A stretch of DNA of 60,000 bases, from contig VCMS01000327.1 in assembly GCA_022539475.1 (NCBI GenBank), forward strand, positions 1 to 60,000, written 5' to 3'. The stretch is from Gracilaria domingensis. Lineage: Eukaryota; Rhodophyta; Florideophyceae; Gracilariales; Gracilariaceae. The position numbers and the translations under genes are program-made. Position 1 is the first letter of the stretch. Every line of letters starts with the position of its first letter. The notes below the pieces were generated by a model. The model was not told where the DNA came from and did no database searches. It worked only from the letters and a program-made list of their open reading frames with translations. Shown piece by piece: positions 1 through 60,000 of the stretch.

Positions 1-463
1 CCTTGAACCTGGTTTCGAAGGTGCCTGTGTCGGAACGGAAGGGCTGACGCACAGACCGGAACCGGTATCCAAGGTTCAGCTCTGCCTTAAATGCATATTC
101 CGTTTCGTGGAACAGATTCTTTTCCTCGGCGTGAGGGCGTCGTAATAACGCAATAATTTTCCGGCCTGTGCGACGGGCAGAATACGCACTGGCGTCGATA
201 GCGTGACGCTGGAAGTAGCAACTGGTAAACATATGACTGCGAGGCGCGGTTTTGTCGCGAGGGCGATTGTCCACCGTCGACGTTGTGGTGCTGTGTCTCC
301 ACCCTGGACGGTTCAGAACGCGGAGCGAATTGTTAGCGTAAGGCAATGCGGGGCTGCAGGCACTCCGGAACCTTGGCATAAATTGCGGGGTCTTCTTCCG
401 TGCTCGGAATCGAGGTTGACGGGCAGGTCGGCGTAGATCCGTAAGTAAGATCGGGGTACTTCC
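1..463 (-). pseudogene. Element B gag, distal half (zinc-knuckle end), split off by element A
   Basis: This is the continuation of the minus-strand gag at 11858-13407, separated from it by insertion of element A. Read on the minus strand from 463 downward it gives PSTSIPSTEEDPAIYA, which matches PSTSEASSKTEDALLYA of the element C gag. It then gives a CVFC...H...C zinc-knuckle remnant near 150-195 and a DALTP stretch also found in the C and D gags. The frame is broken several times. The breaks look like single-base insertions, as in the adjacent part of the left LTR of A, so some may be sequence error. The element B pol would lie left of the window. Orientation and identity are well supported; exact reading is not. 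Confidence 0.75.
459..463. repeat. Target-site duplication of element A (left copy, CTTCC)
   Basis: CTTCC directly precedes the TGTAG start of the left LTR. The same five bases directly follow the right LTR at 11858-11862. A 5-bp duplication is normal for Ty3/gypsy integrases. It fixes both ends of element A and shows that the two flanks were once contiguous gag sequence of element B. Confidence 0.92.
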
Positions 464-1052
464 TGTAGCTATAGCTCGGTCTAGATCAACGGGGGCGTCT
501 ACAAGATCCTAAAGTGGTGACGTCACGGGCTCGCCGGGCACGTGTGCCTTCCTGTAACCACGTGGGACGGCGCAGCGCAAGGCTTTGGAACAAGACTAAA
601 TTAGTTTATTCCTCGTTAATTTAGAATTAATATTTACTAGGGTAGTGTAGATATGTGGGCCAGGGGTGATGCACGCACAAATGCCACCTCCCGGTGGCCC
701 ACGTGGCGCTAGGCCCGTGAGAGCCGGAGGGCGCTCGGGTGTACTAAACCCCCGAGACGCCAACCTCCCACACCAAATGGTAAAGTCAAGCACCAACTAG
801 GCTAATTTGACACCAGTTCGGTTCTACAGTCACCAATTGGTAAGTCTAGTAGTCCTCTAATAGTTTTGCTGACTCGAGGGTTATACGTGCCTGCCGCACA
901 CCAGTGCAGGCGTATTTACCACTTGGTCACCGTGCACTATAGGCAACGGTAGGTGCTGCCGACCTATTAGGTGTCACGTGTTTCACTCCTCCGCCGGGTC
1001 GAGCCCACGCAGGGCTCCCCACTAGCAGCTCGCACCGATCGGCTATACCACA
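464..1052 (+). repeat. Left LTR of element A
   Basis: Starts TGTAGCTATAG and ends CTATACCACA. With the extra C removed (the right copy reads TGTAGTATAG) the ends form an inverted repeat with TGTGGTATAG. It is 589 bp against 572 bp for the right LTR. Nearly all of the difference is about 20 single-base insertions between 464 and 760; the rest is almost identical to the right copy. A palindromic CACGTG box (558-565, 699-706) and CCANNTGG octamers at 773, 833 and 919 lie inside. Promoter and polyadenylation points cannot be placed by eye. Confidence 0.92.
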
Positions 1053-1057
1053 TATTT

Positions 1058-1075
1058 TGGTCTCCCGACCTAGAA
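1058..1075 (+). other. Primer-binding site of element A (tRNA-Tyr type)
   Basis: TGGTCTCCCGACCTAGAA, five bases after the LTR. Its complement ends GGGAGACCA, i.e. a tRNA 3' end with discriminator A73 and G72, hence a C1:G72 pair. That is the hallmark of eukaryotic tRNA-Tyr, and yeast tRNA-Tyr also ends CGGGAGACCA. The same site recurs in elements B, C and D. The tRNA gene itself is not in the window, so the assignment is inferred. Confidence 0.8.
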
Positions 1076-1184
1076 TTTGTGGATTACCAAGTGGTTTTGG
1101 GAAGAGAGGATTTGGAAGTCACGAGATACCCGAGTGGTTTGGTTCCCGTTGCCGAAGCAATTGGCTCCGACGCCAGTTACCTAA

Positions 1185-3448
1185 ATGGAGAAACGGGGCG
1201 CGCGCTACCCAAATAGGGTGCCGAGCGCTCCACCAAGTGGTCACCCCATACGGGGTTCAGTGTCCTATCCGGTGTTGGATAACCCGGAGGACCTGATTCG
1301 GAAGAACGCCCACCGAGGGGGAAGAAGGTAGACCGAGAGGCTGGGGGCCCCTCGACCCTTCCCGGGCTGACCAAGTGGACGGAGGAGCAGGCTCCGCAAG
1401 GGCGGAGCCCGCTCCTGTAACAACCCCAGTGGGTAGACCAAGTGGAGGTGCCAGTCGGACCGCGACTGGACTTGGACGAGGTCACCCGAGTGGTAGTTGA
1501 TCGAGCCTCCCAGGAGGTCCTCGACAAGGTACCTGTGGTGGTGTTACAGTACCTCGAAAACGAGGTGCGAGGACACATCGACCGATTGGTTATGCTGGCT
1601 CTGCAGCAGCAGGGGGCTAAGCTTCACCTGAGATGGTGGCCCAGGCCGCGCTCATGAAGCAAGCTCCCCCGCCTGCAGTAGACGCCACCAAACCACTTGG
1701 TATTCTCCACCCTAACCTTCCTACACAACCGACTGGTGAAGGATTTATCGACCGTATGGGGAAAGGGGCAGAGCCTCCAGGGATGGAGGGCCCGAGGTAC
1801 GTTTACCTCCCCCAACCTACTGGTGTAGCTCCGTCAGGACCAAATGGTGGAGACCTGATGGAGATTCGTCGAGCTCAGGAGACGAGCGTCGACGTAAACC
1901 AAATGGTAAGAAGAAGAAAACCAAAAGGGGAAAGAGAAAGAGTCGCCGGTCGGACTCGGACTCTTCGTCCTCAGACACCGATTCGGATTCGTCAGGAGAC
2001 GACGACCGTACAGGTTCACGACGCAAGAGGAAGGACTCTCGCAAGAAGAAAGGAAAGAATCCCCGCAAGGGTAAGACCAAAAGGTATAACGATTCGGACT
2101 CAACTTCCGACGAGGAGACTGACCTAGAGGTGCTTACACCGCTCAATGATTTATTCACCAAAGCGGTCGACTATCGTACCTATAGGTTAGAGAACAGACA
2201 GGCTGAGTATACCAAAGAGGTAGCTCAGAAGATAACGAAGCATCATAGGAAGCTTCGTTTCCAACTGGGTGAAACTCGCTTTAGCGGGGATGACCCTATT
2301 GCGGTCATTGATTTCCTTCAAAGGTTCAAGATCGCTTGTGATCAGAATGGGTTTTCAGAGGCAGCAGCCATGTGGCTGTTTCAATTTTACCTAACTGGTC
2401 AGGCTGGAGCGTTGCTCCACAGCCGCCTCCAAGGGAACACCATGGCGGTGGACGAAGACCAAACGGAAATGTTGACAACATACCCACAGGTGGTTAACTT
2501 CCTACTGGAAACCTACGCGACCGATGAGGTAATCCAGGAGGCGTACGCAGAGGTGCTTGCGTACCGCCAGCGCGCGGGACAAACCGAATTGGAATTCGCT
2601 CGCTCCTTATGGGCATTAGCCTCCCGCTGTGGGAGCGTCTTTACTACCAAAAGGTTGAAATCGATGTACGCCGACAACGTGGCGAAGTCTATCCGATCAC
2701 AGGTTCGTAACTACCTAGCTACCAACCGCACGGTCGACTACAACGCACTAGCCCGCCATGCACAGGGACTAGGCGACACCGTTCGGTCAGGGGCCAGGAA
2801 AGACTCCGCACCACTCGGCAAACCATCGAAGGAGAAAGGAAAGACCAGGCGGTCAGTGTTTGACGTAGAGGAAGAGGAGACCACTACGGGGAGGCGTCCA
2901 CACAATACGCCTCCCAGGGTCACCCAGTCCACTTGGTGCATGCACAACCGACAACTCGATCGCACGGTAATACCTCTTGGTCCAGCTCGCTATCCAGCGA
3001 GCCACCCTCAAGACAAACCTCAGCTCCACCATCACAGGTATCCGTACCGGTCAGCCCGGTCCTAGCGGTACCATTCAAGCAATATGGTGAACAAGGACCA
3101 TACCCGCAGCAGCGGAGTGCAGTACCTACTGGAGGCCGTCCCCCATCGCGCGCGTCGTCGCTCGCGATGAAGGACCCCACAACCGGCAATCTCCTCTGTT
3201 GGTTCTGTTTGTCGCCCCACCACTTGGCAACAGCGTGCCCAAGTGTGGCTCCGCAGAACAGGAACGCTCTCCTGACTGCTCGCCAGCAGAACCACCAGGA
3301 TATATTTGGGCCCCCGGCACGGAGCGCAGGCACGGGACACGCAAATGCGCGACCCAATGCAGCCACACCTCATCAGGTACACCTCGTCACGGAGCAGGAC
3401 CAAACGGATCCCGCCCCGCAGGCGGAAAACGCCGAACAGTTGGGATAG
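1185..3448 (+). pseudogene. Element A gag (capsid/nucleocapsid), broken into several frames
   Basis: The first plausible start is ATG 1185 (MEKRGARYPNRVPS), which resembles the basic, proline-rich N-termini of the other gags. The frame closes at 1329. Gag-like sequence then continues in other frames: a helical stretch from about 1442 (frame of DEVTRVVVDRASQEVLDKV), a proline-rich part from 1633, and the long capsid part from about 1857 to 2930. That part begins with a basic and Ser/Asp-rich KKKKTKRGKRKSRRSDSDSS region and continues through VLTPLNDLFTKAVDYRTYRL. The nucleocapsid part (about 2933-3448) has a zinc knuckle CWFCLSPHHLATAC (C-X2-C-X4-H-X4-C) and stops at TAG 3446. Each junction is a -1 step, as single-base deletions would give. 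These may be decay or uncorrected sequence error near the window edge. Confidence 0.75.
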
Positions 3449-3482
3449 AGGCCTTCCCCAACTGTCCGAAGACGGAAGGCCT
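3424..3482 (+). promoter_or_regulatory. Candidate -1 ribosomal frameshift signal with pseudoknot, gag/pol A
   Basis: The heptamer GGAAAAC (3424-3430) lies in phase with gag as G GAA AAC. After a 6-nt spacer (3431-3436) comes an H-type pseudoknot: stem 1 CAGTTGG (3437-3443) with CCAACTG (3458-3464), and stem 2 AGGCCTTCC (3449-3457) with GGAAGGCCT (3474-3482). The strands interleave as S1a-S2a-S1b-S2b. The gag stop TAG (3446) lies inside loop 1. Pol is in the -1 frame, as required. The heptamer is not a perfect XXXYYYZ (the P-site match is poor), but the A-site AAC-to-AAA slip is canonical. Confidence 0.6.
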
Positions 3483-6400
3483 TCCAGAACCAAGTGGTGC
3501 AAGTATGGACAATTACCCATTGGTTACAGGGGAGGAGAGCCTCATGGACGGCACCGAACCGATATGCTTTCTCAAGCATAGTAACTATAAGGTAAACGTC
3601 ACCCTCGGGTTTACTTCTAACCACTTGGTACCATGCGTCACTGTCCTGGACACCGGGGCAGGACCTAATCTGGTGAATGCCAAACTATTAACTAACAGAC
3701 AACTTAATAAGCTTCAGCCATGTACATTAACTAACCCACTGGTTGACGCCAACAACAGACCACTAACCGTCATGGGAGCGCTTACCATAATGGTATTGAT
3801 TGACACCATGAAGGTCCGAGTTCGCTTCATAGTCGTCAACCAACTGGCAACAGACTGTATCCTCGGAACAACTTTTATAGACCAGCATGTCAGGGCAATT
3901 TTTCCACGTTCTAAGACAGTTCTGTTCCACAATGGCCCCCGGATCGCCATTATTGGTAACCACAAGGGTGCCTCTCCGAAAGAGAACCGCACTCAACACC
4001 AACCGGTCCCGGAAAACACACTCTCCAACAAGGTGCGATTGGCAAAGGCGGTAACAATACCGCCTATGAACCACTTGGTAGTGAAGGTCACATGCCAACA
4101 ACCTGGCCTGTTATCCATTCAGAACCATTCACGGTTGGCCGAACGACACATGACCTTAATGGCGAATGGTATAGTCGACAACATACCGACAAAACCGTTT
4201 CAGGTCTACCTCAGTAACTTCAGCAACCGCCCGCTCAAGTTGCCAAAACACACCGTAATTGGTCTTGCCTTACCGGCTCCCCGTACGATCTTCACGATTA
4301 TACCACAATGGTCCCACGAGGTCGTGGATGCTAAGGAAGGGGGGGGCAGTGTCAATTCGTTCAATTCGTCGCGAACAGACCATATGGTGCAGCGACTAGC
4401 TGAGCGAGAAGACCAGAAACTGGAGCTCGACCCAGCGACCAATTGGAAGACGGAGGTGAATATAGGACTTGAAGGGGAAGAGCTCAGAGCTCGGATCCTT
4501 GGACTCCTGGAGCCATTCAGTACCATGTGGTCGGGTAAGCTGGGAGCCATTAAGGCCACCCAGCACAGGATTGACCTCAAACCGGACTCCCGTCCCATCC
4601 ACCAACAGCCATACCGCGCGGGACATAAGGCCCGTGAGGTAGAGCTGGAGGAGGTAGAGCGGATGCTCCGCGAGGGGGTTATAGAACCGGCAAACTCGGA
4701 ATGGGCTAGCCCTGTAGTGCTAGTCCAAAAACGAGGAGAGACCCGTATGAGGTTCTGTATTGACTACAGAAAACTTAATGCCGTAACGGTAAGGGACTCG
4801 TACCCCATCCCGAGGATGGATGAATGCATCGACTCCCTAGGAGATGCGAACATCTTTACCACACTGGACGCCAACTGCGGGTATTGGCAGATCGAAATAC
4901 CAGAGGGTGACCGTGATAAGACTGCGTTTACATGCCACGCAGGCCTGTATCGCTTCTTACGCATGCCGTTTGGTTTAAGAAACGCCCCCGCTACCTTCCA
5001 AAGGGCGTTAGACATCATACTGTCTAAAGTGAAGTGGACAACCGCATTGGTATACATAGATGACGTAGTCATCTACTCGAGGTCCATAGAGGAGCACTTC
5101 TCGCACGTCCAAGTGGTACTGCAGTTGCTACAAGAGGCAGGCGTGACCCTCAAACTACGAAAGTGTATGTTCTTCAACCAAGAGGTAGAGTACCTAGGGC
5201 ATACAATAAGCCCCGGGAAACTCGAAGTGACCAAACGGAATATCCGAGCGGTACAGGAAGCGAAGCTCCCTACGTCGCAGACGGACATACGATCCTTTAT
5301 AGGTCTATGCAACGTCTACCGGCGGTTCATCAAGGGTTTTGCAAAGATAGCCGCACCCTTGAACCGGAGGTTGCAGAAGGGGCAGCCCACACACTTTGAC
5401 CACCTGGAAGAGGACGAGGTAGAGGCGTTCTATACATTGAAAGCAGCGCTTCTCTCCCCACCGGTACTGGCATTGCCCAAAACGGGACTCCCGTATACAC
5501 TGGACACGGATGCGTCGGACGCCCAAATAGGTTGCTGCCTAATGCAGGAACAGGAGGACGGCAAGCTCGCACCAATTGGGTATTGGAGTAGAGCTCTTAA
5601 CCAAGCGGAGCAGAACTACACCGTAACGGAGAAGGAATGCCTAGCGGTTGTTTGGAGCATGCTCATGCTACGTCCTTACCTATATGGTGTGCGCTTCACG
5701 CTCCGAACGGATCACGACTCCTTGAGGTGGATATTAGGCTTGGCGGACGCATCGGGTCGTCTGGCCCGATGGCGTCTGAGACTCTCGGAGTTTGAGTACG
5801 ATGTGCAGTACCGACCCGGGGTCAAGCACCGAGTGGCGGATGCATTGTCCCGGTTGAATACCGAAGGATTGGACACTGACCCAGTGGACGACGACATCCC
5901 ATGCTTTACTATAGAACTAGCTAACCACGAGGTCAATGAAGTTCTGAAGGGATATTGGCATGATGACAGTACGTACCAAGTGGTAGTGGAGACCCTCCTT
6001 CCTGTGGAGGAAGGGGAACACGCTCCAATCACCCGTGAGGAATTCTTACGCGAACAATCGACCGATAGGCTGTGCAAAACGCTCGCTGACGTACTTGGAA
6101 GGAAGGATTCTCATTTCGACGTCGACCACAATGGGTACCTCATCAGACGCTCACCTTTAGACGGAGCTCTCCAGAAGGTCGTACCTGAGTCATTAAGACA
6201 AAGGGTGTTATATCTGTCACACAATCCACGGCTTTCGGGGCACCCTGGAGCCACGCGGTTGTACTATACCCTTCGGAGGCAATTCTACTGGCCGCATATG
6301 GCTAACGATGTATATACCTATGTGGCGCAATGCAATTCGTGCATTAAGACCCGAGGTGGTGTGGCGAAGCACAGGAAGTACCTAAAGCTATTCCCGGCGG

Positions 6401-7749
6401 CGGGGCCCCTGGAATTCGTAGCAATCGACATACTGGGGCCCCTGCCCAAGACCTCAGAGGGTTATCGCTTTGTAGTAGTCATAACCGACAGGTTTACAAA
6501 GCTCACCAGAGCCATACCCCTGAAGAACCAAACGGCAACGACACTAGCGACAGCCTTCCTGGAGAATTGGGTCTACCCGTACGGTGCTCCCATGTACCTA
6601 CTGACCGATAACGGTTCGAACCTAGCTTCTAAGTTCTTCGAGGCAGTTTGTACAATGCTAGGGGTCAAGCACTACTTTACCACGGCCTATCATCCGCAAA
6701 CAAACGGCCAAGTGGAACGCTTCAATAAGACCCTAGTGGCACGCCTACGGCACTATGTCGAAGAGCACCAAACCACATGGTCGGAGTATGTCCAACCATT
6801 GACATATGCGTACAACCTCCAGGTCCACAGGGTCACTCAAACAACCCCATTCGACCTGGTACTTTCGCGAACACCACATGGTATTATCGTCCAGCCCGGA
6901 CCTGACCGCTCGGAAGCGGCCGGGACACTCACACCGGCGAAGGTCAAGAGAGACATACTCCAGAAGTTACGCGCCGCTTTGGCTGCTGCCAAAGTTAAGA
7001 TGACAGCAGCCCAAGAACGGTATAAAGCGGACTATGACCGAACGGTGAGCAAAGTGACCAAAGTGGTAGCAGGAGACATGGTCTTCCTCGACGTGCCACC
7101 AAAAGGTAAGCGTCCAACCCCAGCGGAGATGGAAGAGGACATCCGCCTTGAGGAGGATATCAATTCTAAACTACTACCCAAGTCCACGGGACCATACAAG
7201 GTGATTCGCTCCGACGAGCATACCGCTACGGTCATAATGGAAGGTTTGGAGAACACGGTCTCCATCGACAGGATTGTCAAGGCCGCACAACCGACGACAG
7301 CGAATGCACAACCAATAGGTGAGCCAACGCAGCAGGAAGCGGAGAGGGAGCAAACGTCTCCCATGCACCCTCCTATGACGAGTCAGCCGAGCGGTCAACC
7401 TTCCACCAGAGCCGTAACGGCTGACCCCACGACCCAAACGGCACAGGAGATCAACCCTCGGCAAGACCAACGGGTCACACCACCCACGGGGAGCCACGCA
7501 CCCCATGACCAAATGGAAGAGTCACACCCTCAAGTAGACACTCAGGAGTGCGCTATTGACACCATTGTAGGTCACGAACACACCACAAAGGGTATGCGCT
7601 ACCGGGTAAGATGGTATGGGTGGTCGCCCGAGTACGACTCTATGGAACCACCTGGTCATATCCCTAACAACTTCATCATCCGATACTGGCGCAAACAAGG
7701 GCGAACGCCCCCACCAACTGGTATTGCTTCGCGTGGTACGCGTCGCTAA
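3430..7749 (+). CDS. pol: Element A pol polyprotein: protease, RT, RNase H, integrase, chromodomain
   Basis: Open from well before the gag stop to TAA 7747, in the -1 frame to gag. The ORF itself opens at 3199, but its first part overlaps gag in a different frame, so I start it at the slip site. Domains in order: aspartic protease with VLDTGAGPNLV (about 3643-3675); reverse transcriptase with FCIDYRKLN, MPFGLRNAPATFQ and YIDD (about 5052); RNase H with LDTDASD, TEKECLAVVW and RTDHDSLRW; integrase HHCC finger (about 6220-6345) and DDE core with AIDIL (6425), TDNGS (6604) and GQVERF (6704); and a C-terminal chromodomain with VRWYGWSPEYDSMEP (about 7551-7720). All catalytic residues are present and there is no internal stop. 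Chromodomains of this kind steer integration to modified histones. A polypurine tract overlaps the stop codon. Confidence 0.95.
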   Translation, partial: RRTVGIEAFPNCPKTEGLPEPSGASMDNYPLVTGEESLMDGTEPICFLKHSNYKVNVTLGFTSNHLVPCVTVLDTGAGPNLVNAKLLTNRQLNKLQPCTLTNPLVDANNRPLTVMGALTIMVLIDTMKVRVRFIVVNQLATDCILGTTFIDQHVRAIFPRSKTVLFHNGPRIAIIGNHKGASPKENRTQHQPVPENTLSNKVRLAKAVTIPPMNHLVVKVTCQQPGLLSIQNHSRLAERHMTLMANGIVDNIPTKPFQVYLSNFSNRPLKLPKHTVIGLALPAPRTIFTIIPQWSHEVVDAKEGGGSVNSFNSSRTDHMVQRLAEREDQKLELDPATNWKTEVNIGLEGEELRARILGLLEPFSTMWSGKLGAIKATQHRIDLKPDSRPIHQQPYRAGHKAREVELEEVERMLREGVIEPANSEWASPVVLVQKRGETRMRFCIDYRKLNAVTVRDSYPIPRMDECIDSLGDANIFTTLDANCGYWQIEIPEGDRDKTAFTCHAGLYRFLRMPFGLRNAPATFQRALDIILSKVKWTTALVYIDDVVIYSRSIEEHFSHVQVVLQLLQEAGVTLKLRKCMFFNQEVEYLGHTISPGKLEVTKRNIRAVQEAKLPTSQTDIRSFIGLCNVYRRFIKGFAKIAAPLNRRLQKGQPTHFDHLEEDEVEAFYTLKAALLSPPVLALPKTGLPYTLDTDASDAQIGCCLMQEQEDGKLAPIGYWSRALNQAEQNYTVTEKECLAVVWSMLMLRPYLYGVRFTLRTDHDSLRWILGLADASGRLARWRLRLSEFEYDVQYRPGVKHRVADALSRLNTEGLDTDPVDDDIPCFTIELANHEVNEVLKGYWHDDSTYQVVVETLLPVEEGEHAPITREEFLREQSTDRLCKTLADVLGRKDSHFDVDHNGYLIRRSPLDGALQKVVPESLRQRVLYLSHNPRLSGHPGATRLYYTLRRQFYWPHMANDVYTYVAQCNSCIKTRGGVAKHRKYLKLFPAAGPLEFVAIDILGPLPKTSEGYRFVVVITDRFTKLTRAIPLKNQTATTLATAFLENWVYPYGAPMYLLTDNGSNLASKFFEAVCTMLGVKHYFTTAYHPQTNGQVERFNKTLVARLRHYVEEHQTTWSEYVQPLTYAYNLQVHRVTQTTPFDLVLSRTPHGIIVQPGPDRSEAAGTLTPAKVKRDILQKLRAALAAAKVKMTAAQERYKADYDRTVSKVTKVVAGDMVFLDVPPKGKRPTPAEMEEDIRLEEDINSKLLPKSTGPYKVIRSDEHTATVIMEGLENTVSIDRIVKAAQPTTANAQPIGEPTQQEAEREQTSPMHPPMTSQPSGQPSTRAVTADPTTQTAQEINPRQDQRVTPPTGSHAPHDQMEESHPQVDTQECAIDTIVGHEHTTKGMRYRVRWYGWSPEYDSMEPPGHIPNNFIIRYWRKQGRTPPPTGIASRGTRR
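4330..4346 (+). other. Internal polypurine tract 1 of element A
   Basis: GCTAAGGAAGGGGGGG, read in pol as AKEGGG between protease and RT. The same 16-mer recurs at 7745. Equivalent tracts sit at the same place in pol of C (43484) and D (55245). Probably a central plus-strand priming site; see findings. Confidence 0.55.
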
Positions 7750-7763
7750 GGAAGGGGGGGGGG
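7745..7763 (+). other. Internal polypurine tract 2 of element A, overlapping the pol stop
   Basis: GCTAAGGAAGG followed by a run of G. The TAA inside it is the pol stop codon. It repeats the tract at 4330 exactly over 16 bases. It lies 3.4 kb downstream of that copy and 3.5 kb upstream of the tract at the 3' LTR, so the three are almost evenly spaced. Confidence 0.55.
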
Positions 7764-7901
7764 TTATCGAAGCCGTTGAACGCCACGCTACACGAAAAGC
7801 TAACTAACTAACCTAACAGGAAAACAAAAGAAGATCAGAGATCACAATGCAAGACACTTTATTAGTCGAGAAGAATCCACGAGAGGGAACCACGAGGTGA
7901 C

Positions 7902-10628
7902 TTAGGAGGCCTTGGAGGACCCACGGCCACGTCCGCGTCCACGACTGGTTCCACGACCGCGACCACGTCCACGGGAGGTCCCGCGAGATGAAGCGGAACC
8001 TCCACGACCAGAGGACACCGACATAGGTCCGGCGGAGCTTCCGCCCCCGCCGCTAGCCGCGCTCGGTGGCGCACCACCACTTGGTAAGGGAGCAGAAGTA
8101 CCAGCAGGTCCCGCAGGGGTACCGCTGCTGACTACCGGCATGGTATTCGCAGGACCAGTGGGTGGATGGAAGGAAGGCGGTAAGCTAGACGGAGGGATGC
8201 CACCAGAGGTCGGAGGAGCAAGACCACTAGACGGCCCTGCACCGGGGGTCAGACCAGTAGGCGGCCTAGGAGCACCGGACGTCGGCGGAAGCGGAGCCGA
8301 ACGGAAACCAGTTGAGAAACCACTTGGTGCTCCTGTCCCAGTACTTGCTGGAGGAAGAGGAACGTTGTGAGGACCAAGCGGAGTATGGAAAGGGGCCGAA
8401 GAATCACCACCAGGAGGTCCACCAGGGAGTTGATACGTACCAAGGCCACCAAAGCCTACCATTGGGGTCGCAGGTTGCTGTGACGCAGGAGCGTACGGGT
8501 TGAAACTTTCCACCGGGGGTCGATGTAACGGCGCGTGGCCTTCCACAAGGTTGCTCAACTGACCAACATAGGCTGTCACCTCACGGTAGAGATTGCGCTG
8601 GAAGTAGTCGCGGAACTGTCGCAGCTCAGAAGTGCGCCGCTCGTGGTGAGCAACCACGGGGAGCAAGTTGGTAAGAGTATCCACAGCGGTGAGGATGTCA
8701 TTTGGACCAGGACGGTTGAAGTGCACCATCGAGGCGTGGTTGAGACGAGCCAGAGCGCTCCGTATCGCGCCACTATCACCACCAGGGGGCACCGGATTCA
8801 CCGGAAGCGACTGGAAACCAACCCGAAGAGGCCCCTGGGCAGCCCGTCCGGGAGGGTGAGCAGCCGCCTGAGGGTTCGCCGGACCACTTGGAACAGGCGC
8901 AGCCACGCTGGTCGGAGGAGTAGCCTGTACAGGTGCCGACGGAGGCAATGCGGGGGACTCATAGTTCTCGGCAGCCACCATCACGGTATCGTCATTACCA
9001 AATGGGTCTTCGCCAGCCATGTGCTGCTGTGGGAGAGGCACGATGCTATGAACCTCCGGGTCGTAGACATCCCAACCCTGTTCAGGCCCCCAATTGTAGT
9101 TACTTACCGCAGTGAGGTAACCATCCAACTGCTGCGCAGTATATTTGGTGCCCTCCACGATGTTGGAGAGCCCCATGGCACGAATGTCGCCGACCACATC
9201 GTTGGGAATGTTGAAGATACGACCAACTGGTTGAGTTCCGCTGATCCCGACAGACTTGTCAGGGCAACGCGTGTCCCAAGTCACACCTTCCACGGAAGCC
9301 TGAAGGGCGAGGATAGCCACCATGACGGCCCACTCGCTGCGTGCGACCGACCAAACGGCATATGCGTTGTTCCTATCGAGGGAGATGCTACTACCAAAGT
9401 ACGCAAGGACCGGCGGGGTCGGCACTTCCAGCCACTGGCATACTTCATAGTGGTCCCACCAAGAGGGTCGATTGACATACCATGCCCGGCGGTTCTGGTC
9501 GCTCTGCGACCAATACTCAACGTTGTGGAACAGGAACATGGTCCTCGTACGGTTGTTACGGTGACGAACACGGCTCTCAGCCATCGCATCGGTCGCCCAC
9601 CTCCCACGGTCGGTCCAATAGTTGGTATCTAAAGGGCGCTCGAACGCGACGTAATCCAGATCGACCTCGATATGGGTAGCAGGTTCGTCCAAGCGGTGAA
9701 GGATATCGACCAAACGGCGAAAGTAGTGGACCTCCCCATCGCAGCGGATGAAGGGGAGATCCGACGGTATGGCCACGGGGATATAGTACAGGAACTTCGT
9801 GTGCCGCTGCCGCGCATGGAAACACTGTTGTCGACCGAACCGGCTCTGCTTCTCGCCCTTGCGTGGAGGAGGAGGCGCCATAGGCACCGCCTCCAAGCGG
9901 CGACAATCCCAACGAGCAATCGTAGTATACTGCTGCAGACTCATGTGGCGAAACCGCAAGGGGCAGAAGGAGGAACTGATGTGGAAAGGCCAGTTCCCCA
10001 GAGCGACCAACTCGGTAGAGACATCAGCAAATCGCGCACCATAGTGGGCATGCGGCTGCCCGTGCGTCCTGTTAAGGTCATGAGGATTCAGCTGTTGAGC
10101 TTCCACCGTACCAGCGACCGCAAGAGGGTTGACGCTGCTCGGACCGGCGGCGGCCGCATAAGGATCATACCCACCGCGACCGTACGGATCTTGACGAGCG
10201 CGTGTACTCGACCGCGTGTTGGGTTTGAAGATGCCACCGCCACGGCCGCGCGCCACCCCAGGGGTTTTGCCGGACATCCTCGACCGGGCGACAGCGGTTT
10301 CGCGAACCGAGCGGGTGGCTTCAGATGAGGGGGAAACTTCAGAAGCGGAATATCCCTTTATAGGGTCGTAGTGCGGCTCATCCAGTACCAATTGGTTGGC
10401 CACCACGGGGGCCTCAGCGCCCGATGGAATGGACACGGGTGTACCGGCCTGGCATGGCAGATAGAGCTGCGAAGGTTCAACCGTGTGGTAACTCGACTGA
10501 AGCGGCGCTGCTTCGTCCCCGTGATCTACCATATTGGAAGGAGAGGGAGCGGTAGTCTCTTCAGTTTCGTCTTCACGGCGTTCGAACGTCATTGACCACC
10601 CCGTTGGGGAGGCTGGTCGTTCACCCAT
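7902..10628 (-). CDS. Antisense-ORF protein of element A (908 aa, unknown function)
   Basis: A long uninterrupted gene on the strand opposite to gag-pol, between pol and the 3' LTR. The frame is open up to 10679, but the first ATG in it is at 10628 (MGERPASPTGWSM). Layout: an acidic/Thr-rich N-terminus, a basic stretch with SRMSGKTPGVARGRGGG, an aromatic-rich core of about 350 residues (roughly 9050-10050), a long Pro/Gly/Ser-rich tail, and a C-terminal RGG-type box (SRGRGRGRGTSRGRGRGRG) just before the stop. The core shares EVC...EVPTPPVLAYFGSS and VWSV..SEWA with the antisense protein of element C (EVC...ELPPCLTYVGS, WWSV...EWE), in the same order and spacing. RGG boxes usually bind RNA or G-rich nucleic acid. 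I recognise no known domain. The mature mRNA, promoter and any introns are unknown. Confidence 0.82.
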   Translation of the reverse strand: MGERPASPTGWSMTFERREDETEETTAPSPSNMVDHGDEAAPLQSSYHTVEPSQLYLPCQAGTPVSIPSGAEAPVVANQLVLDEPHYDPIKGYSASEVSPSSEATRSVRETAVARSRMSGKTPGVARGRGGGIFKPNTRSSTRARQDPYGRGGYDPYAAAAGPSSVNPLAVAGTVEAQQLNPHDLNRTHGQPHAHYGARFADVSTELVALGNWPFHISSSFCPLRFRHMSLQQYTTIARWDCRRLEAVPMAPPPPRKGEKQSRFGRQQCFHARQRHTKFLYYIPVAIPSDLPFIRCDGEVHYFRRLVDILHRLDEPATHIEVDLDYVAFERPLDTNYWTDRGRWATDAMAESRVRHRNNRTRTMFLFHNVEYWSQSDQNRRAWYVNRPSWWDHYEVCQWLEVPTPPVLAYFGSSISLDRNNAYAVWSVARSEWAVMVAILALQASVEGVTWDTRCPDKSVGISGTQPVGRIFNIPNDVVGDIRAMGLSNIVEGTKYTAQQLDGYLTAVSNYNWGPEQGWDVYDPEVHSIVPLPQQHMAGEDPFGNDDTVMVAAENYESPALPPSAPVQATPPTSVAAPVPSGPANPQAAAHPPGRAAQGPLRVGFQSLPVNPVPPGGDSGAIRSALARLNHASMVHFNRPGPNDILTAVDTLTNLLPVVAHHERRTSELRQFRDYFQRNLYREVTAYVGQLSNLVEGHAPLHRPPVESFNPYAPASQQPATPMVGFGGLGTYQLPGGPPGGDSSAPFHTPLGPHNVPLPPASTGTGAPSGFSTGFRSAPLPPTSGAPRPPTGLTPGAGPSSGLAPPTSGGIPPSSLPPSFHPPTGPANTMPVVSSGTPAGPAGTSAPLPSGGAPPSAASGGGGSSAGPMSVSSGRGGSASSRGTSRGRGRGRGTSRGRGRGRGSSKAS

Positions 10629-11272
10629 GGGGTATGAAAGGAGCGGAATGGAGCGAGAGCGCGCCACGGAGGACACCAATTGGAAAGGGGAACACCACCA
10701 CTTGGATGACAGATGAGACCTGAGGGGTCACGGAGAACTCGCACGCTCGAGTGAGCTGACACACCGTGAAAATGACCAGATTGGTGCGCAAGCTGCACGA
10801 GTTTCGGGAACACGAGAAGTCACAACCACCACGAGGGGGCCGTGTGCCGATCGGTCGACAACTACGAACCCCACCGACGGGAAGCTCGAAACCAACTGGT
10901 AAGCCGGGACTAACCCGCCCAGGGGGAGGACGGACAGGGGAAGATGGAGTGGCGGACTCCTCCGGGAGGGACCGAAGAGGCGAAGACAACCACGTGGTAC
11001 CAGGCGCGCGACAAGATCAACCTGAATGGTCGCGGTTCGCGGTTTCGCGTTCCAATACCACGAGGGATGCAAGGTACGGTCGTACCTACCACAGGGGGTA
11101 CGGCGGCGTGGGTAATGGTGCTGCAGGGCATGTGGCGAGCCGCGCCGTGCACCGCGCCGTCTCCGCGTCATCGCGAGACGTGTTGTGCGCCAGGCGACGC
11201 GCGCCAACGACCGTTTGGCGAAAAGGCGGCAACCGCCGTGGGAACTTCGCAGCCACGGGGCGTGCCTGTCGG
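10629..11272. other. Non-coding region between antisense gene and 3' LTR of element A
   Basis: Overlapping opposite-strand ORFs here show no family resemblance and look like GC-rich noise. It holds four CCANNTGG octamers (10676, 10698, 10892, 10990). By position it is the promoter and 5' leader of the antisense gene. I see no clear TATA element. Confidence 0.4.
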
Positions 11273-11283
11273 TAGGAGGGGGG
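11273..11283 (+). other. 3' polypurine tract of element A
   Basis: TAGGAGGGGGG, two bases upstream of the right LTR (TGTAG at 11286). This is the expected plus-strand primer position for an LTR retrotransposon. It differs slightly from the two internal tracts of the same element. Confidence 0.8.
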
Positions 11284-11285
11284 TC

Positions 11286-11857
11286 TGTAGTATAGCTCGG
11301 CTAGATCAACGGGGGCTCTACAAGACCAAGTGGTGACGTCACGGGCTCCCGGGCACGTGTGCCTCCTGTACCACGTGGGACGCGCAAGCGCAGGCTTGGA
11401 CAAGACTAATTAGTTTATTCTCGTTAATTTAGAATTAATATTTACTAGGTAGTGTAGATATGTGGCCGGGGTGATGCACCACAAATGCACCTCCCGGGGG
11501 CCCACGTGGCGCTAGGCCCGTGAGAGCCGGAGGGGCGCTCGGGTGTACTAAACCCCCGAGACGCCAACCTCCCACACCAAATGGTAAAGTCAAGCACCAA
11601 CTAGGCTAATTTGACACCAGTTCGGTTCTACAGTCACCAATTGGTAAGTCTAGTAGTCCTCTAATAGTTTTGCTGACCTCGAGGGTTATACGTGCCTGCC
11701 GCACACCAGTGCAGGCGTATTTACCACTTGGTCACCGTGCACTATAGGCAACGGTAGGTGCTGCCGACCTATTAGGTGTCACGTGTTTCACTCCTCCGCC
11801 GGGTCGAGCCCACGCAGGGCTCCCCACTAGCAGCTCGCACCGATCGGCTATACCACA
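11286..11857 (+). repeat. Right LTR of element A
   Basis: 572 bp, starting TGTAGTATAG and ending CTATACCACA (inverted-repeat ends). It matches the left LTR closely after 690. It lacks the extra single bases found in the first 300 bp of the left copy, and its better terminal symmetry suggests that it is the correct sequence. Followed by CTTCC. Confidence 0.93.
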
Positions 11858-11862
11858 CTTCC
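11858..11862. repeat. Target-site duplication of element A (right copy, CTTCC)
   Basis: Identical to 459-463. It resumes the interrupted gag of element B. Confidence 0.92.
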
Positions 11863-13407
11863 GATGAAGTGGACGTTATCAGCGTCACCGACAGCGGTTT
11901 CACGTCGCAAAACCGACATCGATGGTGACGAACTCTCCGCGAGTAGCGCTTTCGAGCGGCGCTGCCCCGGGTTGCGGGCTCGATACGTCTCTCCTTTCGC
12001 CTGGGCGTAATTAACCAACTCTAGGTACGTCATTCGGCGTTTTTCCTCGCGTCGGCGAGCGACCAACGACCGAATGGTGGGGTCCAAACCATCAACAAAC
12101 ATGGTACACCGCTCCTGTGCGGAATACACATTACCACATCGGTGAAACGCTTTGTTCAACCGCGTTGAATAAACCGTTTCAGATTCTCCACTCTTCTGTC
12201 TAGTGTCGCGAACAGCAAGAGTAGCGCTGTAAATCGCGTTGGAAGTCGCGTACGACCTGAGAAGGTAGTTCACGGCTTCCGGCCAACACGTGACTCCTCC
12301 TTCCGAGGCTCTCGAGGTTCCTCGAACTGAGTTGTACTGATCTTCCGCAGTCCCTGTTAGGAAGTACGGCAGTGCCACATATGCCTGTGCTTCACTCATA
12401 CCGAGTATATCGGCCTCCTGGACGAACCTGGCAAGGAAATCCAAGATAAGGATAGGATCTGTCCCCGAGAACTTCCTTGTTTCAAGGGTAACATTCAACC
12501 TTCGAATGTAGTCCTTCACCTTACCGGTTCCTCGCGAGGAGCGATTCGAAGTAACATCCTCCAACCGATAATAGCGGTACGACAACAGCTTTGTGTAGAG
12601 CGGGTCCGTCGGCTTTAACTCTTTGAGTCCCAAGTGGCGCCGTCCTTTCACGCGTGATCTCATCACTGCCTGAGTAGACTGCGTCGCTTTCGACCGTGTC
12701 GAACGTGACCTATGACGGTTGTCATCACTATCAGATGAATCTGACGAACTGTCTTCAGTCATGCCGCTCGAGTCAGAGCGCGATGAATCCGAATCATAGT
12801 GAACTCGTTTTGGGTGTCGACGTTTCTGCTTCACCGAACGATGGTCTTCATCCGCAGATGGATTTCCTTGAGGAACCTGTGCGTCCACAGCTTCATCCAT
12901 ACGGATTGTATCCTCCAGCGTTTCCAAGCGCGAACGAATTCGACCGATATCGGTGCGCATTTCCTCGACAAATGCCCGGTACTCCGTGACGAAGACGTCT
13001 GGGGTACCCAGATTTTCCATAATGGAATTCACGTCCCTTCTCAGAAGACGTAAGTCTCCTGAGACATCCCTCACCTGGGCATTATCAACCTGCGTCCTCA
13101 ACGAGGTAACATCCTGTAGGAGTTCCACGTGAGCAGCGTGATTAATATCCAAGCGGGATTCCAACCTAGCCAACTCGGCTACGGTAGCAGCGTTAGGGTT
13201 AACCATGGATGGTGTCTCAACGACGGGTTGAGCAGAACCCACGTTTTCCTTAGGTGCTTCCGTAACTGAGCGCGTTCTCCGGGGGCGGGGTACGACCTCA
13301 AGAGGTTGCGCCTCATCTGGGATAGACCGGGACGTCGGTGCAACGGGTGGAACCGCAGCTGACGACCGCGCTGAACCAGCTCGAGAACCTCGAGGCGGTT
13401 GCGGCAT
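11863..13407 (-). pseudogene. Element B gag, proximal half (capsid), interrupted by element A
   Basis: Starts at ATG 13407 (MPQPPRGSRAGSARSS). The frame is open further upstream to 13476 but has no earlier ATG. Layout: proline-rich N-terminus, a coiled-coil stretch (LESRLDINHAAHVELLQDV), a basic/Ser-Asp-rich region with SDSSRSDSSGMTEDSSSDSS, then the capsid. The capsid carries GGVTCWPEAVNYLLRSYAT and CGNVYSAQERCTMFVDGLDP, nearly the same as in the C and D gags. The frame is intact for about 515 codons and then runs into the LTR of element A at 11857. The rest is at 1-463. B therefore belongs to the same clade as C and D, while A is more distant. Confidence 0.88.
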
Positions 13408-13630
13408 ACTGGAAACCAGTAGGCAATCTGATCCAGATGATCCAGTTAAACTCGTACACGAGTCCCCAAAGAACAAGAAAACTCAATAAACCTTCTCGGT
13501 AAACCACCACGTCAGCGGTTCACGTTCAAAAGTTGTCAACCTCCAAAACTCTAAAGAGTCCCCTGATCGTTGTCAGAAAACGGTGATCCGTCAACAATCA
13601 AGTCAATTCCACGACAGTGACCTAAAACGG

Positions 13631-13648
13631 TTCTAGGTCGGGAGACCA
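13631..13648 (-). other. Primer-binding site of element B (tRNA-Tyr type)
   Basis: On the minus strand it reads TGGTCTCCCGACCTAGAA, identical to that of element A. It lies three bases inside the LTR edge at 13652 and about 220 bases upstream of the gag ATG. This fixes the orientation of element B and the end of its 5' LTR. Confidence 0.88.
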
Positions 13649-13651
13649 CTT

Positions 13652-14470
13652 TGTGGGGCAAACTCGGAAGAGTGAAACCCACCAGACTGTCCGAAGGTCC
13701 GCTCTCGTGAGAGATGGCAGACCAGTGACAGAGCCCTCTGTACCACCGTAACTCGGTTGTAAGGCCGAAGTGGCAACTGGCTATACCTACAGAGGTGATA
13801 GGCCACGTGGTGAGGAAACGATGAGAAACTCCAGAGATGGGGTGGTATCGGCAACGATGAAACACGACCAACGACAGGTGTAGTCCCGAGAGGGAAAGCA
13901 ACAGAAAACAACAACCAAACAACACCCACACGCGACGGGTAGGGCCTCCTCGGCACTGTGCCCGGAGCGGGGCGAGATCCTCCAACGGTAATGCACGGGT
14001 TTCCGTAAACACGGCAAAACTCTATACAGAGTCGGATCACTTCGTAATCTAGTCCTATACCTCCTCGGTACGACCCTCAGGTCCCGACATCAACGACAGA
14101 TGTTCCTCAAAGGTACCGAGAGGGTAGGACCACCGTAACCAGACGTGGCTATACTCGCGAGAGTGATAACCCACGTAGGCGGTTGGCGCCAGAGCCTCAC
14201 TCGTGTAGAGTCCACTCAGGAGAGCGCTACTCGACAAAGAGTTCACTTAGAAGTGCTCGGGTTGACTTTACAAAGGTGCTCGCGACGACGAGGTCGAGCT
14301 CACCTAAGTAGGTCTAAACTAACTATGTACACGTGGTGCACACCCGCAGGGGTCCGTACACGTGGCTAGCCCAGTGTCAGGCACCTCAGGTGCACTACCT
14401 ATTGTCCCGTAATATGCACACAAACGGCGGTGTAGTACACGCGTCTACCTAGCGGTATTGGCCAGCAATG
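13652..14470 (-). repeat. 5' LTR of element B (outer end unresolved)
   Basis: Begins (plus-strand view) with TGTGGGGC just outside the primer-binding site. No gene-like ORF occurs in this stretch. I cannot find a matching CCCCACA outer end. The segment probably stops near 14,470, where transposase coding sequence begins, and may be truncated there. A short similarity to the D LTR (GTTGCCAT followed by GG-rich sequence) occurs near 14,460-14,475 on the minus strand. Confidence 0.55.
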
Positions 14471-14480
14471 GCAACCCTGA

Positions 14481-15584
14481 TTACAGGTAACTGTGGGAAA
14501 GCCATTCCAAAAGTAACCGCCAAAATTGGGTCCAACTCATAACTCTTCGAGTGCATCCTCGTATCACTCCCCTGAGTATATGAGGCGCATCATCCTGATA
14601 ACCACGCAAAATGCGTTGCTCTACATCTACAACGGTTCGAATGTAGTCGTTGATATGTTTCAAAACCTCCGGCATATTTTCTTGGTCAACCGACCCATTC
14701 TCGCTCAGCAGAATGCGCGTCTGGCCAGGGCACCACTCTTGCTCTGACATCCAGTGAGGCATACCTCTTTCGTTCCGGAATTCTTCTTTGGGCAATGGTT
14801 CCAACCAGCTGGCCATTCTTTTTTTCCCTGACACAATGAGAAGCAAAGGTGCGATGTCACCTGCTGCAGACGCGCATATCCCGGCAGTGACGTGCTTTCC
14901 ATGATCTTTGATACCAAGACGCGTTCCTGACTTGCGTGAGTTAGAAGCAGTGTAGCATCGAATCTTCTTGCCGTACTCAGGGAGCACAGCAGTTTCGTCG
15001 AAATTCCATATCCTGTGCGGGTCAGTTAGCATGCCTGGATGTTTTTTTCGCAGCTTCTCAAGAACATCCTTCAAAGTCTTCACGTGCTGATAGTTTTCGG
15101 CAGCCAACCTTGCAACTGTAATGTTCTCAGCGCAACGAAATGTCATCTCGCGATTTCGAGCTCTGAACAAACGAATTGCATCGTCCGACGGTAAACCTTT
15201 CGCGTATTCCCGACGTCCATCAGCGGCTATTCGACCATGCAGTTTTTTCATCTGCTCATGTCCCACTGCAAAGCCGCGTTGAGCTGCGTAGATGCATTTC
15301 TCTACAATGAGAGTTTCTTCTGCTGGTTCTAGAACTGGTCTGCGGCCTGCGTGGTTTTGTACAGGATCCAACAGTTTGTTTAGATCAGATTTGTTGTTTG
15401 TTCTAAGTGTTTTGCGAATGCGGAAGGTGGTGGTTGTGGACAGTCCTGCGGAGGATGCAGCACTACGAACTGTATCGCCTCGTTGAAGAAGTTCAACAGC
15501 GGTTTTGCGCCTTGCTCGCTCTTCTTTTCGCTGTTTCAGTTGGCGCTTGTGCCTGATGGATTGTAGACGCATTGAGGGTGGCAT
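14481..15584 (-). pseudogene. pogo/Tigger-like DDE transposase, C-terminally truncated
   Basis: ATG 15584 (MPPSMRLQSIRHKRQ) is the first ATG; the frame is open a little further. There is an N-terminal helix-turn-helix region (VRSAASSAGLSTTTTFRIRK), then a CENP-B-like segment, and the DDE_1 catalytic start RIWNFDETAVLPEYGKK. A second acidic motif, GYQDDAPHI, lies where the family has its second Asp. The sequence then changes character (TQFWRLLLEWLSHSYL) and stops without the third catalytic region. At 368 codons it is shorter than a normal transposase, so it is probably inactive. It abuts the LTR of element B, so one of the two probably cut into the other. Confidence 0.75.
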
Positions 15585-15714
15585 TTTGAGACTTGCTGAT
15601 GCGTTCGCACTACACACTACGCTTCTACATCGTGGAGATTGGGTCTGTGGGTCTTTGAGGTGCTGAAGAAGGATGGTAAGATACGGCGACGGAGATCGAG
15701 ATTGTCATCTCAAT

Positions 15715-15760
15715 TCAAAGGCTGTTCCAAATTAAGCCATGTTCCAAATTAAGCCTTTGA
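15715..15760. repeat. Tandem 17-bp repeat within a short inverted repeat
   Basis: TGTTCCAAATTAAGCC occurs at 15723-15738 and again at 15740-15755. The pair is enclosed by TCAAAGGC (15715-15722) and its complement GCCTTTGA (15753-15760). It lies about 130 bp upstream of the transposase start and could be the transposon's terminal repeat region. I found no partner at the other end. Confidence 0.55.
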
Positions 15761-15803
15761 GAACGCTACCGTTGTACCTGTACTTTTTGATAGGGATATG
15801 CGG

Positions 15804-15836
15804 ATACCCTCAACAGGCATTGCCTATTGAGGGTAT
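15804..15836. repeat. 33-bp near-perfect palindrome
   Basis: ATACCCTCAA (15804-15813) is matched by TTGAGGGTAT (15827-15836). Inside are AGGCA and TGCCT around a single central T, with one C/A mismatch on each side. It lies in the otherwise gene-free stretch 15,585-16,211. Compare the 33-bp palindrome at 19802. Confidence 0.8.
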
Positions 15837-16211
15837 ACAACTCAAAAATACATCTTACTGCATTAGAGTATATTTAAAATATTTTCTAAATTGTCACACT
15901 TGTCACCGATTAATATACCATTGTTATTGACTGCTCAGCGCTGCTGAGTCTGCAGGTAATACTTTAAAAACACGTCATTCTTTAAAAGAATTGGAGAACC
16001 AAAATGGTTTATATCTAACTTCGGTCCCAACCTGCGTCGCCGTCGCCTCGAAGCAAGATTCTGCATCAGATTCTGGTGCAGCGCGCTTGACCGACAGAGA
16101 GATAAACATCTGCAACGATATCGGAAGCGAGACTGCAGGTCAAGAAGTGTCAAGAGGACCGACAGCTTTTCATGTGGTTTACATTCTACATTCCCATTAC
16201 GTTTTGGTACC

Positions 16212-17552
16212 ATGAAGCCACCAAACGGAGCCGCTGAGAGCGGTGAGGACTCTGAGAATGAAAATCAACGAAATGTGTTGACTGCCGCCAAAGCCTCCGA
16301 GTTTTGCCCGAAGCACTACCGACTTATCGCGAAGAGAAATGCTCTGACACACCTAGATGATATTTCTGCGCTTTCCTCTTTGGATTATGTTGACCTCACG
16401 GGGAACCAACTTACTTCCCTTAGTGGGCTGAGAAACAATCGCAAGATCAAAACTTTAATTGTTCGCGAAAACAAACTTTCCGACTTGACTCCAATCCTCA
16501 AACTTTCAGCGTTGCGTGTTTTGAATATTGCAGGAAACCAGATTGTTTCCACAGACTGGTTGGTTCATGCTGCGTTCGCCGGAGAACTACTTACGTTGAT
16601 TGCGAACGGAAATGAAATCAAGGACCTTGAGGGTTTATCTTGCCTCAGAACTGTGAAAACGCTGGTATTGAGCCACAACTGTATTGAGAACATGGCCCCG
16701 GTGACAGCACTATCCTCTCTGACGAAGCTTTCATTATCAAACAATGAAATCCGTTCCATTCCCGAATCTATCAAGAGACTAAGAAACCTCTCAGAGCTGC
16801 GATTGGCTCACAACCTAATTTCATCTTTGCCCGCCAAAGAAGTTCTCAGCTCACTAACATGGCTAAAGATTGTCGACCTGGGACACAATCGGATTTCATC
16901 TTTTGAAGAGCTAGGCTTCACTGGGAATAATATTGTCAACCTCAACGTTCGAAACAACCCCGCAGCGACCAAGGAGGATTTCACCGAAGACATTCGGGAA
17001 TATTGCCCAAAGGTGGAAATAATTGATGGGACTCGAGTGATTGGAGGGAGACGAAAGCTACGAATCAATCGCCTCAGGATTGCTGCTGGGTTCCCAATAG
17101 AAAAAGACCGCCGTTTTGCTCGACCACCTCCAAAACAGGTCCTGGATAGACTGCAAAGAGATGATAAGATTAATCCTGATGACGACAAGAGACAGAGAAT
17201 AGAAGATGGCAAAGATCTAGATAAGCATGAAGGAGAGATAAGTCCTCCAAGCGGCAATGCCACCAGTGGAAGCGGGGACAACTCTGTTTCGACAAGAAAG
17301 CGAAAGCTGCTAGGGGTCGAAGGTAATGAAGAAGACCCGGATGAGTGTATCGAACCGTCTGAGCTCATTGCGCAAGCTCGTGCGCATGTGCTAGAGAAAG
17401 GAGCTTCGGAAGGTCTTCCAAGAGCTTGTCTTCAAGTCCAATCGAAGCATACTTCCAAACAGAAAAGAAAAAAGAGACGAAGAAGAGATCCGGGAAAAGC
17501 GGGAGTCGTTGAATCTGATTTCGGGACCGGTGGTACAAGTAAGTGGAAGTAG
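16212..17552 (+). CDS. Leucine-rich-repeat protein (SDS22-like repeats, nuclear tail)
   Basis: 446 residues from ATG 16212 (MKPPNGAAESGEDSENE) in an uninterrupted frame. After an acidic N-terminus come about eight short LRRs of 21-23 residues of the SDS22/U2A' type (for example LDYVDLTGNQLTSLSGL, LRVLNIAGNQIVS, LTKLSLSNNEIRSIPESI, LKIVDLGHNRISSFEEL). An LRR cap resembling those of nuclear LRR proteins follows (DFTEDIREYCPKVEIIDGTRVI). The last 150 residues are charged and low-complexity, ending in a strong bipartite-like basic signal KQKRKKRRRRDP (about residue 416). LRRs of this type mediate protein binding. The tail suggests the nucleus or nucleolus, but no specific function can be named. 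No intron is needed. Confidence 0.85.
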   Translation: MKPPNGAAESGEDSENENQRNVLTAAKASEFCPKHYRLIAKRNALTHLDDISALSSLDYVDLTGNQLTSLSGLRNNRKIKTLIVRENKLSDLTPILKLSALRVLNIAGNQIVSTDWLVHAAFAGELLTLIANGNEIKDLEGLSCLRTVKTLVLSHNCIENMAPVTALSSLTKLSLSNNEIRSIPESIKRLRNLSELRLAHNLISSLPAKEVLSSLTWLKIVDLGHNRISSFEELGFTGNNIVNLNVRNNPAATKEDFTEDIREYCPKVEIIDGTRVIGGRRKLRINRLRIAAGFPIEKDRRFARPPPKQVLDRLQRDDKINPDDDKRQRIEDGKDLDKHEGEISPPSGNATSGSGDNSVSTRKRKLLGVEGNEEDPDECIEPSELIAQARAHVLEKGASEGLPRACLQVQSKHTSKQKRKKRRRRDPGKAGVVESDFGTGGTSKWK

Positions 17553-17875
17553 TGAGATCCTTTGTTTTATGAAGTACACTCTCAGGTACTATTGCTTATC
17601 TACAACAATCTGCATAACATTTTTACGTCTCTGACGCTAGAGCGCGGAGCTTAGTGTCCCTGATATATCCGTTGAGACCATGCAGGGGCTGCAAGAAAGA
17701 CGTTGTCGAACTCTTGAATTAATGCCATGTGCAATCAGTTTTGAAGAGTGCATCGCATTTGGCATGCGGAAACCCCGTAAATCCTGTCTAACCACGTCAA
17801 ACCGCATGGTTCGCTCTGCAAGAATTGGTCAAGCCCATCTTGACTTAAGAGCACAGTCCTTTTGGTATTGGCTTT
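17553..17875. other. Intergenic, convergent gene ends
   Basis: 323 bp between the stop of the LRR gene (plus) and the stop of the next gene (minus). I see only short spurious ORFs. It must contain both polyadenylation regions. Confidence 0.5.
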
Positions 17876-19106
17876 CTACCTGTACTCGAGGCATCTTATC
17901 TTGACATCAATTTTGGTTGGGCCATGAATATGAAACCATGGCTTCTTCCGAGAAACATTTGAGGTTTGATGAGAACGAGGAGCACTTCTTGACGTTTTCC
18001 GTCGACTTCTATACTGGTTCTCTTCGTATTCGGACAGGTCCGTGTTCACCACATGTTGAGAAGCACGAGTACTTCCTAAGCACTTTTTCGTTCCAATAGT
18101 TACTTTGATTCCATTATCAAATCGAAGTGGAAACCTGAAGCCGAATCCGAAGCCTGGGGCTTTTAGGAAGGCAATATCCAAAGCGCGAAAGGATATCTTG
18201 ACAGTATCTATGGAAGACCTAATCTCTCTTTCATAAACAACATCCATCATGAAACGGGGATCAGATAAAGGAGCTTTCGCTCTCACTTGGATTATGGAAT
18301 TTCCGTCTGGTTGAATCATGTATTTGACACAGTCAAGAAATTTCAAGTCGAGACGCATGGAAACAGGGGGCTGGTTTGGACCGTTGTACTTGAGGTCGAT
18401 TATAGGCTTGATTTTGGCTATAGGTAGCAAAGCTAGTGTCTGCTTCAGCCGCACTCTTGATTCTCGAGGATTATCAGTAAGACGAAAGTAAAGATCAACG
18501 GAGATCTTCTTCCAATCTTTTCCATGTCGACCACGATGGGAAAGAATGCTTTGTTGGTTCATTCCCAGAATCAACCCTCTCTTGAAATTGTTCGTGAACG
18601 CCTGAAGGGCTGTGAGCGTTGCTCTGCTTCTCAGTATCAGATGCAGTAGTGCCGTTTCGGTTTGATGAATCACCAAATCTGAACGTTTTCAGAAACCCTC
18701 CAGTGGCTTCCTGTGTGGGAAAAAGAGCTTGCGACCCATTTGAGTTCTTTCCTCCACCCCAGCTTTCCCAAATAGGGTGCCTTCCGATGGAAGAAAGATT
18801 GAACCAGTCCAGTATGCTTTTGCTCTTTTTTTCCAACAGTGTCCGTTTCATTGCAGGATTCTTGTAATCCACTGGAGGTACAGAACGAGACTTATTTTCT
18901 GTTGGAACGGCGGAGGAAGTACTCTGATCTTCGCACGGATTCTCCCGGGGGTTCAGAAAGTTTGCGTCCGCTAGTTTCTTGTCCGGCGCCGGAGATGGAT
19001 TTTGTTTGAGATATGCCTTCGGTTCGACAACAGTGACATTAGCCATCATACAAGGTCGAAACCTTGGACATGTGTGTCTTCGATTCGGAATAGTTTGTGT
19101 CATCAT
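17876..19106 (-). CDS. Two-exon beta-strand-rich protein, function unknown
   Basis: Two overlapping frames join through a 64-nt intron. Exon 1 is 19106-18674 (ATG 19106, MMTQTIPNRRHTCP). The intron is 18673-18610, with donor G|GTGATT and acceptor CTCACAG|CC. Exon 2 is 18609-17876. The join keeps phase (1,167 nt, 388 aa) and reads FLKTFRFALQAFTNNFKRG across it. A one-base sequence error in the overlap would also explain the frame change. The N-terminal 140 residues are polar and low-complexity. The rest alternates hydrophobic and polar residues in strand-like blocks (ISVDLYFRLTDNP, KIKPIIDLKYNG, VKISFRALDIAFL, FGFGFRFPLRF), which suggests a beta-barrel or lipid-binding fold such as an outer-envelope protein. 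The C-terminus is basic. I do not recognise the family. Confidence 0.65.
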
Positions 19107-20028
19107 CCAACACGAGCGGAAAGTATCGTTTCGTTGAAAATCTTCGTCTCGTGAAGCCGGTTCACCTTTTTACGCGACTCTTGAACTTCTTTCAGGAAAA
19201 AGCTCGATAGTGCAACTTTCAAGCTCAGTCCTATGCGCAGCAGGTCTTCTTTAAGATTAGCAGCGTGAATGTACAGGGTAAGTGAATCTCGGAATCTTGA
19301 GGTAACGCATCTGGTGTGCTTCGAAGTGAATTGAACGGCTGTTTCAGAGGACGAAAGATCTTGATGTTCTACGAATGTGCAATGTAAAGATGTTTTCGGG
19401 TTGGCGAACGTCCATTGTGCTCGAATCTACGAGCATAACTGCGTAGTTCGTATACCCTTGGACGGAAATGCTAATTGTTCTCACCGTTCATCTATTGTAG
19501 AGAGAGAGACGTTTTTTTATTTCGTATGTGCCGCCCTTGTGTGGGGCATCTATGATCGAAGATAAGCATCTCGCGAAAGCCTGACAGAAAATTCCGGCAA
19601 AAACGGGGCAACGTGCGCTCACGGTAAGAGTACTGCCAAGAACCCATGCAGACCACGGCTATGATAGAACAGGTGGAGAAAAACCTGCAATCACGACTCT
19701 CGAGCTTCTTTCTTTGAATTCTCTCTTTATGTTTGATCTGCGAAGGTGAAGCTATTGTTCTTCGCCATATTCTTTTTCTCGTGGGACGATCTCAGGGCTC
19801 TTGTATGCACATCCTGAGTCAGGATGTGCATACAGGATTCCTGACACAAAGCGCATAATTACGAAGTACTATCAGCAGGCTGAAGAGCGCATGTGAGGAA
19901 CTTCAATAGTTAATTAGCATAATGATATGCTGTGCGACACTTCTAATATGTTATGGAAGAAACCAGGAACCCCAAATTATCCAGACTATGCGCACATTAT
20001 TGCGCCTTCGCTAATCTATTTGCTCTTC
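19107..20028. other. Intergenic region with no gene seen
   Basis: About 920 bp between the start of the preceding minus-strand gene and the stop of the next. Small ORFs (such as the 62-codon one at 19377) lack coding character. The only clear structure is the palindrome at 19802-19834. Confidence 0.5.
19802..19834. repeat. 33-bp perfect palindrome
   Basis: TGTATGCACATCCTGA (19802-19817) and its exact complement at 19819-19834, with a single central G. It lies about 195 bp downstream of the stop of the minus-strand gene at 20029. As RNA the arms would form a 16-bp hairpin, but with a 1-nt centre it is better seen as a DNA-level palindrome or cruciform. Confidence 0.85.
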
Positions 20029-21366
20029 CTAAAGTCCCATGCGAACTAAGGCGGATAGAATCATTTCCTCATATTGAGTTCGATACCGAGCCGCAAACGC
20101 GGTGAAAGACAATCCACTAGTATGGGTCATAACTTCAGCAGCAACAGAGTAGCGAGGGCTGTTGACTTCCATAATTTCATGCGAGCAACTCACGTCATCA
20201 TTTTCACAGTACGACGACATCATCATAGAAATTCCGTTGTACTTCACTATGTGCCCGGGGGTTGCACAACTGTTTTGCTTGTCACAAAGGACTCTCGCAA
20301 CTCTACGGGTTCTATACAAAAGCTTTTCAGGGGAGATTCCACTCAAATGGTGCAGAGCGATGCAGGAGCTCTCGGAGACTGTGGTGTTCTTTCCTGTCTC
20401 ATCAGTTTTCGTTCTAGTGTCCTGATTCTGCGTTCCAGCCGGATACATCCCCCATTCATTGACAAGGGTTTCAGAGTTCCCTCTGGAAACGCATTTGGCT
20501 GGCTTTCCAAAGGATTCCATACACATTTCACCGATCTCGTTGCAATCGAAATCATTAGAACACGGTTCAGGCTCTTTTGGCAAGCAGTAGCACTCGGAGT
20601 TATCCCTCCCACCACAGCATGTGTAACCAGTCTCGTAATCAAACCTCCCATAGACACATTTGCCTAGATTGCGGCAATCCGACGACTGTGAACAGTTCCC
20701 AAACGACTGTCCGGCATTAGGATAGGGGCGAACTGCATGGGTTAAACCAGATTCAGCATCGTCCTTGACTTCAGAAGCTTTGCAACCAAGGACTTCATCC
20801 TGGTCTTCCTTTGTGAGGAAAAGAGGAGTGCTCATTTTCGTGTTTTCTTGGGACACAAAGGATGCAGATAAACAAACGAATGGGTCCACCAGGGTTCGCG
20901 CGCAAACCTCTCCAGCTTCACATTGACTATGCTTCGAGCAAAACTTGAATCGGCCAGGAAAGCATAGTCCACATGGAACATCGCTTTGAACACTGCATTC
21001 ACCTCCACTCATACCGCGACATACCCTTCCTCCGGTGCAGTTGAGGCTGGCAAAGCATGGGTCGCCAGTCAATCCTCTTGCGTCTTCTCTGACTGCCGGC
21101 GGAGACAGGAAAATAGACATTCTGCTAAATGGTATTCTGTAACCTCTGGACACAGGCTTCAGAGTGACATCGGAATCCGCCAGTTGCGAAATCGTATTTC
21201 CATAAGCGATGAGGGTCGAAATATGTGCAGCGAAGGCTAGCACGATAGCCGTCAAAACCATGTTTACGGTGCGGCGAGGACTTCGCCGGTTTTGGTGGTC
21301 TTCTCCAACACCGAACACTGTACCCACGGTATCGAAATTCATTATAATCTCAGACCAGCAATACAT
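20029..21366 (-). CDS. Cys-rich single-pass (type II) membrane protein
   Basis: 445 residues from ATG 21366 (MYCWSEIIMNFDTVG). A basic segment RRSPRRTVN precedes one hydrophobic span at about residues 36-56 (MVLTAIVLAFAAHISTLIAYG region). The outside portion is then rich in paired cysteines in a repeated pattern. Examples are CFASLNCTGGRVC, CSKHSQCEAGEVC, CSQSSDCRNLGKCVYG with a CC pair, and CSNDFDCNEIGEMC. These look like four related disulfide modules with the spacing C-X4-6-C-X4-5-C. The C-terminal 100 residues have fewer cysteines. The positive residues before the span put the N-terminus inside, so the cysteine modules face the secretory lumen or cell surface. Function unknown. An uninterrupted frame supports a single exon. 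Confidence 0.8.
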   Translation of the reverse strand: MYCWSEIIMNFDTVGTVFGVGEDHQNRRSPRRTVNMVLTAIVLAFAAHISTLIAYGNTISQLADSDVTLKPVSRGYRIPFSRMSIFLSPPAVREDARGLTGDPCFASLNCTGGRVCRGMSGGECSVQSDVPCGLCFPGRFKFCSKHSQCEAGEVCARTLVDPFVCLSASFVSQENTKMSTPLFLTKEDQDEVLGCKASEVKDDAESGLTHAVRPYPNAGQSFGNCSQSSDCRNLGKCVYGRFDYETGYTCCGGRDNSECYCLPKEPEPCSNDFDCNEIGEMCMESFGKPAKCVSRGNSETLVNEWGMYPAGTQNQDTRTKTDETGKNTTVSESSCIALHHLSGISPEKLLYRTRRVARVLCDKQNSCATPGHIVKYNGISMMMSSYCENDDVSCSHEIMEVNSPRYSVAAEVMTHTSGLSFTAFAARYRTQYEEMILSALVRMGL

Positions 21367-22609
21367 AGCCTTGAAAGTTCAGATGACAGAATGAAATTTG
21401 TCATTGTATTCGTTTTCTAAACACTGGTCCCATGGAAGAGCAGTAAAGTTGACCTCCAAGTACAAAGATGAGGGGGTATGCTGGGCGTGACAATTGTCAT
21501 ATTTGTCTTCTACATAGAATGTGGATGAACACGACGCTGATCGGGGCAAGCCTCAAGTACATACTGAAAGCAAGTGGCGCCTCGTAACATGATTGCCGTG
21601 TGTTGCAAGTTTTCGATTCGAAAGAGGTGGTTGCTTATGGCCCGTTCCGAAACTGAACGGGAGCAGAATTGTTGTTCCATCTTTCAGGTTGCTCAGTACA
21701 TGTACGCACAGGGATTAGTCCCATTTCCTTCTAGTTGCTGTGGTACAATGGCGGACCATTGCAGATGACTGACGCGAAATGATTCAGACGTTGCCCTCTG
21801 TCAACAAGACTGCGACAATAGGTTGCAGCAAAAGAGACCTTTTGGTCACATTCTGTAATCGCCCTGAAGTTCAACGAGACTGGCTCGACTGAGCCATATC
21901 GCTCCTCCCACCCTGCAAGGCGTAGCAGCCGGTGATACATTCAAGGCCAGCCACGCCGTGGCTCTGTACTAGCTTTGAACAGCTGCGTAACTAGGCGCAC
22001 CTCTCGGCTCATGACTCTCGAGGTGGGACAGTCTATCGGCTGTGGACTAGCCGCGACGGGCCCGTGGAAGCAGGCACGGCGTGGTCGACGGTGGCAACAA
22101 GCTCAGCCTGACTGACCAGGACCAGGACCGTTGCGCAGCCACCACGTGTCTCAAATGCATCGCGCAAATGGAGGCATTTGGTTGCGGCACGGCACGCCAA
22201 TTGGTCGATCTGTACTCGTTGGCTCGCACCGCCATGCCAGGAACCGCCCCCGCATCCACAGAGAGTAAATCACCGCCACTTCCCGTCCCGACCGTCCCGG
22301 CGGTGCGCCTACTTGTGTACCGTCGTACCAGCAGCCAGCGCCGTCGACGCCTTACAAGCCTGCCCCGACGACGCGCGCCCGTTTTACGCCTTCGCGTGGA
22401 GTTGTCCAGTCCAGTCCAATCCACAAAGCGCAGTTCCGTCTTCTTGTTGCCCCGTATTCTTCCACCCTCCTTGGTTTATGGTGAGCCAGTGCCCCTCTTT
22501 CGAGCCTCAGCCTCACCACGGCTCAACCTTCTTCTGATCTGCAAACTTCAAGACGTTTAATTCTGAAACCACAACTCAGCTTCACCTCCCCTTTCCCCAC
22601 ACACCCGTT
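21367..22609. other. Divergent intergenic region, no gene seen
   Basis: About 1.24 kb between two genes transcribed away from each other, so it should hold both promoters. The part after 22,000 is GC-rich with several overlapping spurious ORFs on both strands (for example 22081-22560). None resembles a protein. The stretch before the ligase ATG is pyrimidine-rich. Confidence 0.5.
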
Positions 22610-25600
22610 ATGAGTCAGAAAGTAACAAACCTCGACAAAGCCACAAGAGAAAGACTTACTCGTCATGCCCATCTCTTATATGCGCATCTGACCGCTCCGA
22701 CGCGTCCGAGCAAACCACCACCCATCCGGTTCGCAGAAGGTGAGGTTTCGTTTATCGTCTCGTATCTGCTAGAAAACTCCCAGTTTCATCCAAATGCTCA
22801 GGCAGTAAACAATGCCATTTCTACAACCATTGTTCCCCACTGCTGGCCAATGCATGGCTTGCCCGCTCTGAAAGAGGCTGCTGGAAAAGCCGCTAGAAAC
22901 GGCGTTTGTGGAAGAGTTTGGAGGGAAGATGAGCTTGCCTACAAATGCAGGACCTGTGAAAGAGATCCGTCCTGCGTTATTTGCGTTCCTTGCTTTCGAA
23001 ATGGCAATCATGAAGGTCACGACTATGCCATGCTGCGCATAAGCGGCGGTTGTTGCGATTGCGGTGATGATCAAGCATGGCAACCGAGCGGTTTCTGTTG
23101 CAACCATTCGGGGGCCAGTCCAGAGAATGAAGACCTCAGCGCGGCTATGGACGCGGGTCTGAAACGCGCACTCATTGAAGCAGTAACCGTCATTGCAAGA
23201 TCATTGTACAAGTCATGTACAGTTCTCCACGAAGCCTGTCGGTCAAGAAGTCAGGCGCGGGTCTCACTTAAAATGCTTATCGGGAGCAGTTACGCGGAAC
23301 TTGTCGTTCGTACCAAATCGATTCTGAAATGGTTGAATGAGGTAGTCAGCTGTGGTGATGGTATTCGTCGTGCCGTTGGACTATTGCTGACTTCAACAGC
23401 ATTGCGATGGTCACCAACTGAAACCACGAAAGCTGCTGCCTGCGATGAAGACCCTTCCTCATCATGGCTTGACTTAATGCTCACCATGGACGGTACGGGT
23501 ATGCTTCCCGATCCAGTGTCGTCATGTTTGCACACTTTTTACTTTGAGCTTATTACGGATGTTGTCTTTAGAAGAATCTTTCTGGAGAAGTTTGCCAAGA
23601 ACTACCCAAGATTCATACACGCTCAAATCGTGCGCAAGTACGACAGTCAAGATAAATCGCAGGAAAACGCAGAATATACAGCCAGCGAAAGTGACATCGT
23701 AGGAAGTTTCACTGTTCAACTGTTTACAGTACCCGCTCTTGTTCCTGTGATGTTGCAAGAGGGAGGGCTATTGGAGATACTGCTCAAACTGCTATGTATT
23801 CTGTTTGAATCCGCATCGTTACCACTAAGTCTATACCGACAAGATGTTCCATTTGACCAGACAAACTACGTCCATCGATGGCTTGCAGCTCAAAGTGAAA
23901 GTCTCCAGCAAACCATGGATACTGGTGATGAGAACGATGGGGGTTCTGCGTCAGCAGAAGGCAGAGACGAAAGGGGGAATAACATAAGTTTATCTCGACT
24001 GCTCGCGAAGCACGCCATTCGGCCACAACCAGATGAGAACGATGGTATGGAAGGTGAGGCACCATATCCTCAAGTTATTGATCACGAAACAAGAGATAGA
24101 CTGCGACTTGTCTTGGAGTCTGACTCTGCCTATGCTCCCGTTGAGATTGCCAGTCCCCGTGCACCGAGGAGTGAGAGTGATGCTTCAGGAAATGACGACG
24201 ATGATTATGTACAGTATTCTAGTCTTCCTGTGCATCGGATGGCAGCATTCGAGGCTGGTGTGCGACGTCTGTGTCCATCAATTCATTGTGTTGTGCCAAG
24301 CATGCAGCCTGATACCGGACTCACTAAAGCTATTGTTCGAGCACGACGAAATGAGGAAGCTGCGCTTCGAGATGAAGTGCCTTTGTCGCACACGATGCGT
24401 GTGGACTGGTCTGTTGAGAACTCTTTGGGAATAAGCGATATCTGGTCGAGAATAATGGCCGATCTCAATTATATTCTCTCTCATCCAGAGGTTTCTTTTC
24501 ATGTTGTGCATAGAAGAATGGATTTGTTTAGGCTATTTGTGCGGCTTGTGTCTATGTTTCAGGGGATGCATCCGCTGTCAAGAAGGATGGGAGACCATGT
24601 CCCGACAGAACCAAATCTTTGGTTCGAAGGTTTTCGGGTCGAGATGGAAACTTATCATTTGGCTGAGCTCTTAGCGAGTGGATTCTGTGGCAATGGGAAC
24701 AATTCAGAGGACCCCGCGAATTCCATGACCTCCAACGACCTCAGCCTCAAAATGTCTCGTTTGCGCGCAATTGGCGTCGTGAGGAAGTGCCTCGATGATT
24801 GGCTTGAAGGAGAAGAATACCGTGAAGCGCTTTCAACTTATGCTGGGGAGTTCTTCACTGTTGCACATGCTGTATCTGTACATCTGCCACTTCACCGACT
24901 GTTCTCTCTTTTCGTGCACCACGCTATGCGAATAGACTCGCTAGACTTATCGACTGCGTTGACTGGCGACATCGGGGAGTCCCGCAGTGGAGATATCTCG
25001 AGGCTTTTGATTCATCCCCTTCGGATTCAAGCGTTTCTTGCACAAGAGAGGGCCAAGATGTGGAGAAGGAGTGGTAGGATTGCCAGTTTTATGTCAGCCT
25101 ACTACAGATATCCGGTTTATTCAGAATGGTTTGTAGACTTGGACATTTTCCTACAGCAGTGCTGTGCTGCATCAATGAAAACCAATGAGTTCATATCGTT
25201 GGCAATGAAGACATTTCGAATCAAGGACATACCGAACCTCATGGATTTTGTCCATTTGTTTCAAGGTAAGTCTATGGCGACGAGCGAAGAATCTGCGCGC
25301 ACTGCTCTCAACACCAGTAGAGAATCTGGTTCTCTAGAAAATTCTTTTGCAACCCATGGCAAAGAAGTTACGGGGGTTGACACCGGAATTCTGCCACTTG
25401 TTCCCATAACTTTTAAAGAGGATACACCGAACGGAAGTATATTCGTACGTGCTCCGAGTGATCCCAAAGAAGATATAGCCAGTTTTGCCCCGATTCTATT
25501 GGAAGGTCTAATGACCTTTTTCGTGCATATCACATCGGAAAGGAGTCTATGTGGACAGTCAGAAGGACAGAATTTGAGACGAAAGCTTCTTCACTATCTT

Positions 25601-28600
25601 TGCTCGCAGGATAGGACACACTCCCAACTATGTCGTGTGTGCTCTTTTCGTGTCAATCACAGTTTCAGTTGGGAATCAGGCGAGACTTCGACTCGAAACT
25701 CTCAGTTTCTAATTGATCGTGTTATATCTAGCATTGCCACCTATATTGAGCCCAAGAAAATGGAGCAAGGTAGGTACACTTTTGAAAGATGAGGTCTGGA
25801 GAGAATTCGATCCTTTTCTTCCTCAATATGCTGTTCGAGAGAAAAATGCAGCTGAAGTACGCCATGCAATAGCGACGAAGCGGCGAAAAGCCCAAGTTAT
25901 GTTGATCACGGATGAAACTATCAGTGCCCGCCCATTCTGGGAGCAGTTTGAGGGCTTGAGACGTCTTTCGCTTTCGCTCTGTGAACAACACGGGCTTAGC
26001 TTGGCTACCGTAACATTAAGAGAAACCTTCGGATTGTCTCATCTGCGAAGAATACAAACTACGACATGCGCCGCTGCGCTTCATATGCTCTGCTCAAATG
26101 TGGAGTCGGTGAGTACTACATATCCTCCAGGCGAGGCGGAGGTATGGCTTTCGAAATCCTGTCGGCCCGAAAGCTTTACTAGGTCACCCATAGGAATTCT
26201 GTGTAATCTTGTTCGCCGTGTTACTGAGCTGCAGCCATCCCTCTTCTCAGACTTCATGCCGGTTTTCTCGCGAATTATTCGTGAGTCCTGCAAGCGATGT
26301 TCTTTTGAAGATCGATCTTTCCTACATGGGCAAATCCCTGAGGCGATGCGCTCTCTTTGTATTGAGAACTCTGCACGACCTCGGGAAGGAGATGTACTGG
26401 ATGTAGGTGAAGAACGCCGGCGAAATTTGCTAGCGAAAAAGAAAGAACGGCAAGCCGCTGCTATGGCGCGAATGCGTGTAGCTCAGGCAAATTTTGCAAA
26501 GCTCATATCGGGAACGGATGGGTCGAGGTCAGAACCAGTATTAGAGCAAGGGGTTTGCGACACCAAAATGCGCCAGGAAGACGGGAATCATCTCAGAAGT
26601 GTCGCAGGGGTCGCGGCCAGCAGACACGCAGACACGCATGAAGCCGAGAGAGGTCATCCTAAGGTCGTTCATAAATGTGCTTTGTGCCATGAAGCAGAGG
26701 TTTCGGATGAGAGCGGCCCTCTGGGCTACATTGGGTTTCGCCAAAATACCAAACTTCCGAGAATCTCAAAGTATCAGTGCAAACTAAATTCGCAGTCAGA
26801 CTCAGGTCATAGTAATTCAGCTCCGAGTGGCCGAGAAGTTCATACAAAAGAGACGGAAATGGAAACAACTGTTGATACTGCCGTTTCAACCGATTTCGTG
26901 AGCACTCAGCAGAAGCTGGTTCATCTAGATATGTTAAGCGGAGGAGTCGAATCATCAAAGTGTCTGCATATCTCGCTTTGCAGTCACGTGATTCACATGG
27001 GATGCTTTGAGAGATACTTCTCGAGCTTGTTACATAGTAACTCCCGACGCATACTCTTTGAAGGCTTTAATGTTGTGAATTTACAAAGAGTAGAATTCTT
27101 GTGTCCTGTTTGCCGAAGGCTTGCCAACCTGGTTTTACCCTGCGTGCGTTTTCCCCGCGATGGGGGCAGATGCAGCGATGCAGCAGTTGGGAATTCGAAG
27201 CTGACTAGAGGAGATGAAAGTGGATTCTTGAAATGGTTAGAAAAGTCAAGACTCAATATCTTCGATAACACAGTCAGCCCCTATCAAGTCAATTTATATG
27301 GATCTATGGGAAGATTGGAATGGAATTTCCACGACGGCGTGTTTCAAGCGTCGCTACCTTTCAACAGCGAAGCAAATGACATAGGCGATCCTCAAGCAGC
27401 TGGCGTAGTCCTACGTATGTTGGAAAGATTCCGAGTTTCGATGGAAACGTATAGCTCGTTCACTACCGATGCATACGGTCAAAAATGTCGCATATGGACC
27501 TGCAGTTATGGACTTCCAGTGGCTCTGACATCAACTATTGCATCTGCGGAGATATTGGCGAGGTCTTTTGAATGGGACAGCTCAGCACTGCAAACCACAC
27601 GTAGAACGCTTCCTAAGATATTTGCTTGCGCAAGATCGCAATTTTACATGAGTACTAAACACCAGGGCGAAGAATGTCGCAAAGCTATCCAGGGACTTTG
27701 GAATATTGTAACAACTGAAAAGCTGGTGCTCGCTGACCCGTTTGTTACACTATCTTACTTGTTCCTTATGTGGCCGAATCCACTGAGAGCAGAAGATGTC
27801 GGCTTCTTGATCCGCTTAAGCTTTGATTGTCTTGTTCGTCAGATTCATATGGCTAATTCGACAACAACTTTAACAAATGACCTTGTAATATTTCTGCGGA
27901 GAGTCTCCATTCTACACTGGTGTGTTTTACCATGGGAGAAACCTCCCTTATCTCCTTTCGACGAGAGAACTTCCTCATTGGCAAGCACAAGTCGAGAAGT
28001 TGAAGATATAGCTCAGTATCTGAACGTGCCCCGTATCGGAAGTTTTTGGACAGAGGAAATGAGCCTTGCCTTACGTGATAAGAAAATATTTTCGTCGGGC
28101 GATGAACTGGTTTTGTCAAGACTTGTCATGCCAAAGCCAGCAAGTCTCTTGAGGTTGCCATCTCTCTTTCAGACTTTGTTGGAAAGCCTAAATGGATCAT
28201 CCTGCAGCAAGTGTTGGCGACTCCCAAAGAATCCAGCACTTTGTCTTGTATGTGGGAAGGTTCTTTGCGGTCCTCACAGGGCAAATGTGATGGAAATAGC
28301 GATGCATGCTGACGCTTGTGGGGCTGGCATTGGAGTCTTCCTGTTATTGAAGGAAGCCAAGATTTATATTTTGAGAGGGGATCGTGGCGTTGAGTGGGGA
28401 TCCCCATACCTTGACAGTCATGGTGAAGAAGATGAATCTCTTCGCCGAGGAACTCCCCTTCTTCTGAACAACGATAGATACTCTGTCTTGGAACAGATGT
28501 GGCTCTGTCATGGGTTTGATCAAGATCCAAGAATACTTGTTAAGACTCAACGTACTAGTTCTCCTCGTGATCTGAGTCCTGCGATGGGACCTCTCGGACC

Positions 28601-28628
28601 GGTTGCTCCGGTCAGACCAGTGCGTTGA
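22610..28628 (+). CDS. UBR-box E3 ubiquitin ligase (UBR1/PRT6-type N-recognin)
   Basis: About 2,000 residues from ATG 22610 (MSQKVTNLDKATRER). A UBR box lies at about 22,895-23,110 (NGVCGRVW, YKCRTCERDPSCVICVPCF, GHDY, GGCCDCGD, FCCNHSG), with the Cys/His zinc ligands and the acidic pocket residues that read N-degrons. A large helical middle follows, then a RING-H2 at about 26,675-27,130 (CALCHEAE, CLHISLCSHVIHMGCFERYF, FLCPVCR), and the UBR autoinhibitory C-terminal region with CSKCWRLPKNPALCLVCGKVLC and a final His/Cys cluster. I see no ClpS-like domain, which is like plant PRT6. The frame shifts once at about 25,772. The conserved DEVWREFDPFLPQY is read in the new frame, so both parts belong to one protein. 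The shift coincides with a GGTAGGTA tandem duplication (or a 19-nt GT-AG segment); see findings. Confidence 0.9.
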
Positions 28629-29658
28629 TTTCATTGTCTTCCGACGCACTAACTGTCCCTATTTCCCCAAGAGGCTTGCGCCTGAGCATAGAAGCAGACA
28701 TCTCAACAAAGGTTTGACCTGAAACACCAGAACTCTTGATGCGAGAGTGATCAGCTTTCTCCCTTGTAAGTGTATAGGCTCTGGACTTCGGACTGTCGCA
28801 ATCTCGATACGGTCTTTGCAATGTGTATCCCTCTTTCTCTTTTTCTCTCTCTCCACTCTGCGCTATTGCGGCACCCGCAATGTGCAGTGGTTTAATTTCT
28901 ACTTTTTAAGTAACTGCAGAGCGTTCCCGTTCAAAGAAACGCTCTCTCACTACTGGAACACCCAGCACGCTTTCGGGCAAAATGTATCTGTAATTGTAGA
29001 TAGCGATGTAAATTTATATTTGCTCTTACGCGTTTGTTTCCATAGCTTAAGAGGTAATCGACGTGAAACACATCGACTTCGATTCTAGCGAAGTTGGTGC
29101 CCGTGTGCGAGAGCCGTACGGTGTCTTTTTAGGTAATTTACACTTGAAACCCACTGATAGCTTTCCACTTGGTGCAGTTCATCTTGATCATCAATATCTG
29201 AAATTTGCTTAGCGCTGCTGTAACGGCACGGCACAGCAAATACACTGATCACCAGCCCACTTTGTTTTTGGCTAAGCCTTGTGAAGCAGAGGGAACAGAG
29301 CGAATATTATAGAACCTTTTGATGAAGGCTGTTGGTCGTATAACTATCTGACGTGTCAAGCTCAGACGTTCGCAGCCAGGAGCATATTTCTTGTTTGGGA
29401 ACAAATGCAAGTGATTCGAAGAAAGGCACCTCGGTAACGCTTAGGCAATGACGTGGACAAACCTCACATATCTCTGCAAAACATCTATCGCTTTGCACCA
29501 CATATTTCAAGCCATAAGCAATCTACCATCGAGTCTTGAACGTACCACCGTCTTCTACTAGCCGTAAGAAAGCCCTTGTTCACATCCAAAGCCATTGAAG
29601 TGTTGCGGTTTCCTTGTACAGGGTATTGCAACTGATACACAGATTTACCGAAAGCAAA
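28629..29658. other. Intergenic region; possible small minus-strand exon at its start
   Basis: About 1 kb. On the minus strand an open stretch 28,821-28,612 reads SGQTFVEMSASMLRRKPLG and ends in a stop overlapping the ligase 3' end. It could be the last exon of an opposite gene (a TTTCAG acceptor precedes GTCAAACC at about 28,717), but no upstream exon is convincing. An 8-bp stem (AGAGCGTT / AACGCTCT) lies near 28,918. Nothing else is seen. Confidence 0.3.
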
Positions 29659-30295
29659 ATGTCTCATTCTTCGCAGACTACTAAAGGTAAGAGTTTCAAT
29701 GGACAGTGCGATTACGCCTTGTACCTGTTTCAGGGAGGACCTGACAAGTAACAACTAACAAAACCCCATTCTGCTTCAGTCGAGTATGCCGACAAGCATG
29801 AGACGAACCTGGCCACAAAAATGGCGAACGTGTGGGAGCAGAGGATTGGTTCTGGTAAAATTCATAACGCCGCGACCCAGAGCAATTCTCCCAGTTCGGT
29901 CGTGAAGTCTTCTGGTTCTGAAATGAGTAGCGGACTTGGGCTTACCAGTGCGGGGTCGCAGAAACCGTTCTCTCGAACTAATACGGAAGAAATTGTTAAG
30001 AGTAAGTTTTCAGTCTCCTTTTCTTTAGTTGCTTTCTGGAGTGAGAGGTGGAATCTAATTCGACTTGTGTTCTATGCGAGAAGATTTCGAGAGAATGGCT
30101 AGTTTGCATAAGCAGGAATCAAGAAAAAGTGCCGCTCCAGGAGCGCGAAGAACTGGCTCGGCACTGAGCAATGGAATTAATGGAAGTGCGCCTTCAAAGA
30201 GCGACGTAAACGAGATCATCGAGAGGATTCGCTCACGCATGAATGAGGTGGACAAAGACCTTCGTGAGCTTAAGACAATTGTTTCTGATTTCTAG
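29659..30295 (+). CDS. Three-exon small coiled-coil protein, unknown function
   Basis: My splice model: exon 1 29659-29686 (MSHSSQTTK), intron 29687-29779 (93 nt, AAAG|GTAAGAG ... CTTCAG), exon 2 29780-30001, intron 30002-30080 (79 nt, A|GTAAGT ... GCGAG), exon 3 30081-30295. It totals 465 nt, in frame, 154 aa. Exon 2 begins with EYADKHETNLATKMANVWEQR. The middle is Ser/Gly-rich. The C-terminus DVNEIIERIRSRMNEVDKDL is a clear amphipathic coiled coil. Both donors match the GTAAG consensus. The second acceptor, GCGAG, lacks a pyrimidine tract; an upstream CTTTAG at about 30,028 does not restore the frame. An ATG at 29821 gives a shorter alternative. No family recognised. Confidence 0.65.
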
Positions 30296-30759
30296 GATCT
30301 TGAGCCCTTTGTGTTAACCGTAAGTGTGACTGCAAATAATGCCCAAGTTTTAGTCGTAGATCGTACTAGCTTTGACAGTGAGAAGTGGTACGAGTAATTC
30401 TAGAAAGATGGTTGCTCGAATCGCTGAACTGTTTTGTTCGGCCATGTTCTTCAAGAACATAATATGCTTTCTTTTTCTTTCTTGCATCGACTTCTGTTTA
30501 GAAGAGCTTTTAAACGACGACCAGTCTTCAAGTTACTTCCTTTATCTGCTATTTTCTTTGATAGGTCGAATAGCTCATTGTTGGGGCGATACCTACGGAG
30601 AAGTTGTACAGGTTCTTTCTTACTCGTACTCAAGCGCCCAGACGGGAAGCGTTTAAATGAGGTTTGTGTCGTTCTTTTCTACTGCATGTCAGAGGGCTAT
30701 GAGGATATAAGGATAGGGAGGCTAGAACTTGCTCTACATTGCTCTCTACACAGCTCCCC
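30296..30759. other. Intergenic; 3' flank of the small gene
   Basis: Only unconvincing ORFs on both strands. A 17-bp palindrome ATGTTCTT-C-AAGAACAT lies at 30444-30460 and resembles a heat-shock-element arrangement (TTC/GAA units). The 3' end of the non-LTR element is close to 30,770. Confidence 0.4.
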
Positions 30760-30817
30760 GCACAGCAGAGATCGAACGAACGAAACCTTTATTTATGAGA
30801 TTTAAGAACACGTTGCA

Positions 30818-33694
30818 CTAAGTGGACACGCCGTAAAACGCAGTGTCAGTCGTTAGGCGTCGTCGGTTGACGGCCGCTGCAGTGAACTGGAGCACCGTTC
30901 TCTCCAAGCTGAGTATGAACGTGTGATATTCGGTGATAGGATTTGTGCCGCGAACGCCGCTGACATATTCGGCGATACGGTGGGCGAATTGTTTCGCTGA
31001 CTCTCCCAGACCGCCGTGGACATCAAACGCGAACGGCGCGAACTCGACGTTGTTCGTCGTACACAGCGCTGAATACTTTGCGCATTTGGCAGCTTCCGCC
31101 TTCGAAGCCGCCGCTCCTGCTGTACGTGATGCCGCCAGCGCAAAGTTTCTGCTGCTGGGGCTTACAACAGTAACATCGACGCCACAAGGCTTTGGACTGA
31201 ATCGCATGTCGTCGATGACAAGATCTAGACGCCATTGCTGGCTTTCGGGGAGGTGCTGCTGCGATGGAAAAGGCCATTCCCGTGTGACGTGCAAACAAAG
31301 CGGAGGGCGTCTCAGAAACGTATAGAAAGCGTCCCGAAGTGCATTATGTCGGCGGGTGGAGCCGACGCCAATTGGACAAACCATGGCGTGGTACCCGAGA
31401 GCGTCGAGTTGTGGAACGGAGGCAATGTTTGAGTGCGCACACATGGGACATGGAGCTCTGGAAAATAATCTTTCTCCGAGCCTGAGGTCGATCATCGTTT
31501 TGAATATCTCAGGCGGGGGAGAGGGGTTTCGTGTTGGATGGGTGAAGGAAGTGAAGCACAGGTTAGCCTCGGTCGTAGACACCGACTTTAGACGCGCGCG
31601 GCGCAGTCGGTTGGGAAACGTCTCTGTCTGCGGCGGTGATTCGAGTTTTGCAATCTGCTCGACGATTGCATCAGTGTATGAGTGTTGCAGTTTAGCGATG
31701 AAACCGCGCTCATTCGCTCTCGCCGACAAAGAGTCAAACGTGAACTCGGAAGGCAGTGAGTAGGCTTGTTTCACTACATTGGTAATTTGCGCCAGTCTGA
31801 CGTAGTGTGATGGCGTGACTCCATACGGTTGCAGCGCGCGCTGGATCTCTGAATTTATGAGAGCCCATGCTGCCATGAACGAGGACACGAATGCCGCTCT
31901 GAGTATCCAGGAAGCGCTCGAAAGTCCGAGTCCGCCTTTGCTGAAAGGCAAGCATGCTCTACGCCAGCCTTGTGGAGAAACTGGCCTATGTATCTTTTGA
32001 AACACCCTTCGCTGTTGTTCGTCGAAATGTTCGACCTCAACCGAGGTTAAGTGCGGCGGGGTGGTTCGCAACATATAGGTCAGCTTACAAGAGCCTGCGC
32101 AAAAGCGCATCAAGGTTAGGGCCATGTTCGGATCGTTGAGAGATATCAGGGCTTCGCGCAAAGATTCTTGCTTGTCCCGGCCGGATCGTAAGAGCTTTTT
32201 CACGGCGCTGCCGTGCCCTATCGGACCGCCAAGCACCTGGATAGCGTTCTCTTTGTTAATCGCTGCTGAAAAGAAGGGGATGGTCGGTGTACGCCACCAC
32301 CACGCGAAGGTTTTCTGCAGGTTTGGGACGTAACCGATTCGGGCACCCTCGGTGTTCAGGGCTGATAGGAAAGTTGTCGCCGCATTTCTCTTGATAAGCA
32401 CGTTGCCATCATCCGAATAGAAGAGATTAAGGACGGGGTTGAATTGGTTTTGTAGCTTCAGAGCGAGGGGATGGAGAGCGAGCGCAAAAAGCAACGGGCT
32501 CAATGGGTCTCCCTGTTGGGTACCGGTTTTGCTTTCGATGATGAAGGTGCCAAATCGGAGCGGGATGGGTGCACAATAACAGTATTGCACGAAGCGTGCC
32601 ATAAAGGGGCAGTGTTCGATCGTGGCTTTGAGGATCAGCTGGCGTTCAATTGCGTTAAACGCATTTGTTGCATCGATACTGATCAGCACGAGGTCTTCTC
32701 TACGTAGCTTATTGGCGACATTACGGAGAATGTGCAATATTGCTTCACTGCCGCATGGGGTCCCTACGCCTAGTTGGTGTGGGCGTAGGTAAGACTGCAC
32801 TTCATTGTCTCGTGACATTGCCTTGGCTACCATACGGGCAATGAATCGTCTCCACACCAGGCCGATCGCCAATGGACGAAGCTTCGTTGAGCGTGGTTTT
32901 GCAATGCCTATGAGATTGCCAGTGGAGAACCACTGCTCACTACCCATGGGCAGCTTCCCCGCGACAACCGCGTTGATGAAAGTAGTCACTTCTTTCATTA
33001 TTGGACGGTCAGGGGGCTGACCGCCTGGAGTTGCTGCGAGATACTTTAGAAAAAGCGGACGCATACCATCTGGACCTGGCGAGGGTGATTTTGAAGTCTC
33101 CTGCAGTGCGCGACGCACAGATGCTTCATTGAATGACAGCGGGGGTGGGAGTTGCGAGAGTGGTGTGGGTTGGATCGGAATGGATGGTGATGGGTGGAGT
33201 TGGGATAGAGCGTCAGCTGCCTCGAGAGATGGGGTCACTGGCTGTGTTTGAGAGCTTAACACAGCACATGCCTTGGTGTACTCACCCTGGAGGAATGCTT
33301 TGCGGGCTCTGCGGAGTTTACACGGTGGTGATGACAGTTGGTTCGGGACTTGTAGGTGTGCCAAGCGGGCCTCGTCAAGGAGAGTGTACCATTCGCCCTG
33401 CAGGGCTAGCAGTATCCTCCTTTTGATGGAGCGCGCTAGGGAAGGACGGTTTCTGTTACGAGGTTCCCCACGTCCATTTCGGCGGAAGACTAGCTTGGGG
33501 GTTGCGATGAGTCGCGTGAGGCAGTGTTGTTGGAGTGCCGGCGTACGGGCAGTATTGTAGTTGTGGAGGAGGTGGTAGTAGAGCTCGATGTAGTCGAGAC
33601 GAAGGGAGCGTGGGAGGAATTCCACAGTTGAGAGGCGAAGATTCATGACCGTTGGAATGGAGGGACAGTCACCAACGGTAGGTGGGACCGGCAT
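30818..33694 (-). CDS. Non-LTR retrotransposon ORF2: reverse transcriptase plus PD-(D/E)XK-like endonuclease
   Basis: 958 residues from ATG 33694 (MPVPPTVGDCPSIPTV). The RT domain has SPGPDGMRPLFLKYL, ISIDATNAFNAIER (motif A), TGTQQGDPLSPLLFALAL (motif B) and FYSDDGNVLI (the YxDD box, about 32,401-32,425). C-terminally there is a CCHC-type finger CPMCAHSN...H...C (about 31,380-31,450). A restriction-like nuclease pattern follows: RLDLVIDD, GVDVTVVSP, then KAEAAKCAKY, the R/K-PD-D/E-K-Y order known from R2, CRE and NeSL-type elements. There is no APE-type endonuclease. R2-like N-terminal zinc fingers are also missing. The enzyme would nick its target DNA and reverse transcribe the element RNA in place. 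Confidence 0.9.
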   Translation of the reverse strand: MPVPPTVGDCPSIPTVMNLRLSTVEFLPRSLRLDYIELYYHLLHNYNTARTPALQQHCLTRLIATPKLVFRRNGRGEPRNRNRPSLARSIKRRILLALQGEWYTLLDEARLAHLQVPNQLSSPPCKLRRARKAFLQGEYTKACAVLSSQTQPVTPSLEAADALSQLHPSPSIPIQPTPLSQLPPPLSFNEASVRRALQETSKSPSPGPDGMRPLFLKYLAATPGGQPPDRPIMKEVTTFINAVVAGKLPMGSEQWFSTGNLIGIAKPRSTKLRPLAIGLVWRRFIARMVAKAMSRDNEVQSYLRPHQLGVGTPCGSEAILHILRNVANKLRREDLVLISIDATNAFNAIERQLILKATIEHCPFMARFVQYCYCAPIPLRFGTFIIESKTGTQQGDPLSPLLFALALHPLALKLQNQFNPVLNLFYSDDGNVLIKRNAATTFLSALNTEGARIGYVPNLQKTFAWWWRTPTIPFFSAAINKENAIQVLGGPIGHGSAVKKLLRSGRDKQESLREALISLNDPNMALTLMRFCAGSCKLTYMLRTTPPHLTSVEVEHFDEQQRRVFQKIHRPVSPQGWRRACLPFSKGGLGLSSASWILRAAFVSSFMAAWALINSEIQRALQPYGVTPSHYVRLAQITNVVKQAYSLPSEFTFDSLSARANERGFIAKLQHSYTDAIVEQIAKLESPPQTETFPNRLRRARLKSVSTTEANLCFTSFTHPTRNPSPPPEIFKTMIDLRLGERLFSRAPCPMCAHSNIASVPQLDALGYHAMVCPIGVGSTRRHNALRDAFYTFLRRPPLCLHVTREWPFPSQQHLPESQQWRLDLVIDDMRFSPKPCGVDVTVVSPSSRNFALAASRTAGAAASKAEAAKCAKYSALCTTNNVEFAPFAFDVHGGLGESAKQFAHRIAEYVSGVRGTNPITEYHTFILSLERTVLQFTAAAVNRRRLTTDTAFYGVST

Positions 33695-33730
33695 GATGCT
33701 AGAGGACTGTTGTAGTGTGGAGGGCTCTCT

Positions 33731-35164
33731 CTAATTGACAGATGGAAGAACGTTGGATGCGGGCGCCGCAATGTAATCAGGGTGGTTCTGCAATGGCGTG
33801 AAGCGGTTCGTGGTTGCGTCAGAGCGACTAAGAGCGGGTGAACGGCTGCTCAACGGGCGTGAAGCTGCATTGTTGCGTCGTATAGCGGGGGTCATGTGGC
33901 AGTCTTCTGTAATCGTTGGGTCAGAAGCACGGTTCAAAGCGATATTGTGCTGGCGGTTTCTTTCAGTATGGGTGGGCACACTGTCGGGGCGGTTCGCCGC
34001 AATTGCTCGTGGTGGTAGTGGGGGCATATCACAGGAGGGATCAAGCTGTCTCAGGTGAGCATAGCAATACTCTTCGTTCTCACGCAGAGCGTCGGCAAAG
34101 TAAAGACGGGGCCTCCAGATAGTGGTTTTGTCCTCTAGGCGCGATATTTCCTCTCTCAGTTTGACGATCAGCTGCGTCAAGTCGTTGGTTGCGTTTTCGC
34201 CAGCGCACAGTGACAGAAGGTCGTCCACGGGCTCAACGATGAGCTTGGGGAGTCGCTGAATTCGGCAATGGCGGGTGGTGATGTCATAGAAACGTTCGTA
34301 GGCCGGTTGCAGCAGCGGGAGGCAGCTTTCCGGTCCAAAGAGCAGGAAAGTGCGTGGGTCTCCCGATTTAACTAGCGTGAGCGGTTCACGGATGCCCGCT
34401 TCGGCTAGACACCTGGTAATGTTAAACGGATTCTGCATCGGTGGTTGCTCTGCTGACGTACGTAGTAGCGCAAACTTCTTCTTCTCATGACCGATTGTGT
34501 TGAGTGCAGTGCGATGGAAGCGTAGTATTGCTTTCTTTGACAAGCAAACATCGTTTGCGTTGAATTCGTTCCTTTGAGCCACGTTGTCTGCGGTGAATGC
34601 TGGCAGGCGGCTTGCTTTAAGGACTTTTGGTTGCGGGAGTCGGCTTTTGAGAACGTCGGCGTACGTGAATTTGGTTGGGTCGACTGCATTGTTCTCATGC
34701 GCTTCGTCGTTGCTGGTTGGTTGGTCGCTGTTTGCAGGCTGGCTACGGCAGTCAAGCTTGTTGTGAATGTAAGACGCTAGTGCGCCAATGTCCGCGAAGT
34801 CACCGCTGACGAGGTGGGCGATGGAGGATAGTTGTCCGTTTTGAGGGCCGAGAACGTCGACAAACTTTTTGATGTCCGTGGGCTTGCTGAGGTCAAGCTC
34901 CGGACTGAAAATGTTCTTCGAGGTCATAATAAACTGGAGCAGGGCGTGAACCCACTCGTCAGCTTTCTTCTGATAGGCATCTTTCAGAGAGCCGGCTGCG
35001 GGGGGCACGGGGTTTATAACCGCCATGACGAAGACAGCAGAGATCCAATGCAATTCGCCTTGAACACACAAGACAGCTGAAGGCGTCCGCCTGAGGGGTT
35101 TCCACCAAATGCCCAATCCCCACGTGTACAGCCTATAAGAACAGAAATCAGCATTTTCTTGCAT
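33731..35164 (-). CDS. Non-LTR retrotransposon ORF1 (gag-like, unknown fold)
   Basis: ATG 35164 (MQENADFCSYRLYTW) gives 477 residues. A later ATG at 35026 (MAVINPVPPAAGSL) gives 431 and may be the real start, because the first part looks unlike a protein. The middle has a predicted helix-strand mix (FALLRTSAEQPPMQNPF, RTFLLFGPESCLPLLQ) and a coiled coil (LTQLIVKLREEISRLED). The C-terminus is Ser/Arg/Pro-rich and basic. I see no CCHC knuckle or RRM signature. Its place directly before ORF2 is the reason to call it ORF1. Translation of ORF2 36 bp downstream probably needs reinitiation. Confidence 0.7.
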   Translation of the reverse strand: MQENADFCSYRLYTWGLGIWWKPLRRTPSAVLCVQGELHWISAVFVMAVINPVPPAAGSLKDAYQKKADEWVHALLQFIMTSKNIFSPELDLSKPTDIKKFVDVLGPQNGQLSSIAHLVSGDFADIGALASYIHNKLDCRSQPANSDQPTSNDEAHENNAVDPTKFTYADVLKSRLPQPKVLKASRLPAFTADNVAQRNEFNANDVCLSKKAILRFHRTALNTIGHEKKKFALLRTSAEQPPMQNPFNITRCLAEAGIREPLTLVKSGDPRTFLLFGPESCLPLLQPAYERFYDITTRHCRIQRLPKLIVEPVDDLLSLCAGENATNDLTQLIVKLREEISRLEDKTTIWRPRLYFADALRENEEYCYAHLRQLDPSCDMPPLPPRAIAANRPDSVPTHTERNRQHNIALNRASDPTITEDCHMTPAIRRNNAASRPLSSRSPALSRSDATTNRFTPLQNHPDYIAAPASNVLPSVN

Positions 35165-35431
35165 GTTCACTGCGGAATGAAGCTACAGGAATTGACATTG
35201 AAACTAGATGTCAAGCCATGACTTCAGGGCAGCGGAGAGGGCCGAAGAGGAAGCGTGGACGCTGCTCTTCAGGCGCGATTCGTTGTGTAAATGTGTTGTC
35301 GAATCTACGAAAGAATACGACGTCATATTCCATCGGTACTCAAAAGTTTCCCTACTATCTTCAAACGTCACACGATTTCTGTTGTGTAACTCGCAAACAC
35401 GGTGCTAGCCCTGAACTCTTGCGCTCAATTC

Positions 35432-36128
35432 ATGGCGGACGGTAAGTTAGTACCTGCCACTTTCTCACAGATGCCCCTGAAATTAGAGGACTATTGCTCC
35501 TAACATTGAAGTGTCCCTACAATCAATGAAATCACCAGGTTCTACATCACGTTTGCGCGAGTTGCTCAACAAGTTTGAAGGGGTACGACCCCCGTCTCCA
35601 CCAAAGAAAGAACGTATCGTTAGTGGATTGGATCCAAAGCGAGGTCCATTATCAAAGGAAGCTGTCTCCGCCCGTGAAGCGAGTCAGAACAGACTATCAT
35701 CACGTTCAGCCGAAGCTGAAGAAGCAGCACATCCAAAGCGATATATCCCTCGCATTGCAGCAACAGACTCAGATGAAGTACGCGATTTGAAGCGAGCCAT
35801 TCTTGCGAAGGAGCAGGAAATAACTGGTGTATGCACGCAGCTGAAATCCATTGCTGACAGAATCGATCGTGCGCTTGAGATCTTTCTTGCTTCTGAAATT
35901 GAAAATGAGGAACAGAGCACTGAGGAAAGGAAACCAGATCAAAGAGTGAAGGCGTTTACAGTCGATGCAACAAAAGCGGTTGAAGGTGTCATTGAAAAGC
36001 CAAAGAAACAAGCTGTTGGGTCGTCTACGACATCACTGGAGGCCATTCTAGCTGCAGCCAGAGGCGGTCAGCCTCGCACAGGCGGTGAAAAGCCCAAGTA
36101 CTCCAAGCTTCTACGTGACATGAAGTAA
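35432..36128 (+). CDS. Two-exon coiled-coil protein, unknown function
   Basis: My splice model: exon 1 35432-35441 (ATGGCGGACG), intron 35442-35511 (70 nt, donor GTAAGT, acceptor TTGAAG), exon 2 35512-36128. It totals 627 nt, in frame, 208 aa. The start reads MADVSLQSMKSPGSTSRLRE; an in-frame ATG at 35526 is the single-exon alternative. The N-terminal third is basic and proline-rich (FEGVRPPSPPKKERI). The middle is a coiled coil (DEVRDLKRAILAKEQEITG, IADRIDRALEIFL). The C-terminus is basic (EKPKYSKLLRDMK). No family recognised. The non-LTR element lies immediately upstream, so its promoter region is very short. Confidence 0.68.
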
Positions 36129-36246
36129 TTTCTCTCTCTTCAGACCCGATGAACCTTGAGTTAGACGGCACCGTTCATGGCACAAGTGATTTCGATGCTC
36201 TGTCAAACTCACATCAACCAAAGTGTGGCAGTACTGCGTGAAGAGA

Positions 36247-36285
36247 AAGCACTGCACAAAAGCACTACACAAAAGCACTACACAT
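36247..36285. repeat. 13-bp tandem repeat, three units
   Basis: AAGCACTGCACAA, AAGCACTACACAA, AAGCACTACACAT in direct succession in the gap between the coiled-coil gene and the lyase gene (36,129-36,540). A small palindrome AGTAACAC-A-GTGTTACT follows at 36396-36412. Otherwise I see nothing in this 410-bp gap, which should hold two 3' ends. Confidence 0.75.
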
Positions 36286-36540
36286 ACCAAAGGATTCGAT
36301 ACCCGTCATTTTTGAATGGTTAGGAGCTAGCTAGAATCTGTTGCATATATATCCAAACCCTGGGTTCCGCTGAGCGTATTGCGCATACGTATCAGAGTAA
36401 CACAGTGTTACTAACACTACTCTTTGTACTGAGATAAAACAGTGCTCTAACAGTGGAAAGGACAAAGAAACTCAAGCGTGTCCAATAAACTTACAACACT
36501 TTTGGCGCCAGTCGGTTACTTTCAAATGCTCACTGGACGT

Positions 36541-37932
36541 CTATGATGTGTTTAGTCTATTTAGTCGTGCAAAACCTTCCTCAAGATCTTTAATGAGATC
36601 ATTGACATCCTCGAGTCCCACGTGAATTCGCATTGTTTGCCCGTAACCATCCCCGTACCTCCACTTCTCAACTGTTCTGTAAGAGTTTATACTAGTCTGC
36701 ATCAGTAGGCTCTCGAACCCACCCCAAGAAAACCCCATGGCATGTAACTTCATTCCGTCAAGCATGCCGTCCAGGGCCTTTTGCGAAAACCCTTCTTTGA
36801 GTTGAAACCCAAACAACCCTGAGGATCCCTTAAATTGCTGCTTAAATAAGTCATGTTGCGGATGACTTTCCAGCGCAGGATGCATAACACGAACAACTTC
36901 GGGACGGTCTTCAAGCCACTTCGCTACCTTCATTGCACTCTCTTCATGCTGTCTGAGCCGAACTCCTAGCGTCCGCAGTCCACGCAATGCCAGGTAGGCG
37001 TCGTCTGAACCGGGTGGGCAACCCAGTTGTACGACTGAGTTCTTCACTGCGCGATATGTTTCTGGGTCTTTCGCGGCAATTATGCCCATCATGAGATCTG
37101 AATGACCTCCAATGTACTTCGTAGCGGCGTTGATGGAAACGTCGCAACCATGTTCAAAGGGTGAGAAAAGAGTAGGACCCCACGTGTTGTCAATGAGTAC
37201 CTTTATCTTGTGCGCATGCGCAAGTTCAGCAATACCTGGAACGTCCATCACTTCAAACGATAGACTTGTCGGAGATTCCACAAGTATAAGCTTTGTATTC
37301 TCACGTATAAGTTCACCAACTTGATCTACTGAGGAAGTAGGAGAATAGTAGGTAGTTTCCACTCCAAAACGTTTCAGAAATACATCACAAAAAGATCTGG
37401 TTGGATCATACACAGCATCTGTGATAAGAACATGATCTCCAGATTGTACAAAAGCTAACAAAGAAGCATTAACCGCGGCAACACCTGAAGAAGTGATACA
37501 AGCATTATCAGCTCCTTCTAGAGTTGCAAAAGCTTCTTCGAGAGCGAAAGTTGTCGGATTGCCATGCCGACCGTACCACATGCCAGTGAAAGGCCAATCT
37601 GACGCAGCGAAGCGAAGCGCGGCCACATTTGGAAAAGTCACAGTGGATGCATGATATACTGGTGGATTGACGACAGATCGCTTAAGTGGGTCGGTTGTCC
37701 ACTCATCTTTGTGCACTCCGCCGTGGACAATGCGTGTGTCCATATTCACATGAGCTAGTTCAAGATTCTTCCCAGACACACGCAGCGTAGAGTGTGTCGA
37801 TGGATCTGGCTCAGCTTGAATTGAAGGAGGGGCCTGCTGTGACATTTCTATGGATCTGCATAGCCTGGAAGGGACCGCTGCGCTTCTTGATGAAAGTGGG
37901 AGTGGGGAAATGAAAGCTGGAGCAGAGTCCAT
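36541..37932 (-). CDS. metC: Cystathionine beta-lyase (PLP-dependent, MetC-type)
   Basis: 463 residues from ATG 37932 (MDSAPAFISPLPLSSRS). It cleaves cystathionine to homocysteine, pyruvate and ammonia in methionine synthesis. Fold-type I Cys/Met-metabolism motifs: VHKDEWTTDPLKRSVVNPPVYHASTV reading through SVVNPPVYHAST, YGRHGNPTTFALEEAFATLE, the PLP-stacking region ITSSGVAAVNA, the cofactor Asp in VLIDNTWGPTLF, and the Schiff-base lysine Lys272 in SINAATKYIGGHSD. The C-terminal SWGGFESLLM and MRIHVGLEDVNDLI match bacterial MetC. About 60 extra N-terminal residues, rich in Ser/Pro/Ala/Arg, could be a plastid or mitochondrial targeting peptide. The overall match is to the bacterial MetC branch rather than to gamma-synthases, but cystathionine gamma-lyase activity cannot be excluded. 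Single exon. Confidence 0.88.
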   Translation of the reverse strand: MDSAPAFISPLPLSSRSAAVPSRLCRSIEMSQQAPPSIQAEPDPSTHSTLRVSGKNLELAHVNMDTRIVHGGVHKDEWTTDPLKRSVVNPPVYHASTVTFPNVAALRFAASDWPFTGMWYGRHGNPTTFALEEAFATLEGADNACITSSGVAAVNASLLAFVQSGDHVLITDAVYDPTRSFCDVFLKRFGVETTYYSPTSSVDQVGELIRENTKLILVESPTSLSFEVMDVPGIAELAHAHKIKVLIDNTWGPTLFSPFEHGCDVSINAATKYIGGHSDLMMGIIAAKDPETYRAVKNSVVQLGCPPGSDDAYLALRGLRTLGVRLRQHEESAMKVAKWLEDRPEVVRVMHPALESHPQHDLFKQQFKGSSGLFGFQLKEGFSQKALDGMLDGMKLHAMGFSWGGFESLLMQTSINSYRTVEKWRYGDGYGQTMRIHVGLEDVNDLIKDLEEGFARLNRLNTS

Positions 37933-38841
37933 ATCCTAAACTGCTGAAATGTGGTTGACTGGGATTTCGCGACTTTAAAGACCTTTCCTCTTCTACGATG
38001 ATCTTCTCCAAAACACTAAATGACAAAAGGAATCTCGTCGGTAGCCACAGGGAGCACTGTTTGCGTCGAAGAATGTAGGGGTAGAAGACCGAGATTTGTG
38101 TACTATGATCAACACTGGAATGATGTTTGACAGAGTCTCTGTCAAACAGCATTACAGTGAGAAAGCAGTACCTGTACTTCACAGACTCGGAGTTTTTAGC
38201 ACGTGTAGAGATCGACTCGGATGGCTAACGTAGAGGATAAAAACGCAAAACAGATTTACAAAAATCGATGCGCCGAAACGCATGAACTACCGCTTCTTTT
38301 TGCGCCAACGCTTCTCTAAAAGCAAACCCCTTCCCATTCCAAGTACTGCTAAGACCTACGATTCAAACTATAACGCGGTTTTCCTGCACAACACAAACGA
38401 TATTAAACATCTCTGCCAGCCTCTAGCTTACTTCACACCAACTGCCACGCCATTACCCATTCACTATTCTATCAAATCACAAACCCATTTCATAATTCCA
38501 GTCCAAACGCCAAGAATTTATTTATTTTTGCCCTACTACGTTTTCAAACCGCCGTTACCAATGTTGTATTACTTACATAAGTCTTATTATTCATTTAAAA
38601 CCGTTTTTCGGCGCAAAACGATTTTTACCAGCATATTCTGCCACGATGTCACACGCGCTTGTCCGTTTTTAGATAACTCTTGGGCCAAAAGGTGTACTGA
38701 AGATGTCAAAACCAAAAAAATAAATCTCACTAACTACTTCCCATACTTTGGTAATCATTACGAAGCCCATTAACTGGGTAGTTAGTCATACTTAGTCATT
38801 CTCACCACTTTCATTATTATACCACACTATTGCAGTTATAG
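37933..38841. other. Upstream region of the lyase gene; AT-rich spacer to element D
   Basis: About 900 bp. A 163-codon plus-strand ORF (38282-38773, MNYRFFLRQRFSKSK) begins with ATG but has a low-complexity, Tyr/Phe/Pro-rich composition typical of AT-rich chance ORFs. I do not call it a gene. No repeats of note. The last bases, TATAG (38837-38841), should be one target duplication of element D. Confidence 0.4.
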
Positions 38842-39164
38842 TGTAGTGAAACGCTCATGTATGTGGACTTTCGCTAGACTTAGTCATATTTCCCGTTCAC
38901 GGATTTGCCTGGTACACACCAGTATATGACTAGGAGTTACTAGTGGTTGCCATCGGGATGGTTTGGACACGTAGGACACGGTGGAGCTGATCGGGGGTTG
39001 GCCACTACACGTGGGCGTTTGCCACAATTAGTGGGATGTTTAGTTAATATTATTTATTAATTCTAGTGAGGACACTACTTAGTGCGACGGCGTCACCACC
39101 GTCGCACCAGTAGAGTGCCCCAACTAGGGGTGATCCTACTTCAAGGATCTTGGCTCTAGCCACT
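38842..39164 (+). repeat. 5' LTR of element D, left piece
   Basis: Begins TGTAGTGAAACGCTCATG, close to the LTR start of element C (TGTAGTGCAACGC). It ends at CCACT, the target duplicated by element C. Together with 51532-51950 it makes a 742-bp LTR whose ends, TGTAGTG and CACTACA, are perfect inverted repeats. Confidence 0.85.
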
Positions 39165-39980
39165 TGTAGTGCAACGCGATTGCGGGACTCCTTCGCTGAT
39201 GCGATTCATAACATGCACGGCGATGCCGGGAGGTGGTGGCACACAGTATGAGTAACTGGTGAGATCAGCCCATTCTTGGGTATACTTAATATTAGAATTA
39301 GTGTTATGAGGCGCACGGCTTAGCCGGTGGGTCACACACGTGTGGGAAGTTTGCACCCATTAGTTGGGGTATTTTAGATGTTTATTCTAGATATTTTCGC
39401 TACACCGCTTGACAGTGGGTTGGCACTCTACACTACTTAGTAGGTTGAGCTGCACCCATTGTCGGGGAAGTAAACGAACCAACCGAGTGTTCGGCTCTGA
39501 TGTTTCACCCTTGGTGACCGATATCCTCCTCCCGGAGAGTCGGCACCTTGTGCAGGGCTCATCATCCGCCTCGCGGCATCATTAACACCACTACCGCTTT
39601 CGCGTGTTTACTTTGTGTGTGTTTTCTTTATTTCTGTCCCTGTTATACAGGTAGCACTACTTGGTGTACCGGTGCATACCGTTCGTGGCTCGACACACTC
39701 GCGTGGGCTATTACCGCTCTCGCGTGTCATCGCCACACTCGTGGGTACCGCGTGCTACGCACGTGACGCTACTGCCGACTTGTGTCGTGTGTTCTCTACC
39801 GCTGGACGCTTCTTCTTCGCCGCTTCGCTCCCTCCATTACTTGGGAAGGGTCGACCCCGGTCTTACACCCGGCATTGCCGTGTCGTACCTGTGGGAGCGC
39901 TCTACTGCTGTGCTCGCCTCTTGAGAGAGGGTCTGAACCGCCTTTGCGTGTCTTTCCCCATCGCTGGGTTTTGCACAACA
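39165..39980 (+). repeat. Left LTR of element C
   Basis: 816 bp, from TGTAGTG to CACAACA. It matches 50711-51526 across its length with one C/G difference at its eighth base. The small ORFs inside are the same in both copies only because the LTRs are identical; they are not genes. The region after about 39,590 is CGCG- and CGTG-rich. Confidence 0.95.
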
Positions 39981-39982
39981 AT

Positions 39983-40000
39983 TGGTCTCCCGACTTAGAA
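39983..40000 (+). other. Primer-binding site of element C (tRNA-Tyr type)
   Basis: TGGTCTCCCGACTTAGAA, two bases after the LTR. It differs by one base from that of A and B. The leader from here to the gag ATG at 40421 is about 420 bp and has no clear ORF of its own. Confidence 0.85.
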
Positions 40001-40420
40001 GTCGCGTTGATCCAGCAAGTTGGTTTTCTGATCAATTTCCGGTTTGCCGGTTCGTATCTGGTCGTGGAGATACACTACACAGTTTCTACTGGAAGGCTTT
40101 GCCGACAGACTTCGTGTTGGTACTGCTTTCCTCATTTTGGGTTGTTGTTTGGACACGGTTTACTACCGGTGGCACTACCTATTTCCGTAGTGTGTGATTC
40201 CCGTCGGTACGGTTGTTGTCACCCCGTTTGGGTTGTCTACTGTTCCCAGCAATCTGGTCGAATCAGCCCTAATTCCGTATACGGCTGTTCCCGTTGGTAC
40301 GGTTGGTTCGTCCGATTTGTCGGTTATCGTCACTCGTGTGAGGACGCTACACTCATTCGAGGTTAATTTGTTGTTTTGCTTTCCTGTTCCCAGTTTTCTG
40401 GTTGTATCTCGTCGTGGACG

Positions 40421-42503
40421 ATGGCGTCGGGCAAGCGCTCGAGCCCTACGAAGTCTCGCTCCGTTGGCTCTGGCTTGCCCCCACGTCTGCGGTCTGTTCC
40501 TGAACCCCTACAGGGTGATGGAAGGAAACCCGGAAACCGGAAACAGCCTGACAAGTCGTCTGACGCCCCAGTGGCTGGGCCCTCATCTGCTCCTTTGGAG
40601 GGTCTTATACCCGCTGTCGCGGCGAAGGATGCGCTCGTAAACGAGTTGGAGACTCAAGTTCGTGTGCTTGAGGCTCAGACTGCTGTCATGAGGAGTTCTC
40701 ATGAAGCACTCGTTTCCGAGGTCGACACACTTCGTTTGAAGGTTGACGCAGCCCTCAACGGAGGTGTATCAGATGATCTACGTATTTTACGGAAGGATGT
40801 TAATGCCCTCTTGGAGGTTCTTCAAGGATATCCCGGTTTCACCGAGGAGGTTAACACGAAGTTCATTCGGATCCTTGGCCGTCTTGAGACGTTAGAGGCC
40901 ACCATCCGTGAGGATGACGGCCCTGCTGCCGCCTCTGCGGGAGTGTCTCGTGGTACACGTGACCGGAAGTCCGGGAAGAGTCGCTCTAAGAAGAGGAATG
41001 TCGACGAGTATGAATCGGATTCGTCACAGTCTTCTGGTATTTCAAACCGCTCGGCGGGTTCCTTATCATCGAGCTCGTCAAGTGACGGTGAACGTCGCGC
41101 TCGTTCTACGCGTTCGCGGAGTTCTACGTCCACCTATGGTGTTGTTGGTACCCGGAAACGGGGGCGAAAGCACTCAGGTTTGAGGGAACTGGAGCCGACG
41201 AATCCCTTGTTCAAAAGGTTGTTATCTTACCGGTATTACCGTTTGGAAGATTCAAGTCTGAACCGGACGCCCCGTGGCACGGGTAAGGTGAAGGACTGCA
41301 TCAAACGCATGTCCTTAACCTTTCGCAACCAGTTGTTCACTGGGGAGGATCCCATTCTGGTGCTTGACTTTCTTTCACGCTTTGTAGCGGAAGCTGACAT
41401 CCTCGGCATGAGTGAGGGGCAAGCTTATGTTGCCTTACCGTATTTTCTACGTGGACTCGCTGAAGATCAGTATAACTCTGTAAGAGGTTCATCTCGCGCC
41501 TCTGAAGGAGGGGTCACCTGCTGGCCCGAAGCAGTGCAGTATTTGTTGCGCTCGTATGCGACAAATACCTCTATCGAGGAAGCAATCACCGCGTTGCGGG
41601 AGACGAAACAACGCCCGAAGGAGTCGGAAACCGAGTACTCGGTACGCCTGAATAAGGCATTCCACCGTTGTGGCAATGTTTACTCCTCAAACGAGCGCTG
41701 CACTGTTTATCAACGGATTGAATCCGGCTATTCGCACTCTGGTTGCCCAGCGACGGGAAGACCGGAAGAAGACTACCTATCTGGAGTTAGTGCAGTACGC
41801 GAAGGCGGAGGGAGACGCCTTGCGCGCACGCATCGGATACCGGGTTTCAACCAAAGCGTTGCACCTCGAAGGAGGGTCGTCATCGGCTTCACTGCTACCG
41901 CAGGACTTTTCTGGCCACGATGTGGATAACTTACATCTCGCACAGGTGGACCTGGATTCTATTCCGACTACGGAGTTGCCTTCTACTTCAGAAGCCTCGT
42001 CGAAGACGGAAGATGCGCTGCTTTACGCAGACCGTCCACGCGTTCGCGGTCCTCAAGTACCCTATTCAGGGAGTCGTTACCAGCGACCTGGTTGGGTAGA
42101 CCCGCGAACGGTGAAGTTCCAAGACCCACGGAGTTCCGGAAGACCACCCCTGATCTGTTTCACGTGTTACAACCACGGGCATGCAGCTCCGAACTGCAAC
42201 CTCTCGATGAGGGAAATGCCCACGGTTGTGGCGAATTTTGAAGCGCTGACCCCCGCCGAACAGGCGTCAGTGCCGGTAACCGCATATCTGCGTGCGAAGG
42301 CTGAGTACCCCCGTAGGGTGTCTGCTGCAGAATTGGCTGCGTTACTGCACTCTGGTTCGACCCAGGTCAATGTTTCACCGGCTCAAGCCGTGGCGGCAAC
42401 CGCTGTTGCGGGTAGTTCTGTCGCTGTTCCACAGGAATCTGTGAAGATGCCTGCTGCACAGGACGCCGTTCCCGTTAGAACGGATGGAACTCAGTTAAAC
42501 TGA
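40421..42503 (+). pseudogene. gag: Element C gag, one frame break
   Basis: ATG 40421 (MASGKRSSPTKSRSVG). A Pro/Ser-rich start is followed by a coiled coil (LVNELETQVRVLEAQTAVM and ISDDLRILRKDVNALLEVL-like heptads). Next are a basic/Ser-rich region (ESDSSQSSGISNRS, SSSSSSDGERRARSTRS) and the capsid with KHSGLRELEPTNPLFKRLL, GGVTCWPEAVQYLLRSYAT and CGNVYSSNERCT. Just after this, near 41,700, the frame moves. The continuation INGLNPAIRTLVAQRRED runs to the zinc knuckle CFTCYNHGHAAPNC (about 42,160) and the TGA at 42501. In B and D this junction is read straight through as ERCTMFVDGLDP, so one base is missing here. This is either a real mutation or a sequence error. Confidence 0.88.
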
Positions 42504-42533
42504 GTACGGGAGTCTCCAATGGAGAGGCGCCCG
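42494..42533 (+). promoter_or_regulatory. -1 ribosomal frameshift signal at the gag stop of element C
   Basis: The slippery heptamer GTTAAAC (42494-42500) is in phase with gag as G TTA AAC and is followed directly by the gag TGA. A -1 slip gives GTT AAA CTG AGT and enters pol. After a 6-nt spacer a hairpin begins: CGGG (42507) with CCCG (42530-42533), and TCTCC-AAT-GGAGA inside. GUUAAAC is a heptamer known to work in some nidoviruses. Elements A and D have comparable arrangements. Confidence 0.72.
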
Positions 42534-43483
42534 AGTCGAGGTCTACGGCGCCCGAGGCGTCACCGCCTCGCTCCCAGGTCAAAATCCTTTCGAGGAAACA
42601 GACCGTCTTAGACGTGGACTCTACCACCATCGGTGTGTTACGTCGCCCGTGGATACGGTTCAGGAACAACCGGATCCCGGATCGAGTCATGGTGCTGGCC
42701 AAGCGAAACTACAAGATATTTGCTGACCTTGGCCTATCCACCCAGTATATGGTGCGTCATCTCTCTGTCTTGGATACAGGTGCTGGCCCCAACTTCATTG
42801 TTGAGTCGTTACTACCGCCGGAAGTCCGTTGTCGAGTCCGCTCTGGACCCGTCATGGACGTGGCAGATGCTAACAATAACCCGTTACAAACGGCTGGAAT
42901 GGTTTCACTGATTGTCAGGATTGGTAACTGCATCGAGCAGGTAGAATTCATCGTCTGCAAGACGCTCGCTGCCCCTGTCATTCTAGGGTGTGACTTCTGC
43001 GACAGATATGTCGAAGCCATACGACCGCGTGCGCGTGAAGTGGAAATGGAAGATGGTTCGGTTGTACCGATTGTTCGTCGCTCATTACGCCGAGCGTCAG
43101 CTAAGCTGGTACCACTACCCGCTCCTCTACAGGATTCCTCACCTCCGAAGGAGTCGCCGAAGCTCCGCGTAGCGCGTGCAATTTCTATTCCGCCAGAATC
43201 CCAGGTTTGGGTTGATGTTACTGCCGCACCGCGTGGTTTGCGGGTTGTTCAACCATTGAACTCGTTATACGAGAAGTATCAGGTCGCGTTGGCGAACGGA
43301 GTTGTTCAAATCAACAGCGAACACCCCTTTCGGGTTATGTTGGCCAACTTTGGCAAGAAGCCCCAGTATCTGGTGAAGAACCAAGTAATTGGTACTGTCT
43401 TACCGCACCCTACGGCGCTTATCCCTACAAAGGTGACTGCCGCCGAGATGCTCGGGCTTGCTGAAGAACGCACTGGTTTGCTT

Positions 43484-43504
43484 CACCCTAAGGAGGGGGA
43501 GGGA
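43484..43504 (+). other. Internal polypurine tract 1 of element C
   Basis: CACCCTAAGGAGGGGGAGGG, coding HPKEGEG between protease and RT. It shares CTAAGGAGGGGG with the tract at the 3' LTR (50692). Confidence 0.6.
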
Positions 43505-46500
43505 GAATCGTCGCGCTCGTCTGCGTCGGACCCGTCCCAGACGGTTGAACACCCGTCCCAGACGGTTGAACACACGAATGACTCGGAAGCTAGGACCGTT
43601 CCTACGAGTTATGACAAGATTGACCCTATCAAGGAGTTAGAAGAATTGAATCTCGGTCATGTACCGGTTTCACACCGTGAGAAGTTGCGCAACATGTTGC
43701 GAGAGTTTACACCAATGTGGGATGGCTCCCTCGGAGAGGTTTCAACTACGGAACACCGGATTGACCTCCTGCCGGAGACCAAGCCGATTGCTCAGCACCC
43801 TTACAGGGCAGGCCCGAAAGCACGGGAAGAGGAAGAGTTTCAGATCAACAAAATGCTCCGCGCTGGCGTGATAGAACCGGCTCAGTCGCCGTGGGCATCT
43901 CCAGTTGTACTGGCTCCGAAACCCGACGGGTCCTGGCGCTTTTGTATCGACTATCGTCGCTTGAACGATGTCACCGTCAAAGACGTGTACCCCATACCTC
44001 GTATGGACGAGTATATCGACTCGCTTGGCGATGCTACTGTTTTCTCCACTTTGGATGCAAACTGGGGTTACTGGCAAGTACCAGTTAGACCGGAAGACCG
44101 TGACAAGACCGCGTTTACCTGTCATTCAGGACTATACCGCTTTAAGCGTATGCCGTTCGGGTTAACGAACGCCCCCGCTACGTTTCAGCGTGCTCTGGAC
44201 ATTTTGTTAGCTCGCTTCAAATGGCGGAGTTGCTTGGTATACCTCGATGACATCATCGTGTTTTCCAACAGTTTGGACGATCACCTCGAACATGTTCGGG
44301 AGATAATGACCGCTTTGCGGGATGCTGGAATTACTCTCAAATTGAGGAAGTGTGAGTTTTTCACTCACTCAGTGAAGTATCTGGGCCATGTCATACGTCC
44401 AGGACGGTTACTGATCGAGGAAGCTCGCGTGAAGTCCCTCAAAGAGGCGAAGCACCCCACTACACAGACAGAGCTACGCTCCTTTCTAGGGCTATGCAAC
44501 GTTTATAGACGGTTCATTTCTCGCTTCGCGAAGATCGCGGGACCGCTCAACGAACTCCTGAAGAAGGGACAACCGCCCAAATTGGGACCACTTACCCCCA
44601 CGCAAGTGGAGGCCTTCAACTCTCTTAAAGAGGCTGTTACCACGGCACCCGTGTTAGCGTTACCAAAGAACGGGTTGCCGTACACCGTGGATACGGATTC
44701 GAGCGATTACCAAATTGGCTGCGCTCTCTTTCAGACTACACCCGAAGGGGAACGCAAACCAATTGGCTATTGGTCTCGTACACTCAACGTGCACGAGCGC
44801 AATTACTCGGTATCCGAGAAGGAGTGTCTCGCCATGGTATGGGCTTTGCAGACTCTACGACCATATCTTATGGGTGTGCACTTTACCGTCAATACGGATC
44901 ATTCCGCCTTGCGTTGGTTAATGTCAGTCACGGAGCCTTCCGGACGCTTAATGCATTGGCGTCTTCGGCTTGCCGAGTTTGACTACGAGGTCACCTATAA
45001 GAAGGGCTGTTTAAACGCGCAAGCGGATGCTCTTTCACGTCTAGGAACCGAAGGTGAAGCTTTACCCGTCGATGACGAGGATGAAGATATCCCCTGTTTC
45101 CTCATGGAGGAGGGTGATGAAGACTACGACATCGTGTCGGACGACATCTGTGATGATTTGCTCGTCGCAGACGGTGAAGACCCGGAATCCGGTACATTCG
45201 TCCCCATTACCCCAGAAGAGCTGGTGCGGGAACAGCAATCTGACCCGTTCTGTACGAGGATACGCTCCCAAATTAATGGTGGTGCTAACATCCCGTTCGG
45301 GGTCAACACACAAGGTTACCTCGTCAGAGTGGTTCGTTCTGCCCCACAGATTGTGGTTCCTCACTCCTTACAAACAAGGGTATTGCATCTCTCGCATCAC
45401 TCGCGGATGGCTTCCCATCCGGGTGCTAAGCGGTTATACACGACACTGCGTCGGGATTTCTACTGGCCCGCGTTAGCGTTGGACTGCTACACCACCGTGA
45501 AGGCGTGTACACATTGTGCTCGCGAGCGAGTTAAACAGCGTCGCCATGCGAAGAAACTAACACTTTTCCCCGCAAGGGCGCCGTTGGAGTTTATTGCCAT
45601 CGATATACTCGGTGAGTTCTTGCGTACTTCCCGAGGAAATCGGTTCTTACTCGTTATTACGGATAGATTCAGTAAGCTAGTCCGGACAGTTCCGTTGAAG
45701 TCGATTACAGCACGCAGTGTTGCGGAGGCATTCGTTCGCCATTGGGTTATGGTCTACGGTCCCCCGGTCAATCTCCTCTCAGATAATGGTCCGCAGTTTA
45801 CTGCACGTTTCTTCCAGGATGTCTGTCGGATACTCGACGTGAAGAATCTCTTCACGACGACGTATCATCCCCAATGCAATGGGCAAGTCGAACGGTTTAA
45901 CCGGACAATGCTCTCCGCGTTGCGGGCTTATACTGTTGAACACCCGAAAACTTGGGATCTCTACACGGATACCGTGACGTATGCGTATAATACGCAAGTT
46001 CACAGAGTAACTGGTTTATCGCCCTTTGAGCTCGTGCTCTCACGGACACCACCGCCAGTTGCGGTTGAACCATCAGCAAAGCTGGATACGTCACCGTCAA
46101 TACGGGATCACTACTTGCAATGGAAGCAGTGGTTATCCGCAATGGTACCTGTCGCCAGGTCGTCAATGGCGAAAGCACAACACGCTTACAAGCGGAACTT
46201 TGATGCCCGGGTACGGAGACCACTACCGCCACTGAAAGTGGGAAACCTCGCCTTTGTCAGGAAGGAGTACTACAACCCTGAAAAGGAGCGGCGCCACAAG
46301 CTTTCCCATCGCTGATGGTCCGTACCGCGTTGTCAGCGTGAACAAGGACACAGCCGTACTGGAAGTTGGTGACGCTCATGAGCGTTTCTCCCGCGATCGC
46401 GTGGTAAGAGGTCCAACCGTTCACACGGAAGTACTTTCGGACACACAGCAGGAAGCTGGACAGACAGAGAACCGAGGAACCTCGTCGCAGAACACTACAC

Positions 46501-46656
46501 CCACTGTGGGGCTCCGTCACCCAACACGGGGTCTCGCAGATGTACCGATTATATCGTCGCAAGCCGAGGTATCGGAACATACACCGCTGTTGAAATCGCG
46601 TTTCACAGCGTCTGTTACACCGTCAACTGACGTGATGACTGCTCCCCGTAACGCTC

Positions 46657-46678
46657 CACCTAAGGAGGGGGAGGGGAA
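46657..46678 (+). other. Internal polypurine tract 2 of element C
   Basis: CACCTAAGGAGGGGGAGGGG, coding PPKEGEG in the linker between integrase and chromodomain. It lies 3.2 kb from tract 1 and 4.0 kb from the 3' tract. Confidence 0.6.
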
Positions 46679-48244
46679 TTCACGGGTTGTCGCGGAGAGT
46701 GAGTCACCGGTGTCGCTACCGTCGCAGCACCGTGATTCACGGGAAAGTAATGAAGCAGAGGCAGAGTCGCCTCAGGACACCGTCGAAGACGTAGTTGCTA
46801 CGGACACCACTGTCAGTGGGAAGGATCACCCGCTGTCGCGTGTTGAAGTCGCGAAGGACGCGCCGCAGTCGGCCGCTGTCGCGCAGAACTCTGCGGAGGA
46901 TACACAACCTTCCACGAAGGATCGCGACCTTCAGGAAGGACACCGCACGCAACGAACGGACTCAAGGTTGTCCCAGGATACTGGTATTGCTCACCCATCT
47001 GGGGAATTGTCACAGGAACACGCGCCCATCGTCGCACGGACGCAGGACGCGGAGCATGCTCTCGTTCGCGAAGTTTCCACGGCAAGGCCGGAAGTTGATC
47101 AAGAACACCCGACTTCTCGGCAGAGCAAGGCTACAGCGAAGCTGGATACTGTATCACGGAGTATTCCGGACGCGCAGTCGCCGCACTCCGCCGCTGACGA
47201 CCGCCGCAAACCGCCTTCGCAGGCGCGCTGTAGGGTAGTCACGGCAGATCCCGGTATCGTTGACACTGCAGAGCAGGAAGAAGAGAAGACGCTCGCTGAA
47301 GCGAAGATCAAGCACCCCGGTTCGGGTAATGGTAGTGTACCGTTGCACCCAGCTTTGAGGAAGTCGCAAGTCGCACGTCATGACGTTTCGATAAGTCATG
47401 ACGGCGCACCGCTCGCTGGAGATACGGATTACAGCCCTGATTTAGGGAAAACGCACACTGCATCTGCAGGAGCGCTTGCGCACCACAAATCTTGGGGTGC
47501 GCAGCGCGCGCCACACAATGGGCCAATCACAACTCGTGGCAGTGCCACCACCGCGAAACGTCGCGTGTCGTCACGTGAACCGGCACGTGCCGTGGTGAAC
47601 AATCCGCCTCCGCGTTCGCCTTCACCGTCAAGACGGGAACTGCCGCATGAACTAGCCGTTCGCGAACCCGCCGAAGCGGCGAAGCTGCTTGAGAAGACCC
47701 GGATTCCGGAAGCGACCACTCAGCGGAGGACACACTTACCGCCGAAGGCGTCAGGAGAAACTCACAGCACCGCTGGTGACTATGTAACGGCACCGCCGCG
47801 ACACGCTGACGACCCTTCGCAGGAAGAGCTCGAGCGGGGAGTTTACTCGAAAGAGTTCGTTGTCGACCACATAGTGGGGCACAGTTGGAACCCGAAGGGG
47901 TATGTTCAGTACCAGGTACGCTGGTATGGCTATCCGCCGTCGCGGGACTCGGACGAACCCGTGGAGCACCTACCCCGATCGAAGATCGTGCAGTACCACC
48001 GTCGTACTAACACGGCGTTGCCGGCTAATCTACATCAAGCGATGGTCGGTTAACACACGTCGCTGGAGACGGAAGCTTATCGCGTACCGCGCACGAACGG
48101 TTCTACGAACCACAACACTCAATCGAGGAACGCTGCGACAACCTCCAGAGGAGTACTGTACCGCTACTCGCGTAGTGAGGAGACACTCTATTGAGAGGAC
48201 AGTTGAAGTTCGAATAGTAACGCCCTCAGGAAGAGGAGAAGTTA

Positions 48245-48410
48245 AGAAGCACTCGCAAGAGGAAGAAGACTCTATGAAGAGGAAAAGGAAGCTCAGAAGA
48301 GGAAGAAGCACTCGCAAGAGGAAGAAGACTCTATGAAGAGGAAAAGGAAGCTCAGAAGAGAAGAAGCACTCGTAAGAGGAAGAAGCACTCGTAAGAGGAA
48401 GATCACCCCG
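48245..48410 (+). repeat. Purine-rich tandem repeat between pol and the antisense gene of element C
   Basis: GAAGCACTCGCAAGAGGAAG starts units at 48246 and 48305 (period 59). Shortened copies start at 48363 and 48382. Almost pure A/G on the plus strand, and it has low-complexity ORFs. It lies where two convergent transcripts (pol and antisense gene) must end, so a role in termination or polyadenylation is possible. Confidence 0.8.
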
Positions 48411-48585
48411 GAAGGGAGAAGTTAAGAAGTATACACCTTGGAAGAAGGGAAGAAGTCTTGAGATCAAGAGAAGTTCACAGTTTACTGGTCAATGTTACTA
48501 TGTTGTGGCTCGCTAGTCGAGCACACAACGGCCAAGTTATTGGGTATCAGCTTGGAAGGACTCCCTAGAGGAGAAGCTGCACGAG

Positions 48586-50631
48586 TTACTCGGATTCCTG
48601 CTGGTCTCCAGCGTTCGCAAGCTGCGCAATTAGCGCGTCGCGCATCTGCGAGACGTCGCCAGATGTCGAGTCGGAGATACCAGCCTCGCTGAGGAATTGA
48701 GCTATCACGGCAGCCCGTGCTTCGTCGGTAAGTCCCGCGTTCGCGGCTTCGTTCGGCGTAGCCGACGCCGCCATCGCAGGCGAAGCAACATTCTCCGCTG
48801 GAGTCGGAACCGCCACAGGCGTAGGAACAGGAGCCACTACGGGCCCAGGAGCCGCTAGAGGCGCAGAGGGAACATTCACCGGAGTCGAGAAGATCGCGTC
48901 GACACCCGCTTGGGGACCTGGCACTGCTGAAGCAGGTACTGCCCCCTCCACCGGAGCTGCTGCGAAGTTGTCATCGCCATAGTCGTCACCGTCATCGGGA
49001 GCGTCATCAACCATGATGTTTTGATCCCCGACAGGGTGAAAGAACTCATCAGTCATGATGAAACCCGTTGGGTGCCCCGGAGGGATGACTCGCTCGGCAT
49101 TCCGAAGAAGTTCCGCCTCGGCGTTGGTAATCGGCACCCGTGTCCAGGGGTCGTAGTAGATGTAATCACCCGACAGTGGGGACCTGCGACCCGGAGACCG
49201 GTCAATGGCAAGATCGCCTTCGTCGCGCGCGCTCTGCGAACGAGGAACCTGGTTCCAGTCGACTCCATCAATCACTCGCAAGAGGCACATGACTTCCGAG
49301 AAGTTTCCATTACCGCCAAGCGGGATAGTGAGATCCAAGGCTCGGATGAGTTGCCGCAAGCGCGGGGGAATGAACCACAGTCGATACTGGTCATATACCT
49401 CGTTGAGGAGATACACCGCTGTTCGCGCCTCCCACTCCGTGAGGACAACGCTCCACCATCCCGTAAACGGGTTTGTCACGAGCCTACTACCCACATACGT
49501 GAGACAGGGGGGGAGTTCCACGTAACAACCACGGCAGACCTCCACGGACGCCCACACAAAGGGGAGAGGAACATATCTCCCACGCATGTGGCGCGGACGA
49601 ATCCGGTTTGACTCCGTGTTTTGATACGGGATAAGGTAACCCCATCGGGAGCGGGCACGTCGTTCGGGACGGATCATTGTTTGAAGGTAGTTGGACCGCG
49701 GTACGCGTGGGAGATATCGAAATTCTGCACGCAGAAGCGGACGGGTCCAGCACAGGAGATCCTGGTGAACGGGGACGTTCTGGTAACGCTCCACCACACC
49801 GGCGAGCCGGGCAAGATTCTCTCCATATTGGATTTCGCCGAGTGTTCGGAAGAAGGCCACGTCGAAACGGAAGTTCGCCGGAATCGGGCGCTCTGAGTAC
49901 GTGCGAAACATGCGCATGTGCGCTACGCGAACCATGGCCGCTCGGGCGGAGTTGTGCGACTGACCACGATGGTGGACGAGCGCGTTGGTAGGCACGGTAA
50001 TCCGGTAATGCCAGTCGAACGTCACCGTCATCCAGACGTGCACGCCTCCTGGGAGGTGACCACTGCCATCGGCATACGCCTCGACGAGGGAACGATTGGT
50101 CACGCCTTGCGGATGAAACCACGGAGCCCGTAAGAACGGTGTGGGATTGCTGCGAGGGTCGACGTTGTCGAGTTCGTCATACGACGCCCACGCGCCCGCA
50201 TACGGGTTGACTACCGGTTGGACCGGAACAGCAGGAGCGATCCAGTTCCACTGCGGTACAGACGCCGGGGGCGGAAGTTGACCACCCGTCTGGGGAAGAG
50301 GAGCCGTGTGAAATCCCGGATTGATCGGTTGCGGAAACGGAATGCCAGCGGAAGACGGCTGTGAGAGAGGCACTCCAGAGGAGGAAGGGTGTGAAGGCCC
50401 AGCGAAACCACCAACGTATTGGTTCTGAGACCCGCCAGGCGGTTGGTTGCTACCCTGATCCGGGTTCGGCATCGCGGGAAGCGCGCGAGGAAGAGACGAA
50501 AGCGCTGGAAGCGAGAGAGAAGGGAGAGCGCGCCGAGGTATCGGAGGAGACACTACCGCAGTACGCGTGGAGAGGGGTGGACCGGAGTCGCCGTTAGAAG
50601 AGACCGGGGAGGCTGGATTGGAGACCGTCAT
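48586..50631 (-). CDS. Antisense-ORF protein of element C (681 aa, unknown function)
   Basis: An uninterrupted minus-strand gene between pol and the 3' LTR. The frame is open to 50694, where only a GTG stands; the first ATG is 50631 (MTVSNPASPVSSNGD). There is a Pro/Ser/Gln-rich N-terminus of about 170 residues. An aromatic- and Arg-rich core of about 330 residues follows (roughly 49,150-50,130), with WKHYRITVP-like strand blocks, EVCRGCYVELPPCLTYVGSR and WWSVVLTEWEARTAVYLL. The tail is Ala/Pro/Val-rich and acidic. It shares the core order with the element A protein (EVC, P-P-x-L-x-Y-x-GS, WSV, EW) but lacks the RGG box. The ATG is only 80 bp from the 3' LTR, so transcription probably starts in the LTR. 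I recognise no known fold. Confidence 0.82.
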   Translation of the reverse strand: MTVSNPASPVSSNGDSGPPLSTRTAVVSPPIPRRALPSLSLPALSSLPRALPAMPNPDQGSNQPPGGSQNQYVGGFAGPSHPSSSGVPLSQPSSAGIPFPQPINPGFHTAPLPQTGGQLPPPASVPQWNWIAPAVPVQPVVNPYAGAWASYDELDNVDPRSNPTPFLRAPWFHPQGVTNRSLVEAYADGSGHLPGGVHVWMTVTFDWHYRITVPTNALVHHRGQSHNSARAAMVRVAHMRMFRTYSERPIPANFRFDVAFFRTLGEIQYGENLARLAGVVERYQNVPVHQDLLCWTRPLLRAEFRYLPRVPRSNYLQTMIRPERRARSRWGYLIPYQNTESNRIRPRHMRGRYVPLPFVWASVEVCRGCYVELPPCLTYVGSRLVTNPFTGWWSVVLTEWEARTAVYLLNEVYDQYRLWFIPPRLRQLIRALDLTIPLGGNGNFSEVMCLLRVIDGVDWNQVPRSQSARDEGDLAIDRSPGRRSPLSGDYIYYDPWTRVPITNAEAELLRNAERVIPPGHPTGFIMTDEFFHPVGDQNIMVDDAPDDGDDYGDDNFAAAPVEGAVPASAVPGPQAGVDAIFSTPVNVPSAPLAAPGPVVAPVPTPVAVPTPAENVASPAMAASATPNEAANAGLTDEARAAVIAQFLSEAGISDSTSGDVSQMRDALIAQLANAGDQQESE

Positions 50632-50697
50632 GCCGACGTGCTTAAATACACTCCAGAGGAGGAAAGCGAAACCGCTCGCGTGGTCGTCTCGCACCCT

Positions 50698-50710
50698 AAG
50701 GAGGGGGAAA
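50698..50710 (+). other. 3' polypurine tract of element C
   Basis: AAGGAGGGGGAAA, directly abutting the LTR start TGTAG at 50711. The wider CACCCTAAGGAGGGGG also occurs inside pol (43484) and nearly so at 46657. Confidence 0.88.
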
Positions 50711-51526
50711 TGTAGTGGAACGCGATTGCGGGACTCCTTCGCTGATGCGATTCATAACATGCACGGCGATGCCGGGAGGTGGTGGCACACAGTATGAGTA
50801 ACTGGTGAGATCAGCCCATTCTTGGGTATACTTAATATTAGAATTAGTGTTATGAGGCGCACGGCTTAGCCGGTGGGTCACACACGTGTGGGAAGTTTGC
50901 ACCCATTAGTTGGGGTATTTTAGATGTTTATTCTAGATATTTTCGCTACACCGCTTGACAGTGGGTTGGCACTCTACACTACTTAGTAGGTTGAGCTGCA
51001 CCCATTGTCGGGGAAGTAAACGAACCAACCGAGTGTTCGGCTCTGATGTTTCACCCTTGGTGACCGATATCCTCCTCCCGGAGAGTCGGCACCTTGTGCA
51101 GGGCTCATCATCCGCCTCGCGGCATCATTAACACCACTACCGCTTTCGCGTGTTTACTTTGTGTGTGTTTTCTTTATTTCTGTCCCTGTTATACAGGTAG
51201 CACTACTTGGTGTACCGGTGCATACCGTTCGTGGCTCGACACACTCGCGTGGGCTATTACCGCTCTCGCGTGTCATCGCCACACTCGTGGGTACCGCGTG
51301 CTACGCACGTGACGCTACTGCCGACTTGTGTCGTGTGTTCTCTACCGCTGGACGCTTCTTCTTCGCCGCTTCGCTCCCTCCATTACTTGGGAAGGGTCGA
51401 CCCCGGTCTTACACCCGGCATTGCCGTGTCGTACCTGTGGGAGCGCTCTACTGCTGTGCTCGCCTCTTGAGAGAGGGTCTGAACCGCCTTTGCGTGTCTT
51501 TCCCCATCGCTGGGTTTTGCACAACA
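50711..51526 (+). repeat. Right LTR of element C
   Basis: 816 bp, ends CACAACA, followed by the CCACT duplication. Near-identical to 39165-39980. Confidence 0.95.
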
Positions 51527-51950
51527 CCACTTTCGCCTTCGGCGGTGCACAACTCCTTATCGGAGAGACTCCCCGTTGTAACGGTGCGGCTATCCACCCT
51601 GTAACCCTGCAGAACCTAACTTTGGGAGTGCTTCACCTCTGTTGTTTGTGTTCGACTTTGTATAGGGGACACCCCGGCGATACGCCGCACCTCTCTTACT
51701 TCTCTCTCTCTTCTCTCTCTCTTTCCCTTTCCCCACTCTGTGGTCTCGTCCTTCTTTCGAGGCTGCTACACTCGAGCGTGAGTCACCCTTCCCAACTCAA
51801 CTCTCAACGCCTCGTCTTGACGGTTTGGCCATGGTCTTACACCCGGCTAGTTGTGCCATTCCAGAGAGGCTCTGTTCACTGGGTTGCCCTCAATAGAAGA
51901 AGATTCCGAACATCTTCGTGGTGTTTCCTGCTTGCAGGCATTGCACTACA
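51527..51950 (+). repeat. 5' LTR of element D, right piece (with element C target duplication)
   Basis: CCACT (51527-51531) is the duplicated target. From 51532 the D LTR resumes and ends CACTACA, complementary to its TGTAGTG start at 38842. It contains a TC-rich run near 51,694-51,730, as is common before transcription starts. Confidence 0.85.
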
Positions 51951-51953
51951 AAA

Positions 51954-51971
51954 TGGTTTCCCGACTTAGAA
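51954..51971 (+). other. Primer-binding site of element D (tRNA-Tyr type)
   Basis: TGGTTTCCCGACTTAGAA, three bases after the LTR. One base differs from element C, and the change still allows a G-U pair. Confidence 0.82.
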
Positions 51972-52058
51972 GACAGGAAGTTTGACGCACTTTTGTGTAC
52001 CCTCTTTGAGGTTCGTTTTCTTCTGGAAGTCTCCGTGTAACGGTTGGATTTGATACCG

Positions 52059-54260
52059 ATGTCTCGGAAGCCCTCCGATGCAGAGCCTGCGATCACCCGC
52101 AGTCGTTCCATCAACGGTGGTAATCTGACGGATGGTCGGCCTCTTTCGAGTATACCAGTTCGCCCTGGATCGACCCTGGGTAACAGGCCGTTTTCGCGGA
52201 CGTCTATCCCACCGGCGCGCCGGACACTTCCTTGTTTCCCCGTTAATCCCTCCCACTGAAGGGATTGCTCCGGCATCCGCCGTCGCCGAAGCGGCTCCTG
52301 CCGGGCAGGTCAAGGCTACCGCAGAGGCGCCTCACTCCCGTCGGGAGAAGTTTGACAACCCTCTGGGTACAACCCTGGAAGAGCAGGTTCGCATGTTGCG
52401 AGCTGCTCACAATTCCCTTATGGGAGCCCATGATTCCCTCGCGGGGAAAGTCCGGACGCTTCGGGAGGAAGTTCGCACATTCCCTGTGAAGGATGTCGCA
52501 GAGGATCTCAGTATCCTACGGTCCGATGTCAACTCCGTGCTGGAATGCATTGGAGGACCCGCTGCCTTCGTGGAAGGAATTGAGACCCAATTCGATCGGA
52601 TTCGAAGCCGTCTGGAAACGTTGGAGAAGACCGCTATCGCGGAACTCGCCACTCCGGCGGAGCCGGTTGAAGTGTCGCATCGCGACAAGAACACCGGTCG
52701 GAACAAATCTCGCCGCATGCGGAAGTTCAAGGAGCACAATCAGTACTCCGACTCGGACTCGAGTTCATCAGACGACGCACCGGATGTTCCGGGTAGTTCG
52801 GATTCATCCGATTCCTCATCCGACGATGGTCGTGCAGGGCACTCATCACGCTCTAAGCGGTCATCGGCCACCCAAGGTGTTGTTCGTACCTGGTCGAAGG
52901 GACGGAAACACTCCGGGCTGAAGGAGCTGAAGCAGACGAACCCGATGTATCGGAAGTTACTTTCGTACCAGTACTACCGTTTAGAGGATTCCTCATTGGA
53001 TCGCATACCCCGTGGGACGGGTAAGGTGAAGGACTGCATCCGCCGTATGCAGCTCTCACTGCGTAACCAGACATTTTCTGGAGACGACCCAGTCCTGGTG
53101 CTTGATTTTCTCGCCCGTTTCGTGGCGGAAGACGATGTTCTCGGAATGAACGAAGGCCAGGCCTACATTGCGTTACCGTACTTCTTACGGGGAGTGGCCG
53201 AAGACAAGTTCAACTCTGTAAGAGGCTCATCTCGTGCCTCCGAAGGAGGGGTTACGTGCTGGCCGAAAGCGGTCCAGTACTTGCTGCGCTCGTACGCCAC
53301 CAACGATGCAATCGGCACGGCCATCCTAGCGCTCCGGTACACCCGGCAGAAGTCTGGAGAGACGGAAACCGATTATTCGGTACCCCTGAACAAGGCTTTC
53401 CACCGTTGTGGTAATGTCTACCTCGCAGGGGAACGTTGTACGATGTTTGTCGACGGCCTCGACCCGGCCATCAAGACCTTGGTCGCCCGCTACCGCGAGG
53501 ATAAGCGGAAGATTACCTACCTCGAGCTAGTCCAGTACGCTCGAGCGGAAGGTGATGCACTCCGTGCACGAGGTCCTGTTCCCAGGTCGAAGTCCGCCAA
53601 GGCCTTGATGATGGAGACTAGATCCCCATCTTTGTCGCTGCTAGCGAGCGAGGCCCCCCCAAAGGAGTATGACAACGTCCAGTTGGCCCAGGAAATCTGA
53701 GTTCCATTCCAACTACGGAACTCTCGTCGACGACGGATGCTTCTTTCAATACCGCTCGGGACGGTACGCTGCTTTACGCAGATTCCAACCGTGTGAACGA
53801 GCCAAGGATTCCGTATGCGAACGGAGCAACCCGTTTCCAACGGCTTGGATGGAAGGACACCCGCCCTAGAGTAGGGTTCACCGATTCTCGGAATGGTACC
53901 CCGCGTTCAAGAATGGCGACGCCGATCTGTCACCTTTGCTATACGCATGGTCACATCTCGCCGCAGTGCCTCCTCTCGATGAGAGATATGCCCATGGTCA
54001 CGGTGAACTATGACGCTTTGACTAAAGAGGAGAAGAAAACCGTCCCTATGACGTCGTACTTGCGTGCGAAGACGGATTTCTATCACGCCGTTGCAGCACC
54101 GCCGCCGCAGCGGAATGTCCAAGCACCACCTGTGCATCCAAAACCTCGGCCTGTTGCCGAACCCCATACCGCTAACGCGGGACCCGGCGGCCAGCGAGCC
54201 GAAGCACTCGTTGCCGAGGAACCTGACCAGCCGCCGCAGGCGGAAGTTCAAGGAAACTGA
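52059..54260 (+). pseudogene. gag: Element D gag with two frame breaks
   Basis: ATG 52059 (MSRKPSDAEPAITRSRS). The first frame ends at 52257. The main capsid frame runs to 53700, with a coiled coil (LEEQVRMLRAAHNSLMG), a Ser/Asp region, KHSGLKELKQTNPMYRKLL, GGVTCWPKAVQYLLRSYAT and CGNVYLAGERCTMFVDGLDP. At about 53,695 the frame shifts again (QLAQEI stop, continuing LSSIPTTELSSTTDASF in the other frame). It ends with a zinc knuckle CHLCYTHGHISPQC and TGA 54258. A hairpin-bearing frameshift site follows (AGGAAAC at 54251-54257; GAGG 54263 with CCTC 54291; TCTCCC-TTTC-GGGAGA inside). Clearly homologous to the C and B gags, but no longer functional. Confidence 0.85.
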
Positions 54261-57200
54261 ACGAGGGAGTCTCCCTTTCGGGAGAGTCGTCCTCAGAGTT
54301 GAGGCTGTTGACGCCCGAGGCGTCGTTGCCTCGCTCCCCGGTGAAAGTCCTCTCGAGGAAAGACGCCGTAGACGCGGATTCGGAGCACCTCGGTGTTCTG
54401 CGTCGACCGTGGATACGGGTAAGGAATAACCGGATCCCGGACCGAATCATGGTGATGGCCAAGCGAAACTATAAGGTGTACGCTGACCTTGGCCTGAGCC
54501 CCCAGTTTATGGTGCGTTACCTGACTGTACTAGACAAAGATGCAGGTCCGAACTTCATCGTGGAGTCCCTTCTCACACCGCAATTTCGGGAACGTATCCG
54601 CCGCAGCGTGCTTCCTGATGTCGCTGACGCGAATAACAACCCGTTAACAACGCTGGGGACAATCGACTTAGTCGTGCGTTTGGGAACTTTCGTGGTGAAG
54701 GTTGACTTCATCGTTTGTCAGTCATTGGCTGCCCCAGTCATTTTGGGTTGCGATTACTGCGACAGGTTTGTCGATGCAATCAGGCCCCGCCTCAAACGTG
54801 TAGAACTCGACGATGATTCATCGGTACCGATCGTCCGTCGTCCGCCGAAGCGGTCATCGCAGAAGCAAGTTCCACTCCCTGCTGCGCAGGCCCCAGCACC
54901 GGCGTCGCGAGAGTCTACGAAGCTCCGCGTCGCCGCGTCAATCCGTATCCCGCCTGAGTCCCAAGTCATGGTGTCAGTTAATTCCCGTCAACACGGTCTT
55001 CGGGTTATTCAACCGCTTACCTCGTTGTACGAGAAGTCCCAACTCGCCGTCGCGAATGGTATTGTGCACGTCACACCGGATACTCCGTTTCGGATACTCG
55101 TTGCCAATCTTGGCAGCACCCCCCAGTATCTGGTGAAGAACCAAGTCATTGGGTCTGTGACACCGCACCCACTCGCGATGCTTCCAACGAAGATGGAGGC
55201 TGCCGATGTTCTCGAACTAGTTAACTCCGAAGAGGACGTCGCCTCATCTAAGGAGGGGGAGGGAGTCGCAATTCCAGCCGGTTTCGCGGGTACCAATACC
55301 GTCGCAACGGAGAAGAAACCGAGTGACTCGGAACCCCACCCTGTGTCAGGGACAGAAGAGCGTAAACCCACGAGCTACGACAAGGTTGACCCCCTGAAGG
55401 CGCTCGAGGAACTTGATCTCGGTCATGTACCAGAGTCCCACCGTGAACGTCTAAGAGACATGTTACGGGAGTTTACTCCAATGTGGGATGGCTCTCTTGG
55501 AGAGATAAATGCAACGGAACACCGTATCGATTTGTTACTGAACACGCGTCCGGTTTCACAACCCCCTTACAGGGCAGGACCGAAAGCTCGGGAAGAGGAA
55601 CAGTTCCAAGTGAACAAGATGCTCCGCGCAGGTGTCATCGAACACGCGCAATCGCCGTGGGCATCTCCAGTGGTACTGGCTCTCAAGGCCGACAGAACCT
55701 GGAGGTTCTGTGTCGACTATCGCCGGCTCAACGCCGTGACGGTAAGAGACGCTTACCCAATCCCTCGTATGGACGCGTGTATCGATTCGCTCGGTGACGC
55801 TACCGTGTTCACGGCATTGGATGCCAATTGGGGATACTGGCTAGTCCCCGTCAGGGAGGAAGACCCCGATAAGACTGCGTTCGTGTGCCACTCGGGCTCC
55901 TACCGCTTCAAGCGGATGCCTTTCGGCCTAATCAACGCGCCCGCTACGTTCCAGCGTGCCATCGACATCTTGTTGAGCCGCTTCAAGGGGCGGACCTGTC
56001 TCGTCTACCTTGACGATATGATTGTGTTTCCCAGTAATTTGGACGATCATCTCACCCATGTCAGGGACGTGATGACCACTCCGCGTGATGCAGGAATAAC
56101 CTTCAAGCTGAGGAAGTGTGAATTGTTCACCGACACCGTCAAGTACCTTGGACACATTATCCGTCCAGGACGGCTGACGATCGAGGACGCCGGCGTCAAG
56201 TCACTCGCCAAGGCGAAGGAACCGCGAACTCAAACGGAATTACGCTCCTTCCTAGGGCTGGTCAACGTCTACACACGGTTTGTACCGAACTTTTCGGACA
56301 TTGCGGCTCCCTCAACGCTCTCCTGCGAAAAAGTCAGCCACCAAAACTGGACCCCTTCACGCCCGCACAAGCGAAAGCGTTCATCTCCTTAAAGGAGGCT
56401 GTTACATCAGCACCGATCCTATCTCTACCAAAACCGGGATTGCCGTTCTTCGTGTACACGGACTCGAGCGACTACCAAGTAGGCTGCGCGCTGTTCCAAA
56501 CCACTCCCGAGGGAGAACGAAAACCCATAGGGTACTGATCACGTTCGCTTAACGTTCATGAACGGAACTACTCCGTTTCGGAGAAAAAGTGCCTTGCAGT
56601 CGTATGGGCATTATCCACCCTCCGTCCCTACCTGCTAGGTGTGCACTTCACCGTGTACACGGATCATTCCTCGTTGAGGTGGTTGATGAATATCTCTGAC
56701 CCATCAGGTCGCCTTATGCGGTGGACGCTCCGCCTAGCGGAATTCGACTTCGACGCCGTATACAAAAAGGGAACCCTGAACACCCAGGAGGACGCGCTGT
56801 CGCGCTTACCCACGAATGGGGAAACTCTGGTCGTCGAGGACGATGATATTCCTTGCTTCGTCATGGACGGTGATGAGCCGGAACCCCCGGGGTGCCGGCT
56901 TGACGACTGGCCAGATAACTGGACGATATGGACGCTGAGTTCGATGAACTGCTTGTTGCAGGCAAAGCCGAGGCTGTAAAGCCCCTACCGGGAAATTTTG
57001 TACCGGTATCATCGGAAGAAATGATCCGAGAGCAACATTGAAACCCGTTCTGCATCACGATCCGTGCCCGACTTAACGGTGGAGCCACCCTCCCATTCGA
57101 GGTCAACGACATCAGCTACCTCGTAAGGACTGTCGAGTCACACCCACAAGTTGTGGTACCACACTCGTTGCAGACGAGGATCCTACACCTTTCGCATTAC

Positions 57201-59660
57201 GCAAAGTTAGGTGGCCACGCAGGTGGAAGAAAGTTGTACCTCAACTTGACGAGAGACTTCTACTGGCCCGCCATGGCGATGGATTGTTACGCTACGGTAC
57301 GCTTCTATGCCGATTGCGCGCGAAATCGCGTGAAACTCCGGAAGAACTCCAAGAAAGTGAAACTATTCCCGGCCAGGTTGCCGCTTGAATTTGTGGCAAT
57401 CGATCTTCTCGGACCATTGCTTACCACTCGGAGAGGCAATAAGTTCCTTCTCGTTATCACGGATCGGTTCTCGAAACTGGTTCGGACAGTACCTCTAAAG
57501 AGAATCACCGCGTTCACAGTCGCGCAGGCGTTCGCCACGCACTGGATCTTCGTGTACGGTCCTCCTGTGAAGCTATTATCCGATAACGGAAAGCAATTCG
57601 CATCCCGGTTCTTCCAGGATGTATGTCGCATCATGGACGTGAAAACCCTCTTCACGACCACTTACCACCCCCAATGTAATGGGCAAGTTGAACGGTACAA
57701 CCGTACGATGCTGGCATCCTCCGTTCTTACGTTGCTGACCACCCAAAAACATGGGACTTATACACCGACGCGTTAACCTTCGCGTATAACACGCAGGTAC
57801 ACAGGACGACTGGTGTTTCCCGTTCGAACTGGTTTTGTCAAGACACCCCCGCCATTGGCGTTAGAATCACAAGCTACCTTGGGCAGTTTCCCATCTGTGG
57901 GTGATTATCGCCAACAATGGAAAGCCTCGCTAACAAAGTTAGTACTGGCTGCCGGAAATCAATGGCGAAAGCCCAAGCCGCGTACAAGCGTGATTTTGAT
58001 GCTCGCCTGCGACGAAGAACACCTTACTCACTCACGGTGGGCAATCATGTCTTCGTACGGAAGGAACACTACAACCCTGAAAGGGCAAACGTCATAAGCT
58101 CTCGCCTGTGGCGGATGGAACGTATAAGGTAATCTTGGTTGCACCGGAAACTGTTGTGGTCGAGATCGCTGACGCGCATGAGCGGATTTCCCGCGACCGC
58201 GTGGTAATGGCCCTCCACCCTCGTCTAAGGTACCCATCTGGTACAGAGCCAGTGTCTACGGAGTCAACAATGCTGGTAACACCGGAAACAAAAGTGGTGA
58301 AAGACCCCGTCCTGCCCACCCCCATCGAGGTCTCACAGACCTCCCGATAGAGTCGGCCCCCCGACTGTGTCGGAAAATGACCGCCATCATGGCACCCTCG
58401 TTTCTGTCCCATCGCTGGGTTTACCTACCCGCGATGCAGGACATTCTGTTACTCCCCACGGCGCTCCATCTAAGAAGGGGAGGAGGTTATCAGCTCTGCT
58501 GAGAGTTCTTTGCCGACGTCGCTTCGTGAGGACAACGTGAAGCACGGACTGTACGGTGCTCTCCGGATGTTCCAGTACGCCAGCGGGCATCGCGTGCGCA
58601 ACGCACGCTCCGCTCGCCGCACACACAGCCCCGTTGCCGGGAAGTCTACACCGTCGCCGGGTAAGGACACGCACGCAGAAGCGGATTCGGTTAAGTTAAC
58701 AGAGCCTCGTGGCCTACTAGCCGCTGGGTGAAGCGAAGTCGAATGACGTCCCGGCCACCAAGCCGACGTCGTCGGACGACAGCGCCTACTGGGGAAAGGC
58801 GCAGCGAACATCGCGAAACCCACGCGCAACGCGATGCAGAAACAACCAGGAGGTCTGGAAATCGTGGGAGCAGGCAGGAGCCTGATGGAGAGAGTCCCGA
58901 GTGACTCGGTGGAAACCGGCACGTTACGATCGAGACATGACGGCAGACCTGCCGAAGAGTCACGTCAGATGCGACGGATACACACCAAATACTGGCATGA
59001 CAATTTTCGGCGCAAGTGCAGCGCACGCGAAGATCGCGCAGATCGAAAGCCGCGGCAGGCATGCCGCTCGAACCCCAGGTAACCCGGACGGTAACCGTTC
59101 AGAAACTGAAATATCGAGCCAAAGAAGACTCAATGGGCCAAACGCGCAGCCGCTTGGAGACACTGTAACAGAAGGCGGTTCTCCCGGAAGGAGCTGACAG
59201 CCAACCGTTCCTACAATCCCACGTCACGCACGCGTTGTAAATGCCAACCCGCAAGGTGGCAGCCTCCGCCGCAAGACAGGACAAGGCCGGAAGCATGCCG
59301 CTCACCCCAACACGGCCGAAGCGGAAGGACCACCCAACAATGGCCAGTACGCACACGGATATCACCAATCGCTCCTCCACGCAGGGAACTAGGCCACGCT
59401 GTAGCCCAGGCGCACGCTGTTACCCCCGGTACGCGGAACCACGCCCCCGCACAAGGTTGTCAGCCGATGAAGAGTAACACCTAACCACAGGCAAGCCGGC
59501 AGGGTTACTTTCAAAGAGTACATCGTCGAACCGAATTAATTCGGCACTCTGGACCAGAAGGGTATATTTGCAAAAATACCAACGTCCGTTGGTCACGGCG
59601 CTATCGTGCCGATCGTGAGATACCCTGACGCAACCAATCGAGACACGTAACGTGCTCGAG
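54257..59660 (+). pseudogene. pol: Element D pol, decayed
   Basis: In the -1 frame to gag. The protease motif reads VLDKDAGPNFI: the catalytic D-T-G has become D-K-D. RT is recognisable (FCVDYRRLNAVTV, MPFGLINAPATFQ, YLDD near 56,010). The frame breaks near 56,310. RNase H (YTDSSDYQVGC, EKKCLAVVW, YTDHSSLRW) carries an in-frame TGA at 56536, another stop is at 57039, and the integrase (57153-57776: FVAIDLLGPLL, LSDNGKQF, NGQVERYNRT) is followed by further shifts. At about 58,108 ADGTYKVILV and DAHERISRDRVV resemble the post-integrase segment of C. A chromodomain remnant, KEYIVE, occurs near 59,517. Polypurine-tract-like CATCTAAGGAGGGGGAGGG (55245) and CATCTAAGAAGGGGAGGAGG (58467) sit where C has its internal tracts. 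Confidence 0.85.
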
Positions 59661-60000
59661 CGATACAGTACCACCGCAACGCCCAGGGAACGGCCACACC
59701 AGCGCGCTGGAAGCATGCCAAGTAGATAAGGTGCCGTGGAAACGATCCATGACATATCATTCGGTAACAACGTCGTGCCGACCGGGAACTGACCACATGT
59801 CACCTTGGTGGATCGTCCGCCCGCCATGACGGCTTCGACCGGCTCGCGCACGCTCGCAAAGAACACGATTTCGGAAGAAGGCGCTGCCACGCCTAGGATT
59901 TTCATCCAGCTTCGGCTTCCGGTTAACGCCATCACGCCACGCAATGAGCATGACCGCTTTTTCCCTAGAAACGGCCGTTGCGTCTCTCGCGACGCATCGC
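59661..60000. other. Downstream part of element D, nothing identified
   Basis: By comparison with element C this should be the stretch between chromodomain and antisense gene. Short ORFs on both strands show no resemblance to the antisense proteins of A or C. The tandem purine repeat of C is not present. Confidence 0.4.

Follow-up and report, generated by a model that had tools for sequence, protein, structure and literature searches.

Dense, family-specific dyad arrays in one clade of Gypsy retrotransposons from the red alga Gracilaria domingensis

It is an open question how the proteins of a retrotransposon tell their own RNA or DNA from that of the many related families around them. The packaging sequences of Ty3 are called "not precisely defined" in the cited extract (PMC11381356). 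In Gracilaria domingensis, the window (the whole stretch of 60,000 nucleotides that was analysed) holds several related LTR retrotransposons. One of these, element A (464..11857; strand not assigned), is crowded with a short palindrome.

The palindrome is the octamer CCANNTGG, of which a preliminary description had counted at least 48 copies in A where about 3 were expected. The full count is 49, against 13 in the remaining 48.6 kb of the window, and Markov models of orders 1-3 give means of 3.7, 6.2, and 6.9 for A (100 simulations per order; maxima 12-14); the observation is confirmed and goes further than claimed. Nor is the density shared by the genome, where 25,991 copies in 77.9 Mb (16,276 for the reversed control pattern) amount to 0.33 per kb, 13 times below the 4.3 per kb of A. 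The octamers in A are preceded by A in 42 cases and followed by T in 30. Extension to ACCA-NN-TGGT, said to apply to most of them, is found in 28, a bare majority. Among 3+3 dyads with gaps of 0-7, the top counts in A belong to ACC-N4-GGT (61), CCA-N2-TGG (49), and ACC-N5-GGT (37), and the octamer is therefore the inner form of an ACC...GGT dyad with a flexible spacer. The real unit in A is ACC-N4/5-GGT, with 61+37 sites. An E-box array for bHLH factors was rejected, since the N5 form, which does not have the CANNTG spacing, is enriched too (37 vs. 8.0 in shuffles). Dyads are not spaced periodically in A (CV 0.93 vs. 0.92 for random placement) or in its relative L039, and in L041 they are clustered beyond random.

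A is a Ty3/Gypsy element, as indicated by its LTRs (LTR alignment) and a pol with reverse transcriptase (RT), RNase H, and integrase in Gypsy order (Pfam), and a target-site duplication, CTTCC, can be read from the sequence at 459..463 and again at 11858-11862. The 5′ LTR (464..1052, +) contains 6 ACC-N4/5-GGT sites and has, in its first part, single-base insertions relative to the 3′ LTR (11286..11857, +), which contains 7 (counted from 11285). Downstream of a putative primer-binding site that begins with TGG (1058..1070, +; read from the sequence) lies the gag region (1633..3448, +), which runs over several frames and holds 20 sites and, near 3197-3238, the CCHC knuckle CWFCLSPHHLATAC. The pol frame (3199..7749, +), with 33 sites in 3449-7749, ends its integrase in a borderline chromodomain match (PF00385, 25.0 bits at a cut-off of 25.1; 39.8 bits in the relative L042). 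On the opposite strand, an antisense gene (7902..10679, -) encodes a 925-aa frame with an RGG-rich C-terminal tail and carries 21 sites; its conserved core (9045..9929, -) shows 33 invariant columns in 11 aligned sequences. A 3′ non-coding part (10680..11284; strand not assigned) with 5 sites ends in a G-rich polypurine tract. The octamers had been described as spread over LTRs, leader, gag, pol, antisense gene, and 3′ part, and all of these do carry the dyad at 6.6-12.2 per kb.

The arrays are independent of coding. Shuffles that keep both protein and codon usage (300 per ORF) do not erase the enrichment, as a codon-aware background might have done. In pol of A (3499-7749) there are 16 octamers against a shuffle mean of 5.1 (maximum 13) and 32 ACC-N4/5-GGT against 8.8 (maximum 15), and in the antisense ORF 6 against 1.3 (maximum 5) and 21 against 4.8 (maximum 12), which places both ORFs above every shuffle. 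A gag piece (2130-2936) holds 11 ACC-N4/5-GGT vs. 2.1 (maximum 6); octamers alone number 3 vs. 0.8 there, a count that 7 of the 300 shuffles reach. The shuffle maximum is also exceeded in three related elements, namely in gag, pol, and antisense ORF of D, in pol of E, and in pol and gag of L042. The antisense ORF of L042 is not enriched (4 vs. 2.2), and none of 5 host ORFs exceeds the maximum for dyads of gap 3-5 or for the ACC dyad. Dyads with control gaps of 9-11 also lie above the codon shuffles in A pol (65 vs. 48.3; maximum 63) and nearly so in L042 gag (35 vs. 24.3; 5/300), and they reach 27 vs. 15.5 (2/300) and 24 vs. 14.9 (4/300) in two host ORFs. Both coding strands and the non-coding parts are occupied, and the codon-preserving null is exceeded; the earlier claim that the signal acts at the level of nucleic acid is thus upheld.

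Few octamers had been reported in the related elements of the window, and this part stands, with 2 in 39-51 kb and 3 in 51-60 kb. What did not stand is the contrast with A: these two elements (D and E here, probably C and D of the preliminary description) have dyads of their own, which are denser. Element D (39165..51010, +) has repeated ends at 39165-39464 and 50711-51010, the LTR being at least this long, and contains gag (40376-41929), pol (42614-48053), and an antisense gene (48586-50694, -). Element E (51300..60000, +) is incomplete, leaving the window, and shares 64% identity with D where gag-pol is aligned. E is rich in generic dyads, and so is a D-type piece at 11848..14900 (-; gag ORF 11848-13476). 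D and E each have a roughly 3-fold saturation with C-NNN-(3-5 nt)-N′N′N′-G, in which the arms vary yet are complementary. The outer pair of these D-type dyads is C-G, and the second stem position prefers G-C over A-T. D alone holds some 267 C-outer dyads (one in every 44 nt), spaced slightly more evenly than random (CV 0.74 vs. 0.84; 2.2% of simulations as low).

Within this genome, other relatives of A have either its own dyad or CCG-N2-CGG, CCG-N3/4-CGG, or CCC-N3-GGG. ACC...GGT is the code of A and its nearer relatives, including L039 and L041, where it is dense; CCG-N2-CGG is that of the L042 family and CCG-N3/4-CGG that of L049. A, L042, and L049 have cores that are palindromes of dimer type with a specific sequence. 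This one genome holds no fewer than three clearly distinct codes, which agrees with the earlier parallel to VANC, namely an element-bound motif that differs between related families.

Among the elements sampled, arrays were found in one Gypsy clade. A, L042, and D share 46-50% pol identity with one another and 32-36% with another Gypsy lineage, four sampled elements of which (L080, L081, L082, and L002) show no dyad excess. L080 and L082 are one family (98.5%); CCG-N9-CGG in L080, at 5 vs. 0.4, is just over its shuffle maximum. Ten Copia loci served as a further control, and seven have no marked dyad excess (z 0.3-1.3). L074 has a clear excess (87 vs. 49) and bears a D-type LTR and leader (tblastx). 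L073, which has a D-type gag flank, is not in excess in total (59 vs. 49) and contains 6 CCG-N2-CGG vs. 0.6, and L070 is mildly high (70 vs. 55, z 2.4). Dyads are near expectation in host DNA at 15-39 kb; at gap 4, the stretch 13.6-39.1 kb, which includes the D-type remainder, has 148 vs. 106.

In every D-type piece (63-99% identical to D) the roughly 3-fold saturation is kept, although few dyad sites coincide at that distance. Positions turn over and density stays, so that density seems to be under selection, with mixed evidence from substitutions. Copies of A (L031, 15% divergent, and the first 520 columns set aside) show 7 substitutions in 4032 site bases, compared with 682/73,848 outside dyads, 167/20,102 in other N4/5 dyads, and 60/10,663 in lone ACC or GGT. 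Counted by distinct polymorphic columns, conservation of the A sites is not significant (5/144 vs. 241/3356, p 0.096), and lower substitution in sites is thus partly shown. Stem conservation in D is weak, as control dyads of gaps 9-13 are often as little changed (D vs. L053: stems 12/609, control 3/160, outside 70/2587). The stem rate is below the outside rate in 14 of 15 within-family comparisons, which use three references and are not independent, and in which control dyads frequently have low rates as well. D and E show no more two-sided compensatory changes than expected.

The form in which the dyads are read was approached through the pairing of their arms. Because earlier pooled sets held redundant members (L043, a 98.6% copy of A; the L039 group at 82-93%; E/L055 at 92.7%), coupling was retested on strictly non-redundant sets. 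The inner pairs of CC-N8/9-GG match in 218/458 and 212/458 cases in D+E+L056 (expected 122.1 and 116.6); the inner pair matches in 95/226 (74.1) in A+L039+L040 and in 45/94 (33.4) in L042. It is not significantly coupled in A alone (39/91 vs. 33.3) or in L040 (11/39 vs. 10.0), and host CC-N8/9-GG is weakly coupled (33/87 vs. 23.0; 10/1000 permutations). One further outer pair is avoided, at 84/458 vs. 118.5 in D+E+L056 and 34/226 vs. 55.6 in A+L039+L040 (0/2000 permutations as low in both) and at 12/91 vs. 22.4 in A alone (5/1000). Coupling and outer-pair avoidance together suggest a folded single strand; a plain double-strand motif such as a dimer-read E-box predicts neither. Stem length has no strict cap: A minus its 3′ LTR has 11, 7, and 3 stems of exactly 6, 7, and 8 bp (5.0, 1.0, and 0.3 in shuffles), D has 8, 3, and 1 (5.3, 1.2, and 0.3), and host DNA has 25 six-bp stems vs. 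10.1.

Other results speak against a folded single strand, namely the lack of G-T pairs, of strand preference, and of much folding energy. G-U is normally tolerated in RNA hairpins, and G-T pairs show no excess over A-C in the dyad arms. A sense-strand motif was also tried, as ACCAAA (23 vs. 4) and A-rich loops looked directional; the signal is gone when compared with lone ACC and lone GGT (z at most 1.8), and no strand preference is therefore shown. Mean RNA folding z is -0.75 for A+, -0.33 for D+, and -0.57 for E+, barely stronger than the host (-0.19), and the small folding gain is alike on both strands.

We tentatively favour, at somewhat less than even confidence, the reading that the array marks self-identity: every stretch of the element's nucleic acid would carry a dense, family-specific code, to be recognised by a candidate element protein. 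One Gypsy clade would keep short dyads with a C/G-rich core at high density, and an element-encoded protein, binding many weak sites along one molecule, would thereby recognise its own kind. Through co-operative binding, RNA of the element itself and later its cDNA, in folded form, would be chosen for packaging and reverse transcription, and the same selection would keep co-resident families apart. More doubtful is the specific version in which dyad symmetry is what is selected (in D and E largely not sequence), is kept apart between families, and is read by such a protein. The Gag nucleocapsid would be the first candidate reader. A CCHC pattern was found in 4 of 7 stretches scanned, the Gag regions of A, L039, D, and E, and was absent from the stretches scanned in L042, L041, and the 11.8-13.6 kb piece.

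The second candidate would be the antisense protein, whose gene adjoins the arrays in A, D, L040, and L042. Its core alignment left out L060, L066, and L067, where the longest open frame is under 270 aa. Pfam gave no family for the full-length frames of A, L042, and D, and among 11 core members a weak PhoR match in one was the sole hit. The core profile has no PDB match, and an AlphaFold model from two sequences reached a pLDDT of 31.7. When the 925-aa query, scored on residues 240-560, was run against 5.8 billion proteins, no homologue reached E <= 0.001; a search with the core alignment reached only proteins of roughly core length and therefore says little. In plant Gypsy elements such as Retand, an antisense gene likewise lies between pol and the 3′ LTR and repeats are family-specific, as the cited excerpts describe (PMC11963269, PMC7264820). 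The same excerpts have Retand antisense ORFs (TRP28) encoding PF04195, which the frames analysed here do not match, and tandem arrays in one region, whereas the dyads here extend over the whole element.

The antisense product is also central to a rather unlikely alternative, in which a VANC-like homodimer binds dyads in the double-stranded DNA of the integrated element, counters silencing or regulates transcription, and has family-specific targets that co-evolve with it. The absence of strand preference and wobble, the small folding effect, the dimer-type cores of A, L042, and L049, the family-specific codes, the antisense gene of A, D, L040, and L042, and the predicted DNA binding of Retand antisense ORFs (PMC11963269, in excerpt) all fit such a chromatin reader. 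VANDAL elements of Arabidopsis are indeed similar in that their motifs differ between related families and an extra protein, VANC, is encoded, with the antisense protein as its putative counterpart here (PMC5735166, cited passages). Two independent half-sites would not, however, yield the variable yet complementary arms of D and E, and outer-pair avoidance and a spacing that floats from N4 to N5 are equally hard to fit. The fetched stretches of L039 and L041, although dense in the ACC dyad, gave no antisense core, and this core is conserved (33 invariant columns) while the codes differ. The likeness to VANC also fails in motif placement: the VANC21 motif is one sequence, non-coding, and bound as double-stranded DNA (PMC5735166, same passages), whereas dyads here also fill gag, pol, and antisense gene at a density similar to that of non-coding parts. 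Further differences are the coupled arms and the nature of the elements, which are LTR retrotransposons.

In Drosophila gypsy, another LTR retrotransposon, Su(Hw) has several binding sites, which sit together in one local cluster and are read by a zinc-finger protein of the host; the array here, unlike that cluster, spans the whole element. A host DNA-binding or modifying factor that reads the dyads, e.g., as an integration or silencing signal, is improbable. Nothing favours it specifically beyond dyads in LTRs and non-coding parts; codes differ between co-resident families of one genome, the host stretch at 15-39 kb has about as many dyads as expected, and an element would have no obvious reason to maintain a mark that silences it. 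Even less probable is templated mutation, i.e., functionless self-copying at quasi-palindromes in reverse transcription or repair. Strict Watson-Crick pairing, variable D/E arms, loops of 3-5 nt, and positional turnover would follow from it, but recent substitutions are not clustered in stems (lower rates in 14/15 comparisons, though controls are often low as well), the sites of A have a specific sequence and seldom change, and the further outer pair is avoided rather than random, the D-type outer pair being C-G. Least probable is a purely physical role, with hairpins compacting the genomic RNA or impeding silencing or annealing and no specific reader. The hairpin-like statistics of D and E, the slightly negative folding z, and the G-C preference at the second stem position agree with it; the two strands gain similarly little from folding, G-U is unused, and fixed ACC/GGT and CCG/CGG sequences are favoured.

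For the self-identity code, dispersed packaging signals, of which MS2, STNV, and parechovirus are reportedly examples, offer a likeness in form. They are a proposed assembly principle of RNA viruses, comprising many short sequence-structure sites genome-wide with a common recognition motif (PMC6281560, cited extract). The dyads are similarly numerous along the genomic RNA and compatible with coding. They differ in that D/E loops have no fixed sequence, arms vary, G-U is unused, density rises to one per 44 nt, and pairing, though coupled, shows neither G-T excess nor strand asymmetry. Ty3 of yeast, also Gypsy-type, uses a palindrome for RNA dimerisation, one functional copy near the 5′ end out of six candidates tested (PMC11381356, cited extract), as opposed to a saturating array.

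The codes give ready-made predictions for binding assays, and coexisting codes can be compared statistically, for which the sampled Gypsy and Copia elements that lack arrays act as internal controls. The results suggest that many synonymous sites of a transposon can be constrained for symmetry, which bears on the treatment of synonymous sites as neutral. If the self-identity reading is true, these elements would carry a self-mark on nucleic acid that is neither a usual sequence motif nor a stable RNA structure, in family-specific versions, as if each family bore a dense bar code for its own copies.

Element A, a Ty3/Gypsy LTR retrotransposon of Gracilaria domingensis, had been described as saturated with the octamer CCANNTGG, and counting bore this out. 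A total of 49 CCANNTGG were found in A, against 3.7-6.9 predicted by Markov models of order 1-3 (highest simulation 14) and ~4 expected from the genome average (77.9 Mb, 680 contigs). When all 3+3 dyads (short inverted repeats of two arms and a gap) with gaps 0-7 were ranked, ACC-N4-GGT came first with 61 occurrences. CCA-N2-TGG (49 in A) is its inner form, and a second spacing, ACC-N5-GGT, occurs 37 times. Sites are spread at 6.6-12.2 per kb across the 5' LTR, leader, gag, pol, antisense gene, 3' non-coding part and 3' LTR. The excess also persisted on a codon-aware background, in which synonymous codons were shuffled inside each ORF with protein and codon usage kept (300 shuffles). The ACC dyad occurs 32 times in pol (8.8 expected, maximum 15), 21 times in the antisense ORF (4.8, maximum 12) and 11 times in the gag piece (2.1, maximum 6), above the shuffle maximum in every case.

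The LTRs of A lie at 464-1052 and 11286-11857, flanked by a CTTCC target site duplication. A TGG sequence resembling a PBS is found at 1058, and a polypurine tract precedes the 3' LTR. Its pol contains RT, RNase H, integrase and a borderline chromodomain. The start of the 5' LTR (464-700) carries many closely spaced single-base insertions relative to the 3' LTR, which look like assembly or base-calling noise; the remainder is nearly identical. A gag ORF of the type found in element D (11848-13476, minus strand) directly adjoins the 3' LTR, placing A beside or within another element copy.

Comparison with other family copies showed that the favoured dyad, or code, is shared by some relatives of A and replaced in others. 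In an RT search 119 places were scored of 2449 candidates, with identity ranging from identical A copies down to 62%, and pieces of 12 relatives were scanned for dyads. ACC-N4/5-GGT was among the leading signals in six loci of this genome (L039, L040, L041, L043, L045 and L046) and a weaker one in L044. By nucleotide comparison, L043, at 98.6%, is a copy of A, L039, L041, L044, L045 and L046 form one group at 82-93%, and L040 is on its own at about 69-73%. In L042, L048 and L050, a single family (95.8-99.7%), the ACC dyad is replaced by CCG-N2-CGG, with 34 vs 8.1 expected in 9 kb of L042 and 20 vs 2.7 and 20 vs 2.9 in 3.5 kb of L048 and L050. Against codon-preserving shuffles the L042 code stands out in pol (21 vs 5.5, maximum 12) and gag (8 vs 1.4, maximum 4), but not in the antisense ORF (4 vs 2.2). 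L049 favours CCG-N4-CGG (16 vs 2.6) and CCG-N3-CGG (12 vs 2.3), and L047, the thinnest case among the codes, CCC-N3-GGG (10 vs 1.9).

The preliminary description had also found the octamer sparse in two related elements, probably D (39165-51010) and E (incomplete, from about 51.3 kb). No fixed word dominates in these; they do carry dyads of their own, as inverted repeats of any sequence (arms of at least 4, gaps 3-5) are ~3-fold in excess. In D there are 171 vs 49 at gap 3 and 164 vs 48 at gap 4, and counts lie near expectation at gaps >6. Under the codon-preserving null, dyads reach 63 vs 23.3 in D gag (maximum 36), 146 vs 52.3 in D pol (maximum 73), 74 vs 33.3 in the D antisense ORF (maximum 50) and 76 vs 30.6 in E pol (maximum 49). 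None of these four shows an excess at control gaps of 9-11, and 0/5 host ORFs exceed their own shuffle maximum at gaps 3-5. In pooled D-type DNA (4-bp stems, loops 3-4) the outer pair is C-G, 6-7x over shuffle, while every kind of Watson-Crick pair is admitted at the inner positions (1.5-5.6x). G-C is ahead of A-T at the second pair and roughly level with it beside the loop, and G-T pairs have no advantage over A-C.

Along the window the excess of such inverted repeats spans about 12-15 kb and 39-60 kb, and their ratio at 15-39 kb is 0.78-1.45. Another Gypsy lineage has 25 vs 35 dyads in L080, 24 vs 34 in L081, 23 vs 32 in L082 (a member of the L080 family) and 43 vs 35 in L002, whereas L083, whose pol is about 70% identical to that of D, has 92 vs 32. 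In pol, A, L042 and D are 46-50% identical to one another and 32-36% identical to the array-free lineage. The arrays therefore seem to belong to one Gypsy clade. Among ten Copia loci there was one mild and one clear excess, the latter in a locus that bears D-type ends. Copia RT matches were concentrated on few contigs (C435, C344, C354, C447 and C54), which could be centromeric. Separately, three Gypsy-family RNase H matches on contig C94 of the same genome (3381, 11506 and 19631) stand in tandem, spaced by exactly 8,125 bp.

In 28 other A copies compared with the window copy, site positions carry 7/4032 substitutions vs 682/73,848 outside dyads, 167/20,102 in other N4/5 dyads and 60/10,663 in lone ACC or GGT. 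Third codon positions by themselves give 3/1344 vs 400/24,579. Counted by distinct polymorphic columns, as the copies share ancestry, this becomes 5/144 vs 241/3356 (p 0.096). The D family gives mixed results. With the dyads of L053 as reference, D differs at 3/547 positions in stems, 79/2677 outside, 13/249 in loops and 3/164 in control dyads with gaps 9-13. With D's own dyads, the stem, outside and control values are 3/609, 32/2587 and 1/160 against L052 and 23/608, 108/2539 and 5/160 against L054, and between L052 and L057 stems lie slightly above the outside (4/601 vs 13/2597). At greater distance the sites turn over. From D to E, 44/225 dyads are retained vs 10/110 for control gaps, and two-sided compensation is not in excess. 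Of the 12-13 A sites in RT-IN, 7, 3, 2 and 3 are retained in L039, L041, L040 and L046, compared with 8-12 of 89-94 other dyads. Yet every D-type piece, at 63-99% identity to D, stays about three-fold saturated. Density is kept, rather than position.

The form in which the dyads may be read was approached through the coupling of their arms. Non-redundant sets were used, and the partner base was permuted separately for every locus and spacing. At CC-N8/9-GG in D, E and L056, the inner pairs are Watson-Crick at 218/458 and 212/458 vs 122.1 and 116.6; the inner pair is so at 95/226 vs 74.1 in A, L039 and L040 and at 45/94 vs 33.4 in L042. The two arms are thus statistically coupled, although not significantly in A alone (39/91 vs 33.3) or L040 alone (11/39 vs 10.0). 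The next outer pair is avoided (84/458 vs 118.5 in D, E and L056; 34/226 vs 55.6 in A, L039 and L040; 12/91 vs 22.4 in A alone); for L042 it is the second outer pair that is avoided (15/94 vs 23.7). Stem extension is not strictly limited, since A has stems of 6, 7 and 8 bp in excess (11, 7 and 3 vs 5.0, 1.0 and 0.3). In the host part (15000-39100), weak coupling was also seen at CC-N8/9-GG dyads (33/87 vs 23.0), and stems of exactly 6 bp were likewise too frequent (25 vs 10.1).

A short single strand that folds would be expected to give both coupling and avoided extension; independent half-sites on double-stranded DNA would yield neither. Against a folded single strand stand the absence of G-U pairs, the absence of strand asymmetry after correction, and a small effect on predicted RNA folding. 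Mean folding z in 100-nt windows (plus/minus strand) is -0.75/-0.59 for A, -0.33/-0.57 for D, -0.57/-0.58 for E and -0.55/-0.33 for L039, vs -0.18/-0.08 for array-free Gypsy and -0.19/-0.19 for host DNA. A stem needed in genomic RNA and minus-strand cDNA alike would reconcile most of these points, because G-U turns into A-C in the other strand and would be forbidden.

The antisense protein was considered as a possible reader. In A it is encoded at 7902-10679 (925 aa), between pol and the 3' LTR, in D at 48586-50694 and in L042 at L042 208-2556. The cores are homologous, with 31% identity over 297 aa between A and L042 and 26% over 193 aa between A and D (profile E 1.4e-13), and L040 holds a piece of the core. 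An RGG-rich tail ends the protein in A and L042 and is lacking in D. At least 137 genome matches to the L042 core were found (135 of 468 candidates scored), and an alignment of eleven open cores has 33 invariant columns. Pfam (frames of A, L042 and D, and cores), PDB and protein database searches returned no relative of this conserved antisense gene family. In L039 and L041, ACC-dyad-rich relatives of A, a profile search detected no core in the fetched stretches (9.0 and 8.5 kb), which should only just reach it if spacing is as in A; L039 also has no antisense frame of at least 120 aa downstream of pol.

We propose that, through many weak contacts with the arrays, a protein encoded by the element recognises nucleic acids belonging to its own family. 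Gag nucleocapsid would be the first candidate reader, because packaging would call for a mark along the entire length, which the arrays provide, and a CCHC knuckle is present in A, L039, D and E. Scanned stretches of L041, L042 and the 11.8-13.6 kb piece yielded no such knuckle; in the L042 family it is the Gag frame (L042 6986-8998) that shows no C-x2-C-x4-H-x4-C pattern, in contrast to A, L039, D and E. The antisense protein may be a second candidate, weakened by L039 and L041. The leading alternative to this proposal is a VANC-like reader of the dyads in chromatin. Among the titles and abstract openings listed for Gypsy antisense or additional ORFs, for inverted repeats and hairpins in retrotransposons, for RNA structure or palindromes in LTR elements, for the octamer and for family-specific motifs, none describes such dyad arrays. 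Family-specific codes within one genome fit avoidance of cross-packaging.
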